A DNA stretch of 64,000 nt from positions 89,230,941 through 89,294,940 of the forward strand of contig JAVGWX010000002.1 in assembly GCA_036924085.1 (NCBI GenBank). Direction: 5' to 3'. The notes beneath the pieces are model-generated. The model saw only the letters and a list, made by a program, of their open reading frames with translations, searched no databases and was not told the origin of the DNA. The position numbers and the translations under genes are program-made. Numbering within the stretch: position 1 is the stretch's first letter; every line of letters begins with the position of its first letter. Below, in pieces: positions 1 to 64,000 of this stretch. This DNA comes from Ariolimax columbianus (lineage: Eukaryota > Mollusca > Gastropoda > Stylommatophora > Arionidae).

Positions 1-383
1 ATTACAGTATTACAGCTCATCAGCTGTGACACTTCAGCCCCAGATGGAAGGTGTTGAGCATTTTCTCTAATTTGGCTCTGTTGTCCAAGTTTCTCTACTA
101 TATAGGAGTGTGCTGACAACAAATGCATTGTAAACCATGCCTTGGTTTTCATTATAAGTTAGTTTCAGGTTTTCCCAAACATGCAAACAAATGTAGCGGC
201 AGAGTTGTCAATTTCTGAGTCTAGAGAGAGCTTGTTATCAACGATAGATCCCCAGGTATGTGAATTGATGCACAGCTGCCAATTCATTACTATCTCATAA
301 CTCCTTGGGGCTGCGCTCATCTGGTATCAGCTGTTATACAGTGAGCTCACCACAGACAGACACTCACCAGTAAAACAGAAGAA
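1..383. other. No recognisable feature
   Basis: I see no gene, tandem repeat or clear element here. It lies directly upstream of an RTE-type LINE C-terminal remnant and may be more decayed sequence of that copy, but no protein motif is readable. Confidence 0.4.
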
Positions 384-656
384 ATGCTACAAAGAGTAAT
401 TGAAAGTGTCTCTGATGTCACCCCCTGGGAGATGCTTGCACAATACCATACCACCTGGTGTGCTAGTATCACCTATGATGCTCAGATCACAGAGAGTATA
501 GCCATCACACAGGCTCAGCGAAATCATGCTGGTCAAAAAAACAATACTCATGATTCTACAGCCAGCTCCCCACATGTGTGCACTGAATGTGGCATGGTGC
601 TCCGTTCCAGGATTGGTCTTTACAGCAATCATTTAGAACACATTTTGCAGCAATAG
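384..656 (+). pseudogene. RTE-type LINE remnant, C-terminal zinc finger
   Basis: A 90-residue open frame ends with a C2H2-like motif: CTECG, then RIGLYSNH and a later H. The stretch before it has tryptophans spaced as in the tail of RTE-type endonuclease/reverse transcriptases. The nearly intact RTE element at 32016-35571 ends in the same architecture (CPICSRCF, ARIDLFSH, MRTHT). In that family the domain follows the reverse transcriptase and probably binds nucleic acid. Here only the last ~90 codons survive, so this is the 3' end of a 5'-truncated or decayed copy and not a host zinc-finger gene. A host C2H2 exon is the alternative, but the RIGLYSH-type wording is typical of these LINEs. Confidence 0.6.
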
Positions 657-728
657 CATGATGCTGTCGCTATCTTCACTTGTGATGGGCAAAAATTATT
701 ATCTCATAGTTGGGTGTAGAATTGGCTT

Positions 729-1079
729 GGCTTCGTTCGTTCTCAATCTCCCGCTACCAAACCCTGAAAAGGCTTAAGTAGCAAAATGTAGTCCAGAGAA
801 CGGAATGTGTTTTGTCGTTGTTTACAATTGACTGCGATATTTGCACCTTTCAGTCTAACACATCCGACTTCAGCAAGCATTTTTTGAGTACCAAGTTAGC
901 AGTCCCTCTTCGATCTCTTCTCCTTAGCCAGTCTGTCCTGCTGCAGCCTGTTATCCAGGATCACCGCGTGGAGGTGTAGAAGGGTCTTGGCAGCTCTGGT
1001 TCGCTGGCCCTGACGCTAGCAGTCAGCTATGGGTCGCTGACCACTGCAGCTCATGCGCTGCTCAGCATCTTGATCCCAG
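729..1079 (-). repeat. SINE-A copy, nearly full length
   Basis: Copy of a ~350-bp dispersed repeat seen about twelve times here. On its own strand it starts GGGATCAAGATGCTGAGCAG, passes a core near GAAGTCGGATGTGT, contains GGTAGCGGGAGATTGAGAAC and ends in GAA repeats. This copy is antisense, so the GAGAACGAACG end is at the left. Length, copy number and simple-repeat tail fit a SINE; I cannot identify a convincing pol III A/B box pair in the head. Confidence 0.75.
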
Positions 1080-1179
1080 GTGTAGAATTGAAGATGACAT
1101 CTCCACTCTTAATACATGCTCCCAATGCATGCACATCACATAGACTGACAGCAATAGCCCAGTTACTGGCCTTCTCATG

Positions 1180-1735
1180 ATAGAAAGTGATAGTCAAACT
1201 GCATAAAGAATTAGTTAGACCTAGATTGGAGAACTGTGTACAAGTGTGGAGTCCTTATCATAGAGGGGATATAAACATGCTGGAAAGAACACAAAAAAAG
1301 AGCAATAAGGCTGATAGTGGGATTCCAGAATTACAGTTATGAGGAAAGAATCAGAAAAACCAGCCTACAGTATCTAGAAGAGAGAAGAATTCGAGGTGAC
1401 TTGATTCAGGTTTATAAGATGATCATAGGAATGGATAAATTAGACTATAACAAGTTTTTCAAAATACAGCCACCCCCAAGAACTAGAGGGCATCATAGCT
1501 ACAAATTAACTAAAGAGAGGTCCGGATTAGATATAAGGAAATTTTTTTTAGCCAGAGAGTGGTGAATGATTGGAATGCATTGCCAAGGGAGGTAGTGGAG
1601 GCAGTGACAATTAATGCATTTAAGAATTGGATGCACATAGCTTTTACAGCAAGTTAATGTAAATGAAACTGGTTGTATACAGACTCTGCTGAGTCTTCTA
1701 AACCAGTATAAAGGTGTTAAGTTAAGTTCCTTCAA
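1180..1735 (+). mobile_element. CR1-type LINE, 5'-truncated 3' end
   Basis: Translating plus frames gives the CR1-type reverse transcriptase C-terminus: VRPRLENCVQVWSPYH, then RTQKRA and GFQNYSYEERIRK, LEERRIRGDLIQVYKM, and the terminal NDWNALPREVVEAVT segment. The domain lies downstream of the polymerase core. A short 3' UTR follows, ending in a TTAAG-type repeat (GTTAAGTTAAGTT). The same protein and tail occur in antisense copies at 15640-17660, 27078-28010 and 28736-29075. The frame is broken by small indels and there is no polymerase core, so it is a dead 5'-truncated insertion. Confidence 0.85.
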
Positions 1736-1789
1736 ACAGGGAAGTGTTGTGATGTAAGTTTCTTCGTCATCATCGTGCAGCATGTCCTT

Positions 1790-2330
1790 TGCGGAAAGTT
1801 GATCTCGTCACTCTCAATCTTTGACCAGTTCTCTCATTTCCATCACCGACATCTATCTTGAATGTTGTGTGTCCATCTTCTCCATCTCCAGGTACCATAT
1901 CCTGCAGTAAAGTTTTTTTTTAAATAAACCATTGTGTTATTTGATGTGGCCAAAGTATTTTAGTTTTCCAGAATCTGTACATGATATTCAGTGCTTTTCT
2001 GTAGTATTTGCTTTGCAGTCTGGCATGCCTATCCACAAATACACATGGTGGAGATGCTAATCTTCAATTTTGTCTACATGTGGTTGCAGAGTTAGCTGTG
2101 TCCTCTTCTGATGCGCAATAAACAGTTTACTATTGTCTGTTTATCTTATGGTAAGCGTCTTGTTTTAATGTAATGTTTACTCTCTGATTGATTTTATCAT
2201 CCTTTTCTTCTGTTGGTATCTAACTGCTACAATTAGTAGCTCATATGCAGCAACCTTCTTTGCTTCTCCATTTGCTTTCATTTTCCAGTATTACACAATT
2301 AGAAGTTATCCAATATATGACAATCTTGTG
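1790..2330 (-). mobile_element. RTE-like LINE 3' remnant
   Basis: On the minus strand the region reads as the decayed C-terminus of an RTE-like reverse transcriptase: a FWKTKILWPHQ segment standing for the usual FGHIKR motif, then LLQDMVPGDGEDG, and a tail resembling MRELVKDWE. The same tail type occurs at 7840-8480 (minus) and 30850-31400 (plus). Frameshifts are frequent and no polymerase core is visible. It abuts the CR1 3' end at 1735. Confidence 0.5.
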
Positions 2331-2392
2331 CTGGTTACTCGGTCCAGACTGTTCAGATTATAGTCCTGGCAGTTTCCCTGACTTCAGTGCTT

Positions 2393-2760
2393 GGAGTGGG
2401 ATCAAGATGCTGAGCAGTGCATGAGCTGTAGTGGTCCGCAATCCAAAGCTGACGGCTAGTGTCAGGGCCAGAGACTCAGAGCTGCCAAGATCCAACTCCA
2501 TCTCCATGTAGTGGTCCTGGATAACAGGCTGCAACAGGACGGACTGACTAAGGAGAAGGGATCGAAGAGGAAAGGCCAACCCAGTGCCCAAAAATGCAAT
2601 GCTGAAGTTGGATGTGTTGGACCAAATGGTGCAGATATCAGTCAAGCTGCAAACTACAACACAGTGCAATTCCGTTTTTTGGACTACATACTGCTACTTG
2701 CAAAGCTCTTTTCAGAGCTTGGTAGCGCGAGTTTGAGAACGAATGAGGAAGAAGAATTGT
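2393..2760 (+). repeat. SINE-A copy, nearly full length
   Basis: Sense copy: GGGATCAAGATGCTGAGCAG at the left, core AATGCTGAAGTTGGATGTGT in the middle, GGTAGCGCGAGTTTGAGAAC and GAGGAAGAAGAA at the right. It gives a good picture of the consensus order. Confidence 0.8.
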
Positions 2761-2875
2761 TTGTTTGGAGTGCTGATTTTGCCTAACAGAAATACTACAG
2801 GTTGTAGAACAAGATTAGTGTTCAACAGTTTCTCAGTTGCCACCTTGATTGCCTGAATTAATTTCTGCATCATAA

Positions 2876-3114
2876 TTATGACAGAACTTCCTGGTTGGTA
2901 CTCTTGACTGTATCCCTAATGTTTCGGTATTCTATGTACACTCCTGCGACTCCATTCGTTACTGCATTCTGTCCTAATCCACCCAGAAGTCTTATAGGTA
3001 TAAATATCAAAAACATGTATAGTTTCATCACTCCTATTATCCTATTAATCGGCGTTGTTCCTACGGCAAACAGAAAAAGGGCCAGTTTCTTTCCTTGCAT
3101 GTCATAGCAGGAGA
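2876..3114 (-). CDS. Possible terminal coding exon, hypothetical
   Basis: On the minus strand a pyrimidine-rich stretch ending CCTCTTTTAG could be an acceptor just before 3114. From there an open frame of about 78 codons runs to a stop at 2876-2878. Its phase (two bases completing a codon) fits the phase-1 donor of the signal-peptide exon at 3610-3712. The predicted peptide starts VSCYDMQGKKL and has two hydrophobic stretches. I recognise no family. A matching phase happens by chance one time in three, and the frame could be non-coding, so this is tentative. Confidence 0.25.
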
Positions 3115-3609
3115 CTAAAAGAGGATTGTGCATGGGGCTGGCAATCTCATCATGTAAAAACAATTACCCTGAAACTGTACTGCAGATGATTGAAATCAAG
3201 CTTTCTTAAAAGCAAGCTAATTTAAGCAAAATGCAATGGTATACCTATGCTTCAACAAATCAAACGGCAAGAAAATTATCATTCTGGCACTAGTCTGTAG
3301 CGGCTGTGTTGAATAAGAAACCATCAGGGTTTTAGTCTTGTGCACTGCACCTGGTATCCAAACATTGGGTGCATTGAGTCATTTGCCTGTTTCTGTTGCT
3401 ATACTTCTTTGTGCCTCAGGTGGTGGGTGCTACACCAATTATGCTGTTTATTTTTTCAGTTGGAGTAGGTTTTAGGCACCCTGTACCTATCTTGCCAGTT
3501 TAATTTATTGCTGTATCAATCAGTTTGATATTAATTACTACTACTATTATCCTTACCCAGGCAAAAACTTTTTAAAAAAACAGCAGATTTAAAAAGCAAA
3601 CAAACTCAC
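3115..3609 (-). other. Candidate intron between the two minus-strand exons
   Basis: If the exons at 3610-3712 and 2876-3114 belong together, this 495-bp stretch is the intron, with a strong donor GTGAGT at its right end and TTTTAG at its left end (minus-strand reading). I see no other feature in it. Confidence 0.25.
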
Positions 3610-3712
3610 CGACAGTCAGCAGAATTACTGATATGTAGAGCTTCATTATGAAGGATTTCAAAAACCGTGATCACGGCAGTATTGTGTGACACAAATGGCC
3701 AACTTAACAGAG
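3610..3712 (-). CDS. Candidate first coding exon with signal peptide
   Basis: The minus strand shows a complete exon signature. An acceptor (TTTGTGTTTTCAG) lies at 3713-3714, about 66 bases of apparent 5' leader follow, an ATG lies at 3646-3644, and a consensus donor GTGAGT starts at 3609. The 12 full codons read MKLYISVILLTV plus one base of the next, that is a lysine followed by a hydrophobic run, as in a secretory signal peptide split by a phase-1 intron. Such exons are typical of secreted animal proteins. The rest of the protein would lie to the left; 2876-3114 is one phase-compatible candidate. No family can be named. Only short motifs support it, so confidence is moderate. Confidence 0.4.
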
Positions 3713-3834
3713 CTGAAAACACAAAGAAATATTCAAATCAATTATTAATTAAAATATCCACACACAAGTAAAACTCAAATTAAATGTACTTTTGACCAAA
3801 CAGCAGAAAGGTGGTCTTAGTAACAAGAAGAGAC

Positions 3835-4060
3835 GGGGTTGGCAATCAGACAATATGGCACTATCTCAAAACCCAGTCCTTGTAAACTCAAGTGAGGCAA
3901 TCTAGACTTTGGTGGTTTGGCCATGTCTGCAAAATAAAAAATGATCATCTTCTACCTCAGTCAAAGTAGCAAAGAGCCAATGATGGAAACCTCAGAACAA
4001 GAATATAAAAGTATATAAGAGACTTGGGACTAGACCACGATGAAGATAACAGCTAGAAAA
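3835..4060 (+). mobile_element. LINE reverse transcriptase C-terminal remnant
   Basis: Plus-strand translation gives LWWFGHVCKIKNDHLLPQ followed by a decayed arginine/lysine-rich segment and IRDLGLDHDED. WFGHV..M/I is the conserved post-polymerase motif of several LINE clades. Stops and frameshifts make it a relic. Confidence 0.5.
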
Positions 4061-4635
4061 GTATGGCACACTTTCAGGCAGAGCTTCTACATGTCGGGGT
4101 TGAAGAGGAGTGATTAAGTAAAGTAAAAGACTATATAAACCAAGGTGAACACAAGAGCCGTCTAAGTAAGGTAGAAGTATACACCAAAGCATAAAAGTGG
4201 CAACTAAGTAAAGTAGAAGACAAAACTCAGGGTAAAAGTGGAGTGACTAAGTAAGTAAGGCAGAAAGCTCTGCACATCAAGGTAGAAGAGGAGCAGCTAA
4301 ATAGAAGGAGTATTTTTATGAGGCGGTTAGAGAAAGATGATGGAGAGCATAACAAGCAACACAAAAGCCATTATAGAACCTACGGAAATAAATTACAATT
4401 ACTATACACTGACCGACATATACAGTGACATTGAAGAGAGAAATTCCATATACACTCATAAGATATTGAAGAGAGAAATGATACACACTGATAAGACATG
4501 GTAAGAGAAATGCACAGACAAATGCAGAAACAAGGCAATACTGTTTATAACCATCTTAAACTTGTTTTTGGGGGTTTTTTTTAATGATCAGAATAGGGGG
4601 TAGAGAAGGAACAGCAAACAGAGCAACACTGTTAG
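4061..4635. other. Low-complexity purine-rich sequence
   Basis: Contains degenerate recurrences of a CTAAGTAAGGTAGAAG-like phrase between about 4100 and 4310, then AT-rich sequence. No coding potential is seen. Confidence 0.4.
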
Positions 4636-4895
4636 GAAACCATTTTTTTTTTAGTGTTCGCCTTATTTCTCTATTCCCCAAGGCGGTGTGCGTTGCACTG
4701 TGGTTTTTATTTTGCGCCTATCTGCCCAGTGCATCCGACTTCAGCATGCATTTTATGTAAGGGTCTGCTTCCTCCTGCATTTTCTAAGGTTTTGCTTCCC
4801 TGGGGTAACAGCCGGTGCTGTGATGGGGACCGAACCCAGCACCCTTGGATTGTGAGCCGTGTCACTTTTCCACTAGCCCACGCCATCACCGGTTC
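4636..4895 (-). repeat. tRNA-derived SINE copy
   Basis: Read on the minus strand, the head has an A-box-like GTGGGCTAGTGGAAAAGTGA and a B-box-like GGGTTCGGTCCC at tRNA-like spacing. The body follows with GAAGCAAAACCTTAGAAAAT, the shared core TGCTGAAGTCGGATGCACTG, GGCGCAAAATAAAAACC and a short A-run. A second copy is at 49876-50115 in the other orientation. Internal pol III promoter boxes plus a shared body identify a tRNA-headed SINE. Confidence 0.8.
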
Positions 4896-5403
4896 CAGTT
4901 ATGAGACAGTGGAATTAATGGATTAGGAAAACTACAATAGCGCTTTTATAACATAATTTACATCTATAAAAGGGTTAGCACACATTATAAATAGACAAAT
5001 TACTGCAACATATGATATATACCATAACAAATGGGTTAGCAAGAGAGCATAATGTGATTAGTGTCCCCTTTACAGCATCTATACATTATCTTGAAGTGAG
5101 CCCCCCCCCCCTGTGTGTGTTTACTAAATGAGATACATAAATCTGAGTTAGTTTCACCACAGGACAGGGCACAACAGACTGAGCTGACGTGTACAAAATG
5201 TGACTTTCTGTTTCACATTTGAGTACATGTGGACCGAGTGATCAAACTGCTGAGCATGTATTACAGGACCCTCCCCTGTATGGCCAGTTAAGATACATTG
5301 ACACAAAGATTGCAAATTGAGCTCAAAATTGTACGGAGCTAAAACCAGCAGTTGTTCATCGCTGGGAACTTGTCTGGCAATGTAAACAAAGATGTAATTG
5401 CAA
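4896..5403. other. No recognisable feature
   Basis: AT-rich, with a short C-run at 5101-5110. No gene or repeat family is recognised; it leads into the tandem array at 5404. Confidence 0.4.
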
Positions 5404-6260
5404 AAATAAGAAGTACTAGTTCAGGCTATAGCTGAGATACACAAAAACTAAGTACTAGTTCAGGCTATAGGTGAGATACACAAAAACTAAGTACTAATTC
5501 AGGCTATAGGTGAGATACACAAAAGCGAAGTACTAGTTCAGGCTATAGGTGAGATACGATACACAAAAACTAAGTACTAGTTCAGGCTATAGCTGAGATA
5601 CACAAAAGCGAAGTACTAGTTCAGGCTATAGGTGAGATACGATACACAAAAACTAAGTACTAGTTCAGGCTATAGCTGAGATACACAAAAGCGAAGTACT
5701 AGTTCAGGCTATAGGTGAGATACGATACACAAAAACTAAGTACTAGTTCAGGCTATAGCTGAGATACACAAAAGCGAAGTACTAGTTCAGGCTATAGGTG
5801 AGATACGATACACAAAAACTAAGTACTAGTTCAGGCTATAGCTGAGATACACAAAAGCGAAGTACTAGTTCAGGCTATAGGTGAGATACGATACACAAAA
5901 ACTAAGTACTAGTTCAGGCTATAGCTGAGATACACAAAAGCGAAGTACTAGTTCAGGCTATAGGTGAGATACACAAAATGTAATACTAGAGGTTATAGGT
6001 GAGATACACAAAATGTAATACTAGAGGTTATAGGTGAGATACACAAAACTAAGTACTAGGTGAGATTATAGATGAGATACACAAAACTAAGTACAATGTG
6101 AGGCTATAGATGAGATACACAAAACTAAGTACAAGATGAGGCTATAGGTGAGATACACCAAACTAAGTACTAGGTGAGGCTATAGATGAGATACACAAAA
6201 CTAAGTACTATGTAAGGCTATAGATGAGATACACAAAACTAAGTACTTGGTGAGGATTTG
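5404..6260. repeat. Minisatellite with 83-bp higher-order unit
   Basis: Roughly 40-bp monomers (AAGTACTAGTTCAGGCTATA, GGTGAGATACACAAAA) alternate in two versions. One has AGCTGAGATACACAAAAGCG, the other AGGTGAGATACGATACAC. Together they form an 83-bp higher-order unit repeated about six times from 5540 to 5960. To the right the monomers become diverged and single, as expected at an ageing array edge. No coding frame. Confidence 0.95.
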
Positions 6261-6574
6261 TATTAACTTCCTTCCTCGTCAGGTTATTGCTAGTATACAC
6301 AGAACTAACTACTACATGATTGAGATGCCCATAAAACTAATTAGTATTTGAGCAACTGCAGACATACACAATCTAATTAACAAGCTTCTTGAATATCAAT
6401 AAACAAATATGCACTTCTGTGTCTTAACAAATGCAATGTTAATGATGCAACTGATAGTAAAGATCAGCCTTCATTACACATTCATAACAATAATAATGCT
6501 TGGTTTAAGTGTAATTTGTTATCAAGCTATATTGCAAATTTATAACTAACTAATGAGGCCAAAGATCATCATCA
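6261..6574. other. No recognisable feature
   Basis: AT-rich sequence at the decayed edge of the minisatellite; nothing supported. Confidence 0.4.
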
Positions 6575-6860
6575 TCATTGGCTCTTTTTATCTTGTCAGA
6601 CAATAGTAATTATGCTTTTAGCACAAAGCCCGGGCAGAAATATAGAGACCATGTGTTGCCCATGCAGTATGGTCCCTTTCTCGGTCTACCTTGTTTGCTA
6701 CAAGGGAAAGGTGATACCAATACATTTGGAACAAGGCAAGCTGCAGAAGCTGCCAGATCAGCAGAGCAATGCTCTATCTGTTCGCCTGTCGGGGCTTGAA
6801 TCCTAGACCAGCCGCCAACCAAGGCTTAGGGCCTGATCTGCCCTGCCACAACACTCAGCC
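6575..6860 (-). repeat. Possible tRNA-like SINE
   Basis: On the minus strand there is an AGAGCATTGCTCTGCTGATC element and a B-box-like GGATTCAAGCCCC next to GACAGGCGAACAG. This suggests a tRNA-related SINE unlike the other families here. Only one copy is seen, so family status is not shown. Confidence 0.35.
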
Positions 6861-7314
6861 GAGGTTGCCATTCCTCGCTATAGGATAATTCATTGTATCC
6901 TCTTGCGTGTGCTCAGGTTTGGTAGATACTGACCAACTTTCAGAGTTATCAGAAAACAGGTTACACAGCCATATCTGACAAAACCCGCAAAGATACACCA
7001 GTATCTTATCTGCAAGGTTTCAGATGCTTTTAAATCTGAGTTTTCTTCTCCTAGATGAGCTACCTTATTAGGCTGTCAAGCCCCATCTGCCCAAAGCTAC
7101 TGGTTTTAAGGCGCCAGTGGCTCGCCTTCCTCCCCTTCTCCTGTTAGTCAACACATTCTCCCTAGCAAAGGCCAGGAGATGGACTTTGTTGTCAGAGGCT
7201 ATATGAGACGCACGCCATGGAAGCATTTAGTTCGTGTTGAGAGTTCATCCTGAACCCTACCCATGGCTATAACAACATTTAGAACCTAAGATGAAGCACA
7301 GAGAATAAGTGTAG
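6861..7314. other. No recognisable feature
   Basis: Moderately GC-rich sequence without open frames or known motifs. Confidence 0.35.
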
Positions 7315-7590
7315 AATCGTCAGCGACTCATAACTAACTGCTTGAATTTGGGTCAGCAAACCAGAGCTGACCAAGACCTTAGTCTGCCTCCAATTGGTGG
7401 CCCTGGAAACAAGCTACCCTCATGTAGTCTGGCTTAGAGAATAGGTCCCGCAGTGGGAAGGGAAACCTGGTACCCAAAAAAGCCTGCAGAAACCGGATGC
7501 ATCAGGCCGACAGGCGAAGATTTTGCAGCCTCACTGTAAAGTAAGACACACCCTTTTTTAGGACGAACGCTGAAGAAAATTTGCTTGAAG
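7315..7590 (+). repeat. SINE-A' copy (SINE-A relative)
   Basis: Starts like SINE-A (CAGCGACTCATAACTAACTG) but has its own middle (GGTGGCCCTGGAAACAAGC, GGTCCCGCAGTGGGAAG). The shared core follows (CAGAAACCGGATGCATC) and it ends ACGAACGCTGAAGAAAA. Other copies are at 12950-13180 and 18965-19275. It is a sister family with a different 3' end. Confidence 0.65.
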
Positions 7591-7839
7591 ATATTTCTTG
7601 CAAACATAATTACACACTAATAGCAGCTAATAATTTGTTTGTTAACTAAATATTTTTAATATTTTTGTAAAAGGAAGTTTAAACAACATTCAGATGGCTT
7701 CAGTTGTAACAAACCTATACTTCAACAGACTGAGAAATGACAAGGCAAAAGCTCACACCTTCAACAGCTTGGTTACTTAGTATATGGCTGCAATGTATGA
7801 AACCTATGAAAAGCGGATGCAGGGAAGTTTTTAGTTGCT
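7591..7839. other. No recognisable feature
   Basis: AT-rich; nothing supported. Confidence 0.35.
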
Positions 7840-8480
7840 CAAAGGGCAATGTAACGATACCATTGACAGTCTCTCTACAGCACCAAATTCATCATCATCA
7901 TGTCTTTGATGGATTGCTGCTCTGTAAGACACTTGATCCTTGGCCAGCTCTCCTGCCTCAGTCAGTGTCAATCCCTGAGCCTCTTGGTCTGCATTTGCCT
8001 CTTTTGCCAGGTACCACATACTCTCCAGTATCATTCTTTCTAGGACATTGTGATGTTTGATGTGGCCAAAGTTGATTAATTTCCTGAATTTCAGAGTTGT
8101 TCTTTTGCTATCCATGGTATTTTGAGAACTATCCTGTAACATTTTGGCTTGAAGGATTCAATCTTCTTTCGTAGGGTTTATGCAGCAGACCAAAACTTGC
8201 ATCTGTATATTGACACATGGAAGATGCAAGTCCTTGTGATCTTTATTTTGGTCAGTTTGTTAGTTTTCTGCCATAAGACTCATTTTAGCTAACCTTTTTA
8301 GTGTCATGGTCATTCTTCTAACTTCTTTCTGGCAATCTCCAATGTTGCTTATAGTCAAGCCGAGATTATAAAAACTTGTGACGTTCTTAACTTTTAGCTT
8401 TTCTATGATAATTTTAGGTCTAGTTTTCACCTTGTCAATGAAATTAAAAACACGTTGGACTGATTTCACACACATAAATC
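7840..8480 (-). mobile_element. RTE-like LINE, post-RT remnant
   Basis: The minus strand carries the end of an RTE-like reverse transcriptase in two frames. First KVKNVTSFYNLGLTISNIGD and CQKEVRRMTMTLKRLAKMS, equivalent to the FxYLGS thumb segment. Then LKFRKLINFGHIKHHN and VLERMILESMWYL, equivalent to the FGHIKRHN and ILEGMVPGKR motifs. A weak GLTLTEAGELAKDQ tail follows. Polymerase core and endonuclease are missing and the frame is broken, so this is a relic. Confidence 0.7.
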
Positions 8481-8814
8481 TGACACCAAACCACCTTCAA
8501 TAACATTGAAGACACTGCATTTTTAAGAAAATGCTGATTGGTCCCAATGTAGTGCGTTAGCCTGACAACAGATAGACATGAAAAGTAACGTCCTGATGGC
8601 CCTACAATTTTAAGCTCCTAATACTGTGTAAGTAATACAATATTATTTGGTTTGGTTCACATTGTTATGTAGAAATAAGGTGAATTAGTGCCTAGTTTAA
8701 ATTTGTTAACATAAGTTACATGACTCTAGTCCGATCATGCTGACTGTAGAAATTTTTGACTGACTGGTAGCCACCCCAAAATTTGTCAAGTCCTGTACAT
8801 AAAACATCATGGTA
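8481..8814. other. No recognisable feature
   Basis: AT-rich sequence between a LINE relic and the AT-rich tandem array; nothing supported. Confidence 0.35.
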
Positions 8815-9360
8815 TACTATGCAGGACAACTTGATCTTTTAAAGGACTACATCTATTAAAAACATTACAGAATTGGTCATATACTTTGCAGGATGACTTG
8901 ACTTTTTAAAGAACTAAGTCTAATAAAAACATTACAGAACTCTATCACATCATTTTACTATGCAGGATGACTTGACCTTTTAAAGAACTACATATACTAA
9001 AAACATTGTAGAACTCTATAACATAAGACATATACTAGGACAACTTTAGTTTTTAAAGAAATACATCTATTAACAACATTACCAAACCCTATTACACCTA
9101 ATATGCAGGATGACTTGACCTTTTACAAAAACATTCAAAAAAACATTACAGAACACCATAACATGATACAGGATGACTTGACTTTTTAAAGAACTACATC
9201 TATTAGCAACATTACGGAAACCTATTACACCTAATAAAATGCAGGATGACTTGACTTTTTAAAATAAACTACATCTATTAAATAAAAACATTACAGAACA
9301 CCATAATATGATATTCTACACAGAATGACTTGACTTTTTAAAGAACTACAACTATTAAAA

Positions 9361-9727
9361 CCTGAGTGGTTCGTCAGGGTCTTTGCGTATGACAAGGACA
9401 ATAATAGTACCACTGTCCCACAGAGAGCCCGTCGCAAAAGGCGACTAACTGTGTGACATGGCATAACACCAGCCATGGTTAGGTGGTTTGTTAAGAGCAG
9501 CATAGATGGTACCTAACAGGCTGTGATCTACTTCACTCTAGTGTTTGAGTCTATTAAGATGGACTCCCACATTGGTTAACCATCATCCGCAGCAGAGTAA
9601 TAAGCTGCTCTAGCCTAGCCCGCTAAGCAGGAAATCCTTCACCTAGCTACATCCAGCTCAAACCAGAGCTGGGACCTGCACAGGTGCAACTGCCCCTGTA
9701 GAAGTACAGATCGACTAAGAATATCTA
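9361..9727. repeat. Unclassified insert in the tandem array
   Basis: A 367-bp block of different composition, starting CCTGAGTGGTTCGTCAGGG, interrupts the AT-rich array, which resumes on both sides. It contains GCCCGTCGCAAAAGGCGACT and several short palindromic pieces. It is probably a transposed element; I cannot name the family and no clear target-site duplication is visible. Confidence 0.4.
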
Positions 9728-9904
9728 TTATAAACATTACAGAATCCCATAACATGATATACTATGCAGGATGACTTGACTTTTTAAAGAACTACTCCTA
9801 TTAAAACATTCTAGAACTGATGAATACAATAACAATGCAGGATAACTTGACTTTTTAAAGAACTAGTCTACATATATTAAAAACATTACAATACTTCATA
9901 TTCT

Positions 9905-10077
9905 TCTGCGTTTGTTTTCAATCTACCAAGCCCTAAACAGGGCTTTGCAAGTAACAGGATATAGTCCGGAGAACAGAATGCGCTGTGTCGCCAGTTTACA
10001 GCTTGGCTGCTATATTTGCACCTTTCGGTCCGACACATCCGCCCTCGGCAGAATTACAGTACTGATTAAATACGCAA
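9905..10077 (-). repeat. SINE-A 3' half inserted in the array
   Basis: Antisense 3' half of SINE-A (GGGCTTTGCAAGTAACAGGA, ATTTGCACCTTTCGGTCC). It ends inside the core, where the array resumes. Confidence 0.75.
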
Positions 10078-10320
10078 TATGCAGGATGACTTGATTTTTT
10101 TAAAGAACTACATATTTTTAAAACATTACATAATTTATGATAAATAATAAAATATGCAGGATAACTTGACTTTTTCAAGAACTACGCCAATTTTTTTTAA
10201 AAACATGTTAGAATTGTGATAAGAACTGCTTCTATCAAAAATATTACATAGCTCCATGATATACTATGCAGAATGACTTGACTTTTAAAGAACTACATCT
10301 ATTAAAAGCATTACAAAACT

Positions 10321-10835
10321 TCAAGAAATTGCAATTAGCCACGGACCTCACTTCTGAACCTTGGCGCCGACTTCGCCTTGTAATGGCTGCAGATTTCTGT
10401 AACAATCCTGGGAAAACTTTCCGAGTATCAACTTCGTAGACAGCTTAATCGATGTGAGTACATACATTAAACAATAAAAACATGTTTACGAAACGCATTA
10501 TACTTAAATGTAACGAAACATAGTTTCTAACATACAAACCTCTTCTCATGTGACTTCGGGCGAGAACAGTTCGTGTATAAAGTGGTGGAGATAATGGAAG
10601 CAGTCCGTCATATGACTATCACGTGCTTGTTTGTTATATGGGTCGTGTAGATAAAGGAGGACATTCATGCCTGTTTGTCGTGCCTTTTTCTCAAACAATA
10701 GGTTCATACAGGAACAATTCTATTCTTACCGTGCAAGGGGTTCCCAAAAAGTATGTGTGCTAGTGATAGAGGCTAATTATGCAGACTGACCATTTTGGGC
10801 AGTATAGGGGTCAGGTAGGGCGGTGATTGTATGAG
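10321..10835. other. No recognisable feature
   Basis: Contains a short ATG-led frame near 10387 and a possible donor GTGAGT near 10454, but the frame stops after 18 codons. Nothing is supported. Confidence 0.3.
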
Positions 10836-11195
10836 TCCCCTTGTTGTTTTCGAATGCCCATAATGAGTAAGTTACTATTTTGCGATCTATGAAAAGGACG
10901 TAAAGTGGCGGGTTGCAGTAGCTTTCCTCACATCCCGAGTGTACTGATGAAGGTGGACCAGGGTCTTCCGTACGGTTGTGCTATGTTTGGCTTCATCTGA
11001 GTGTCAATCACTACTACGGGGATCACGTCGATCCCTCACCTCGTTAGCTAGGATGTCATGAAAACAGCTCGTTTCTATGGAGCGCTTCTAGGAAGCCGAG
11101 GTGAGAGTCTTGGCTAGTATGTTTGTCTGACCCTGACTAACATATCTGATCCGTATATTTTGCCAAACCAGACGTTAGTTATGAGTCCCCACAAA
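10836..11195 (+). repeat. Repeat B copy
   Basis: One of four copies of a ~345-bp dispersed repeat. Landmarks in order are AATGCCCATAATGAGTAAG, GCAGTAGCTTTCCTCACATC, GGTTGTGCTATGTTTGGCTT, GGGGATCACGTCGATCC and a tail CCAAACCAGACGTTAGT that includes a GACTAACATxTCTGATC motif. The other copies are at 29897-30240, 51219-52045 and 61263-61605. No coding frame is shared by the copies, so it is a non-autonomous element of unknown class. Confidence 0.8.
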
Positions 11196-11277
11196 ACTTA
11201 CCTGGTCTTAGATATTTGCACCATGATGGGCGGGGTGGGGAGATTATGTCACGTCTCCAGTGTCAGATGTGTCGTGT

Positions 11278-11335
11278 CGTGATGAGCTGTAGCAGTCCAA
11301 AGATGACCGCTAGTCTCAGGGCCAGCGACCCTAAG
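11278..11335 (+). repeat. SINE-A 5' fragment
   Basis: About 58 bp match the SINE-A head (GATGAGCTGTAGCAGTCC, CTAGTCTCAGGGCCAGCGAC) up to the edge of the mariner relic. Confidence 0.5.
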
Positions 11336-11850
11336 ATTACTTACGAGGGGTGTGAAAGTCAAATCGGGACTTTTTTTTGGTCAAAATGCCATTTATTTTT
11401 CGATATAATTTTCACTTATCCCAGCGTTTAAGTAATGCTTGAAAAACTTCAGCGCAGAAATATTTGTCAGAATGTCTAAACCAATCCAGGACAGTCCGCT
11501 TCACTATTATGAAATTCTGACCTCCCATGAATTCTTTTAGGGGTCCAAACAGGTGGAAATCGATTGGACCGAGGCCTGGGCTGTAAGGTGGATGTGGAAA
11601 TACCTCCCAGCCGAGTTGCTGCAGATGGCAAAAAGTGCAGTGAGCCGAATGAGATCGAGCGTTACCTTGCAGGAGCAGGACGGAATCATCACCCACATAT
11701 GTACGGCCTTCTCTAAAACATGTACACCATTAAAATGTCTTACTGCGTCTGAGTGTCTCGTCACTGCATTGTGATTGCAGTCTTCTGTAAATGTCCGCAG
11801 GTTTCTGCCTTCTTTCACAAGACACTTCATCACAACGCACAGTCCCAATT
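11336..11850 (-). mobile_element. Internally deleted mariner-type transposon
   Basis: The minus strand reads like the two ends of a mariner transposase joined together. First comes a decayed helix-turn-helix segment (ADIYRRLQSQ, CFREGRTYV). It is followed directly by the late catalytic region: LLQGNARSHSAH, where the family has LHDNARPHTA, then GWEVFPHPPYSPGLGPIDF, HLFGPLKEFMGG and a final KRWDK. The first catalytic Asp region is deleted and the second Asp is replaced by Gly; the third (PIDF) remains. The left end TTACGAGGGGTGTGAAAGTC looks like the terminal inverted repeat, and the right end is not clearly preserved. It is a non-functional, MITE-like relic. Confidence 0.85.
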
Positions 11851-12090
11851 AAACACTAACAGTGTTGTCCGCCCTTTGTATTTACCTGTCACGTGACTGG
11901 CCCATGGCAAGTGAGCCACCTAGCAATAATATGACACAAATGCCCCTAACTAATGGTAGGTACTATCATGGTCTTCTGTCATTCGTCTGGGGGTTGTTCG
12001 TTCTCTTTAACCACTGCACTCCTGTCTGTCTCCACGCCTGTACTGCCTCCATCAGTATTAACTTGCTCCTTAGATTGTTTTACAATTGTC
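11851..12090. other. No recognisable feature
   Basis: Short spacer; nothing supported. Confidence 0.35.
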
Positions 12091-12270
12091 TTTCCACCTC
12101 CCCCCCCCGCCCCCTTCCACCCCCACCCCCCGAATCACTGCCCGGCTCTGTGTGATTCATGTGTCGGGGAATGAATTGCATTTTTTCCACTGAATCACTA
12201 TGCCTGGCTCTATGTGATTCGTGTGTCGGGGTATGAATTGCATTTCGTCCACTGAATCACTTGGGTTTAC
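12091..12270. repeat. C-rich stretch and 68-bp tandem duplication
   Basis: A C-rich run (12100-12132) is followed by two ~68-bp units, each with GAATCACTxxGCCxGGCTCT, GTGATTCxTGTGTCGGGG and ATGAATTGCATTT. Confidence 0.8.
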
Positions 12271-12596
12271 GAGGTCGTGGTACTCCTTACAACGTCTCTT
12301 CACTGGGGTACCTCCAGTAAAAAGCATCCTCTATCATGGTTGATGATTGACGATCGATGGTAACTTTCGTCACTTAGTCTCATTGCTTTGATGTTCTTAT
12401 AGAAGTCTCTATGACGGAAATTGTAACTATCGCCACTTAGTCTCATTGCTTTGATGTTCTGATAGAAGTCTCAAGGACGGAAATTGCACATGTTTGAGAG
12501 ATGCTTGCCATGCTGGGTCTGAGCAGTGTTTTAGCTGAACGTAGCCAATGACTCATAGCTGGTTGTTTGCACCAGGATCCGCGAATCATAACTGAC
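12271..12596. repeat. Tandem duplication of ~68 bp
   Basis: Between about 12350 and 12490 the phrase CACTTAGTCTCATTGCTTTG, then ATGTTCTxATAGAAGTCTC and GACGGAAATTG occurs twice. The flanks hold nothing recognisable except a diverged SINE-A-like start after 12540. Confidence 0.7.
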
Positions 12597-12940
12597 CGGG
12601 ATCAAGATGCTGAGCAGCGCATGAGCTGCAGTGGTCAGCGACTCGTAGCTGGTGGCTAGCGTCAGGGCCAGCGAACCAAAGCTGCCAAGACCCTTCTACA
12701 CCTCCACGTGGTGATCCTGGATAAAGGCTGCAGCAGGGCAGACTGGCTAAGGAGAAGGGATCGAAGAGGCAATGTTAACCCGGTACTCAAAAAATGCTTG
12801 CTGAAGTCGGATGTGTTGGACCAAAAGGTGCAAATATCGCAGTCAAGCTGTAAACTACGACACAACGCATTCCGTTCTCTGGACTGCATTCTACTACTTA
12901 AGCCATTTCAGTGCTTGGTAGCGGGAGATTGTGAATGAAC
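12597..12940 (+). repeat. SINE-A copy, nearly full length
   Basis: Sense copy: GGGATCAAGATGCTGAGCAG at the left, core TTGCTGAAGTCGGATGTGTT in the middle, GGTAGCGGGAGATTGTGAAT at the right. Confidence 0.85.
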
Positions 12941-12949
12941 GAAACCAAG

Positions 12950-13180
12950 CCATAGCTGACGAATACTTTATTTTGCCTCCACGTGGCGACCCTGGAAATA
13001 GGCTGTACTAGTCACTAATGTAGTCTGACTAAGGCATAGGGATCGCAGTGGGAAGCAAGCCTGGTACTAAAAAGAGCCAGCTGAAATAGGGTGTGCCGTC
13101 TGAAAGGCGCAGATATCGCAGCATCGCTGTAAACTACGAGACAACGTCTTTCATGGTGAACGCTGAATAAGAATAAGAAG
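12950..13180 (+). repeat. SINE-A' copy
   Basis: Follows SINE-A directly. It has GCCTCCACGTGGCGACCCTG, GGGATCGCAGTGGGAAG, a diverged core and the end GTGAACGCTGAATAAGAATA, AGAAGAAG. Adjacent SINE-A and SINE-A' copies suggest insertion near an A-rich tail. Confidence 0.65.
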
Positions 13181-14049
13181 AAGATACTTCACTTGCACCA
13201 ATAAGTTCTTATGTCTTCGTAGAGTTGGGGACATATCAGTCTCTCTCTGATGTAGTCAGTGGGTACAAATAACTTCGCTTACTCTTTGTTGATAAGGAAG
13301 ATTACACAGTATTTGGCCGCTACAAATCAAAACATAATTGCCATGCACCTCATTCCTGTTCTGCCCCTTACGTCACACATATGCCAGTTTAAGTAGCCAA
13401 GCCACTATCACAATTTTAGTAGATTGTCTAGTACTTGCGTCTTAATTCACCCCAATCAAAAGAAAAACTTATTTTTAGCATCACATTTTGACGTACTGAC
13501 CTCACAGAATAGTCCATTTTTAACTGCGTGGATATACGAGAGCTTTTGCTGTCTGCGGTCACTTATTGCTGTCGTCTGAGCACTGAATTTCTTAAATCTG
13601 TCAACGTTGGTCCATGATAAGGAAAGTAGCATCCAGTTCCTACATCAGCATGGTCATCCATGCAGTCAGAAGATGTGATAACAGCCATGCTATCTTACTC
13701 TAACGACTAAGTGCCGTGAGTTACAAAATAATATGGGCCTAACACCATATTTCTTATGTGCCGCATGGCTTGATGGGATCTTTACTTTTTTTTTACCCAA
13801 CTTTAAACCCTAATCGCAACCTTTCGCAAAACTGAATATAACCATATTTTCTACACTTCTATCCTTATCTAAGTTTTTACTTATTCATTTAAAATAACAT
13901 TATATCGATCGGTTCTCCCCTTAACTCGAAATGTAATGTCCCGTGACGTACGATGGGATCGCGGGTAACTCTGTTTGGGGTGAATTAAGATGGAAGTACC
14001 GATTCCTCACTATAATACAAATACAAGTTACATCATTAAGGCAAAAACT
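13181..14049. other. No recognisable feature
   Basis: AT-rich sequence with no convincing frame, splice-site pair or repeat. Confidence 0.4.
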
Positions 14050-14290
14050 GTCTCATATTGTCACCATTATCGTTTGTGATGGGCAACTAAGAATTTTAAA
14101 AACTATCTTTATACAGCTTTTGTTTCGTATTTGTATCGGGAGGCCAGTATTGTTCTCTGTCTTCCTGTGTGAACATGCAACTTTGTAGGATGTGTTCCAC
14201 GGTCTATGCTTCCCACGTGAACACCTGCCATCTGTCTCAATCCTCATTTTGTTGTAAAGATGACCCTTAAAAAACTTAACTTAACCGTTT
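14050..14290 (-). mobile_element. I-type LINE extreme 3' end
   Basis: Minus-strand frames give the zinc-knuckle tail of an I-type LINE: GHLYNKMRIETDGRCS, then, after a frameshift, VEHILQSC and EDREQYWPP-type residues. This matches the pattern CxCG, EHLLQNC, EDQREQMWP in the intact tail at 38632-40665. A ~90% similar copy is at 28516-28735. Confidence 0.65.
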
Positions 14291-15639
14291 TTATACGATT
14301 GTCTTAATCGCATCGAGTGAACGACGACTTTCCATGATTTCATGAGACCAGGCAAGTTAGAGACTCCTATATTCGATTCATAGCATAAGAAAATGCGCTG
14401 TCGGCTTGCTAGGCCAGTTCGGAGCCTATCCCATTACCAGCATTCAAGCGCAAAGCCTGGATTTTCAATGAAGCGATCGCTGGCCATACTGGGTCACACC
14501 TCGGCATTGCTATGTCTTCACCAACAATGTGGCTGAATTAACCACATTTGCTAATCGTTCTCACGGTACACGCAGTGAAATATTCCTCACAATATCCTGT
14601 CTTTCGTGTATCAGGTCGGAGAGTGCAAACAGCACACACAACAATTAAGCTGCAGTTACTGAAGTATGTACATGAATATATATTATGTTTGCGTCGCAGG
14701 GACTCAGAATCGACGACCATTGCTAACCTTGTACTTACGTGAATTACCTAGAGTCGATTGATTGCTTTGGGACACCTCTTGTAGAACATAGCGATCGCAA
14801 TTTGGCTACTTAGTTAATTAAGATGTTATGTCAATATATGATTATATTAGTTATATACTCACATTGTTGTGGTTTTCCTTCGCCGTCCGCCTTTTTATAG
14901 CCGTAGAAAGAAACAGAAGACGGTCAACGGGATAAATGATAAACTCCCCACGCGTTCGTTACCTTGAGTTGGTTGTGGGGGCTTTGGTGTCTCAATTATC
15001 CAAATAGCTATGCCAGGGGAGACGAAAGCTTCTAGGAGGGTCACCCAAACCGCCTCCTAAATTAAAGTTATTGTCTAAGAATTAAAGTTAACAACACAAA
15101 ATATCCCGGGTAGCAGCCCCCCCCCCCCCCCCCTGCCTTTTAAATCAGAATATTAAAAAAGGGTAGACTGCCACCACACCTGTCAAATCTTTCATACACC
15201 CCTGACTTAGAAAATGCTCTTTTGTGTTACGTTCATCGAAACTACTATCAATGACCAAATTATTTTTCTAAGCCAAAAGATGTGATAACAACAAATTGTA
15301 ATGTTATGCAAGCAAATGTTATCTGCATAATATTATTTGCAATAAAGCCAAAGATTAAACAGTTGAACTGTGCACACGCAAGAAGTCTGGCACATGATCT
15401 GAAGTAGTGATATAACTAATGTTTGAGTTATCAACGGGGACTTGGATAATAGTGAAGGGTTATAGACACGTGCCTTTTTCGAGTTCAGTCATTTTTATTT
15501 AAATGCATTTGTTTTTTTGTTGGATGCGCCATTCACAGATGCGACAGGTAGAAATACATCAAGTAACTTTTTATCGCAGCCTGTTATATACGTATCACGT
15601 CGACCAAAACACAACAAAGATGCAAGCGAGTGTTAACTT
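14291..15639. other. No gene seen; poly-C run at 15116-15134
   Basis: About 1.3 kb without a long frame or known element. The only clear structure is a C-homopolymer at 15116-15134. Confidence 0.4.
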
Positions 15640-17660
15640 AACTTAACTTAACGTCTTTATACTGGTTTAGAAGACCCTGCAGAGTCTGTATACAACCCGT
15701 TACATTTACATCACCTTGTTCTAAAAGCTATGCGCATCCAATTTATTCTTAAATGCATTAACTGTCCCTGCCTCCTCTACCTCCCCTGGCAATGCATTCC
15801 AAGCAGTCACCACTCTCTGACTAAACAAAATATTTCAAAATATCTAATCTGGACCTCTCTTTAGTCAGCTTGTAGCTATGCCCTCTTGTTTTGTGGGTGA
15901 CTGTATTTTTAAAAACAACTTGTTATAGTCTAATTTATCCATTCCTCTGATCATCTTATAAACCTGTATTGTCACCACGAATTCTTCTCTCTTCTAGACA
16001 CTGTAGGCCCATTTTTCTGAGTCTTTCCTCATAACTGTAATTCTGGAATCCCACTATCATCTTTGTCGCTCTTTTTTGCATTCTTTCCAGCATGTTTATA
16101 TCCCCTCTATGATAAGGACTCCACACCTGTACACAGTACTCCAATCTAGGTCTAACTAAAGCTTTATACAGTTTGACTATCACTTCATTGCTCCTACGAT
16201 TAATATTTCTTTTTATCATACCTAACATTGCATTTGCCTTTTTCACTGCTAACTTAACTTGCTCACTCATTTTTCAAGTATGATCTATTATAACCCCTAG
16301 GTCCCTTTCCTTATATATCTTTCTAATATTGTTCTCTCCCATTCTGTAATTATGTTCCATATTGGATCTACCCATGTGGATGACTGTACATTTATCTACA
16401 TTAAACCCCATTTGCCAGCTTACAGACCATTCTCGAATTTTATCTAAATCCGACCTCAATATATCCACTTCTGCTTTAGATGAGACACTACTGCATAGTT
16501 TTGTGTCATCAGCAAATTTTGCAGTCATGGATCCCATATCAATGTCCAAATTATTTATATATATCAAGAACAAACATTGGTCCCAAAACCGAGCCCTGTG
16601 GCACACCACTTATCATTTCACACCACTCAGAGTACTCCTTATTTATTCCCACCCTCTGCCTTTTTCCAGTTAACCAATTTTTTATCCATTTTGCAACTTC
16701 CCCACCTATTCCATGTGATTTTAACTTCCGAAATAATCTTTGCAAAATCTAGATAAATAACGTCCACTGCCTCTACTTTATCTATCATTTTGGTAATCTC
16801 CTCCATGAATTCTAATAGATTTGTTAAGCACGATCTCCCTCTAGTAAATCCATGCTGACTATTTCAAATTATATTAAATTTGTCTAAATGCATTACAATG
16901 TTTTCTTTGATTATTGACTCTAACAGTTTACAGACTATGCTCGTTAAGCTCACAGGTCTATAGTTTGCTGGATCTGCTTTTTTGCCCTTTTTGAATAAGG
17001 GGATCACTCCTGCATCTTTTCAATCCCGTGGAACAATCCCATTTGTAAGTGATTGAGAACATAATATAGGCAATGCTTTTGCTAGTTGGTCTCTAATTTA
17101 ATACAGCAATTTTGGATGAATACCATCTTGACCTGGACATTTATCCACTTTCAACCTCTCCAATTTTAAAAAAAAACCATTTCCTCTGTAATACAGATTG
17201 ATCTTAATCCCGCTGTATCCATGTCTCTTTGTAAGAAATCTATAGGCTCTGGGATCTTGGAGCAGTCCTCTTTTGTGTAGACTGTGACAAAGTACTGATT
17301 GAGTAGATTAGCTGCCTCCCTATTCTCACTTATTATTTTCCCCGTATTGTCTATGAGAGGGCCTACTTTGTCTTTCGTTCTTTGTTTATTTCTAACATAA
17401 GAGAAGAAGCTTTTACTATCAGTCTTGATCCTCTGAGCAAGTTTTTTTTCGAAGTCTATTTTTGCTGTTTTATTCGTTTCCTGGGATATGTTCTGCTTGT
17501 CCAAATATTTTAAATATGTTTCTTTTGATTTATCTGCCTCTATATATTTTTTTCCATACTTTATTGTCCGCTCTTCTACATTTCACTACAAATCTAGTTA
17601 TCCACTTTTTACGCTTGGTGGTTACCTCCCTACATAGAACACATTATTCTTTTAGCGTTT
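15640..17660 (-). mobile_element. CR1-type LINE, RT region and 3' end
   Basis: Longest CR1 copy in the window. From right to left, the minus strand reads a pre-RT segment (17504-17166: AKIDFEKKLAQRIK, FFSYVRNKQ), a decayed fingers/palm region (VIPLFKKGKK, NYRPVSLTS, LLEFMEEITKMI), the catalytic FADDTKLCSSV near 16500, and the thumb and tail (REWSVSWQMGFNVDKC, VRPRLEYCVQVWSPYH, GFQNYSYEERLRKMG). A 3' UTR follows, with the TTAAG-type terminal repeat at 15631-15650. The endonuclease is missing and several frameshifts and stops are present. In life the protein would nick the target and reverse-transcribe its own RNA; this copy is 5'-truncated and dead. Confidence 0.9.
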
Positions 17661-18304
17661 CTAGAGGGAAGGCACTCTAGAAAATGGCAGCTGCAAACTT
17701 GGAACAGCAACTGCTTTTCATTCTCTGTCGTCAGTAAGTTCTGTCAGATGTTGATTACAGACTGGGTATCCTCACACTGGATTTCCTTACATGCCTGTGA
17801 GACAGGGACAGTGTATAGCAGACAGCTTAGTAGATTTCACACAATCGAAATGAAAAGTAAATGGAAAAGAATTAGCCTCCACTGGTCAGGAAACTATGAG
17901 TCGGATGATAATGACATTTTGCAAACTTGACGGTTGGTATGTGCTGTTTACACCAGAAGTGACATCAGCATGCGCATCGTACGTATGTTCACTTGTTGCA
18001 GTTTGGTCCGATGTCATTTGAACACGCCTCGTATGTTTATTATTACATACACGGCCGGCTATCTGCCACGAGACATGCTTGGCACTTATTACTTTACATG
18101 GTTTGAAAAACTCCGTCAATAAACTGTTATAATCAGTTATCAGGCCAACTTTATCGTGTTGTCCCAGGTACTATCATACACTATTGTGTAAATCAAAAGC
18201 AACATAAAGATAAAGTAGAGATAAGCGCCTACTAATTATAATTAGTAGTAAGTCACAGTCATGCTTTTTGCAATGTGACGTGATTCTATGTTTTAATACA
18301 GGGA
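17661..18304. other. No recognisable feature
   Basis: Sequence between a CR1 copy and a satellite. Short open frames only; nothing supported. Confidence 0.35.
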
Positions 18305-18720
18305 TGGGAGAGCGGGGTAATCAGGGTCAGGTGAAACATACTTATCAAGGTGGGTGTGAAGAATATTAAGGGTCAGGTGAAACATATTGATCATGGTGGG
18401 AGTTAAGAATGATCAGAGTCAGGTGAAACATATTGAGCATTGTGGTAGTTAAGAATAATCAGGGACAGGTGAAATATACTGATCAAGGTGGGAGTGAAGG
18501 GTAATCAGAGTCAGGTGAAACATACTGATCAAGGTGTGAGTGAAGAGTAATCAGATTCAGGTGAAACATACTGATCAAGGTGGGAGTGAAGAGTAAACAG
18601 GTGTTTGTGAAACATGCTGATCAAAGGGAGAGAGCAGAGTAATCAGGGTCAGGTGAAAAATATTAATCAAGGTGGGTGCTAAATAAATCAGGGTCAGGCG
18701 AAATATATCGATCAAAACCT
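18305..18720. repeat. Satellite array, ~46-57 bp units
   Basis: About eight units of AATCAGGGTCAGGTGAAACA, TACTGATCAAGGTGGGAGTG, AAGAGT. The reverse complement contains GATCAGTATGTTTCACCTGA, the motif amplified at 41095-41720 and 51490-52045 and present in repeat B. This array is therefore inverted relative to those. Confidence 0.9.
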
Positions 18721-18964
18721 CACCGTATGTCATTGTTCGTGTTCCTGAAAGCGCGCGTCGTTACAGCAGCCTGATCAGCGAAGTGGGCAGCCGATTATAT
18801 AATCCTCAAAGTGGTGCAACTGTCAAGGAATCTCAAATTGCACTACAGCAAGGATGACACCGGTCCACCTTCTGAAGTATGCCTCGGGATGTAATAAGAT
18901 CAACTGCAAGCCGTCACGAAAGAGACGTCCGGAGTTAACTTAACTCAGAGCGAGTAGTTGAGAC

Positions 18965-19275
18965 GGCAGAATACGCAGCAGGGAATGAACTGACAGCAGC
19001 CAGCAACTGGCAGCATCAGGGTCAGCTAATACTAGCTGACAAAAAGACTATTTCGCCTGTAAGTGGCGACCCTGAAAACAGACTGCAACCATGGAGCATG
19101 TCTTACAGAAAAGGGTTAGAAGATGGAATGCAAACCTGGTCCCACCAATAGCGTTCTGAAACCGGATATGTCGGACTGGAAGGTCCAGATATCACAGTCT
19201 CGCTGTAAACTACGACTCAACATCACAACATTCCTGGCAGCACGAACGCTGAAGAAAAAGAAGACGAAGAAGAAG
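18965..19275 (+). repeat. SINE-A' copy with GAA-rich end
   Basis: Has AAGTGGCGACCCTGAAAACA, the core TCTGAAACCGGATATGTC, TCTCGCTGTAAACTACGACT and the end ACGAACGCTGAAGAAAAAGA, AGACGAAGAAG. The GAA-rich tail resembles that of SINE-A and of the I-type LINE. Confidence 0.7.
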
Positions 19276-19279
19276 AATC

Positions 19280-19560
19280 AACAGTAGCTTTGAATAACAA
19301 CAATACACCGATCCTACCCGCGTGGTTTCCTGGATGGAATTGATAATCGGGTTCACTGCCATATTGAGAATATTTATATTATAAGAATCAAAATACGTGT
19401 ATGAATTTGTCCGTCTTGCTAAAAACTCGGTGATGGTAAGCTTTAGTGGCGTGACATTTTCAGAGATCAATCTGTTTGGAATTCCAAGGTCAACATGACT
19501 ATTTTCAGCTTTTTGCGAATTTTCGTTCCAGAGTTGTTTAAAATCAATTTAAAGCCATCC
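19280..19560 (-). other. Coding-looking fragment of unknown origin
   Basis: The minus strand has about 80 open codons with protein-like composition (QLWNENSQKAENSHVDLGIP, then NRLISENVTPLKL and ITEFLARRTNSYTYFD), followed by SINE-A' in the same frame. I recognise no family and find no splice sites. It could be an exon, a transposon remnant or chance. Confidence 0.2.
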
Positions 19561-19693
19561 AACGGTGAGATACAGGAACGTGACAATTTCGCATCGCATT
19601 TCTTCTGGTAATTTCCAAGTGAAATTATGTTCTGCTCACTGATTTTCTGTGCCTTCCTCAGTGTAACGCCAGAACGGACCAGGCGTGTCGAAA

Positions 19694-19833
19694 TTAATCA
19701 AGATGCCGAGCAGTGCATGAGCTGCAGCGGTCTGCGACCCAAAGCTGACTGATTGTGTCAGGGCCAGCGACCCAGTGCTGCAAAGACCATTCTACACCTC
19801 CACGTGGTGATCCAGAATAACAGACTCCAAGAG
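19694..19833 (+). repeat. SINE-A left half (host of composite insertion)
   Basis: Head of a SINE-A copy (ATCAAGATGCCGAGCAGTGC, GTGTCAGGGCCAGCGACC, TTCTACACCTCCACGTGGTG). It breaks off at GACTCCAAGAG. The same 11 bases reappear at 26851, from where the SINE body continues. The SINE consensus runs straight across the join, so the 7 kb between is one insertion. Confidence 0.9.
19823..19833 (+). repeat. Target-site duplication, left copy
   Basis: GACTCCAAGAG is present here and at 26851-26861. With the preceding A the match is 12 bp. It corresponds to one stretch of the SINE-A consensus, so it is a true duplication made at insertion. Confidence 0.9.
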
Positions 19834-20457
19834 ATCTGGGGTTGGTCTCTTGCCGCCGAGATTGACTCTCATCCAGTATTCGTACAGCGATCTCAGTCCC
19901 GCCAAACGGAGTGATAGCGCGGGCTTGCCGAAAACGCTCGCTCGCCTCTACCCGGTCATCTAGAGGGACACAATTTGAGGTGTCGTACCGCTGGCAACGG
20001 TGCGTTACTGTGGCCCGTATCGAGAAACTTTAACAGTCAGTGGTGGTTTTTCGAAGGCTTATAGCAGACCTCGACAGTTCGTCTCGCTGGTGGTCATTCT
20101 CTCGCAAAGACCGCTTGTGACCGGCAAATGGAAAGCAGGAATCGTGCCTCAAGGCCCTGTCCTCACCCAACCAGAAGGCAGGCCGTCAGGTAAAAATCGT
20201 CTCCAGTCCCTGTGAAATTCATCGCCGGGGCCGTTGGGATCCGTTCTGCACAGAGCGCCGCCATCCCTCCCCGAGCGAGCCCGGTCGGTCGGTCGTCTGG
20301 TGTGTGTACGGGCCCCTGTCAGGCGGTCCTAGGTCGACGGAGTGAGGGACGGAACAACCGTCCGTCCGTCAGTCGGTCCCTGCGGCTGTCCTGGTGAGGC
20401 TTTTTACACATCCGTTCTCCGCCGACCGGTGAGTGTGGTTCGTACGTCTCCGACAGA
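19834..20457 (+). other. ETS-like 5' region of the composite
   Basis: GC-rich sequence, in contrast with the surroundings, directly preceding 18S. It has pyrimidine-rich repeats such as CCGTCCGTCCGTCAGTCGGT near 20358. This is the position and composition of a 5' external transcribed spacer, possibly with promoter sequence. External spacers are not conserved between animals, so assignment rests on position. If reverse transcription reached the RNA 5' end, 19834 marks the transcription start. Confidence 0.6.
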
Positions 20458-21610
20458 TATCTGGTTGATCCTGCCAGTAGTCATATGCTTGTCTCAAAGA
20501 TTAAGCCATGCATGTCTAAGTTCACACTGTCTCACGGTGAAACCGCGAATGGCTAATTAAATCAGTCGAGGTTCCTTAGATGACACGATCCTACTTGGAT
20601 AACTGTGGCAATTCTAGAGCTAATACATGCTTACCAAGCTCCGACCCACGCGGAAAGAGCGCTTTCATTAGTTCAAAACCAATCGTCGTTTCCCCTCGCG
20701 GGGTTGCTGCGTCCCCACTGGTGACCCTGGATAACTTTGTGCTGATCGCATGGCCTCATGTGCCGGCGACGCATCTTTCAAATGTCTGCCCTATCAAATG
20801 TCGATGGTATGTGACATGCCTACCATGTTTGTAACGGGTAACGGGGAATCAGGGTTTGATTCCGGAGAGGGAGCATGAGAAACAACTACCACATCCAAGG
20901 AAGGCGCGCAACTTATCCACTCCCGGCACGGGGAGGTAGTGACGAAAAATAACAATACGGGACTCTTTCGAGGCTTGGAATGAGTACACTTTAAACCCTT
21001 TAACGATGACCTATTGGAGGGCAAGTCTGGTTCCAGCAGCCGCGGTAATTCCAGCTCCAATAGCGTATATTAAAGTTGTTGCAGTTAAAAAGCTCGTAGT
21101 TGGATCTCAGGGGCAGACGGGCGGTCCGGCTTGCGCCTGTTCATTGCCCGTTGTCTCCTGCCCCACCGTCTGCTGGCTCTCTCCCGCGGGTGCTCTTCGC
21201 TGAGCGTCCCGGGTGGCCGGCGCGTTTGCTTTGAAAAAATTAGAGTGTTTAAAGCAGGCCTCGGCTGCCTGAATAATGGTGCATGGAATAATGGAATAGG
21301 ACCTCGGTTCTATTTTGTTTGTTTTCGGAACTGTTGGTAATGATTAACAGGGACAAACGGGGGCATTCGTATTGCGGCGTTAGAGGTTAAATTCTTGGAT
21401 CGCCGCAAGACGAGCTACTGCGAAAGCATTTGTCAAGAATGTTTTCATTAATCAAGAACGAAAGTCAGAGGCGTGAAGACGATCAGATACCGTCGTAGTT
21501 CTGACCATAAACGATGTCGACTAGTGATCCGTAGGAGTTGCTTCGACGACTCTGCGGGCAGCTTCCGGGAAACCAAAGTGTTTGGGTTCCGGGAAAAGTA
21601 TGGTTGCAGA

Positions 21611-21659
<49 letters not shown>

Positions 21660-21721
21660 GCGGCTTAATTTGACTGAACACGGCCAACACTGAAATGATG
21701 GACAGGCCGAGAGCACTCTCG
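20458..21721 (+). pseudogene. 18S rRNA 5' two thirds, pseudogene
   Basis: Starts at the canonical TATCTGGTTGATCCTGCCAG and can be followed through all early landmarks: CCATGCATGTCTAAG, GTTGATTCCGGAGAGGG-type sequence, AGCAGCCGCGGTAATTCCAG, the V4 region, ATTAGAGTGTTTAAAGCAGG and GGAATTGACGGAAGGGCACC. It stops just past CGGCTTAATTTGACTGAACA, about two thirds along an 18S. It is not functional. The 530 loop reads GTTCCAGCAGCC where essentially all SSU rRNAs have GTGCCAGCAGCC, several bases are missing (for example near 20905 and 20970), and the 3' third is absent. It joins a 28S segment with no 5.8S or ITS between. Confidence 0.95.
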
Positions 21722-22069
21722 TAGGGTCTAATATGGAACGGGTGCTGGCATTAGACCCACGGAAATCTGGGCCAAGCTCCCTGTGGCTCGATTGGCCCGC
21801 ATTTCAGTGTTCGACAAAGGAATTGACGGAACGGCACCACCATGAGTGGAGCCTGCGGCTTAATTTGATTCAAAACGCTAACACTGTAGAAAGACTGAGA
21901 GCTTTTTCGTTGGGTCTAATAAGTAACGTGGACTGGAATTAGACCCACGGAAAACAGGTCAGTCCTACCCTCTTAATGAAAGAGAGTTGCTACGATAATC
22001 CGGCTTAACCCTAGATGAATCGCAGGATTCAGACACTTAGTCATTGACTGACTAAAAAGCCCTCTATTG
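21722..22069 (+). pseudogene. Rearranged 18S/28S junction region
   Basis: The 18S-to-28S join appears three times in tandem, with divergence. The first join is at ~21722. A second 18S piece (21812-21910, including AAAGGAATTGACGGAACGGC and GCCTGCGGCTTAATTTGAT) joins 28S sequence at 21911-22030 (AACAGGTCAGTCCTACC, GAGTTGCTACGATAATCC). A third join is near 22070. Each join contains the hairpin-forming pair GGGTCTAAT and ATTAGACCC (21724-21758, 21912-21946, 22077-22111). An additional inverted repeat, CACTGAAATG at ~21688 and CATTTCAGTG at ~21800, lies around the first join. Confidence 0.85.
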
Positions 22070-22556
22070 ATTCGTTGGGTCTAATAATGAACGGGCGCTG
22101 ATATTAGACCCTCGAAAGACAGGTCAGTTTTACTATACTAATGACAGTGCGTTGCTACGGTAATCCTGCTCAATGCGAGAGGAATCGCTAGTCAGTTACA
22201 TTTGGTCCACGTGCTAGGCTGATAAGCCAACAGGGCGAGGCTACCATCTGAGGGAGTACGGCCGAACGCCTCTAAGCCGGAATCCCGCCCTAAATCTCAG
22301 CACCACTGTGATGGGAGGCTACGATATGGTCGGGACCTGGGGCTCGCGCCCCAGCCCCACACAGTCGAGCCGCAGAAAGATGTCTCTGCCGTCCGCTGAT
22401 CAAAGCAGGCGGGAAGCTTCCCGATATTCACCCATACGGCGATGAGGTTTGAAATCACTAGTAGAAGACTTAGTTCTCGGTCGGGGTGTCGTAAGCAGTA
22501 GCGCAACCACCTCACTGTGAACTGTTGAGACGCAACCCTTGATAATGAGATATGTC
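22070..22556 (+). pseudogene. 28S rRNA 3' end, pseudogene
   Basis: Matches the last ~0.5 kb of animal 28S. Landmarks are GACAGGTCAGTTTTACTATA, ATGACAGTGCGTTGCTACGG, GCGAGAGGAATCGCTAGT, GAACGCCTCTAAGCCGGAAT and the 3' terminal CGGGGTGTCGTAAGCAGTAG, GAACTGTTGAGACGCAACCC. Many substitutions at conserved sites show it is not a functional rRNA. It ends where a 28S ends, and LINE leader sequence follows. Confidence 0.9.
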
Positions 22557-23174
22557 CGCACACCAGGCGAACAACATCTCCGTGCCATGACCAGGCCTGT
22601 CCCCTGGTCAAATGCACTTCTGCCTCGCTCTGTCTGCTATCAGTCATCCCAATGGACGCAGAAGAAATGCAGGCCAGCGGACATTGCACCCCTGTCCTAA
22701 TGTAAACAATATCCCAGGTGGCGGGGAATGCCAGGCGTACCATCACTGCAGAAACGCAGGGAAAATAAAGGGAGCAAAGAGATACCCCACTCACATGCAC
22801 ATGCTACGTTTCTGGCAAGACGTGACGATCCTGGGATACAGACACACTGGACTGCCTCTCTTCCGGGATAGTGCAAACCAGTAGATAACCCATATCATAT
22901 ATAATATCTCATATATTATCACCACACCCTTTAGACACTAGTGAGGAAGACTCGATAGTCCTGTAAGAAACTTCCCTAAGACAGACAACTCTGATCACAA
23001 ACAACTGCTGCCTTGGAGATAGGCTGGGGACAGCCAAAGGCTAAGGAGGGCATCCCTACAGAAACGCCTGTTGAAATCGGATGCATGGGGTCACAGGCTT
23101 AACGAAACAGTGCAACGTATATCGCAGTATGATGACAGAACAACCTTACAGAAAAAAAGTATGGCGCTCATCCT
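22557..23174 (+). other. Leader between 28S end and LINE frame
   Basis: Non-coding link of about 620 bp. It contains an AT-rich patch at 22890-22925. From ~23010 it carries a segment resembling the SINE core: AGAAACGCCTGTTGAAATCG, GATGCATGGGGTCACAGGC. It could be the LINE 5' UTR, 3' ETS sequence, or both. No ORF1-like protein is recognised. Confidence 0.5.
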
Positions 23175-26100
23175 GTGGAGAACCGCCAGGCAGCGAGAGT
23201 GCCGGGCTTCATGCCTCGAATGGGCCCAATCATTGCTACTGGTGGTCACCCACCCATGTGCTGTGGAGTCGAGGCACATAGTGATGGGGCAGAATCTATT
23301 GACCAAAAACACAAGACCCTCAGAATACTACAGTGGAATGCGGAGGGTGTCATTAAAAAAAAGCTCCCCCTAACACATCACTTGCATGAAGGTAAGATTG
23401 ACGTGGCATGTATCCAAGAAACGCACCTCAACAACAACTTCAAATTCTCAATCAGAGGATAACAGACCTTCCGTCTGGATAGAGAAGGTCACAAAGGAGG
23501 GGTTCTGATACTGACCAGAAACTACATACCGAGTAGCGCGGTAGCTGTCAATCCCACCGGACAAGCAGAAGTTGTAGGAGTTGACATAATGGCTCAAGAG
23601 AAGAAGCGCCGCATCTTCAACCTGTACGGACCACCAAATAAATATATGTCGCTCTCGAGTATGGAAGTCAAAGACTCCAACTGCATAGTAGTTGGAGACT
23701 TCAACAGCCACTCGGAGAGATGGGGATACTCGGACACAGACAGCAGAGGTGACGAAGTGGAAGATTGGGAGATGGACACAAATCTCCAACTTATCAATAG
23801 GTCGGAGGATAGCCCTAGCTTCTATTCTAGAATATGGCATACCACCACTAGTCCAGACTTGGCCTTTTCCACGGTGGATATTCACCACAAAATAGACAAC
23901 CAGGTGCTAAACCAATTGGCAGGTAGCGACCACAGGCCAATTAAGCTAGAAGTTGATATGGAAGTAGGCCCTCAGGAAACAAAACCGCTCCCACGTTGGA
24001 ACTATAAACGAGCCGACTGGGACAGATTTGCAATCCTGACAGATGGGCTATGCGAAACCATCAACACACGGAATAACAACATGAAACCCATGGTGGAAAG
24101 CCTAAGCAAAGCAATAATGCAGGCAGCCACCGAAACCATCCCAAGATGGGTAAGGAAAAACTACAAGCCCTATTGGAATGATGAACTGCAGAAAGCGGAA
24201 GACGAAGTCTCAAATGCTAGGAACATAGCAGAGAGAGAACAATCTATGGAGGCAAATATCGCCCTCAAAGCCACCAGGGCGAAATACAAATACACTTTAA
24301 GCCAAATAACAAATGACAGCTGGAAAAACAAAACAGAAAGCCTCAATCTAGACAAAGACGGGAACAAACTATGGAAGTTAGTCAGAGCCATGAACGACGA
24401 AACTCCATCGAACAAACAAATTACCCTCAAGCAGGGCGACAACATGCTCACTGTAAAAAAGGCAGCAAACGCCTTTACAGAACATTATGCCAGAGCAAAC
24501 CACATTGATGTCCTTACAAATAGGCTCACAGACATTAATGAAGAACAAAAGAGGCACGACAACATCAATATGGCACCAGAGGAGCATATGATGGTAAAAC
24601 TAACAATGAATGAAATGGAAGAGGCCATGAGAACTTTAAAGAAAAAGAAATCGCCCGGAAAAGATTGCGTAACAAACGAAATGCTGATGGGGCTGGGCCA
24701 AGCAGCAAAGAGGAAGTTACTATCAGTCCTGAACCAAAGGTGTAAAAGGGGAATAGTACCGCAGGCACGGAAAGATGCGGTAATTATACCAGTACCAAAG
24801 AAAAAGAAAGATAGAGCAGATCCAAATGGATACAGGCCTATCAGCCTACTGAGCTGTGTCGGCAAACTGATGGAGCGTATGATAAACACCAGATTGATGT
24901 GGCATCTGGAAGATAAACACATACTAATTCCACAGCAAGCAGGCTTTAGACAGCACAGATCCACTGAGGATCAGATCACTCTCATAGCCCAAGAAATAGA
25001 GGATGCTTACCAGGAGCAAAAGCACACAGTAGCGATTTGGGTGGACCTAGAAAAGGCATTTGACAAGGTCTGGAAAGACGAACGTAAAGTCAAGCTACGC
25101 AGAAGTGAAGTTTGTTGGAAAATGTACAGATGGATCAGTCACTACCTCAAAAACAGAACAGCCAGAGTTCAAGTACAAGGGCAGATGAGCAAAAAGGTGA
25201 CACTTGAGCAGGGAGTACCCCAAGGGGGAGTACTGTCACCCACACTCTTCCTGGTGTATATAAATAACATCACAGAAAATATACCAAGAAGAGTCCACAG
25301 CTCCTTGTTTGCAGACGATCTGGCTATGTGGATCTCTGAAAAGAACATCACCATAGCAAGTAATCGGATGCAGAAGGCCCTAACATCACTGGAGGAGTGG
25401 GCGAACTCATGGCTGGTCAAAATAAACGATCGAGAGAAACCGAATGAGAGCCAGAAAAAGAATGGCAATCATGAGGAAACTTGCTGGCACAAGCTGGGGA
25501 GCAGACGAAAGTATACTAAAGAAACTGTACACTGGAAGAGTGAGACCAGTTCTCGAGTATGGCATTGCGGCATGGACAACTGCAGCAAAGGCGAACTTTG
25601 ACAAAATTAGCAAACTTCAAAACCAAGCCATGAGAGTTATAACAGAAGGCATGAAGTCAACGCCAATTGTAGAACTTGAAAAGATTACAAAACTGCAATC
25701 CATGACCGACAGCAGAGACTGCAAGGCCCAGCAGCAAGCGGGAAAACTCAGAAGACTGACAGGCCATCCAATGCATAAGAGACTAAATAACTTTGGAAAT
25801 GGAAAACTAAAGCGGAGAAACTTTGCAGAAATAGCCAAAGCAAAGATGAGCGAAAACCCGATGAACGCATTAACAACACCAAAGCCCATCCCTACTGTAC
25901 ACAAACCTACCTGGAGGCAGCATATATTTCCAGAGGTGGTAGAAAACATACCAGGTATTGGAAACAAAAACAGGCAGACTGAAGAAGAAAGAAGAGATAC
26001 AACCCTGAGGTACATAACGAAAAACTACCCAAGCATAGACTGGACCCATGCATACACCGACGGTTCTATAACAAACACAACACAGAACGGAGGGACAGGG

Positions 26101-26835
26101 GTATTCCTGAGCCTACCAAATGGTAGAAAAGTAACACGATCAGTGGCAACTAGAAAATACTCAAGCAATTTCAGAGCGGAAGCAGAGGCACTGAGGGCTG
26201 CAGTAGAAGAAATGGTGACAAGCAAGAGTAATGAAAGCCATATAGTCCTGCTTATAGATGCCCTGGTCGTAGTCACAGCACTAAAAAGCCAGAAAATACT
26301 GAACTTAATGACTTAAGAGCAGTACTCTTGTCAACTATGCTAGCAGTCCGCAACAAAAAGAGTAGTGATACAATGGGTTCCATCCCACTGTAACATCCAA
26401 GGCAACGAGGAGGCAGACAGACTGGCAAAAGAAGGTGCAAGACTACCACAACCAGATACTAGTGCGACATACGAAGAGTCAAAAAGGCTTATTAGAAGAA
26501 CTAGATACATGACCAAATGGGAACACAAAAAATGATGCCTATTACCAGTTGAACAGAAGAGAGCAGGTCGGGGTCTTCAGACTTCGCACTGGCCACAATA
26601 GACTGAGGTACCACCTATACAATAAATTGAAGATAGGTGACACTGACGAATGCACGTGCGGCACTGGGAAAATGACCGCTGAACATCTGCTGCAAAACTG
26701 CCCGACATACTAGGATCAGAGAAAGCAGATGTGGCCATCACCAGTGGTAACACTAGACAAGCTCTATGGCAGTGTCGACAGCCTCAGGATGACCGCTGCT
26801 TTTTTCGAAAAAATAAAGGTTGATGTCTGACAGCG
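23175..26835 (+). pseudogene. I-type LINE polyprotein (EN-RT-RNase H), decayed
   Basis: An APE-type endonuclease begins at LRILQWNAEGV (~23320) with QETH, GDFNSHSERWG (~23695) and SDHRPI (~23930). The reverse transcriptase follows: AVIIPVPKKKK, NGYRPISLLS, VWVDLEKAFDKVW-type, QGVPQGGVLSPTLF and the catalytic FADDLAMW (~25310). RNase H follows with HAYTDGS (~26053), AEAEALRAAVEEM and a decayed C-terminus with a CTCGTGKMTAEHLLQNC-like knuckle (~26650). The frame has one stop at 23461-23463, a deletion of about 49 codons with a frameshift at ~25430, and more breaks after 26316. Architecture fits the I superfamily (I/Nimb type). A close relative, ~88% identical in the RT by eye, is at 38632-40665. 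Confidence 0.95.
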
Positions 26836-26850
26836 TACGAAGAAGAAGAA

Positions 26851-26861
26851 GACTCCAAGAG
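26851..26861 (+). repeat. Target-site duplication, right copy
   Basis: GACTCCAAGAG, identical to 19823-19833, directly after the GAA tail (TACGAAGAAGAAGAA) of the LINE. Confidence 0.9.
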
Positions 26862-27077
26862 GGCAGACTGACTAAGGAGAAGATTTCAAAAAAGGAAGAC
26901 TTATATATCACCCAAAAATGCCTGCTAAAGTCGGATGTGTCGGACTGAACGGTGCACCTATGCAGTCAAACTGTAAACTACGGCACGATGCATTCCGTTC
27001 TCCGGACATCCTGCTACTTGCAAAAGCCCTTTTCAGCGCTTGATAGCGAGAATTTAATATCGAACGACGAAGAAGAA
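26851..27077 (+). repeat. SINE-A right half
   Basis: Continuation of the SINE-A copy split at 19833: GGGCAGACTGACTAAGGAGA, core CCTGCTAAAGTCGGATGTGT, GATAGCGAGAATTTAATATC and the end CGAACGACGAAGAAGAAG. Confidence 0.9.
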
Positions 27078-28010
27078 GAACTTAACTTAACGTCTTTATA
27101 CTGGTTTAGAAGACCCTGCAGAGTCTGTATACAACCAGTTACATTTACATCACCTTTTCTAAAAGCTATGCACATCCAATTTATTCTTAAATGCATTAAC
27201 TGTCCCTGCCTCCACTACCTCCCCTGGCAATGCATTCCAAGCAGACACCACTCTCTGACTAAACAAATATTTCAAAATATCTAATCTGGACCTATCTTTA
27301 GTCAGCTTTTAGCTATGCCCTCTTGTTATTGTGAGTGGCTGTATTTAAAAAAAACTAGTTATATTCTAATTTATCCATTCCTCTGATCATCTTATAAACC
27401 TGTATTAAGTCACCACGAATTCTTCTCTCTTCAAGACATTGTAGGCCGGTTTTTCTGAGTCGTTCCTCATAACTGTAATTCTGGAATCCCACTTTGTCGC
27501 TCTTTTTTGTATTCTTTCCAGCACGTTTATATCCCCTCTATGATAAGGACTCCACACCTGTACAAAGGTCTAACTAAAGCTTTATACAGTTTGACTATCA
27601 CTTCCTTGCTTCTATGTTTAATATTTCTTTTTATCATACCTAACATTGCATTTGCCTTTTTCACTGCTACCTTAACTTGCTCACTTATTTTTCCAGTATG
27701 ATCTATTATAACCTCTAGGTCCCTTTCCTTATATATCTTTCTAATCTTGTTCTCTCCCATTCTGTAATTATGTTCCATATTGGATCTACCCATGTGGAAG
27801 ACTGTACATTTATCTACATTAAACTCCATTTGCCAGCTTACAGACCATTCTCGAATTTTATCTAAATCCGACCTCAATATATCCACTTCCACTTTAGATG
27901 AGACACTACTGCATAGTTTTGTGTCATCAGCACATTTTGCAATCATGGATCCCATATCAATGTCCAAATCATTTATATATATCAAGAACTTGATCGAATG
28001 GAGCAAGGGG
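27078..28010 (-). mobile_element. CR1-type LINE, 5'-truncated
   Basis: Minus-strand CR1 copy starting (at its 3' end) with TTAACTTAACGTCTTTATAC. It reads DIDMGSMIAKCADDTKLCSS (FADD mutated to CADD), VKVAVKKANAMLGMIKRNIK and a decayed C-terminus. It is inserted immediately beyond the GAAGAAGAA end of SINE-A. Frame broken and endonuclease absent. Confidence 0.85.
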
Positions 28011-28039
28011 CACTGCTCTCCGTGAGAACGGGACCTAAC

Positions 28040-28344
28040 AGATAGAATGGTCACCTACACAGGCTAACATTGGCTTCATCAACCAAGTGTATGTGTTGGC
28101 AAGCAGAACAGACAGCTGAACATTTTTCAAGACTGTAAAATGCTTTACCAATTGGGTACTGAGCACTTGCCCACGAAGATGAACCTTCACACAAAGCTGT
28201 TTAGAAAGCCTTGAAGAAATCTCAACTTCTGCAACCTTTATCCAGAGAACAGGATTTTACGTGTACACGTAATATAAAGACAAAACGTAACGGACGAGAT
28301 CACTAGAGTAAATGTGATCTAAGGTAGTACTTCATCGTTATGCT
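28040..28344 (+). mobile_element. Possible I-type LINE C-terminal relic
   Basis: Plus-strand frames show a decayed CxC..QTAEHF pattern (near 28095-28125) and residues such as TEHLPTKMNLHTKLFRKP, reminiscent of the zinc-knuckle tail of I-type LINEs. Heavily mutated; low confidence. Confidence 0.3.
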
Positions 28345-28735
28345 TTCTGATGTGTCGACGTTTGCTCTATCATTATTATTTATTGTTATTATTATTTTTA
28401 TTTATTTTTATTATTATTTTTATTTATTGTTATTATTATTTTTATTGTTAGTATCATTATTCATTATTATTATTATCTATTGTTATGATTATTATTATTA
28501 TTTACAGTATCATTATTGTTGTCACCATTATCGTTTGCAATGGGCAACTAAGAATTTCAAAAACTATCTCCATACAGCTTTTGTTTCGTATTTGTATCGG
28601 GAGGCCAGTATTGTTCTCTGTCTTCCTGTGTGAACATGCAACTTTGTAGGATGTGTTCCACGATCTATGCTTCCCACATGAACACCTGCCATCTGTCTCA
28701 ATCCTCATTTTGTTGTAAAGATGACCCTTAAGAAA
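28345..28735 (-). mobile_element. I-type LINE 3' end with ATT-repeat tail
   Basis: Minus-strand 3' end with GHLYNKMRIETDGRCSCG and, in the next frame, VEHILQSCMFTQEDREQYW, KQKLYGDSFEILSCPLQ. This is the zinc-knuckle tail seen at 14050-14290. It is followed at its 3' side by a long (ATT/TTA)n stretch (28360-28510), probably its expanded tail. A CR1 copy abuts at 28736. Confidence 0.7.
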
Positions 28736-29075
28736 CTTAACTTAACTTAACGTTTTTATACTGGTTTAGAAGACTCACCAGAGTCTGTAGACAACCAGTC
28801 ACATCTGCATTACCCTGTTCTAAAAACTATGGACATCCAATCTATTCTTAAATACATTAACTATCTCTGCCTCCACCACATTCTGGGGTAAAACATTCCA
28901 AGCATTCACCACTCTCTGACTAAGAAAATATTTTCTGATATTCAATCTGGACCTTTCTTTAGTTAATTTGTATCTGTGCCCTCTTGCTCTCGTTGGTGGT
29001 TGTTTTTTTGAAAAAAAACTTGTTATAGTCTAATTTTACCTTTCCTGTGATTATCTTATAAACCTGTATTGAACT
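28736..29075 (-). mobile_element. CR1-type LINE 3' end
   Basis: Same 3' UTR and C-terminal segment as the other CR1 copies (TTAACTTAACGTTTTTATAC, GGTTTAGAAGACTCACCAGA), but more diverged. Confidence 0.8.
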
Positions 29076-29089
29076 ACTTATAAACCACT

Positions 29090-29260
29090 AAATTTGTTGT
29101 TTTCTAATGAAGTCTAGCACTGGCTTAGTGCAAATCTGTTTCCTGATCTCATCGTTTCTAATCCTGTCCCACCTTGTCACATTTAGGCATTTCATTTTTG
29201 TTATTTCTATTTTTCTCTTATCTGTTGCTGTCAGTGTCCATGTTTGACACTGGTATCATA
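29090..29260 (-). mobile_element. LINE post-RT relic
   Basis: Minus strand reads DKRKIEITKMKCLN, RWDRIRNDEIRKQICTKPVL, DFIRKQQI. This is the conserved tail after the polymerase in several RTE/Jockey-like LINEs. Fragment only. Confidence 0.5.
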
Positions 29261-29369
29261 GTGTATGCATGAAAATTATGTTCAACAGGGCTCTTTTTGT
29301 GCCAATCTTTACGTGCTTGTTTGTTTACATCTGGCCAATGGTTTGGTTTGCGTTAGTGCATCTGCGATC

Positions 29370-29535
29370 GATTATTTCTTCTGGCATTCTTCCAATAGGT
29401 GGATAAGACACACATTACGGAAACCAGTTGATAGTCTTACAAGACAGTCATTGTTATGGAACCCTCACGGCATGGGAAGTAAGGGCGGACCTAATCACTC
29501 TTGGACAAAGGAAGTCGAGACACACTTAAAAAAGA
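29370..29535 (+). mobile_element. LINE C-terminal relic
   Basis: Plus strand reads RWIRHTLRKPVDSLTRQSLL, WNPHGMGSKGGPN and KEVETHLKKTGGK. This is the RRWIGHxLRK, ITRQALxWNPQGKRxRGRP-type tail of a LINE. The same family is antisense at 36050-36310. Confidence 0.65.
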
Positions 29536-29562
29536 CAGGAGGCAAAATAAATAACATAACGT

Positions 29563-29686
29563 ATTCCCTTCAGCGGACTACATCCTGCTACTAGCAAAAG
29601 CCTTTTCCGGGCTTGGTAGCGGGAGATTGAGAACGAAGAAGAAGAAGAAGAAGAAGAAGAAGAAGAAGAAGAAGAAGAAGAAGAAA
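29563..29686 (+). repeat. SINE-A 3' end with long GAA tail
   Basis: Short 5'-truncated SINE-A (GCTACTAGCAAAAGCCTTTT, GGTAGCGGGAGATTGAGAAC) followed by about 16 GAA units (29637-29686). The 5' truncation and tail support retroposition. Confidence 0.85.
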
Positions 29687-29896
29687 CCCTTTTATGACAT
29701 CCGTGATGTAACTCTGAGACATGGAGAACTGCCAATGTCCTGACCAACAAAGTTAGACTAGCATCAATGATCTTTTGCGCTGGGTTGAACGAATGCGATG
29801 GCACGATAAGGTCACTAATACATTGAAGAGAGAGCTCAAATTGAACATTATGAAAATACGGAAGTCGTGATATCAGCTGGCACTATGGGCTCAGGA
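29687..29896. other. No recognisable feature
   Basis: Spacer of ~210 bp; a few LINE-like residues on the plus strand but not enough to assign. Confidence 0.3.
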
Positions 29897-30240
29897 TGTT
29901 GTTGTTGAACGCCCACAATGAGTAGGATTACTCTTTTGTGCGCCTTGAAAAAAGACGTTAAGTTGCGGTTGTCGTAGCTTTCCTCACATCTCGAGCATGC
30001 TGATGAATGCGGATCGGTGCCCTCCATGCGGTTGTGCTATGCTTGGTTTCTTCTGCGTGTCGCTCACTACTATGGGAATCACGTCGATCCCCCACCTTGT
30101 CAGCCAGTCTGCCATTAAAACAGCCCGTTTCCAGGAACGGCTAAGAGAAAGCCAAGGTGAGGGTCTTGTCCAGTTTATTTTGCCTGAACCTGACTAACGT
30201 GTCTGATCAGTATGTTTTGCCTGACCAGACGTTAGTCTTC
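29897..30240 (+). repeat. Repeat B copy
   Basis: Same landmark order as at 10836: GAACGCCCACAATGAGTAGG, GTAGCTTTCCTCACATCTCG, GGTTGTGCTATGCTTGGTTT, GGGAATCACGTCGATCCCCC. It ends with one unit of the satellite motif (GTGTCTGATCAGTATGTTTT, GCCTGACCAGACGTTAGTC). Confidence 0.85.
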
Positions 30241-30315
30241 CTTCCCATGGACTTAGGATAGGACAGCTTGACGATTGTTTGTTAAGGACCTATGTACCTC
30301 GAGGATATTTTTGTT

Positions 30316-30410
30316 TTTCTCTTTCGTCTCAAACTCCTGCTACCAAGCTCTGAAAACGGCTTTGCAAGTAGCAGGATGTAGTCTGAAGAACAGATTACGT
30401 ATACTCTAGG
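30316..30410 (-). repeat. SINE-A 3' fragment
   Basis: Antisense 3' end (CTGCTACCAAGCTCTGAAAA, GCAAGTAGCAGGATGTAGTC), truncated. Confidence 0.7.
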
Positions 30411-30849
30411 ATTTGAAAGTTATTTATTGATTGTTTGTAGCCTCTTTTTATATACTCTCAGCGTGGCAGTAATCCCTTGCTGGTATGTTAATCGCTCATT
30501 ACAACATTATCCTAACCTATTACAGTCTGTGTCACATGCAGAACGTTCACCGGAAACCACACGTGTAATTATTGTGAATAAAACGTCACAGTTTGAATCC
30601 CATATTTTGATGACGACACTGCTTAAAGTGTCCAACTTCCTGAAAATGTGTTAGCCTGCATAAATAGACAAAGATTAGGGGCCAAATCAGAAGCAAACCT
30701 AACACCAAGAAAATGTTGATCGAAGGAGAATATGTCTCATTGTTGGGTGGGGTTCTGTGATCAAGAAGTCCCAAACAAATGGAGTCCTTCTTTAGTGGGG
30801 AAACAGTAAGTGGAAATAATTTATTGTTGATGGTGTTGGTTTTCACAAG
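30411..30849. other. No recognisable feature
   Basis: AT-rich spacer before an RTE-like relic; its right end may belong to that relic. Confidence 0.3.
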
Positions 30850-31400
30850 TCCCAAATTTTGAGTACCTCGATTCAATTATAAGAAAAAATAGAGACTGCC
30901 AGAAAGAAGTCAGAAAGAGAATGGCTATGACAAAGCAGAGGTTGAATAAAGTGAGAAACGTATGGCAGAACTCTAATGGAATAACGGACATAAAAATCCT
31001 GTGAACTTACATCTTTCCGGTGGCAACGTACGGATGTGAAACGTGGACCACCACACAAACAGTTAAGAAGAGGATTCAATCTGCTGAACTACAATGCTGC
31101 AGGAGTGTGCTCAAAATACCACGGATAGCGGAAAGGAAAAATGCAGATATCCTAAAAGAATTGGATATCCAGAAACATTGGTTAGTAAACAATATCTTGT
31201 CCACAGAGTTACAATATTTTTGGCCACATCAAACGCCATACTGACATAAAGAGAACCATACTGGGGGTATGGTCCCTGGAAAACGGTGTAGAGGCAGACC
31301 AAGGAGAAGATGAACACAAGCCAGTGAGAGCGACGTTCTGGCTAGAGACCGAGAGTCTTACATATTGGCTGTTGTGAGAGCGACGTTCTGCAAAGGTCAT
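30850..31400 (+). mobile_element. RTE-like LINE C-terminal remnant
   Basis: Plus strand: VPNFEYLDSIIRKNRDCQKE (thumb), VATYGCETWTTTQTVKKRIQ, CRSVLKIPRIAERKNADILK, then a decayed FGHIK-type segment and GMVPGKRCRGRPRR. These are the post-polymerase motifs of RTE-like LINEs in order. Stops at ~31003 and ~31242 and missing upstream domains show a relic. Related to 1790-2330 and 7840-8480. Confidence 0.75.
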
Positions 31401-31469
31401 GCTACATGAGGATGATGCTATTTTTCGAGGCTTTTCATACTGAGACCTTTACTCTGGACAGATTTTCTT

Positions 31470-31860
31470 GCGTCAGCTAAATGAGTCTTGTGTTTGTAGG
31501 TCAGTTGTAAATACCAAATCAGGACTAAAAATAAAAATACAGGTCTACGCGCAGTTGATCTACCTACCCTCTTACATGCGTGTGAAACCTGGACCACCTT
31601 TAGTCGTCATGTCGGAAAATATAAGCCACTTCTACGTGCACTGCGTACGAAAACTATTGAGGATTAGATGGCAGGACATGGTGCCAAATACAGTTGTGAT
31701 AGTACGATCTGATATGACAAGTATACACACCATAATATGTGCTGCACAGTTGAGATGGGCTGGCTATGTGGCAGGCATGTCGGATCAACGTCCACCAAAA
31801 GAGCTGTTCTGTAGAAAACTGCAAAATTGTAAGAGATCAGACGGTGGGGACACACAAGAG
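31470..31860 (+). mobile_element. RTE (zinc-finger type) C-terminal relic
   Basis: The plus strand shows ENISHFYVHCVRKLLRIRWQ, DMVPNTVVIVRSDMTSIHTI, LRWAGYVAGMSDQRPPKELF. This lines up with HTGCLRRIFHIRWQD, ANMPSIHALLEKARLGWAGH, RMSDERLPKKLLYG in the near-intact element at 32016-35571. It is an older fragment of the same clade in opposite orientation. Confidence 0.8.
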
Positions 31861-31890
31861 AACTGGGTTCTCTACGTCATAGTGTATTGC

Positions 31891-32015
31891 GGGATCAAGA
31901 TGTTGAACAGCGCATGAGCTGCAGCGGTCAGTGACCCATAGCTGATTGCTAGCGCCAGGGCCAGCGATCCAGAGCTGACAAAACCCTTCTACACCTTCAC
32001 ATGGTATCCCGGATA
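31891..32015 (+). repeat. SINE-A left half (host of RTE insertion)
   Basis: Head of a SINE-A copy (GGGATCAAGATGTTGAACAG, GCTAGCGCCAGGGCCAGCGA). It breaks at GGTATCCCGGATA (32003-32015) and resumes with the same 13 bases at 35572. Confidence 0.9.
32003..32015. repeat. Target-site duplication of RTE, one copy
   Basis: GGTATCCCGGATA here and at 35572-35584. The SINE-A consensus is continuous across the join, confirming a 13-bp duplication at insertion. Confidence 0.92.
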
Positions 32016-35000
32016 ATGCTAATAGCTGTCCATCGTTGTCGATGAGGACCGCCGACATCATCCTTGTCACAGATTTCCCTGTTGGGTGTGGGTGCGCATG
32101 TGGCTGAACAGGTCAATGCGAGCACAAAAACATCTGCTACATATCGGGCACACGAGGTTTGTAGAAGGGGATGGTGTTCCCGCTGCTCGGGATTTCCGCG
32201 TCTCGCGTCTGTTCTGGGCTTTCACAACACGGTGATCTTCACCGGCAGCTACACCCGATTTGACTGCGCTTCTCCAGTCAGATCTGTTTTTCGCAAGACA
32301 TTCCCAGGTGTCGAAGTCTATCTGGCAACTTTTTAGTGAGTCCTTCAGACCGTCTTTAAAACGTTTCTTTGGGCGCCCTCTCTCGCGCCATCCGTCTCTC
32401 AGCTCGCCGTAGAGAAGCTTCTTTGGGAGCCGCTCGTCTGACATACGGACGAGGTGTCCGGCCCATCCTAGTCGTGCTTTTTCTAGCAGTGCATGTATGC
32501 TGGGCATGTTAGCCCTCGATAGAACCTCGATGTCAGTGACACGATCTTGCCATCGGATGTGGAATATTCGCCTCAGGCAACCTGTGTGGAAGTGGTTTAA
32601 CCTCCTTGCATGTCCAGAGTATACAGTCCAGCTTTCGCAAGCGTATAGTAGGGTTGGAATGATGGTTGCACGGTAGACTTTCAATTTGGTCTTGACGCTG
32701 ATGCCACGACGTGCCCAGACCATCGAGCGCATTCTACCAAAGGCTGTGCTGACCTTTGCTATTCTGCATGCCACCTCATCGTCTAGGCTGACAGATCTCG
32801 ACAGCGTGCTGCCCAGATATGTGAATTTGTCTACGGCATTCAACGTCTGCCCGCTGACTGTAGTCTTTGGTTTTGTGTACGGCATGCCTGGTGCTGGTTG
32901 GTACATGACCTCTGTTTTTTTTGGCATTTATGATCAGGCCAAAATTTTCGCATGCGGCAGAGAACTGGTCCATTCCAACCTGCATGTTCAGTTCTGAGTT
33001 GCTCATTAGAGCACAGTCGTCAGCAAATACAAGTTCCCTGATTATGTCGCCAGCCACTTTGGTTTTGGCCTTCATTCTTCTGGAATTGAGTAACTTGCCA
33101 TCTGTGTGGTACTTTATGGGTATTCCAAGCTCCAATGATCTGAAGGCGTCTGTCATCGTGGCCGCGAACATCATGCTGAACAAAGTCGGGGCGAGTACAC
33201 ATCCTTGTTTTACTCCGTTTGATACTAGAAACGTTTTAGAGATTGCACCGCTGTCCAGTACACGAGCACACATGCCTTCGTGTAGCTGTTTCACCATTGT
33301 TATGAACTTGTTGGGGCAGCCAAACTTAGACATTATCATCCACAGCCCTCCTCTGTTTACTGTATCAAATGCCTTTGTCAAATCAATAAATGTGGTGTAC
33401 AAGGCCTTATTTTGCTCTCGACACTTCTCTTGTACTTGGCGAGCGGCAAAAATCATGTCCACTGTTCCTCTTCCGGCTCTGAATCCACATTGGCTTTCTG
33501 GGAGGTGGTGGCTTTGTTCAAGGTGTTTGTTGAGCCTGTTTAGCAGTAAGCGCGCTAGGATCTTGCCTGCTACGGAGAGTAGCGATATTCCTCGATGATT
33601 GTCGCATTCCTGACGATTGCCTTTTCTATTGTATAGGTGAACGATTGAGGCGTCCTTTAGCTCCTGCGGAATTTTACCTTCAGCCCACATGTGACAGAAG
33701 AGTTCAGTGATCCTTCTGGTGAGGGATGGGCCAGCTGTCTTATATACCTCTGCTGGTATTGCATCAGCTCCTGGAGCTTTTCCTATAGATAGTGAACTGA
33801 TTGCCCTGTCGACTTCCTCCTCAGTAATGACTTCATCCAACGCCAGGTTCAGTTCCACCTGCGGCATTCGCCGGATGGCCTCTTTATTTATGGACGATGG
33901 GTGGTTTAGTATTTTGCAGAAGTGGTCTGCCCATCTGTCTAGAATCTGAACCTTATCTGTTAGCAGTACCCCATCCGCACTGCGAACTGGAGTATTACTA
34001 GAGGGCTGCGGGCCGTAGAGAGCTTTCAGTGCCTCGTAAAACCGTTTGGTGTCATGACGCTCGGCGAACATCTCAATTTCGTCAGCTCTTTTGCTGAGCC
34101 AGGAGTCTTGCATCTCTCTAAGCCTGGTCTGGACAGCTTTGCGAGCAGTATTGAACGCAGCTTTTGCTGCCGGAGATGGTGTGTCCCTCTGGTATTCCCT
34201 GTGCGCTTCATGTTTTGCATCGAGAAGGCCCTGTATTTCTAGATCGTTCTCATCAAACCAGTCCTTATGCTTGCGCGTGATTGGGCCAATGTGTTTAACA
34301 GCTGTATCGTAGGGTGTGTTTCTCAATGATGCCCAGTTCTTTTCGATGTCGTTCTTTTCAAAACGAAGCTCAGACAGTCTACCCTCAAGCTCTTCCTGGA
34401 AGCCTCCTCTCGTGGGTTCGTATTTCAACTGAGAGACATTTAGCCTTCTCTGTGGTTTCTTTCCCTGGGGGCGCATTTTGGGCTGGATCTTGAAGTTTAG
34501 CTTGGCAATGACAAGTCGATGGTCGGTCCAACATTCTGCACCACACATGCTCTTCGTTACCATAGCATCCGCTCGATCCCTACGTCTGATGATAATATAG
34601 TCAATGAGGTGCCAGTGGCGGGACCTTGGGTGCATCCATGTGGTTCTATTTCGGACAGGTAGTCGGAAAGCTGTGTTTGTAATGAGTAGTTCATTTGCAG
34701 CACATGTCCTCAGAAGGAGCAGTCCGTTACTATTGCATTTTCCGATACCATGTCTGCCAATGGTCCCCTCCCATGCTGTATGGTCTGTGCCAACCCTAGC
34801 GTTAAAATCACCGAGGATGACCAGTTTGTCAGATTTGGGGACTGCAGCGATGAGCGCCTCAAGGTCCTCATAAAACTTATCTTTTGTTTCCTGAGGATTT
34901 GTCATTGTGGGTGCGTATGCACTGATGAGTGTTGCATGGCGCCCTCCTATTAGGGGTAGACGCAGTGTAATCAGGCGGTCATTAATTCCTCTGGGCATGC

Positions 35001-35571
35001 TTGTGAGCTTGTCGACCATGTTGGTCTTGATGGCAAAGCCAACTCCAGCTTCACGGCGTTCTTCTTTGCTGCGGCCGCTCCAGAAGAAAGTATAACCAGC
35101 GCCTTCTTCTGTGATCTGCCCTTCCTCCGCCAGTCGTTTCTCACTCAGGGCAGCTATGCAGATGTTGTATCTAGCCAGTTCCCTGGCGATCAGTGCTGTC
35201 CGTCGTTCGGGTCTGTTTGCTTTGGTGTTGTCCAGGAGCGTGCGGACATTCCATGTTGCAAGCGTGAAGGTTAGTTTTCGTGATCGTTTTCTGTCTGTTC
35301 CGCTGCTGCAGTTTGGGGGCCCTGCCAGTTGCGAGCTGCTAGTCAGGGTATGATCTGTAGGGTGATGTCGTGAGTTGCGCAATATGTTTATAGTGAGGGA
35401 GATGTGCGCAGGATCTTCCTCACTCTCTCGTCCGGACTCAACATGTTCTAGAGGCAAGACATTGTCAAGACTTCTAGTGAAGGGTTCGGATGCAGACAGT
35501 ATGGTGTCAGCGTGTGCCTCATTATCTCGGTAGCCCTTCCCTTCTCTTTTATCGCTGGGGTGGAGCTTTGA
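32016..35571 (-). mobile_element. Near-intact RTE-type LINE (3.56 kb)
   Basis: Insertion bounded by a 13-bp target-site duplication in SINE-A; 3556 bp is about full length for RTE elements. One polyprotein frame covers almost all of it on the minus strand. The 3' end is at 32016, and no long simple-repeat tail is visible. High coding integrity inside an older SINE indicates a recent insertion. Confidence 0.92.
32067..35571 (-). CDS. RTE endonuclease/reverse transcriptase, one frameshift
   Basis: The protein starts before an APE-type endonuclease (TFTLATWNVRTLLDN at ~35270, LISAYAPTMTN, ILGDFNARVGTDH at ~34810, DYIIIRRRDRAD, WTDHRLV). A connector leads to the reverse transcriptase (GKAPGADAIPAEVYK at ~33770, NHRGISLLS, FIDLTKAFDTVNR, NGVKQGCVLAPTLF, catalytic ELVFADDCALMSN at ~33030). 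A thumb (KFTYLGSTLSRS) and tail (ACESWTVYSGHARRL, LGWAGHLVRMSDER) follow, then a C2H2-type finger (CPICSRCF, SHMRTHT) at ~32085-32150. The frame shifts once at an 8-base A-run (plus-strand T-run 32915-32922); this could be a sequencing error. The open frame also extends upstream into SINE-A, which is fortuitous; the native start codon is uncertain. Confidence 0.93.
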
Positions 35572-35812
35572 GGTATCCCGGATAGCAGGCTGCAATAGAG
35601 CAGACTGGCTAAGAAGAAGGGATCGAAGAGGGAAGGCTAATCCAGTACTCAAAAATGCCTGCTGAAGTCGGATGTGTCGGACTGAAAGGTGCAAATATCG
35701 CAGTCAAGCTGTAAACTACGACACCGCATTCTATTCCACATACTACATCCTGCTACTTGCAAAGCCCTTTTCAGGGTTTGGTAGCGGGAGATTGAGAACG
35801 AACGAAGAAGAG
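35572..35812 (+). repeat. SINE-A right half
   Basis: Continuation of the copy broken at 32015: GCAGGCTGCAATAGAGCAGA, core CCTGCTGAAGTCGGATGTGT, GGTAGCGGGAGATTGAGAAC, GAACGAAGAAGAGG. The first 13 bases are the duplicated target site. Confidence 0.92.
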
Positions 35813-35899
35813 GATGATGTTTTGCAAGATTTTTCAATATCACTAAGGGGATCACAGCGTTTAGCCCCACTTCGCTGATCAAACTTCCAACTTCACGGT

Positions 35900-36030
35900 G
35901 GGGACATGAAGTGGTGTTTTGATCAGTATGTTACACCTGGCCCTGACGTTAGGCAGGTTGTCTTATTATGCTGCCTGGCTGTGAAGTTAGGTGGGGGCCA
36001 GGGTCAGTATATAGCACCTGACTCTGACGC
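35900..36030. repeat. Isolated satellite-motif units
   Basis: Two diverged units of the GATCAGTATGTTxCACCTGxC motif (TTGATCAGTATGTTACACCT, GGGTCAGTATATAGCACCTG) outside any array. Confidence 0.55.
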
Positions 36031-36049
36031 CGTCAACAAATACACCCGT

Positions 36050-36310
36050 CCAGCTCAGTCTGTCTTCCATTTTGGTTTTCTTGATTACAAACTATCTTCT
36101 CCATGTGTGCTTTTGTCTGCCTCTAGGCCTCTAGCCTTTGGGATTTCTAGGACAAAGACTGTCTTGTAATGCTATCAACTGCTTTCGTTAAAATGTGTCT
36201 TATCCAACGTCATCGCCTTCTCACTTCATGTTTCTCTAATATCTGCCTGGTCCTTTCCAACAGTTCCACATTAGTGATCTTACCAGACCACAGCAATCTC
36301 TATATTATGC
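36050..36310 (-). mobile_element. LINE C-terminal relic
   Basis: Minus strand: RRRRWIRHILTKAVDSITRQ, SLSWKSQRLEARGRQKHTWR in adjacent frames. Same LINE tail as 29370-29535 (RWIRHTLRKPVDSLTRQSLL). Confidence 0.6.
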
Positions 36311-36598
36311 AGGTGAACTAATTTATGACAGAATGTACCTTTTTCGATGTTGTTGTTTTTGTTCTCTACATTTCAAAGCCATTCAATTGCCGAATTTTAC
36401 ATTGGAGTTGATGTCTGTTATTTCTGTGTTAAACGTAATTTCTTTTCATTTCCATAAGTTCTCCAATGCAATGAAAGCTCTTCCCCCACTTTGGATACTT
36501 AAAATACATTGAGTTATGTTGTGTTTTGCACCTATCGGTACAGTGCATTCGGCTTCAGCAGCATTTTAACAAAATTAGTCAACTTACCATATGGCTTG
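36311..36598 (-). repeat. Spacer with isolated SINE core
   Basis: Mostly AT-rich and unassigned. At 36517-36566 the minus strand has AAAATGCTGCTGAAGCCGAA, TGCACTGTACCGATAGGTGC. This is the core shared by the SINE families, here of the tRNA-SINE subtype. Confidence 0.5.
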
Positions 36599-36945
36599 GC
36601 TTCGTTCGTTCTAAATCTCCCGCTACCAGTCCCTGAAAGGGCTTAAGTAGCAGAATGTAGTCCAGAGAACGGAATGCGTTGTGTCGTAGTTTACAGCTTG
36701 ACTGCGATATTTGCACCTTTCGGTCCACCAAATCCAACTTCAGCAAGCGTTTTTTTAGTACCGAGTTAGCATTCCCTCTTCGATCCCTTCTCCTTAGCCA
36801 GTCTGCCCTGCTGCAGCCTGTTATCCAGGATCACCGCGTGGAGGTGTAGAAGGATCTTGGCAGCTCTGGTTCGCTGGCCCTGACGCTAGCAGTCAGCTAT
36901 GGGTCGCTGACCACTGCAGCTAATGCGCTGCTCCGCATCTTGATC
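36599..36945 (-). repeat. SINE-A copy, nearly full length
   Basis: Antisense copy, very similar to 729-1079 (CTGTTATCCAGGATCACCGC, GGAGGTGTAGAAGGATCTTG, GCTGCTCCGCATCTTGATCC). Confidence 0.88.
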
Positions 36946-36954
36946 CCAACTTGC

Positions 36955-38135
36955 CACATGATGTGTGAATGGTCAGGTGTTCGGATGTTCAGATGGTCGG
37001 GTGGTCGATTGGTCAGATAGTCGGGTGATCAATTGGTCGGATGGTGAATGACCATGTGGTCAGATGGTCGGTTGGTTGGATGGTCAGATGATCGCATGGT
37101 TAGATGATCGGATGGTTTGACGGTCGGATGGTAAAATGGTCGCATGGTCAGATGGTTCGATGGTCAGATGGCAGGGTAGTCAGATGGTTGGATGGCAGGG
37201 TGATTAGATATTCGGATGGTTTGATAGTCGGAAGGTAGGGTGGTCAAATGGTCGCATGGACAGATGGTCGCGTGGTCAGATGGTAGGATGGTCAAGTGGC
37301 CAGATGGTCGAATTGTCAGATAGTCGAGATGGTCAAATGGTCAGAAGGTCAGATGTTCAAATGGACGGGAATGTCAGGTTGGTCGGGATGGTCGTATGGC
37401 ATGGTTATCAGATGGATGATGGTCAGATGGTCGCATGGTCAGATGGTTGGGTGGCTGAGTATGGTCAAGTGGTCGGACGCTTAGATGGACGGATGGTTGG
37501 ATGGTGGGGATGGTCAGATGGTCGTATGACATGGTGGTCAGATGGATGGAAGGTCAGATTGTTTCATGGTCAGATGGTCAGATAGCAGGGTGGTCAGATT
37601 GTTGGATGGCAGGGGGCTAGGTGGTCGGATGGCTAGGTGGTCAGATGGATGGATGATCAGATGGTGGGATAACAGAGTGGTCAGATGGTTGGGTGGCTGA
37701 GTATGGTCAAGTGGTCGGTCAGTTAGATGGACGTATGGTTGGATGGTGGGGATAGTCAGATGGTCGTATACATGGTGGTCAGATGGTTGGATGGCAGGGT
37801 GATTAGATGGTTGAATGGTAGGGTGGTTAGGTGGTCGGATGGCAAGGTGGTCAGATGGTTGGGTGGCTGGGTGGTCAGGTGGTCTGATAGCAAGGTGTTC
37901 AAGTGGTCGGATGGCAGGGTATTCAGGTGGTTGGATGGCAGGCTGGTCAGATGGTTGTATGGCAGGGTGGTCAGATGGTTGGATGGCAGGTTGGTCAGAT
38001 GGTTGTATGGCAGGGTGGTCAGGTGGTTGTATGGCAGGGTGGTCAGCTGGATGAATAATCAGATGGTCGGATTGCAGGGTGTTCAGGTGTTCGGATGGCA
38101 GGGTGCTCTTATGGTCGGCTGATCGGTTATTTAGT
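36955..38135. repeat. Degenerate GGTCAGATGG minisatellite
   Basis: More than 1.1 kb of short units of the type GGTCAGATGGTxGGATGG, GGTCGGATGGCAGGGT, with higher-order repetition of GGTTGGATGGCAGGGTGGTC towards the right. Open frames in it arise from the repeat. It ends just upstream of the first recognised exon of the host gene, so it probably lies in an upstream intron. Confidence 0.95.
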
Positions 38136-38192
38136 CAGGATTTCAACTATTCCAAATACATATGGCGCAAATACATCTTTTTTTTCTTCCAG

Positions 38193-38507
38193 ATTTAAAC
38201 CAAAGAGAAAGCCGCGCTGTTTTGGATCAGTACCCATAATCCGTTGCGTCAGCAGTAGAAAAGGGCTAAGATGTCTTCGAAGAAACACCCTGAACAAGAG
38301 ATGGTACTCTCAGTCTCCTACTCGACCGTGTGATACAGCCTTCTCCGCGAGATTACCAAGGTCAAGGAGGTTCAACTTAGAGGTTAGAGGTCAGAACTTA
38401 GGCTTAGCCACCGAAGATGGTGTATGCAGGGACGAATGTGTGGGGCCGATGGAGTATCGGATGAAGGTGCCAACGGAATGTAACACGCAAATTCTCAATC
38501 ACATGAG
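38193..38507 (+). CDS. Host gene, internal exon (phase 2/2)
   Basis: A 315-bp exon with textbook borders: acceptor CATCTTTTTTTTCTTCCAG ending at 38192 and donor GAG|GTAAAA at 38508. It starts with one base completing a codon and ends with two bases of a codon, so its length is a multiple of three. It encodes about 104 residues (FKPKRKPRCFGSVPIIRCVS, RRNTLNKRWYSQSPT, CRDECVGPMEYRMKVPTECN), basic and cysteine-containing. The split arginine codon AG|A is completed by the first base of the exon at 41818. Earlier exons were not found; the window upstream is repeats. I do not recognise the protein family. Confidence 0.75.
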
Positions 38508-38631
38508 GTAAAATGTTGCTGGTGGTGAGGATGTTGTTGCTGCTGAGAATCTGAATTGTAGAGTGATAGAGCGCTCGCTTCCATGGTAAAAGTATAGCGT
38601 TTTCTCCCTGTTACGATGCTTTTGTTCTTCT

Positions 38632-40665
38632 CCTTCTTCTTCTTCTTCGTACGCAGTCAGACAGTAACCCTTATTTTTTTCGAAAAAAGCGGCGATCATC
38701 CTGAGGCTGTCGCCGCTGCCATAGAGCTTGTCTTGCAGTTCCACTGGTGATGGCCACATCTGCTCTCTCTGATCCTCGTATGTCGGGCAGTTCTGCAGCA
38801 GATGTTCAGCGGTCATTTTACCGGTACCGCACGGGCATTCGTCGGTACCACCTATCTTCAATTTGTTGAATAGGTGGTACCTCAGTCTATTGTGGCCAGT
38901 GCGAAGTCTGAAGACAACGACCTGCTCTCTTCGGTTCAACTGGTAATAGGCATCGTTTTTGGTGTAACCAGTATGTTCGGTTTCCCATTTGGTCATGAAT
39001 CTGGCTTTGATAAGCCGTTTTGACTCTTCGTACGTCATACTAGTATCTGTTAGGGGTAGTCTTGCACCTTCTTTTGCCAGTCTGTCTGCCTCCTCGTTGC
39101 CTTGGATGTTGCAGTGTGATGGGACCCACTGTACCACTACCCTTTTTGGTGCGGAATGCTGGCACAGTTTGCAGAGTGCTGCTCTTAAGTCATTAAGCTC
39201 AGTGTTTTTCTGGCTTTTTAGCGCTGTGACTACGGCGAGAACATCTGTAAGCAGGACTATATGGCTTTCATTTTCATTGTGTGTCACCATTTCTTCCACT
39301 GCCGCCCTCAGTGCCTCTGCCTCCGCTCTGAAATTGCTTGTGTACTTACCAGTAGCGAATGACAGTGTTATTTGTTTGCCATTTGGTAGGTTCAGGAATG
39401 CTCCTGCCCCTCCGTTCTGTGTATTGTTTGTTACAGAACCGTCGGTGTATGCATGGGTCCAGTCCATGCTTGGGTAGCTTTTCGATATGAAGCTTAGGGT
39501 AGTATCTCTCCTTTCTTTTTCAGTCTGGCAGTTTTTGTTTGCAATACCTGGTATATTTTCTACCACCTCTGGAAATATATCCTGCCTCCAGGTAGGTTTT
39601 CGTACAGTAGTGATGGGTTTTGGTGTTGTTAGTGCGTTTATGGGATCTTCGTGCATCTTTGCTTTGGCTATTTCTGCAAAGTTTCTCCGCTTTAGTTTCC
39701 CATTTCCCAAATTGTTTAGTCTCTGGTGCATTGGATGGTCAGTCAGTCTTCGGAGTTTCTCTGACTGCAGCTGGGCTCTGCAGTCTCTTCTATCGGTCAT
39801 GGATTGCAGTTTTGTAATCTTTTCAAGTTCTACAATTGGCGTTGACTTCATGCCTCCTGTTATAACTCTCATGGCTTGGTTTTGGAGTTTGCCAACTTTA
39901 TGGCAGTTCGCCTTTGCTGCTGTTGTCCATGCCGCAATGCCATACTCGAGAACTGGTCTCACTCTTCCAGTGTACAGTTTCTTTAGTATGCTTTCGTCTG
40001 CTCCCCAGCTTGTGCCAGCAAGTTTCCTCATGATTGCCATTCTTTCTCTGGCTTTCATTCGGTTTCTCTCGATCTGACTTTTCCATGTCATGCGCCGATC
40101 AAATGTGACTCCCAGATAGGTTGGGTTGTCGTTTGGCTGCAGGAATTTGCCATTTAAGCTTAATTTTGTATTTTGGGGTTTGATTGAAAGCGAGAATATT
40201 GTGCATGTGGTTTTCTCCTCGTTTATTTTGACCAGCCATGAGTTCGCCCACTCTTCCAGCGATGTTAGGGCCTGCTGCATCCGATTTCTTGCTATGGTAA
40301 GATTCTTTTCAGAGGTCCACATAGCCAGATCGTCTGCAAACATTGAGCTATGGACTCTCCTTGGTATATTCTCTGTAATGTCGTTTATATATACCAGGAA
40401 GAGTGTGGGTGACAGTACTCCCCCTTGGGGTACTCCCTGCTCGAGTGTCACCTTTTTGCTCATTTGCCCTTGTACTTGGACTCTGGCCGTTCTTTGTTTG
40501 AGGTAGTGGTTGATCCACTTGTACATTTTCCCACAAACATCACTTCTTCTTAGCTTGGCTCTAACTCCGTCTTTCCAGACTTTGTCAAATGCCTTTTCCA
40601 GATCCACCCAAACAGCTACTGTGTGTTTCTGTGCCTGGTAGGCATCCTCTATTTCCTCAACCTTA
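38632..40665 (-). mobile_element. I-type LINE, 5'-truncated, frame intact
   Basis: One open minus-strand frame covers the reverse transcriptase from the first catalytic region (VDLEKAFDKVW) through RTARVQVQGQ, GVPQGGVLSP and FADDLAMW (~40320). Then come the thumb, RNase H with all catalytic positions (HAYTDGS, AEAEALRAAVEE, LLTDVLAVV, VPSHCNIQGNEEADRLAKEG) and the terminal knuckle CPCGTGKMTAEHLLQNC, ending in a GAA-type tail. The endonuclease and RT N-terminus are lost by 5' truncation at ~40660. It lacks stops, so it is a young insertion in the host intron, antisense to the gene. An 8-bp TTTTGTTC match on both sides is only weak evidence for a target duplication. Clear relative of the LINE in the rDNA composite. 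Confidence 0.93.
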
Positions 40666-41094
40666 ATCAACTTTTACCATTTTTGTTCATGTTTTTTTTC
40701 CATTATATACACCCACAGAGCCGCTGCAGCCTCGTCTTATTTTAAGACGAAAAGAGAAGCGAGTCCTAAGTTACCACCAATGCGACTTCATTGGGGACAA
40801 AAAATATCAAACATATAAGCTAACAATTCATAGAGGAAGGGATGAATACATAAAATTGACATAAAAACACATAAATGAGTAAGAGAAGGGGCTTAGCTGG
40901 ATAGCACATAAGAATTCGTCACTGATCTCCTTACCTGTGGACACACCGTCGGTATATCCAACCATCTCCCACTTCCTGCGCTCTGCTGCCTATGCCACTC
41001 CCGCATACTTGTTTCACCCCTGTTATCTTGCGCCTGACGTGTCTACAGGCGAGTAGATCAGTGATGTGTTCTTAAGTGTTACATCTCACCTTTG
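40666..41094. other. Unassigned intronic sequence
   Basis: Contains a short perfect hairpin, CGTCTTA TTT TAAGACG, near 40733-40750. No exon or element recognised. Confidence 0.4.
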
Positions 41095-41720
41095 TCGCGG
41101 CTACGGTCCGTATGTTTTACCTGACTTTGATGGCAGGTGGAGACTTGGTCATGTATGTCTCACCTGCCTGTAACGGGAAGTGCGGTTAAGTCAGAATGTT
41201 TTACCTGACCTTGACACGAAGAAGGATCTTGGTCAGTATGTTTCATCTGACTTTGACGGGAGGTGGGGGGACTTGTTCGGTATGCCTCACCTGACTTTGA
41301 CGGGAAATGAGTCCAAAGTCAGAACGTTTTACCTGACCTTGACATGAAGAAGAATCTTGGTCGGTACGTCTCACCTAAATATGAAACTCGGTCTCACCTG
41401 GTTTTTGACTGGAGGTGGGGACTTTGTCGTTTGTTTCACCTAACTTTGACGTGAGGGAATTTGGCTAGTTCTTGATCAGTATGTCTCACCTGACTTTGAC
41501 GGGAAGTGATGTCTTGGTAAGTATGTTTCACATGACTTTGATGGGAGGTGGTGTCTTGATAAGTATGTTTCATCTGACTTTGACGGGAGATGGTGTCTTG
41601 ATAAGTATGTTTCACCTGACTTTGACACGAAGAAGGATCTTGGTCAGTGTGTTTCACCTGACATTGACGGCAGGTAGAAACCTGGTCGGTATGTCTCACC
41701 TGACTTTGACGTGAGATTAG
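41095..41720. repeat. Satellite array, ~42-60 bp units
   Basis: Around a dozen diverged units of CTTGGTCAGTATGTTTCACC, TGACTTTGACGGGAGGTG. The shared motif GTCAGTATGTTTCACCTGAC matches repeat B tails and, inverted, the array at 18305-18720. Confidence 0.92.
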
Positions 41721-41817
41721 TACATGTACCTGATCCTATGTGGGTATGTGTCAATGTATTTCACCTTACACTGACGTTCGATTCTTAAAATGTTCTTTTT
41801 GTGTTCTTAAAATTTAG

Positions 41818-44800
41818 ATGCAACTGTTCTGCTTGCATGAACTTTGCCTGTCACTGGAGGAATGCTCTGAAGAACGAGTTTAAGAAGCACGTGAGAGATC
41901 CGTTAGCGCCCAGACGTAAGCCACAGAGATGGATGCCTGTTTTGGGGAGATGCCTAACACCGGATAGGGCCCGCGTGTTCGAAAGAGGCAATAGATTCTA
42001 CACCAATAGATTGAAGTCCGGGTCAAGGAGATACCGTCAGTCTCCTCAGATGTCTTGGTGGTTCGGAGATAGAGCTCCCTCACAAAACCCTGCTGATGGT
42101 TTCCAGAACACATGTAGGTCTTGCGGGGAACATAGACAGCTTGAGAAATTAAATCATATGTGTACGTTAAAGAAGGCCGCCTCGCAATCTGAACTTGACG
42201 GATTTCAGGATGTAGCTATGGACGGTACGACACGAGAATCACGCTTGCGTGATCGCTCTAGGAAAATGCGTCTTGATGACCAGGTTTGTCGAGATAATGC
42301 GACCGGATGTTCCTCGGTGAGGTCAAGAACAGCACGAATGAGTCACGTGACTGAAGACATGGAGGATGCAAACACTTCACGCATACCTCAAATCGACCAA
42401 ATTAGAGGCTTGGATTACCACAGATTTAACGTTGAGGATGCTTCGAGAAAATACGAGGATTTGACAAATGAATCACAAGAGTCGAACACGTTTTACCGAC
42501 GCCATGACGCGAGGGAGAATTTAGCTAATAGACACAGCAAAGGCCAAAACATAAGTCATACCAGATATCACCTTTCACCCGAGTTAAATTATAGTGAAAT
42601 CTCAGACAAAATAACAAATAAATATTCCCACACGTATGATGGTCACATAGATGGCATTCGTAATCTAAACCGAACCATATCTGAAGGCAATGACACGAAA
42701 ACGAATAACAGTATCTGTAATTATCAGATTAAGAATGAGTTTGCGTCCCCTGGAAGCAAAGAGATAAGATGTAAGAGACATTTTTACCAGAACTATAGAG
42801 ATGAGTCTAGCCCTGTCTCCCATAAACAAGAGTTTGGTGAGGAATCAAATAGAAGATTACCTGTCTCCCATACACAAGAGTATGGCCATATGTGTAGTAA
42901 TAAATCATCTGTCCCTTTTTCTGAAATACAAAGGTGTAGTGATGGTTCCATTAGGAGATTGCCTTTCCCTGCACCCAATACACAAACGTATAGTGGTGAT
43001 TACATTAGGAAAACGTCCGTTCCTGATTCTCATTTACAAAAGTATAGGGATGATACAAGTATGAAAGTATATGATCCTTGTTGTCATACACAAAGGCATG
43101 ATGATTCCACCAGAAAATTATCTTACTCTGCCTCTCATGCACAAACAGATGGTGATGATTCTTGTAGGAAATTAAATGATCGTTTTTCTCATAGACAAAC
43201 GTATACTGATTCCCCCAGGAAACTATCTTTCCCCCTGCCCCATACTCAAACGTATAGTGATGATATATATAGAAAATCAACTTTATCTGAGTCATGCAAG
43301 TCTAAGTATCCATTAACTAAGGATAGCGATGGATTGAAATATTATCCATGGTGCGATGAAAGAGATAGTGAGAAATATTCATCTGAAGATATATTCCAAA
43401 GAAACGCCAAGTTCGATAATTGTGGTGATGCCGGAAGCAAGTTCTCGCATGCAGATGGCGACCAAAGCAAAAATCGTCATTACTCTCATCATTCGGGACA
43501 AGACATGCCGGAGAGGGGTCTTCAGGACCAGATAAACTCACATCATCCTCCTCATCATCACCACTACCACCCTCACCGTGATCAACACTACCCATCCCAT
43601 TATTACGGCAGTAACTCTAGCAACGATGGGAACCCACATGGGGCATACCAGAAAGAAAACCTGAGGCGATGTTCGGAGCATTCGTTCACGGCCGACGAAA
43701 GTGATTCATACTCTGACTGTCCCGAGGTACGGGAAAAGTCGGATTTAAATACAAATGTTGACAACAGATTATTGGAAGAAGAACCATTGGAAGCATGTCT
43801 GCCAGATGAAGACGTGATTAAGAAAACCTATTCAGCTTCTTCAAAGTTCAAAGAACGTCAAGAAACAGAATGTGAAAAGAGTGATGCATTTGATGTCATC
43901 AAACTCAATGGGAGTGATAAATCTAGGTCTTCAAACAAGTTGTACGGTCGCTGGACCACGATTAGTCCGGACACGCTTAAAGGTGACAGTTGCCATTCTT
44001 GTCATAGATCACGCGATTGCTGCATGGAATTCAACGAAAACAGAAAGAACAAGGTCACAGACTGCCCGTACACAGATATCTCTAAGATGACTTGTTCGGA
44101 ATCGGTAGAAATGGGTAGATACAAGAACAGTTCCGTTGACACTTCTCCTAAATCCCGAAGGCAGACGACAAAGCGAAAATCACACGCATCCTCTTCTTCT
44201 GATAAACTATCTATGGAACCAATAAAGACCATAACTAACAAGCAGAGGCATCAACGAAATGCCTTGCTTTCCTTTGACGACAGATGCGGCGTGAATAGTC
44301 AGGAAGATCAGTCGATCGCTCATGTTTATAGATGCAACTTAAAACCTTCGCGAGAAGTGTTGCTCAATCCCGTTGACATTTGCAGTTCAAAGACTCCCAG
44401 AGATACATCGCTTTCTCGCGTTGACAAATATCACTTGAAGACTCCCAGAGATACATCGCTTTCTCGCGTTGACAAATATCACTTGAAGACTCCCAGAGAT
44501 ACATCGCTTTCTCGCGTTGACAAATATCACTTGAAGACTCCCAGAGATACATCGCTTTCTCACGTTGACAAATATCACTTGAAGACTCCCAGAGACACAT
44601 CGCTTTCTCACGTTGACAAATATCACTTGAAGACTCCCAGAGATACATCGCTTTCTCACGTTGACAAATATCACTTGAAGACTCCCAGAGATACATCGCT
44701 TTCTCGCGTTGACAAATGCAACTTGAAGATTCATAGAGCTCAGTCGCCCTCCCCTGTTGACCATTGCAGCATGAAAACTTCAAGACGTCACCGGAGATCT

Positions 44801-45157
44801 CGTTCAATGTCTAAAAGAACGGACGCTGTCATAAATAAGACAGCGTTCAACTTAAGAAAGACGTCAGACACGACGCATTCAAACTCAACTGGTTCACGAA
44901 TTTGTCATAACAAGGACCAGCGTGGTAAGGAACCCCTCCCATTCGGGCCATCAGAGCGGGCTATGAGAGACGAAAGACCCAAGACTCGACCGGAGTGGCT
45001 AGACAAACACCTATCGCTTATGACGCAGTGCAGCGACGAGCGACAGAAGAACGCAAAGTCTCGAATGAAGAGAATAGTGGACAAAACCCACGCACTGGGC
45101 AGATCAACCGGAAACATGCACATGGATCTTGGAGTCCTGCACGAGCGGTTGGACAAG
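41818..45157 (+). CDS. Host gene, large exon of novel protein
   Basis: 3340 bp open throughout (1113 codons plus one base). The acceptor is TTAAAATTTAG at 41816-41817; the first base completes the codon from the exon at 38507. It ends AAG|GTATAACT, where read-through would meet a stop at once. The N-terminal ~110 residues are best ordered: a cysteine cluster (CNCSACMNFACHW), a basic segment, and a CRSCG, HMC pattern (CX2CX10HXC) that could bind zinc. The middle (about 400-560) has degenerate ~20-residue repeats built on HTQxYxDD and RK. A His/Tyr-rich patch lies at ~43540-43620. At 44385-44720 seven near-identical 16-residue units LKTPRDTSLSRVDKYH follow. The C-terminal 60 residues are charged and probably helical. 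No family recognised; mostly disordered by composition. Confidence 0.88.
44385..44720 (+). repeat. Coding 48-bp minisatellite, seven units
   Basis: Seven tandem 48-bp units in frame encode LKTPRDTSLSRVDKYH or the variant with H for R, flanked by decayed units (NPVDICSSKT before; HRAQSPSPVDHC after). Near identity of the central units shows recent slippage or unequal exchange. The TPRDTSLSR core offers repeated Ser/Thr sites in a basic context; function unknown. Confidence 0.95.
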
Positions 45158-45306
45158 GTATAACTATTTCTCTAATTCCTGTAACTTAGCCTATTCTTAA
45201 CATTTCATTTATTCATCGTGTTGTCTTTCCTTGTTTCCGTCCGTAATCTTTTGTTCTATCATGTTACGAATAAATGCCGCTGCACTCCGCGCAGACCCAT
45301 ATGGTG

Positions 45307-45428
45307 CTTAGTCTCTCTCTCTCTCTCTCTCTCTCTCGCTCTCTCTCTCTCTCCCGGCATCTTCTTCTTCTTTTTCTTCTTCTTCTTTTTCTTCTTCTTC
45401 TTCTTCTTCTTCTTCTTCTTCTTCTTCT
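45307..45428. repeat. CT and TTC simple repeats
   Basis: (CT)n at 45311-45353 and (TTC)n at 45359-45428. The TTC run is the expanded antisense GAA tail of the neighbouring SINE. Confidence 0.95.
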
Positions 45429-45700
45429 GAATTCGTTCTCAATATCCCAATACCGAGCCCTGAACAGAGCTTTGCAAGTAGCAGGATGTAGTCTGGAGAC
45501 CGGAATGTGTTGTGTCGCAAGTTTTTACACATCCTGTTTTAACTGACTTATCTTTGAGTACCGGGTTTGCCTTCCCACTGGAATCCATACTACGTACACT
45601 AGTGCAGTCTGTTTCCAGGGCCGCCGCTTGGAGGCAGGATAAGGCCTTGGTCAGCACTAGTTCGCTGGCCCTTATGCGAGTAGCCAACTGTGAGTCGCTG
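45429..45700 (-). repeat. SINE-A/A' chimeric copy
   Basis: The right-reading 3' part is SINE-A (CCGAGCCCTGAACAGAGCTT, GCAAGTAGCAGGATGTAGTC). The head resembles SINE-A' (TGTTTCCAGGGCCGCCGCTT, CGAGTAGCCAACTGTGAGTC). This suggests recombination or template switching between the families. Confidence 0.6.
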
Positions 45701-45723
45701 ACTGCTGCCAGATCTTTCCCTTT

Positions 45724-45985
45724 GCTGTAACAATGAGTCACTGACTGCTCCCAGATCATTCTCTTTGCTGTAACAATGAGTCACTGACTGCTCCCAGATC
45801 ATTCTCTTTGCTGTAACAATGAGTCACTGACTGCTGCCAGATCTTTCCCTTTGCTGTAACAATGAGTCACTGACTGCTCCCAGATCATTCTCTTTGCTGT
45901 AACAATGAGTCACTGACTGCTGCCAGATCTTTCCCTTTGCTGTAACAATGAGTCACTGACTGCTCCCAGATCATTCTCTTTGCAG
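45724..45985. repeat. 43-bp minisatellite, six units
   Basis: Units CAATGAGTCACTGACTGCTC, CCAGATCATTCTCTTTGCTG alternate with a variant (CTGCCAGATCTTTCCC). The unit appears to have arisen from the head of the adjacent SINE (GTGAGTCGCTGACTGCTGCC). Confidence 0.92.
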
Positions 45986-46199
45986 CATCTTCGGATTCTG
46001 GTCGTCGTTTTAAACTACCCGCTCTTCTTTTTATAGACGTCTTCTTTGTTATTCTCTTTCGTGGTCCTTTTGTACTTCTTTTAAGTATTTGCTTCATACA
46101 CTGTCATGGTTTTTTTCCCTTTTAGTTCCACTTTGCTGTAAACAATTACCATTAATTATTGTACACTATTTTTGCTGATGCGTCAGATTTGGAAGATTG

Positions 46200-46350
46200 C
46201 TAAGTCCTTCACAGAATGGGTCTCAGAGACATAGCCATGTGCGATTGTGGAGCATCCAAACAAAGACCAGAACATATTCTGCATGACTGCCCTGCTTATA
46301 CAGACCAAAGAGAGGCAGTCTGGCGCAGGGTAGCGACCGTGTTTGAAAAG
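46200..46350 (+). mobile_element. I-type LINE zinc-knuckle relic
   Basis: Plus strand: MGLRDIAMCDCGASKQRPEH, ILHDCPAYTDQREAVWRRVA. This is the CxCG, EHILxxCPxY, REAVW tail of I-type LINEs, also found at 54250-55060 and 62400-63300. Confidence 0.75.
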
Positions 46351-46383
46351 CTGATCTTATTATTTTATTCATTGATTGATTTT

Positions 46384-46715
46384 GGCTTGGCTTCGTTCCT
46401 TCTCAATGTTCGTGACCAAGCCCTGAAAATGGCTTTGCGAGTAGCAGGATGTAGTCCGGAGAACGGACTGCGTTGTGTCGTTGTTTCCAGTTTAGTTTAC
46501 GATATTTGCACCTTTCGGTAAGACACATCAGACTTCAGCAGTCATTTTTTTAGTACCGGGTTAGCCTTCTCTCCTCGATCCTTCTCCGTATCCAGCCTGC
46601 TCTGTTGCAGCCTGTTATCCAGGATCACCGGGTTGAGGTGTAGAAGAGTCTTGGCTGTTCTGGTTCGCTGGAGCTGACGATAGCAGTCAGATATGGGTCG
46701 CTGCAGCTCATGCGC
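46384..46715 (-). repeat. SINE-A copy, nearly full length
   Basis: Antisense copy: AAGCCCTGAAAATGGCTTTG, GAGAACGGACTGCGTTGTGT, GTTATCCAGGATCACCGGG, CAGCTCATGCGCTG. Confidence 0.85.
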
Positions 46716-46769
46716 TGCGGTTGATTGATTTTAGCATGCGGACATATTTAAATGAGCCAATGACTGCCC

Positions 46770-48310
46770 AATAGAATATGACTCCCCGATAGATAATGAC
46801 TGCCCGATAGATATTGACTGCCTGATAGATATTGACTGCCCGATAGATAATGACAGTACGATAGATAATGATTGCCCGATAGATAATGACAGTATGATAG
46901 ATAATGACAGTACGATAGATATTGACTGCCCGATAGATAATGACAGTTCGATGGATAATGACTGCCCGATAGATAATGACAGTACAATAGATAATGACTA
47001 CCCGATAGATAATGACAGTACGATAGATAATGACTACCCGATAGATAATGACAGTACAATAGATAATGACAGTACGATAGATAATGACTACCCGATAGAT
47101 AATGACAGTACAATAGATAATGACAGTACGATAGATAATAACTACCCGATAGATAATGACAGTACGATAGATAATGACTACCCGATAGATAATGACAGTA
47201 CAATAGATAATGACAGTACGATGGATAATGACTGCCGGATAGATAATGACAGTACGATAGATAATGACAGTTTGATAGATAATGACTGCCCGATAGATAA
47301 TGACAGTACGATAGATAATGACAGTACGATAGATAATGACAGTACGATGGATAATGATTGCCTGATAGATAATGACAGTACAATAGATAATGACAGTACG
47401 ATAGATAATGATTGCCCGATAGATAATGATTGCCCGATAGATAATGACAGTACGATGGATAATGACTACCCGATAGATAATGACAGTACAATAGATAATG
47501 ACTACCCGATAGATAATGACAGTACAATAGATAATGACAGTACAATAGATAATGACTGCCCGATAGATAATGACAGTACAATAGACAATGATTGCCCGAT
47601 AGATAATGATTGCCCGATAGATAATGACAGTACGGTGGATAATGACTGCCCGATAGATAATGACAGTACGATAGATAATGATTGCCCGATAGATAATGAC
47701 AGTACGATAGATAATGACTACCCGATAGATAATGACAGTACAATAGATAATAACTGCCGGATAGATAATGACAGTACGATGGATAATGACAGTACGATAG
47801 ATAATGACTGCCCGATAGATAATGACAGTACGATAGATAATGACAGTACGATAGATAATGACTGCCCGATAGATAATGACAGTACGATAGATAATGACTG
47901 CCTGATAGATAATGACAGTACGATAGATAATGACAGTACGATAGATAATGATCGCCCGATAGATAATGACAGTACGATAGATAATGATTGCCCGATAGAT
48001 AATGACATTACGATAGATAATGACAGTACGATAGATAATGACAGTACGATAGATAATGACAGTACAATAGATAATGACTGCCGGATAGATAATGACTACC
48101 CAATAGATAATGACAGTATGATATATAATAACAGTACGATGGATAATGACAGTATGATAGATAATGATTGTATGATAGATGATGACTGCCCGATAGATAA
48201 TGACAGCATGATAGATGATGACTACCCGATAGATAATGACAGTACGATAGATAATGACTACCCGATAGATAATGACAGTACGATAGATAATGATAGTACG
48301 ATAGAGGAAT
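46770..48310. repeat. 18-bp minisatellite, ~85 units
   Basis: About 1.54 kb of 18-bp units of GATAGATAATGACAGTAC, mixed with GACTGCCC-, GACTACCC- and GATTGCCC-containing variants, often forming 36-bp pairs. Unit length is a multiple of three, so frames on both strands stay open (473 codons on plus, 331 on minus). No start context, neighbours or composition suggests a gene, and the array lies in an intron. Confidence 0.95.
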
Positions 48311-48605
48311 TATGAATCTAGGAGTTTGGAATCCTTACTTACGATAGATGAATTATGAATCTAGGAGTTTGGAATCCTTACTTACGATAGATGAATTATG
48401 AATCTAGGAGTTTGGAATCCTTACTTACGATATATGAATTATGAATCTAGGAGATTGGAATCCTTACTTACGATAGATGAATTATGAATCTAGGAGTTTG
48501 GAATCCTTACTTACGATAGATGAATTATGAATCTAGGAGTTTGGAATCCTTACTTACGATAGATGAATTATGAATCTAGGAGTTTGGAATCCTTACTTAC
48601 GGTCC
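48311..48605. repeat. 43-bp minisatellite, ~7 units
   Basis: Units GATGAATTATGAATCTAGGA, GTTTGGAATCCTTACTTACG are almost identical. It begins within the last GATAGA unit of the 18-bp array, from which it seems to have been seeded. Confidence 0.95.
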
Positions 48606-49631
48606 GTGTCCCAGGTTCTATGTTACACATCATTCTTCCAGTATTCAGTCACATGGCAACCATAATGCAAGTCTTCGGGAGGTTTGAGTAGATCATCAGT
48701 TGATCTGTATATCCTGATGTGTGCATGGCTTCAGCGATCATTTGTAATCTGTTTCCCTCACGGTCCTTTTCAGGGCCCACAAAACCCACAAAGCAGCATC
48801 AAGGTCGTTTTTAGGGTCCACAAAAAATCCTTGGTAATCTGTTCCCCTCACAGCCCTTTTCAGGGCCCACAAAACACAACAAAACTGCACCCAACAAAAC
48901 TGCCCCCTGATAGCTAGACAATTCATTATTTTTGTACGGAAACCCGTGTCGTCATTGAATGGCATATAATTTCAGAATGGGTGAATTAACGCACAAGAAC
49001 AAGCGATCTTAATCTTATTTTGTTCCATATTTGCATGTTTCATCTTCCCTGTACCTACGCATTTTTTTTTTCCTGCATCGTGATACCCCAATTTGAAGTT
49101 TATTTTGTGAATTCCATGTTGCGTAAGTCAGATGATGCCTTGGCACAGGTTCCTCCCGTAACTCTATACAAGGGCCCTGCGTCATCGCTTTCAATGGGAC
49201 GTTTTCCAGGAGTAGTTTGTAGGGGCTGGGTTGATTGTGAAAAACTTTATCTTGTTTCGGTCTTTTGTCTTGTGTTTTGCACCGTATGTCCAAACATAGC
49301 GTGCATTGTGTCGTTTAACTGTTTCATGCTTTCTATCTCTGACGCAAGAATTCTTCTGCGTATCCAGCTACGGAGACAGTAGGTTGAGAAGGATGGGCGG
49401 GGGGCGGGGGAGGTGTCATTAGGAATGGACCTGGCGTATGTACAGCTAGCGAACTACAGGAATCATATACATCAATAATCTTTGTTCTGTGGAAGAAAAA
49501 GAATGAGTACGTATGAGTCTGCCCGAAGTGTTGTGATTTCGGTTCTGCTTAAATTACCATAACATGATGCCTTAAATTATATCTTCCAATGCAGCATTGA
49601 TAATTTTACATTTATTCAATGTCTAAAATAG

Positions 49632-49787
49632 GTAAAAGACATTCAACAGAGGTATTTCGAAAAGGTCGGCGAAGCTGTTCAGATTATGAAAGACAAGAGC
49701 AACGCACATCTTGATTCACCGGAAGAGCCGATGATTAACACAATAAATATATACCAATCTAAAAAGGCAACCAGGGACAAGCATTAA
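49632..49787 (+). CDS. Host gene, terminal exon
   Basis: Preceded by acceptor ATTCAATGTCTAAAATAG. The exon starts in phase 0, matching the AAG| end at 45157, and runs 51 codons to TAA at 49785-49787 (VKDIQQRYFEKVGEAVQIMK, DKSNAHLDSPEEP, SKKATRDKH). It continues the charged helical C-terminus of the large exon (VLHERLDK|VKDIQQRY). The continuous heptad-like helix across the join and the matching phase support it as the last coding exon. No clear polyadenylation signal is seen just downstream. Confidence 0.75.
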   Translation, partial: VKDIQQRYFEKVGEAVQIMKDKSNAHLDSPEEPMINTINIYQSKKATRDKH

Positions 49788-49875
49788 CCTTCAAAATCAA
49801 GAACGTAATGATTCGGGAAGTATTTTAAAGTAGATGAGTAATATCGTGTTTTTAGTCGTCTAAATGTGTGGCAAT

Positions 49876-50115
49876 AGGGATAGGTGTAGCCTAGTGGTTA
49901 AGTGACACGGCTCACAACGCGAAGGTGCTGAGTTCGCTCCGCATCACCGACAGTTACCCCGGGGAAGCAAACTCTTAGAAAATGCAAGAGGAAGCAGACC
50001 CTTACATAGAATGCATGCCAAAGTTGGATGCACTGGGCCGACAGGCGCAAAATAAAAACAGTTTAACGCACATCGTCTTGTGGTATAGAGAAATAAGGCG
50101 TACGCAAAAAAGAAA
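49876..50115 (+). repeat. tRNA-derived SINE copy
   Basis: Sense copy of the family at 4636-4895: A-box-like GTGTAGCCTAGTGGTTAAGT, B-box-like TGAGTTCGCTCCGC, GGGGAAGCAAACTCTTAGAA, core GCCAAAGTTGGATGCACTGG, GGCGCAAAATAAAAACAG. Confidence 0.82.
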
Positions 50116-50129
50116 ATTCTGGTCTGTAT

Positions 50130-51185
50130 CATGTATAGAGTGGCCATATTGAAGTCTATCCGTCATAGAGAAGTGTGACAATATTCTAGTCTTTTTCGTG
50201 CAAACAGTGGCCATATTCTATTATATGTCGTGCATACAGAAGTGACCATATTCTAGTCTTTATCGTTCAAAGAGTGGTCATATTGTAGTATCTATCGTGC
50301 ATAGACTGACCAATTTCTAATATCTGTCGTACAAACAGAAGATGGGACATATTATAGTGTCTGTCGAATACACAGAAGAGTGGTCATATTCTAGTGTCTG
50401 TCGAATACACAGAAGAGGGGCCATATTCTAGTGTCTGTCGTACATACAGAAGAGTGGCCATATTCTAGTGTCTGTCGTACATACAGAAGAGTGGCCATAT
50501 TCTAGTGTCTGTCGTACATACAGAAGAGTGGCCATATTATAGTCTATGTCATACATAAAGAAGAGTGGCCATATTCTAGTCTATGTCATACATAAAGAAG
50601 AGTGGCCATATTCTAGTGTATGTCATACATACAGAAGAGTGGTCATATTCTAGTGTCTGTCGTACATACAGAAGAGTGGCCATATTCTAGTGTCTGTCGT
50701 ACATACAGAAGAGTGGCCATATTCTAGTGTCTGTCGTACATACAGAAGAGTGGCCATATTATAGTCTATGTCATACATAAAGAAGAGTGGCCATATTCTA
50801 GTCTATGTCATACATAAAGAAGAGTGGCCATATTCTAGTGTATGTCATACATACAGAAGAGTGGCCATATTATAGTCTATGTCATACATACAGAAGAGTG
50901 GCCATATTATAGTCTATGTCATACATACAGAAGAGTGGTCATTTTCTAGTCTATGTCATACAATAAGAAGAGTGGTCATATTCTAGTCTATGTCATACAT
51001 AAAGAAGAGTGGTAATATTCTAGTCTATGTCATACATAAAGAAGAGGGGCCATATTCTAGTCTATGTCATACATACAGAAGAGTGGTCATATTCTAGTGT
51101 CTGTCGTAAATACAGAAGAGTGGCCATATTCTAGTCTATGTCGTACATACAGAAGAGTGGCCATATTCTAGTGTTTGTAATACGC
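50130..51185. repeat. 37-bp minisatellite, ~27 units
   Basis: Units AGAAGAGTGGCCATATTCTA, GTGTCTGTCGTACATAC with two main subtypes (GTGTCTGTCGTACATAC and GTCTATGTCATACATAA) arranged in blocks, a sign of segmental duplication inside the array. Confidence 0.95.
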
Positions 51186-51218
51186 AGTCATCAAAGAAAC
51201 CACTCTGGCCAGTTCGTT

Positions 51219-52045
51219 ATTGTTGTTGTTGTTACTGATGTTATTGTTGTTGTCGAATGCCCACAATGAATAACATTGCTCTTGTGTGCACCCTGAAAAG
51301 TTCGATAAGTGGCCGGCTGCATCAGCTTTCCTCACATCCCGAAAGTACTGATAAGTTTGACAGGAGCCCTTAGGGCGATCGTGCTATGCTTGGCTTCATC
51401 TGCATGTCGCATCTCGTCGATCCACCACCTCATTATCCAGGCTGCCATGAAAACAGCTCGTTTCCAATGAGACCTACATGTAAATGAGATTGGGAGTATA
51501 TTTTGCCTGACCCTGACTAACATTTCCGATCAGTATGTTTTATCTGACCGTGACTAACATGTCCGATCAGTATGTTTTATCTGACCGTGACTAACATGTC
51601 CGATCAGTATGTTTTATCTGACCGTGACTAACATGTCCGATCAGTATGTTTTATCTGACCGTGACTAACATGTCCGATCAGTATGTTTTATCTGACCGTG
51701 ACTAACATGTCCGATCAGTATGTTTTATCTGACCGTGACTAACATGTCCGATCAGTATGTTTTATCTGACCGTGACTAACATGTCCGATCAGTATGTTTT
51801 ATCTGACCGTGACTAACATGTCCGATCAGTATGTTTTATCTGACCGTGACTAACATGTCCGATCAGTATGTTTTATCTGACCGTGACTAACATTTCCGAT
51901 CAGTATGTTTTGCCTGACCGTGACTAACATGTCCGATCAGTATGTTTTATCTGACCGTGACTAACATGTCCGATCAGTATGTTTTATCTGACCGTGACTA
52001 ACATGTCCGATCAGTATGTTTTGCCTGACCAGATGTTAGTCCCCT
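51219..52045 (+). repeat. Repeat B copy with amplified 37-bp tail motif
   Basis: Starts as repeat B (GTCGAATGCCCACAATGAAT, GTGCTATGCTTGGCTTCATC). At the tail, the single GACTAACATGTCCGATCAGT, ATGTTTTATCTGACCGT unit is amplified to about 14 nearly identical 37-bp units (51505-52020). It then ends with the normal repeat B terminus (GCCTGACCAGATGTTAGTC). Confidence 0.95.
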
Positions 52046-53269
52046 CTCGCAAACCATTTGGTTAAATCACAGCAAACTAATTGGAACTCCTTAAACAAAG
52101 TTTTTAAGTGTTGACCCTATGGCAATACATATTGTAGACTCTTGGACATTTAGAGCGTATAAGTTCCTTCTAGCTCATTTAGGTTCAATAGAAAATATAT
52201 GCTCGTAAAACGTAATTAGAAATAATATCGTATGGCCTAGCTGAATAAAGGACCACATATGGAGATGTAAAAATTTATATTTTTTAATTCCTCAAAGAAA
52301 ACTGCCACAGAAAACGCAGAAGATGTTATTATGAAGAATATGCTGGGTGGTGGGTGATATTAAGACTGGGAAACGGTCAATGAGGACTCTGGTGGTATAT
52401 GTTCAATAAATAAAATATCGATCACACATAGTGGGCAGTTTAGACAAGCGGTATAACAAGTTCTTCAATTTTGCTAATTCCTCGGGAAGAGCAGAGGGAC
52501 AGCAGGGTCCTTTCTAACCCAAATGTAGGATAAACTGTATGGCGACGACGGAAGCTTGAGACGGTTCGTCAAGTTTAAAAAGAATATAGGTGTGATTATT
52601 TAAGAGAAACGAAGAAGAAGAGGGAGTTAACATTAATTTGTTACATTGTGTGTGACGGTCTTCATGAGCCCAAATTTTTACTTTGTGCTAGCTCGGGTAC
52701 GCGGGCCTACGCATAGGGATCAGCAGTAAATGTTTTTTGGGGTTTTCAAATGAGGAGATGGAATATTTGGAAAACTATTGTGAGACAATGAGTAGTCCCA
52801 CTGATAAATTCTGTTGGTTTTGTTTTTTTTTGTGAATGAAATGAAGGTGCGCGGTTGATTTTTTTGATGGACAGAGAATTTCTCGTTCCACGGAAAAGTG
52901 ATGTTCCTATAAAAAAAAATGATTTTAAGTCATTAAAAAAACCCACCTATATTTAATACTAAATGACGCTTATCATGTCAATATGACATTGCTGTCAGCA
53001 TATAACATTTGGTTTCTATGTTGGAACTCAGGCTGACGTTTGGCTTCTGTTTTAGCTCACTGACAGACAAATGTCCGACAAATGGCTAGGATTACCAGAT
53101 TGGATAATTGAGCCACTCAGATGGCTCAAGACAAAAAATTGTTCCTTTCTACGGCAACATTAATGGCCTGATGTTGTTCTGTAGAATGTAACTTTCTTTC
53201 GACCACCTATTATTTGTATTTATATCATTACGTGTGATTCATTGAATTTTTTAGCCAAACACCCTCACA
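52046..53269. other. No recognisable feature
   Basis: About 1.2 kb of AT-rich single-copy-looking sequence. No long frame, splice pair or repeat recognised. Confidence 0.4.
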
Positions 53270-53545
53270 AACCGAGAACTACCAGCCCACATCAATCTAG
53301 AAGATATGGACACTATCATAACGGGCAGATGCTGACATTAGATAGACCATATCCTTGGAAAAGAACAAACCACCATCACCAGAACTACCTTGGTATGGGT
53401 CCCCTAAAGACATAAGACAACTTGGCGAAGAACCATGCAGACCGAAATGAAAATCATGAATCAGAGTTGGGACACTGTACGAAGGAGGGGTGCAGGCTTG
53501 GTGAAGTGAGGGGAGTTCTGTTTTCTTTAAGACGCAATCAGGCGT
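53270..53545 (+). mobile_element. LINE C-terminal relic
   Basis: Plus-strand frames give HINLEDMDTIITGRC, IDHILGKEQTTITRTTLVW, TTWRRTMQTEMKIMNQSWDT. This resembles the RRWIGHVLRK, ITRTALxWTPxGKRKRGRP, TTWRRTVExEMKEM tail of a LINE. Stops break it. Confidence 0.55.
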
Positions 53546-53644
53546 GACGGTCAATAACTGTTTTTTCAGTCACATGCCAAAAAACTAAGAGATGTCAAAA
53601 TATGTACGAAAATGTCGGCATCTAAGTCAAAACTCGTTAACAAC

Positions 53645-53733
53645 GCTTAGTTAGCTAGTTAGTTAGTTATTTAGTTAGTTAGTTAGTAAGTTGGTTGGTT
53701 GGTTGGTTGGTTGGTTGGTTGGTTGGTTGGTTG

Positions 53734-53770
<37 letters not shown>
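53645..53770. repeat. TTAG/TTGG tetranucleotide repeat
   Basis: (TTAG)n, then (TTGG)n from ~53692 to 53737, then (TTAG)n again. Confidence 0.95.
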
Positions 53771-54249
53771 GTTCCCCTCGCAAGCTATTTTGGAGACATC
53801 ATCGGATGTGTTTGCCTTGATGATGTAATATACGCAGTATTTTGATTATAGTGAGGAAGATCTGCGCTGGTCATTAACCTCACTCTTTTGTCCCGAGTTA
53901 TCTTGGACCAGTGGCATGCTTTCTGGTCTTACCTTGAAACTTGATGTATACGATCGTGCACCGGTTCCATGCCTCGCTTTAAGAGGCGAGTGACTAGCCT
54001 CTTGAACTAATCGGAGAGCATCTGTTGCGACCCTATATCCCAAGGGGAACCAGACGGGTAAAGCATAATAGTTATGAATACGTCATCCTCAACAGTATTG
54101 TCTGCTATGGTACTACCGTTACCCTGACTACACCAAAGAGGGCATTCCCCGCCTACAAGTTTGAGAACTCCTACAGTAGAACGAGTGAGCCAAGAAACAG
54201 TACAGAACTGGTTGTGAGCAATGTGCGTGTCCTTGAACTCAAACAACAT
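53771..54249 (-). other. Coding-looking fragment, unassigned
   Basis: The minus strand from 54249 to about 53850 is open except for one or two stops (GGECPLWCSQGNGSTIADNT, then MLYPSGSPWDIGSQQMLSD, KRLVTRLLKRGMEPVHDRIH). Composition is protein-like and it lies next to a LINE relic on the same strand, so it may be part of a transposon. No family recognised. Confidence 0.25.
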
Positions 54250-55060
54250 TGCTGAACACTTCTTTTTCTTCTATCAACTGATGCTTTGCTTTTAGCCCGG
54301 TTAGGCTTACCAAGGTGACTATACGTTTCAGGTTTTTGCCGTTCTCTCACAGCGTTTATGGTATAGTCGCTTCCCCGAACCAGACTATCTCTCTTTGGTC
54401 TGTATAAGTGGGACAGTCCTGCAGGGTATGTTCTGGTGTTTGCTTGAGTGCTGCACAATCGCATGTGGAAGTGTCTCTAAGATTAATTCCGCGGAGGTGG
54501 ACCTTGAGTCGGCAATGTTCCGTTCTGAGTTTTAAGATATTTTTCTGCCTATCTCTGTTAAGTTTGTTTATGCTGTCATTTTATGGCTTGTATTCTTTGT
54601 TCTGGTCTCTCCTTTCCGACATCATGGATCATTTGACGAGTGTCTTTGCTTCTTTATAGCTATGCGGATATTGAGTCTGCGCGTCACCACCTCCAGCTAT
54701 TTGGAGCTCACCTTCCTTTTCGTTTTCAATGATCTCACAGTGATGGAGAATCCACTGTAGAACTAGATCTGTTTATTGGGACAGCAACCGGATGTTATAT
54801 TTTGTTTCGTATGAGAGTCTATCTTGTTTGAGACTTGAAATGGCTTGGAGTACGCTCCTGGAGTCTGTAGGAATGACCGTTTTTCTTGTAGTGTGTTCTG
54901 ACTGATACGAATCTGAGTTGCTTGCGGAATGTACAACTGTTGCTTCAGCTCTGAAATTGCTGCAAGTCTTTCGGCACTATAGTGTATTGTTAGGCCAAGG
55001 AACATTTTCAAATTGGCTTTAGCTGTAAACCTAATAACATCGCTTTCAAGAAATCTCAAT
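54250..55060 (-). mobile_element. I-type LINE, RNase H end and zinc knuckle
   Basis: Minus strand from right to left: an RNase H remnant (AERLAAISELKQQLYIPQAT, STRSVLQAI-type residues), IRIAIKKQRHSSNDP, a decayed LRTGHCRLKxHL segment, and the knuckle in adjacent frames (CDCAALKQTPEHTLQDCP). It aligns segment by segment with 62400-63300 and is more decayed. Confidence 0.7.
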
Positions 55061-55209
55061 TAGATGCACTTCCAATGAACAATATTGTAGTCTGAACATG
55101 GCATAGGACTGTACTACGATGATATTAGTATTGAAGTATGGATTGGCAGCCCGAAAGATCATCCACTGCATCATAGAATACGCGAACTTGGAAAGGGAAG
55201 ACTAATGTG

Positions 55210-55625
55210 GCGTAACACTGTCATCACCACTCTGTCGCCTGATGTTGTCGATAATGAATCTCTTTTTATCATGTCTATCGTTTATCGGTTCCGCTGTCGG
55301 TCGTCACCCATCCTTTCAAGCTGTCCAATATTTTCTCTCTCTACTACCCTCTGTCCCTCTTCTATGGGATTCTGCCCGTTTTCACTAAGTGTTCCAACCC
55401 GCCTCTTCTCATGACATGCCCGGAATAGTTTAACCGCCGTCCTAATTGTTGTCAAAAGCTGTCTTTGTGTCTGTGCATCTTCAAACACCACGCTATTAGC
55501 CTTCCTTGCAGTCCACCGAATTCTGAACTTTCTTCTGTAAAACCACATTTCCGTTGTCTCCAACGATCGCATGTGCTTCTTTACTGATTGTCCAACGTTG
55601 TAGCATCAGTAAAAAAACAACGCAA
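55210..55625 (-). mobile_element. RTE-like LINE tail relic
   Basis: Minus strand: TTEMWFYRRKFRIRWTARKA, NSVVFEDAQTQRQLLTTIR, then FRACHEKRRVGTLSENGQNP and REREN-like residues. This matches the AEMWFYRRMLRIxWTxRxTN, FxGHVMRREELExLxxTGRIxGKR tail of an RTE-like LINE. Confidence 0.65.
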
Positions 55626-55689
55626 TGTGGACTAGATACTATCACTGGCACATGGCCAATAAAACCCACACTGCACACACGAGTCTAGC

Positions 55690-57030
55690 TCACAGAAAAC
55701 GGCACTTCCAAGACCTGATAGAAAACATTTCTGGCATTGATAAAAATAACAAAAACAGAAACAGAAAGAGGAGTCATGACTGTAACATAAATGGACTCGT
55801 GTAGATACAAATAGATCCGCAACAACTGCAGCGGAGAACGAAGGTGGATAAATATTTCTGAGCCTGAAAAACGGTACATAAAGAAACTATTAGCGGCAAC
55901 ATCACAATTTTGAAGTACTTTTAGAGCAGTCACAGGACTTGAAAACTGCAGCAGAAGTTCTAATGACATTTTAAAAGACGGAAAGACGAGTGGTGCTCTT
56001 CAGTGGTTGCGGCACTGGATAGCCCAAATAATACAGACCTTTTTAACTATGGGGGTGGGGGGAGGGGGTTGTGATACAATAGGTTCCATCTCGTTGCAAC
56101 ATTCTTGGCAGGGAAGAGGCTGACCGACTGTAAATAGAAGGTGGAAAGTTATCTCAACCTGATATAGGTATAACTTATGAAGAGGCCAAGAGGTTTATTA
56201 GGTACAGGAATAAGTTTGAAGCAGATCACACAGATCAACAATCAAAGGGAGCATATTATCAGCTCAACCGAGGTGTGCAGCAGTAGCGAAACGTTAGAAT
56301 AGAGACAATAGGATGAGCGATCCCAAAAGATTTGTGAAGAATTAGATAAGACATCCCTTTCCATAAAACAGATGTGAAAAAAATTAGAAACTGAAATTGT
56401 AACGGTAATTTGTTTATAAGCGAAGAGAAATGTTAGCAAACGGTCAGTGACAATTTAGCAAACGTGCGAAACGACAATGCTAATTGCTGTCCAGTTAAAC
56501 ACAGCGTAGGAATCAGGTCAATTGGTAACTATGAGACTGTTATTAGCGCGCTATTTTTTTCACAGCCGAATAGCCACAAATTAGGCCGGCCTTCCCCGAT
56601 TGGATTTCTATTTTTAGAACAGTGAACGATTATATCCCATTATGGTCATGGCTTAGCTTACCCTAAGATTATCATCACACTTCGTTACTGGTGACCAGGT
56701 AGTAATCTTTACACTCAGCACAGTCTACAACACACTGAGATACGATCTGTTCAACAAACTAAAGATAGGAAATACTGATGAATGAATGTATGTAAGACTG
56801 ACAAAATAACTACTTAATATCTGCTACAAAGGAGTCCAACATACGATAAACAGATAAAGCACACATGGCCATCAGCAGTACCATTCCTGGACAACCTCTA
56901 TGCAGATATCAATAATCTTTCGGTGGCACCAGCTTTCTTTAGGTATATTCAAGTTGGCAAATGAAAGCGTACGAAGAAGAAGAAGAAGAAGAAGAAGAAG
57001 AAGAAGAAGAAGAAGAAGAAGAAGAAGAAG
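55690..57030 (+). mobile_element. I-type LINE, decayed, long GAA tail
   Basis: Plus-strand pieces in order: HFQDLIENISGIDK, a decayed RNase H with REEADRL (~56110), ITYEEAKRFI (~56170), AYYQLNRG-type (~56255), then after ~400 bp of unassigned sequence LRYDLFNKLKIGNTDE (~56740) and the 3' end GCGTACGAAGAAGAAG. The order is that of the copies at 23175-26835 and 38632-40665. The GAA tail (56974-57030) is longer than in those. It proves that the family ends in GAA repeats. Confidence 0.8.
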
Positions 57031-57184
57031 AACAACAACATCAACAACATCAACAACAACAACTAATAGCCAGACGCAGACAGATATGATGAATTGGTGA
57101 TGAGAGTAAAAGGCAAAACTAAAAATGAAATAATCTGAAATATGAATGCAGTTTGCGTGCATCGAAGTCTGCGTGCCTTTTATT

Positions 57185-57335
57185 TGACAATTTACAATTT
57201 TATATCATATTTCTAGTTGTGGATGTGATTTACACATTATATTTTACAATTTACAATTGTTTTCGATCATATTTCTAGTTGTGAGCGTGATTTGCATATT
57301 TATATAACATAATAGTTTACAATTTACAACGTGAT
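57185..57335. repeat. ~75-bp tandem duplication
   Basis: TTTACAATTxTATATCATAT, TTCTAGTTGTGxxxGTGATT occurs twice, with a partial third copy. Confidence 0.7.
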
Positions 57336-57429
57336 TCATGCATACATTACGTTCCGTCTTTACATATATGCTTTTTAGTACTATTTACACATTTATCCAT
57401 TATACTGTCTAATACAATATACGAGCTGT

Positions 57430-58065
57430 GAAAGATAAAGTATGAAAACTAACAAATCCAAAACAGAAACTCTGCAGATAAGTAGATCGCCTGAAAACTT
57501 GAACATTATGGTAAACGGGACCAAGATTATAGTGTAGGAATTCAAGTAATTTGACAGTGTTTTCACACTGGATAGAGGTTTAGACAGAGAAATTTTGATC
57601 AGGTGCCAAAAAGCATACGAAACTGCATACCATCTGCCAACATTATTGAAACATTCTAACATGAACATGTATACAAAAAGGATGCTGATCAACAGTATAT
57701 TCATGCCAACTCTCTGTTACAAGTGCCAAACTTGGACTTTCACAAAAACTCTAGAGAGAAAGATCACGACATGTGAGATGAGATGCCTCCGGAAAACAAT
57801 CAGCGTAACTAGGAGAGACAGAATGCGGGGCCACGAAGTGCGACACGTCGTTGAAGCAAGACCATGCACTGAATATTTTGATGATGAGAGAATCAAATGA
57901 AAATTAATCTGACCAACTACCATTGTGCATCTATAATGCACCGCGATCGGGTTTACGTAGCCGTGGCAGACCGAGAACTAAATGGATAGAAACTGTTGTG
58001 GATATTCTAAATTGTCATGGGATGACGACTACTTCAGCGACGCGACAGACCCTTGATAGAAAACT
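57430..58065 (+). mobile_element. LINE reverse transcriptase, thumb and tail relic
   Basis: Plus strand: NKSKTETLQISRSPENLNIM, DRGLDREILIRCQKAYETAY, LINSIFMPTLCYKCQTWTFT, ITTCEMRCLRKTISVTRRDR, then GRPRTKWIE and RQTLDRKLW. These are RTE-like post-polymerase segments. The catalytic core is missing and three stops are present. Confidence 0.75.
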
Positions 58066-58700
58066 GTGGCTATTTTATTCACACTAGTATTCCCTATTTT
58101 ATTTATTACTTTATTCCACCGCTGGTTCACTCTTTTATTCCCTCTTTCATTCACTTTTATTAGGTCTGTTATTCCCTCTTTTATCCACACTCTAATTCCT
58201 ACAATGATTCCCTCTTGTGTTTTCTCTTTTATTCACTCTTTTTTTACTCTTTTATTTTTAAAATTTAATTTTATATTCACTTTTTCATTCTCTGATATAT
58301 TCACTCTTTCATTCCCTGATATATTCACTTTTTTATTCCCTGATATATTCACTCTTTTATTCCCTGATATATGCACTCTTTATTCCCTGATATATTCACT
58401 TTTATTACCTGATATATTCACTCTTTTATTCACTCTTTTATTCCCAATTTTATATTTCTCTGTTATTCCCAATTTTATATTTATTTTTTATTAACTATTC
58501 TATTATTTCTGTTATTCCCTGTTTTATATTTCTTTTGTATTCCCTATTTTACATTTCTCTTTTATTCTCTTTGTTATTCCCTTTGTTATTTATTCCCTGT
58601 TTTATTTTTATTTTGTATTCCCAATTTTTAATTTCTCTCTTATTTCCTATTTTATTTCCTCTTTTATTCAAACATGTACATTCCTCTTTTATTGTCCCCT
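58066..58700. repeat. T-rich degenerate repeat
   Basis: Imperfect units of CTTTTATTCCCTGATATATT, CACT and TTTTATATTTCTxTTATTCC. Strong strand asymmetry (T and C over A and G) yields fortuitous open frames. Confidence 0.85.
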
Positions 58701-59159
58701 TGAGTCCCTCTTTATTTCGTGTATCAAATATATGGTTGTGTTTCTCGGAGAAGACAACACTACTGTTAGGGATGAAGTGTTAGAAAGTTCATTGTACTAT
58801 GGTTCAGTTTGTGTATGAGATAGGTTAGTCACTTGCCTTTCTCGCTGCCTGTCCATTGCTAACAGCATGTCAAACACCAATTTACAACTTGTTCGAATGG
58901 ATCGTTTCGAACCCCGTACCTTTGACGGAAAAGCGAGAGCTATTTTTAGAGCTTTCTTTTAAGCTCAGAATGATACTCACCACTCAACTGGCTTATGGTC
59001 GTGTGTGTGCAGAGCCATGGGTGTGAGAGTCTTCTACTCTATAGGGGCTAGATGGGACAGTTAGTCGCTTCCTACTTTATGGTTTTACGGTGGTAGTGGA
59101 CATATTCTCGTCTCTGTCCCGCAGAGTACTTACGGAAATCACTCGGGCGCAAATAAAGT
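58701..59159. other. No recognisable feature
   Basis: Spacer without frames or repeat families; nothing supported. Confidence 0.35.
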
Positions 59160-59230
59160 TTGGACACGAGGACACAAATAAGCATTTACGTTTCGACCAA
59201 AAAAGTCTTCGTCAGTGACTGAGGACAGCA
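59160..59230 (-). repeat. Penelope-like terminal motif, hammerhead-like
   Basis: On the minus strand, CACTGACGAAGACTTTTTTG, GTCGAAACGTAAA resembles the CACTGAxGAAGAC ... GTCGAAACGT signature found at ends of Penelope-like elements, which overlaps a hammerhead-type core (CUGANGA ... GAAA). No GIY-YIG or reverse transcriptase frame of that class is nearby, so only an end fragment could be present. Confidence 0.35.
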
Positions 59231-59399
59231 CAAATATCAACCAATTGAGAGTAGTAATATCATAACGGATATGTGATGTTCTGTTCTGTTCCTAAGAATC
59301 ATCCCACTGCACTCGAGTGCTCAGTCTCAGTAAATGGCGAAGGGTGTGGATGCTGATGGCTCCTGCATCTCGTTGGTCGTACATATTTCTGCTCCGTCC

Positions 59400-59935
59400 T
59401 ATCTTGCACTATAGTCCGCTCGAACCTCGTTCGATATCAAAGATGTACAATCTGTGAATTGATGTGATTCCTATTGCAGTGTCCTCCTCTGACAGGCGGT
59501 CATTGGTAGACTTCAAAATGTGACCCCTATCCATATCCAGTGTGACCATAATTGATGCCTGTGAAGCCAGGGTGTCAGCTCTTTGGTTGCACTGCACGCA
59601 AGAATGGCCAGGGTATTAGACCCACACCAGACCCTGCAGGTTTGACGTCTCACAGCTATCATCCACTCACCCCTTAGCCAGTCCTTCTTGTACCTTCCGA
59701 AGTAAGGACTGGGAGTCTGACACGATGACTGCCCCTGTTAAAGAGATCACAGACAGCCATCTCGGAGCTATAGTCACTGCTTCCATCTCCATTATCGTAC
59801 TGGAGGCTACTACTCTGTATGACCCACTCTGCTCAGCGACGATCTTCCATCTAACTCTTGCCACGAAACTCCAACCAGACATATTGCTGCATATCACCGA
59901 CTCATCTCAGCGCTGTCATATGTGAATACAATGAC
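59400..59935 (-). mobile_element. I-type LINE RNase H remnant
   Basis: Minus strand: SGWSFVARVRWKIVAEQSGS, then TIMEMEAVTIAPRWLSV (second catalytic Glu region), AVIVSDSQSLLRKVQEGLAK (third, Asp), PGHSCVQCNQRADTLAS-type end (His and Asp region), then DMDRGHILKSTNDRLSEED. The order is complete for an RNase H domain except for the first Asp region. A stop at ~59665 interrupts. It differs from the 23-kb and 38-kb family and represents another I-type lineage. Confidence 0.75.
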
Positions 59936-60499
59936 TGATTCGTTTCTAGATCAATTTGTTTTATATGATCCGTTTGCCCGTACCATGCACAATCTTCATT
60001 AGCAGCATTTATGCAGATGCTATACAAGCGCTAACTACTTCACTTTAAATTTTGATATTGTGAAGAAGGCTTCTTTTCCAAAACCTGCCAAAGCAGCCTC
60101 TGTCATCTTCAAACTCTACTTCAATCGCGTTTTTGCTTCTCTGAGATTTCTTATCATGAAGCAGGCTAGGAACATCACCTTGGAGGCTACTGTGTTTCAC
60201 CACCAGCCCACATCAGTAGAAGGTTCTCCAACAAGTGTATCACGCTTCTTTATAACTGTATTGCATACTCTCGCAGCACTTTTAATTTCTCACAACCCTT
60301 TTGATATAACCTTCATAATTCTTCTTTATATTCCTCGTCTTTTTCTTCTCCTTCCTCTTCGTCTTCTTCGCCCTTATCACCATGGGGTGGAAGAGGCACC
60401 AATCAATCCTCTTCAAGCAGATTTAGACTTGTTGAGTCCAGTTATGCCATCATAATAAAAGATTGCTATGTTTGGCGGAACGCCGTAAATCTGTGCAAT
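59936..60499. other. No supported feature
   Basis: Contains a pyrimidine-rich CTTCTTC tract around 60315-60375 and a minus-strand open stretch at its right end (IAQIYGVPPNIAIFYYDG, stop at 60413). The latter looks protein-like but has no recognisable family. Confidence 0.3.
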
Positions 60500-60960
60500 A
60501 ATGTTTGTTGGTTTGTGTGTGAGTGTAATGTTTGTAGGTATGTGTGTGAGTGTAATGTTTGTAGGTTTGTGTGTGAGTGTAATGTTTGTAGGTTTGTGTG
60601 TGAGTGTAATGTTTGTAGGTTTGTGTGTGAGTGTAATGTTTGTAGGTTTGTGTGTGAGTGTAATGTTTGTAGGTTTGTGTGTGAGTGTAATGTTTGTAGG
60701 TTTGTGTGTGAGTGTAATGTTTGTAGGTTTGTGTGTGAGTGTAATGTTTGTAGGTTTGTGTGTGAGTGTAATGTTTGTAGGTTTGTGTGTGAGTGTAATG
60801 TTTGTAGGTTTGTGTGTGAGTGTAATGTTTGTAGGTTTGTGTATGAGTGTAATGTTCGTAGGTATGTGTGTGAGTGTAATGTTCGTAGGTATGTGTGTGA
60901 GTGTAATGTTCGTAGGTATGTGTGTGAGTGTAATGTTCGTAGGTATGTGTGTGAGTGTAT
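60500..60960. repeat. 27-bp minisatellite, ~17 units
   Basis: Units ATGTTTGTAGGTTTGTGTGT, GAGTGTA. The unit is divisible by three, so several frames stay open on both strands. The rightmost five units share a GTTCGTAGGTATG variant, a sign of local spread. Confidence 0.95.
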
Positions 60961-61262
60961 ATGAGAAACAATTACAAACAAAAGAGAGACAGGGGGAAGG
61001 AGAGGGGAGAGATAGAGAGAGAGAACGATTAATTAAACACATTAATTACACAAATCATAATTAAATGAAGATTTCGACTTTGTTAAATTATTTTTTTAAT
61101 CTAATTTTTATATGTGCACAATTTATTGTCGGTAATTTTTGTTTGTTTGTTTCCTCATCATCATTATCTATCCCCTTGTGTGGTTAGACGTCGTGGGGAG
61201 GTGTAGTTTTCAACTAGAGCAAACTGTATTCCGAAACTGATGTCAGAATGAAACATAACTGT
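60961..61262. other. No recognisable feature
   Basis: Purine-rich GAGA tract at 60985-61030, then AT-rich sequence. Confidence 0.4.
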
Positions 61263-61605
61263 TGTTTGCGAATACCCACAATGAGTAGATTACTCTTTTG
61301 TGCGCCCTTACAAGGACGTTAAGTGACGGGTTGCAGTAGCTTTCCTCACATCCCGAGCGTTCTGGTGAAGGTGGTCCGGGGTACTACAGGCAGTTGTGCT
61401 ATGCTTGGGTTCATCTGCGTGTCACTCACTACTATGGGGATTACGTCGAGCCCTCACCTGGTTAGCCAGGCTGCCGTAAAAACAACCCGTTTCAAGGGAG
61501 GGCTACTAGGAAGCCGACGTGAGGGTCTTGGCCAGTACCTTTTTTTCTGACCCTGACTAACATGTCTGATAAGTATATTTTGCCTGACCAGACGTTAGTC
61601 TTCCT
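61263..61605 (+). repeat. Repeat B copy
   Basis: Full landmark order: GAATACCCACAATGAGTAGA, GCAGTAGCTTTCCTCACATC, GTGCTATGCTTGGGTTCATC, GGGGATTACGTCGAGCC, tail TGACTAACATGTCTGATAAG, GCCTGACCAGACGTTAGTC with a single satellite unit. Confidence 0.88.
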
Positions 61606-61750
61606 CCCCAATGAAACATAATTAAATCAAACAACGGTTCTCCAAAAAATGTGCGCGCCTGTCCGGTTCGGCCATTTCCATTTGTTTGTTTACGTTTTAT
61701 AATTTCTAGTTACATGCAAATGTATTTTTGTAAATGTGTTTCTTTTAATT
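61606..61750. other. Short spacer
   Basis: Nothing recognised between repeat B and the 21-bp array. Confidence 0.35.
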
Positions 61751-62355
61751 GTTGTTGTTGTTGATAGTGTTAATGCTGTTGTTGATAGTGTTAATGCTGT
61801 TGTTGATAGTGTTAATGCTGTTGTTGATAGTGTTAATGCTGTTGTTGATAGTGTTAATGCTGTTGTTGATAGTGTTAATGCTGTTGTTGATAGTGTTAAT
61901 GCTGTTGTTGATAGTGTTAATGCTGTTGTTGATAGTGTTAATGCTGTTGTTGATAGTGTTAATGCTGTTGTTGATAGTGTTAATGCTGTTGTTGATAGTG
62001 TTAATGCTGTTGTTGATAGTGTTAATGCTGTTGTTGATAGTGTTAATGCTGTTGTTGATAGTGTTAATGCTGTTGTTGATAGTGTTAATGCTGTTGTTGA
62101 TAGTGTTAATGCTGTTGTTGATAGTGTTAATGCTGTTGTTGATAGTGTTAATGCTGTTGTTGATAGTGTTAATGCTGTTGTTGATAGTGTTAATGCTGTT
62201 GTTGATAGTGTTAATGCTGTTGTTGATAGTGTTAATGCTGTTGTTGATAGTGTTAATGCTGTTGTTGATAGTGTTAATGCTGTTGTTGATAGTGTTAATG
62301 CTGTTGTTGATAGTGTTAATGCTGTTGTTGATAGTGTTAATGCTGTTGTTGATGT
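61751..62355. repeat. 21-bp minisatellite, ~28 perfect units
   Basis: GTTGTTGATAGTGTTAATGCT repeated about 28 times with essentially no variation, so it expanded recently. The unit is divisible by three: at least three frames over 200 codons stay open. Not coding on any other evidence. Confidence 0.97.
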
Positions 62356-62399
62356 TGCTATTGTTGTACTTTATGATGATGTCGGTGGATTTTGGGATT

Positions 62400-63300
62400 T
62401 CTAGTGACTTCAAGATTCTAACAAGCACTGTCAACAATGGCCAACATTCTGTATGGATCAGTGAAATAAGAACACCTGTAACTATATTCTTCTTTATCGA
62501 TCAATTGATGCTATGCTTCTAGTTCGGTGAGGTTCACGAAGGAGACTGCATTTCAGGTCTTCGCCGGTCCCCGACAGCTTTTCGAGCATGGTCGCTCCTC
62601 CAGGCCAGACTGCCTCTCTTGTGTCTACATAGGTAGGGCATTCTTGCAGAATATGTTCTGGTGTTTACTTGGGTGCTCCACAATCGCACAAGACAGTGTC
62701 TCTGAGACCCATTCTGTGGAGGTGGGCCTTGAGTCTACAATGTCCTGTTCTGAGTCTGAAGATCTTTGTGTGCCCATCTCTGCCAAGTTTGTATTGCTGT
62801 AATTTTCTAGCTTGTATTCTTTGTGTGCTGTTCTCTCTATTCTGTCCCTGTGGATCGTTTGATGAGTGTCTTTGCTTCTTTATTGCTCTGTGAATTGGCA
62901 ATCTGCTTGCCGTCACTTCTGGCTTTTGCGAGCTCATCTGCTTTCTCGTTTCCTGGACTCCTACAGTAGGCCAGAGTCCATTGTAGGACTAAATCTGTTT
63001 TTTTTAGACATCAATCTTATGTTGAATTTTATTTCATGTGAGAGTCTATCTTGTTTATGGTTTGAGATGGCTTGGAGTACACTCCTGGTGTCTGTTAGAA
63101 TGACAGTTTTTCTTGTGTTTATGTTTTGGCTGATAAGAATCTCAGATGTTGCATGAACATCTCTTGCTTCAGCTCTGAAATTGGTATACGTCTCTGTTGC
63201 TGGTATGGAGTGATTTTCTATGTCGCCATTGGAGTGTTCGATGTAGATTCTTCTGCCTCACCTTTTCTCGCTCACGGAGGTCGATCCATCTTTGTACATT
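62400..63300 (-). mobile_element. I-type LINE, RNase H end and zinc knuckle
   Basis: Minus strand: ATETYTNFRAEARDVHATSE (second catalytic Glu region), then NTRKTVILTDTRSVLQAISN (Asp region), SSQKPEVTASRLPIHRAIKK, HTKIFRLRTGHCRLKAHLHR and the knuckle CDCGAPKQTPEHILQECPTY, REAVWPGG. The 3' end near 62450 has KCSLLREPHRTRSIASID. Better preserved than the relative at 54250-55060; same lineage as 46200-46350. Confidence 0.8.
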
Positions 63301-63773
63301 TGTGTCCAAGAGTTGCTAGTGTACGCGATTCAGCAGTGAATATGCTGACAGCAGCAAGCGATTCATATAGGCGACTAAGAAAGTCTGGGTATGTGGCTGG
63401 CTACCCACATCATGTAATTAGGTTAATCCACAATAATAGAAGCCCTCAGCACCTCAGGGTAGAAGGTATATAGATAGTCAGTTTAAGGCCCGTCACACCG
63501 ACCGTGCATGGACATGATGAGTGGCTCAGTACCCGGCTGCACGCAGTGAGAATGATATTTTTTTCTATTTACCTGACCAGGTGGCTAGGCCAAAGGACTG
63601 GAACGTGATAGAGAGGATCGTTTCCCTTCATCGATGTCAATAACATACTTTAAGAGCAGATTGGCGGAAACGTTCTCGCTATGTCCAAACAAAGCCAAAC
63701 GGCGACGGTTTAGTACGGCGAAGGTAATTTCGAGGCCTGTCCGTCGGGTGACTTTGTCCTTTCAGACCCGACC
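63301..63773. other. No supported feature
   Basis: A plus-strand frame ends here (AVNMLTAASDSYRRLRKSGY, VAGYPHHVIRLIHNNRSPQH, stop at 63473), but its start lies in antisense LINE sequence. It could be an exon or chance. The rest is unassigned. Confidence 0.3.
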
Positions 63774-64000
63774 AGGGATCAAAATGCTGAGCAGCGCATG
63801 AGCATCAGTGGTCAGCGACCCATAGCTGACTGCTAGCGTCAGGGCCAGCGAACCAGAGCTGCCAAGACCCTTCTACACCTCCACGCAGGGATCCTGGATA
63901 ACAGGCTGCTGCAAAGCAGACTGGCTAAGGAGAAGGGATCGAAAAGGGAATGCTAACTCGGTACTCAAAAAATGCTTGCTGAAGTCGGATGTGTTGGACC
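63774..64000 (+). repeat. SINE-A copy cut by window end
   Basis: Sense copy: GGGATCAAAATGCTGAGCAG, GGATCCTGGATAACAGGCTG, core TTGCTGAAGTCGGATGTGTT. The 3' part lies outside the window. Confidence 0.88.

Follow-up and report, generated by a model that had tools for sequence, protein, structure and literature searches.

A LINE with a pre-rRNA-derived 5' region in many dispersed copies of the Ariolimax columbianus genome

RESULTS

In the window (the whole 64-kb stretch of Ariolimax columbianus DNA analyzed here), a SINE spanning 19697-27079 is interrupted by a single 7,017-bp insertion (Table 1). That one insertion split this SINE had been claimed in a preliminary description made from the sequence alone, and the claim is confirmed by the 11-bp target duplication GACTCCAAGAG on both sides and by six further SINE copies of the window, which align across the join. 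Both hallmarks of target-primed reverse transcription, a target-site duplication and a 3' tail, were present. Comparisons with Rfam, Pfam, and the external transcribed spacer (ETS) of the rDNA arrays bore out the order of parts read earlier, namely, ETS, 18S, 28S 3' end, leader, endonuclease (EN), reverse transcriptase (RT), RNase H, and GAA tail.

TABLE 1 Features of the insertion and of the SINE that it interrupts, with positions in the window
Feature	Position	Strand	Remarks
Interrupted SINE, 5' part	19697..19833	+	Ends in target-site duplication 19823-19833, GACTCCAAGAG
5' ETS of pre-rRNA	19834..20460	+	Presumed pol I start (A/TCTGGGG) to 18S; array ETS alignment
18S rRNA, ~nt 1-1240, 3' third absent	20461..21683	+	Rfam and array 18S comparison
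Junction unit 1, 18S piece::28S piece	21621..21815	+	Inverted repeat GGGTCTAAT...ATTAGACCC; start overlaps 18S part
Junction unit 2, second 18S piece::28S piece	21816..22042	+	
Junction unit 3 running into diverged 28S 3' end	22043..22556	+	Rfam, L071 comparison
3' ETS-like stretch directly after 28S	22557..22610	+	L071 match to 22587; by eye to ~22610
LINE leader, without long plus-strand ORF	22611..23300	+	
EN and RT frame	23316..25430	+	Start by eye; broken in window copy
RNase H part, broken in window copy	25431..26530	+	
LINE 3' end with (GAA)n tail	26531..26850	+	
Target-site duplication (26851-26861) and SINE 3' part	26851..27079	+	

The rRNA-derived 5' region of the window copy is about 2.7 kb long. 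Rfam matches to the SSU (20461-21591, 837 bits) and to the LSU 3' end (22146-22553, 100 bits) were far above chance, and a comparison with the genome's own rDNA arrays, as proposed beforehand, showed that the first 626 bases of the insert align with the array ETS, with 17.3% divergence from the array ETS read. The 18S had been called far from intact, which holds for its missing 3' third and not for the part present, which differed by 3.1% from the array 18S read. Upstream of the 28S 3' end lie three old 18S::28S junction units. The inverted repeat in these units had all 10 pairs in 19 of 37 matches; we only note it, because the search pattern itself required most of the stem. At Rfam E values up to 1, positions 19700-23300 matched rRNA families only, and no 5' ribozyme was found there.

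Within the LINE body, EN and RT share one frame (Pfam Exo_endo_phos_2, 5.6e-16; RVT_1, 1.1e-35), which is broken in the window copy by a stop near 23460 and by the absence, relative to other copies, of ~130 bp near 25428. RNase H follows in the next frame, scoring just under the cut-off in the window copy (25.7 versus 25.8 bits; E 1.4e-5) and reaching 63.3 bits in the LINE copy at 38502-40670. No plus-strand ORF of 150 aa was present at 22557-23300, and no ORF1 was seen by eye in three frames of this one broken copy. Judged by its predicted APE-type endonuclease, RT, and RNase H the LINE is I-like; we do not file it as a member of the I superfamily because the ORF1 search covered only the broken window copy. 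The best 120 of 558 protein matches had 41-66% identity, and eight of these 120 were organism-named: Batillaria (3), Littorina (3), Elysia (1), and a clam-symbiont record (1). Among the known elements closest to the window LINE are the gastropod I-type LINEs (Nimb and kin), which likewise encode EN, RT, and RNase H; the window LINE differs from them in its rRNA 5' region and in that no ORF1 was found in the window copy.

Copies across the genome. The preliminary description had suggested looking elsewhere in the genome for the 28S 3' end followed by the leader, and a search with this 28S-tail and leader query scored 40 of 7,836 candidates, giving at least 39 other matches at 85-93%. Thirty loci were picked by a query containing the 28S-tail, 28S-end, and leader probes; all 30 had these probes and the same 28S-leader join, and the 18S probe, which lies outside that query, was found in 15. 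Among 27 fetched copies chosen by their ORF, the 28S tail was present in 12, and the other 15 ended before reaching it. Flanks differed between copies, and the window copy, sitting in a SINE, occupies no fixed rDNA site. Target duplications were clear in four of nine copies, imperfect in two, and could not be determined in three. The rDNA-derived region is thus common to many dispersed copies, with one insertion at the window locus. Two possibilities had been offered earlier, a one-off event or a LINE lineage using an rDNA-derived 5' region; the at least 39 other matches and the 12 of 27 ORF-chosen copies uphold the second and remove the first.

The 5' ends, known from 11 copies, fell within two bases of each other in nine, at the first array ETS base after GGAATGTATATTA; this common start base is presumed to be the start of pre-rRNA (+1). 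Because they start at +1, the copies read have no array sequence upstream, and the pol I promoter that had been tentatively ascribed to the lineage was not borne out in them. The array promoter core itself had 126 matches; among the 100 listed, all were exact and two lay outside small array-like contigs. Both of these were rRNA/LINE composites (C10 and C12), i.e., dispersed composites that still have the array promoter core before +1.

Repeated capture. Related subfamilies carry other pre-rRNA pieces: a whole 18S, the 18S end with 5.8S, or a longer 28S. One subfamily runs from 18S end to end through ~130 nt, junction units, 28S tail, and leader into the LINE, and another composite has 18S to ~nt 218 fused at 23295. 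Given these different pieces, capture of pre-rRNA happened several times among related subfamilies. Junction units numbered one to three per copy, and together with the differing pieces this variation agrees with the earlier hint that the history is longer than one event. Unit number was also considered as a subfamily marker and was dropped, as it did not cluster on the tree.

Two copies point to template jumping. In one (L025), a piece of leader (22678-22943) immediately precedes base +1, and a 13/14 duplication flanks the whole; the other (L021) has two tandem 28S-tail/leader stretches. The repeated fusions suggest that these elements can join themselves onto pre-rRNA, which is among the most abundant RNAs of the cell. 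L025 had also prompted us to consider leader positions 22557-22943 as an rDNA spacer promoter. This was not supported, as the arrays have another sequence upstream of +1 and the leader majority sequence had no match in L049, of which ~3.7 kb reads N.

Ages of the rRNA-derived parts. The majority 18S of 12 copies differed from an array 18S at 3 of 1,194 sites, whereas the ETS of 10 copies was 17-23% off the array ETS. The 18S was likewise fresh compared with the older 28S tails, whose age rests on L071 as a stand-in, used because the functional 28S reads N. Trees had inner branches for the ETS and the 28S tail, whereas those of the 18S, with inner branches near zero, and of the LINE body were nearly stars. 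The 28S tail rejected the grouping of L023 with L026 (p 0.019) and did not reject the five-row ETS clade (p 0.08); as these groups were named after the trees had been seen, the discordance is weak as proof of recombination and was not used as such.

DISCUSSION

Origin of the composite. We favor, with a probability of about 0.6, a LINE lineage whose RT repeatedly switches template from the LINE RNA to pre-rRNA, the resulting chimeras then multiplying. The enzyme would start target-primed reverse transcription on its own RNA and, once in the 5' part of that RNA, would jump to pre-rRNA, probably at a match between old 18S-like LINE sequence and the 18S. It would then run to the pre-rRNA 5' end, which would account for the common start of the copies, and some chimeras may have turned into sources and been amplified. 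The differing captured pieces, the arrangements in L025 and L021, and an 18S fresher than the 28S tails speak for this reading. Against this reading, joint capture of ETS and 18S predicts an ETS about as fresh as the 18S, yet the two diverge to the different extents given above. The amplification of chimeras is also unexplained under template switching, because copies that begin at +1 lack a promoter upstream. The contrast between the trees would be explained at least as well by sources that reside in rDNA or close to it, or by constraint on the 18S, as by template switching. Less probably, the lineage could live on pol I transcripts, with rDNA-linked or promoter-bearing sources, an rRNA head that is repeatedly renewed from the host's pre-rRNA, and a near-functional 18S kept by rDNA exchange or nucleolar routing; in that case C10 and C12 would be candidates for promoter-bearing pol I sources.

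Residence of master copies within rDNA units, co-transcribed by pol I like R1/R2, with 18S refreshed by exchange while ETS and 28S remnants drift and dispersed offspring lack a promoter, seems to us less likely, even though it would account for a start exactly where array ETS homology begins, for an 18S star around the array 18S beside a drifting ETS and 28S tail, for the natural order of the rRNA pieces upstream of the LINE, and for a leader that opens with 3' ETS-like sequence directly after 28S. No LINE was seen in the arrays C222, C50, and C298, where the sequence fetched after 18S reads N in all three; an array-resident ETS should be homogenized too; and co-transcription alone yields neither breakpoints that vary by subfamily nor the join in L025 of +1 to the leader of another copy. 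Selection on the 18S part within the element, e.g., for entry into pre-ribosomal particles or the nucleolus while its neighbors drift, would suit the near-array 18S with its diverged linked ETS and the near-zero 18S inner branches. It appears improbable: the 18S probe was unmet in half of the 30 leader-chosen loci (1.5 kb each, possibly dead truncations), other subfamilies have other 18S parts, and the incomplete window-type 18S cannot make a ribosome. A single template switch or read-through at the window locus has a precedent in the lone 28S/LINE-1 chimeras reported from mammals (PMC13174262), but it can be practically dismissed because the same fusion occurs in many other copies and is therefore not private to one locus. 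Equally negligible in our view is an assembly join of rDNA and LINE, at 22556 or elsewhere, as had been raised earlier: rDNA is hard to assemble and the arrays here hold N, but the same join recurs in all 30 loci read, which are spread over many contigs and differ in their flanks, and four of the nine copies tested had clear target duplications.

Significance. It is still an open question by what route non-LTR elements come to have new 5' ends and promoters. In this family, the donor is known and its presumed start is a single base; the donor's present-day ETS and 18S can be compared within one genome, which also contains older and younger captures, so that capture, renewal, and amplification become datable and testable. 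If pol I does drive a protein-coding LINE outside rDNA, it would have to be explained how an uncapped transcript is translated. We also caution that rRNA signals scattered over such genomes may stem from LINE copies.

Relation to known elements. No LINE family whose 5' region derives from pre-rRNA was found in the titles and abstract openings searched, a scope that mostly excluded the subscription literature. R2 has an HDV-like ribozyme at its 5' junction; none was found in 19700-23300 of the window. The R2 transcript is reported to contain rRNA, a likeness to the window family, and in some R2 families the 3' UTR includes a stretch resembling 28S (PMC5035012). Unlike the rDNA-specific R1/R2 non-LTR elements, the window LINE occurs at dispersed sites, possesses RNase H, and has its rRNA at the 5' end. 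The mammalian chimeras, described as 18 loci with 28S pieces of median length 269 nt and ascribed to RNA ligation or template switching (PMC13174262), likewise have rRNA, mostly sense, fused to a LINE; the window family differs in that the fused 5' region, up to 2.7 kb long, is common to many copies and begins at the presumed pre-rRNA start. The same source mentions rRNA-derived SINEs of 5S and 28S types (PMC13174262), which also have an rRNA head on an element mobilized by LINE machinery, whereas the window element is a LINE that itself encodes EN, RT, and RNase H. The variable number of tandem 5' units invites one further comparison. Rodent L1 elements have monomer-type 5' UTRs, likewise built of tandem units in variable number; in the window family, the units are 18S::28S junction pieces.

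The rRNA-headed insertion

The insert was delimited by the SINE that it splits: GACTCCAAGAG stands at either flank, and six further SINE copies of the window cross the join in alignment. Its order is external transcribed spacer (ETS), part of 18S, junction units (old 18S::28S joined pieces), 28S 3' end, a short 3' ETS-like stretch, leader, EN-RT-RNase H LINE and GAA tail. This LINE copy is broken: it has a stop near 23460, lacks about 130 bp near 25428 and is interrupted by stops in the RNase H part. Eight of the best 120 matches to the LINE protein were organism-named, seven from gastropods and one under a clam symbiont, which suggests a gastropod genome. GAA repeats end both the LINE and the SINE.

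A dispersed lineage

The preliminary description had proposed seeking other loci where 28S 3' end sequence runs into the leader, and these exist: among 7,836 first-look candidates in the genome (2.29 Gb, 401 contigs), the query 22146-23300 gave 40 scored matches including the window, the 39 others being 85-93% identical. All 30 loci read, the window among them, contained 28S tail and leader, as expected with both in the query; 18S, absent from the query, was met by probe in 15 of the 30 (within the 1.5 kb upstream examined).

To avoid selection by that query, a second sampling used ORF sequence (23400-24600), which gave 40 long matches including the window. The upstream side was fetched for 27 of the 39 others, and 12 of these carried the 28S tail (L075, L082-L085, L088, L098, L101, L104, L106-L108). 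Five of the 12 unfetched matches adjoin matches to the first query that reach the 28S tail, making the tally 17/32. The rRNA-headed LINE is thus a lineage rather than an accident; a one-off event, entertained in the preliminary description, is contradicted by the 39 further matches and the 28S tail in 12 of 27 ORF-chosen copies.

The other 15 fetched copies stop short of the 28S tail: in 14 the break falls at varied points between 22637 and 23352, and the remaining copy (L081/L094) ends in an 82-bp tandem repeat. That repeat, several units immediately upstream of the ORF copy, contains LINE bases 23368-23422. The distribution is uneven: ten of the 15 break at 23157-23352, about 200 bp just upstream of the ORF, possibly reflecting an enzyme stall or a second transcript start. 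There may be a second kind of 5' region at these breaks; beyond 22643, the only 5' region encountered among the 27 copies was rRNA.

Precedents exist for rRNA/LINE chimeras, for SINEs derived from rRNA and for LINEs resident in rDNA. In the literature searched we met no LINE lineage that is dispersed, bears a long 5' region of pre-rRNA from several captures and starts at +1, the presumed pre-rRNA start.

A common 5' start

We read the 5' ends of 11 copies: the window, L017 and nine others, fetched since their 18S extended beyond the stretch taken first. Of the 11, nine begin at 19834-19837 (window, L005, L006, L017, L020, L023, L024, L025, L028); by eye, L026 starts at the same place with its first bases altered, and L013 starts 23 bases further in. 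By eye, the 40-60 bases upstream appeared unrelated between copies, apart from L025, where a piece of LINE leader precedes the start; L024 sits within an inverted older LINE 3' end. Among nine copies examined (L005, L006, L013, L017, L020, L023-L026), target duplications were clear in L005, L006, L023 and L024 and imperfect in L020 and L025.

In five stretches of the rDNA arrays on four contigs (L049, L051, L052, L053, L060), GGAATGTATATTA precedes the ETS, and from position and the AT-rich motif we infer that the next base is the putative pol I start. The array promoter core plus +1 had 126 genome matches, with up to two mismatches allowed. Among the 100 listed, all exact, 98 lay on small contigs at an array-like spacing, mostly about 12.3 kb; the other two, both of them read, lay on large contigs. 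One composite, on contig C12, has array spacer (at least 570 bp), promoter, ETS, 18S start, 28S and 3' ETS; a LINE 3' end (26641-26850) stands about 1.5 kb beyond. Another, on C10, runs from 28S through 18 promoter bases, +1, ETS and 18S start to the LINE from 23295 to its tail, the 18S being fused directly to the LINE.

Repeated capture of pre-rRNA

A LINE copy on C8 (L057/L061), 83% alike over 3.86 kb, begins at the same base as window-type copies; its ETS is 4.4% from array ETS and its 18S spans the full length (96.3%, 55 gap columns). About 130 nt then separate the 18S from the junction units, which lead on to 28S tail, leader and LINE. Exact matches numbered 30 for 18S-end sequence (22 of them on C1-C22) and 27 for 28S-loop sequence (26 on C1-C22). 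Ten of these places were read. In six (L062, L064, L065, L067, L069, L070) the 28S tail runs into the leader, five extending to or past 23346; in L063 and L066 the stretch runs out before the leader position, and L068 and L071 leave the 3' ETS for other sequence. In L065 5.8S is present too; the 18S of L063 covers 891 nt at 99.7%, and that of L062 is at only 91%. Ten stretches with an expected 18S start held both ETS and 18S in five cases and neither in five. The 28S tails are 76-93% like L071, a stand-in for the functional 28S, itself unread. Different pre-rRNA pieces are therefore joined to the same LINE.

Layers of age and mechanism

Copies with 18S carry one junction unit (L028, and L027 with a deletion), two (L002, L009, L013, L020, L023) or three (window and others), a number that does not track the tree. 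The 12-copy majority 18S differs from array 18S (L049) at 3 of 1194 sites, and the ETS of ten copies is 17-23% from array ETS. Mean pairwise differences among these ten were 0.107 (ETS), 0.055 (18S), 0.106 (28S tail), 0.067 (leader) and 0.064 (ORF, 36 pairs instead of 45). Inner branches appear in the ETS and 28S tail trees, with nearly none in 18S and the LINE body. Since ETS and 28S tail are CpG-rich, rate could partly drive this contrast, but end branches differ between parts far less than inner branches.

Most likely, the chimeras form by a template jump: reverse transcriptase would pass from LINE RNA to pre-rRNA and run off at its 5' end. In L025 the leader of a second LINE RNA abuts +1 within an apparent single insertion; together with L021, this suggests that the family makes such jumps. 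In window-type copies fresh rRNA gives way to old within 21621-21683, where an old 18S-like unit matches 18S; homology therefore probably guided the jump, or an exchange with rDNA. Template jumping leaves one main result unaccounted for, the fresh 18S beside old ETS. LINE sources resident in rDNA would explain part of that contrast better; none was seen, the sequence fetched after 18S in three arrays reading N.

Additional features

The sequence shared by L071 and L068 is perhaps a second rRNA-headed element.

Coordinates of features in the window and at other genomic loci
Feature	Sequence	Position	Strand	Details
SINE, interrupted	window	19697-27079		
Insert	window	19834-26850		
Leader segment	window	23059-23083		weakly like SINE middle, 84% over 25 bp, E 0.15
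LINE-like region	window	32067-35694	-	long frame of 972 aa, EN-RT-like by eye; unmatched by insert
Second copy of the insert's LINE	window	38499-40670	-	5'-truncated, ~88-89% identical; RT-RNase H frame open, 723 aa
Open frame	window	41801-45163	+	1120 aa, repeated HLKTPRDTSLSRVDKY motif
Long minisatellite-like repeats	window	46748-48315, 60413-61064, 61736-62522		open in several frames
28S and 3' ETS, then shared sequence	L071	1150-1400		after 3' ETS includes tRNA-like GGTTCGAATCC
28S and 3' ETS, then shared sequence	L068	2120-2201		
LINE 3' end within 28S stretch	L068	774-1717		98.6% like L061; 28S on either side
Unfetched ORF match adjoining 28S-tail match	C3	78768731		
Unfetched ORF match adjoining 28S-tail match	C17	32014237		
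Unfetched ORF match adjoining 28S-tail match	C13	53082752		
Unfetched ORF match adjoining 28S-tail match	C10	53798161		
Unfetched ORF match adjoining 28S-tail match	C16	57033282
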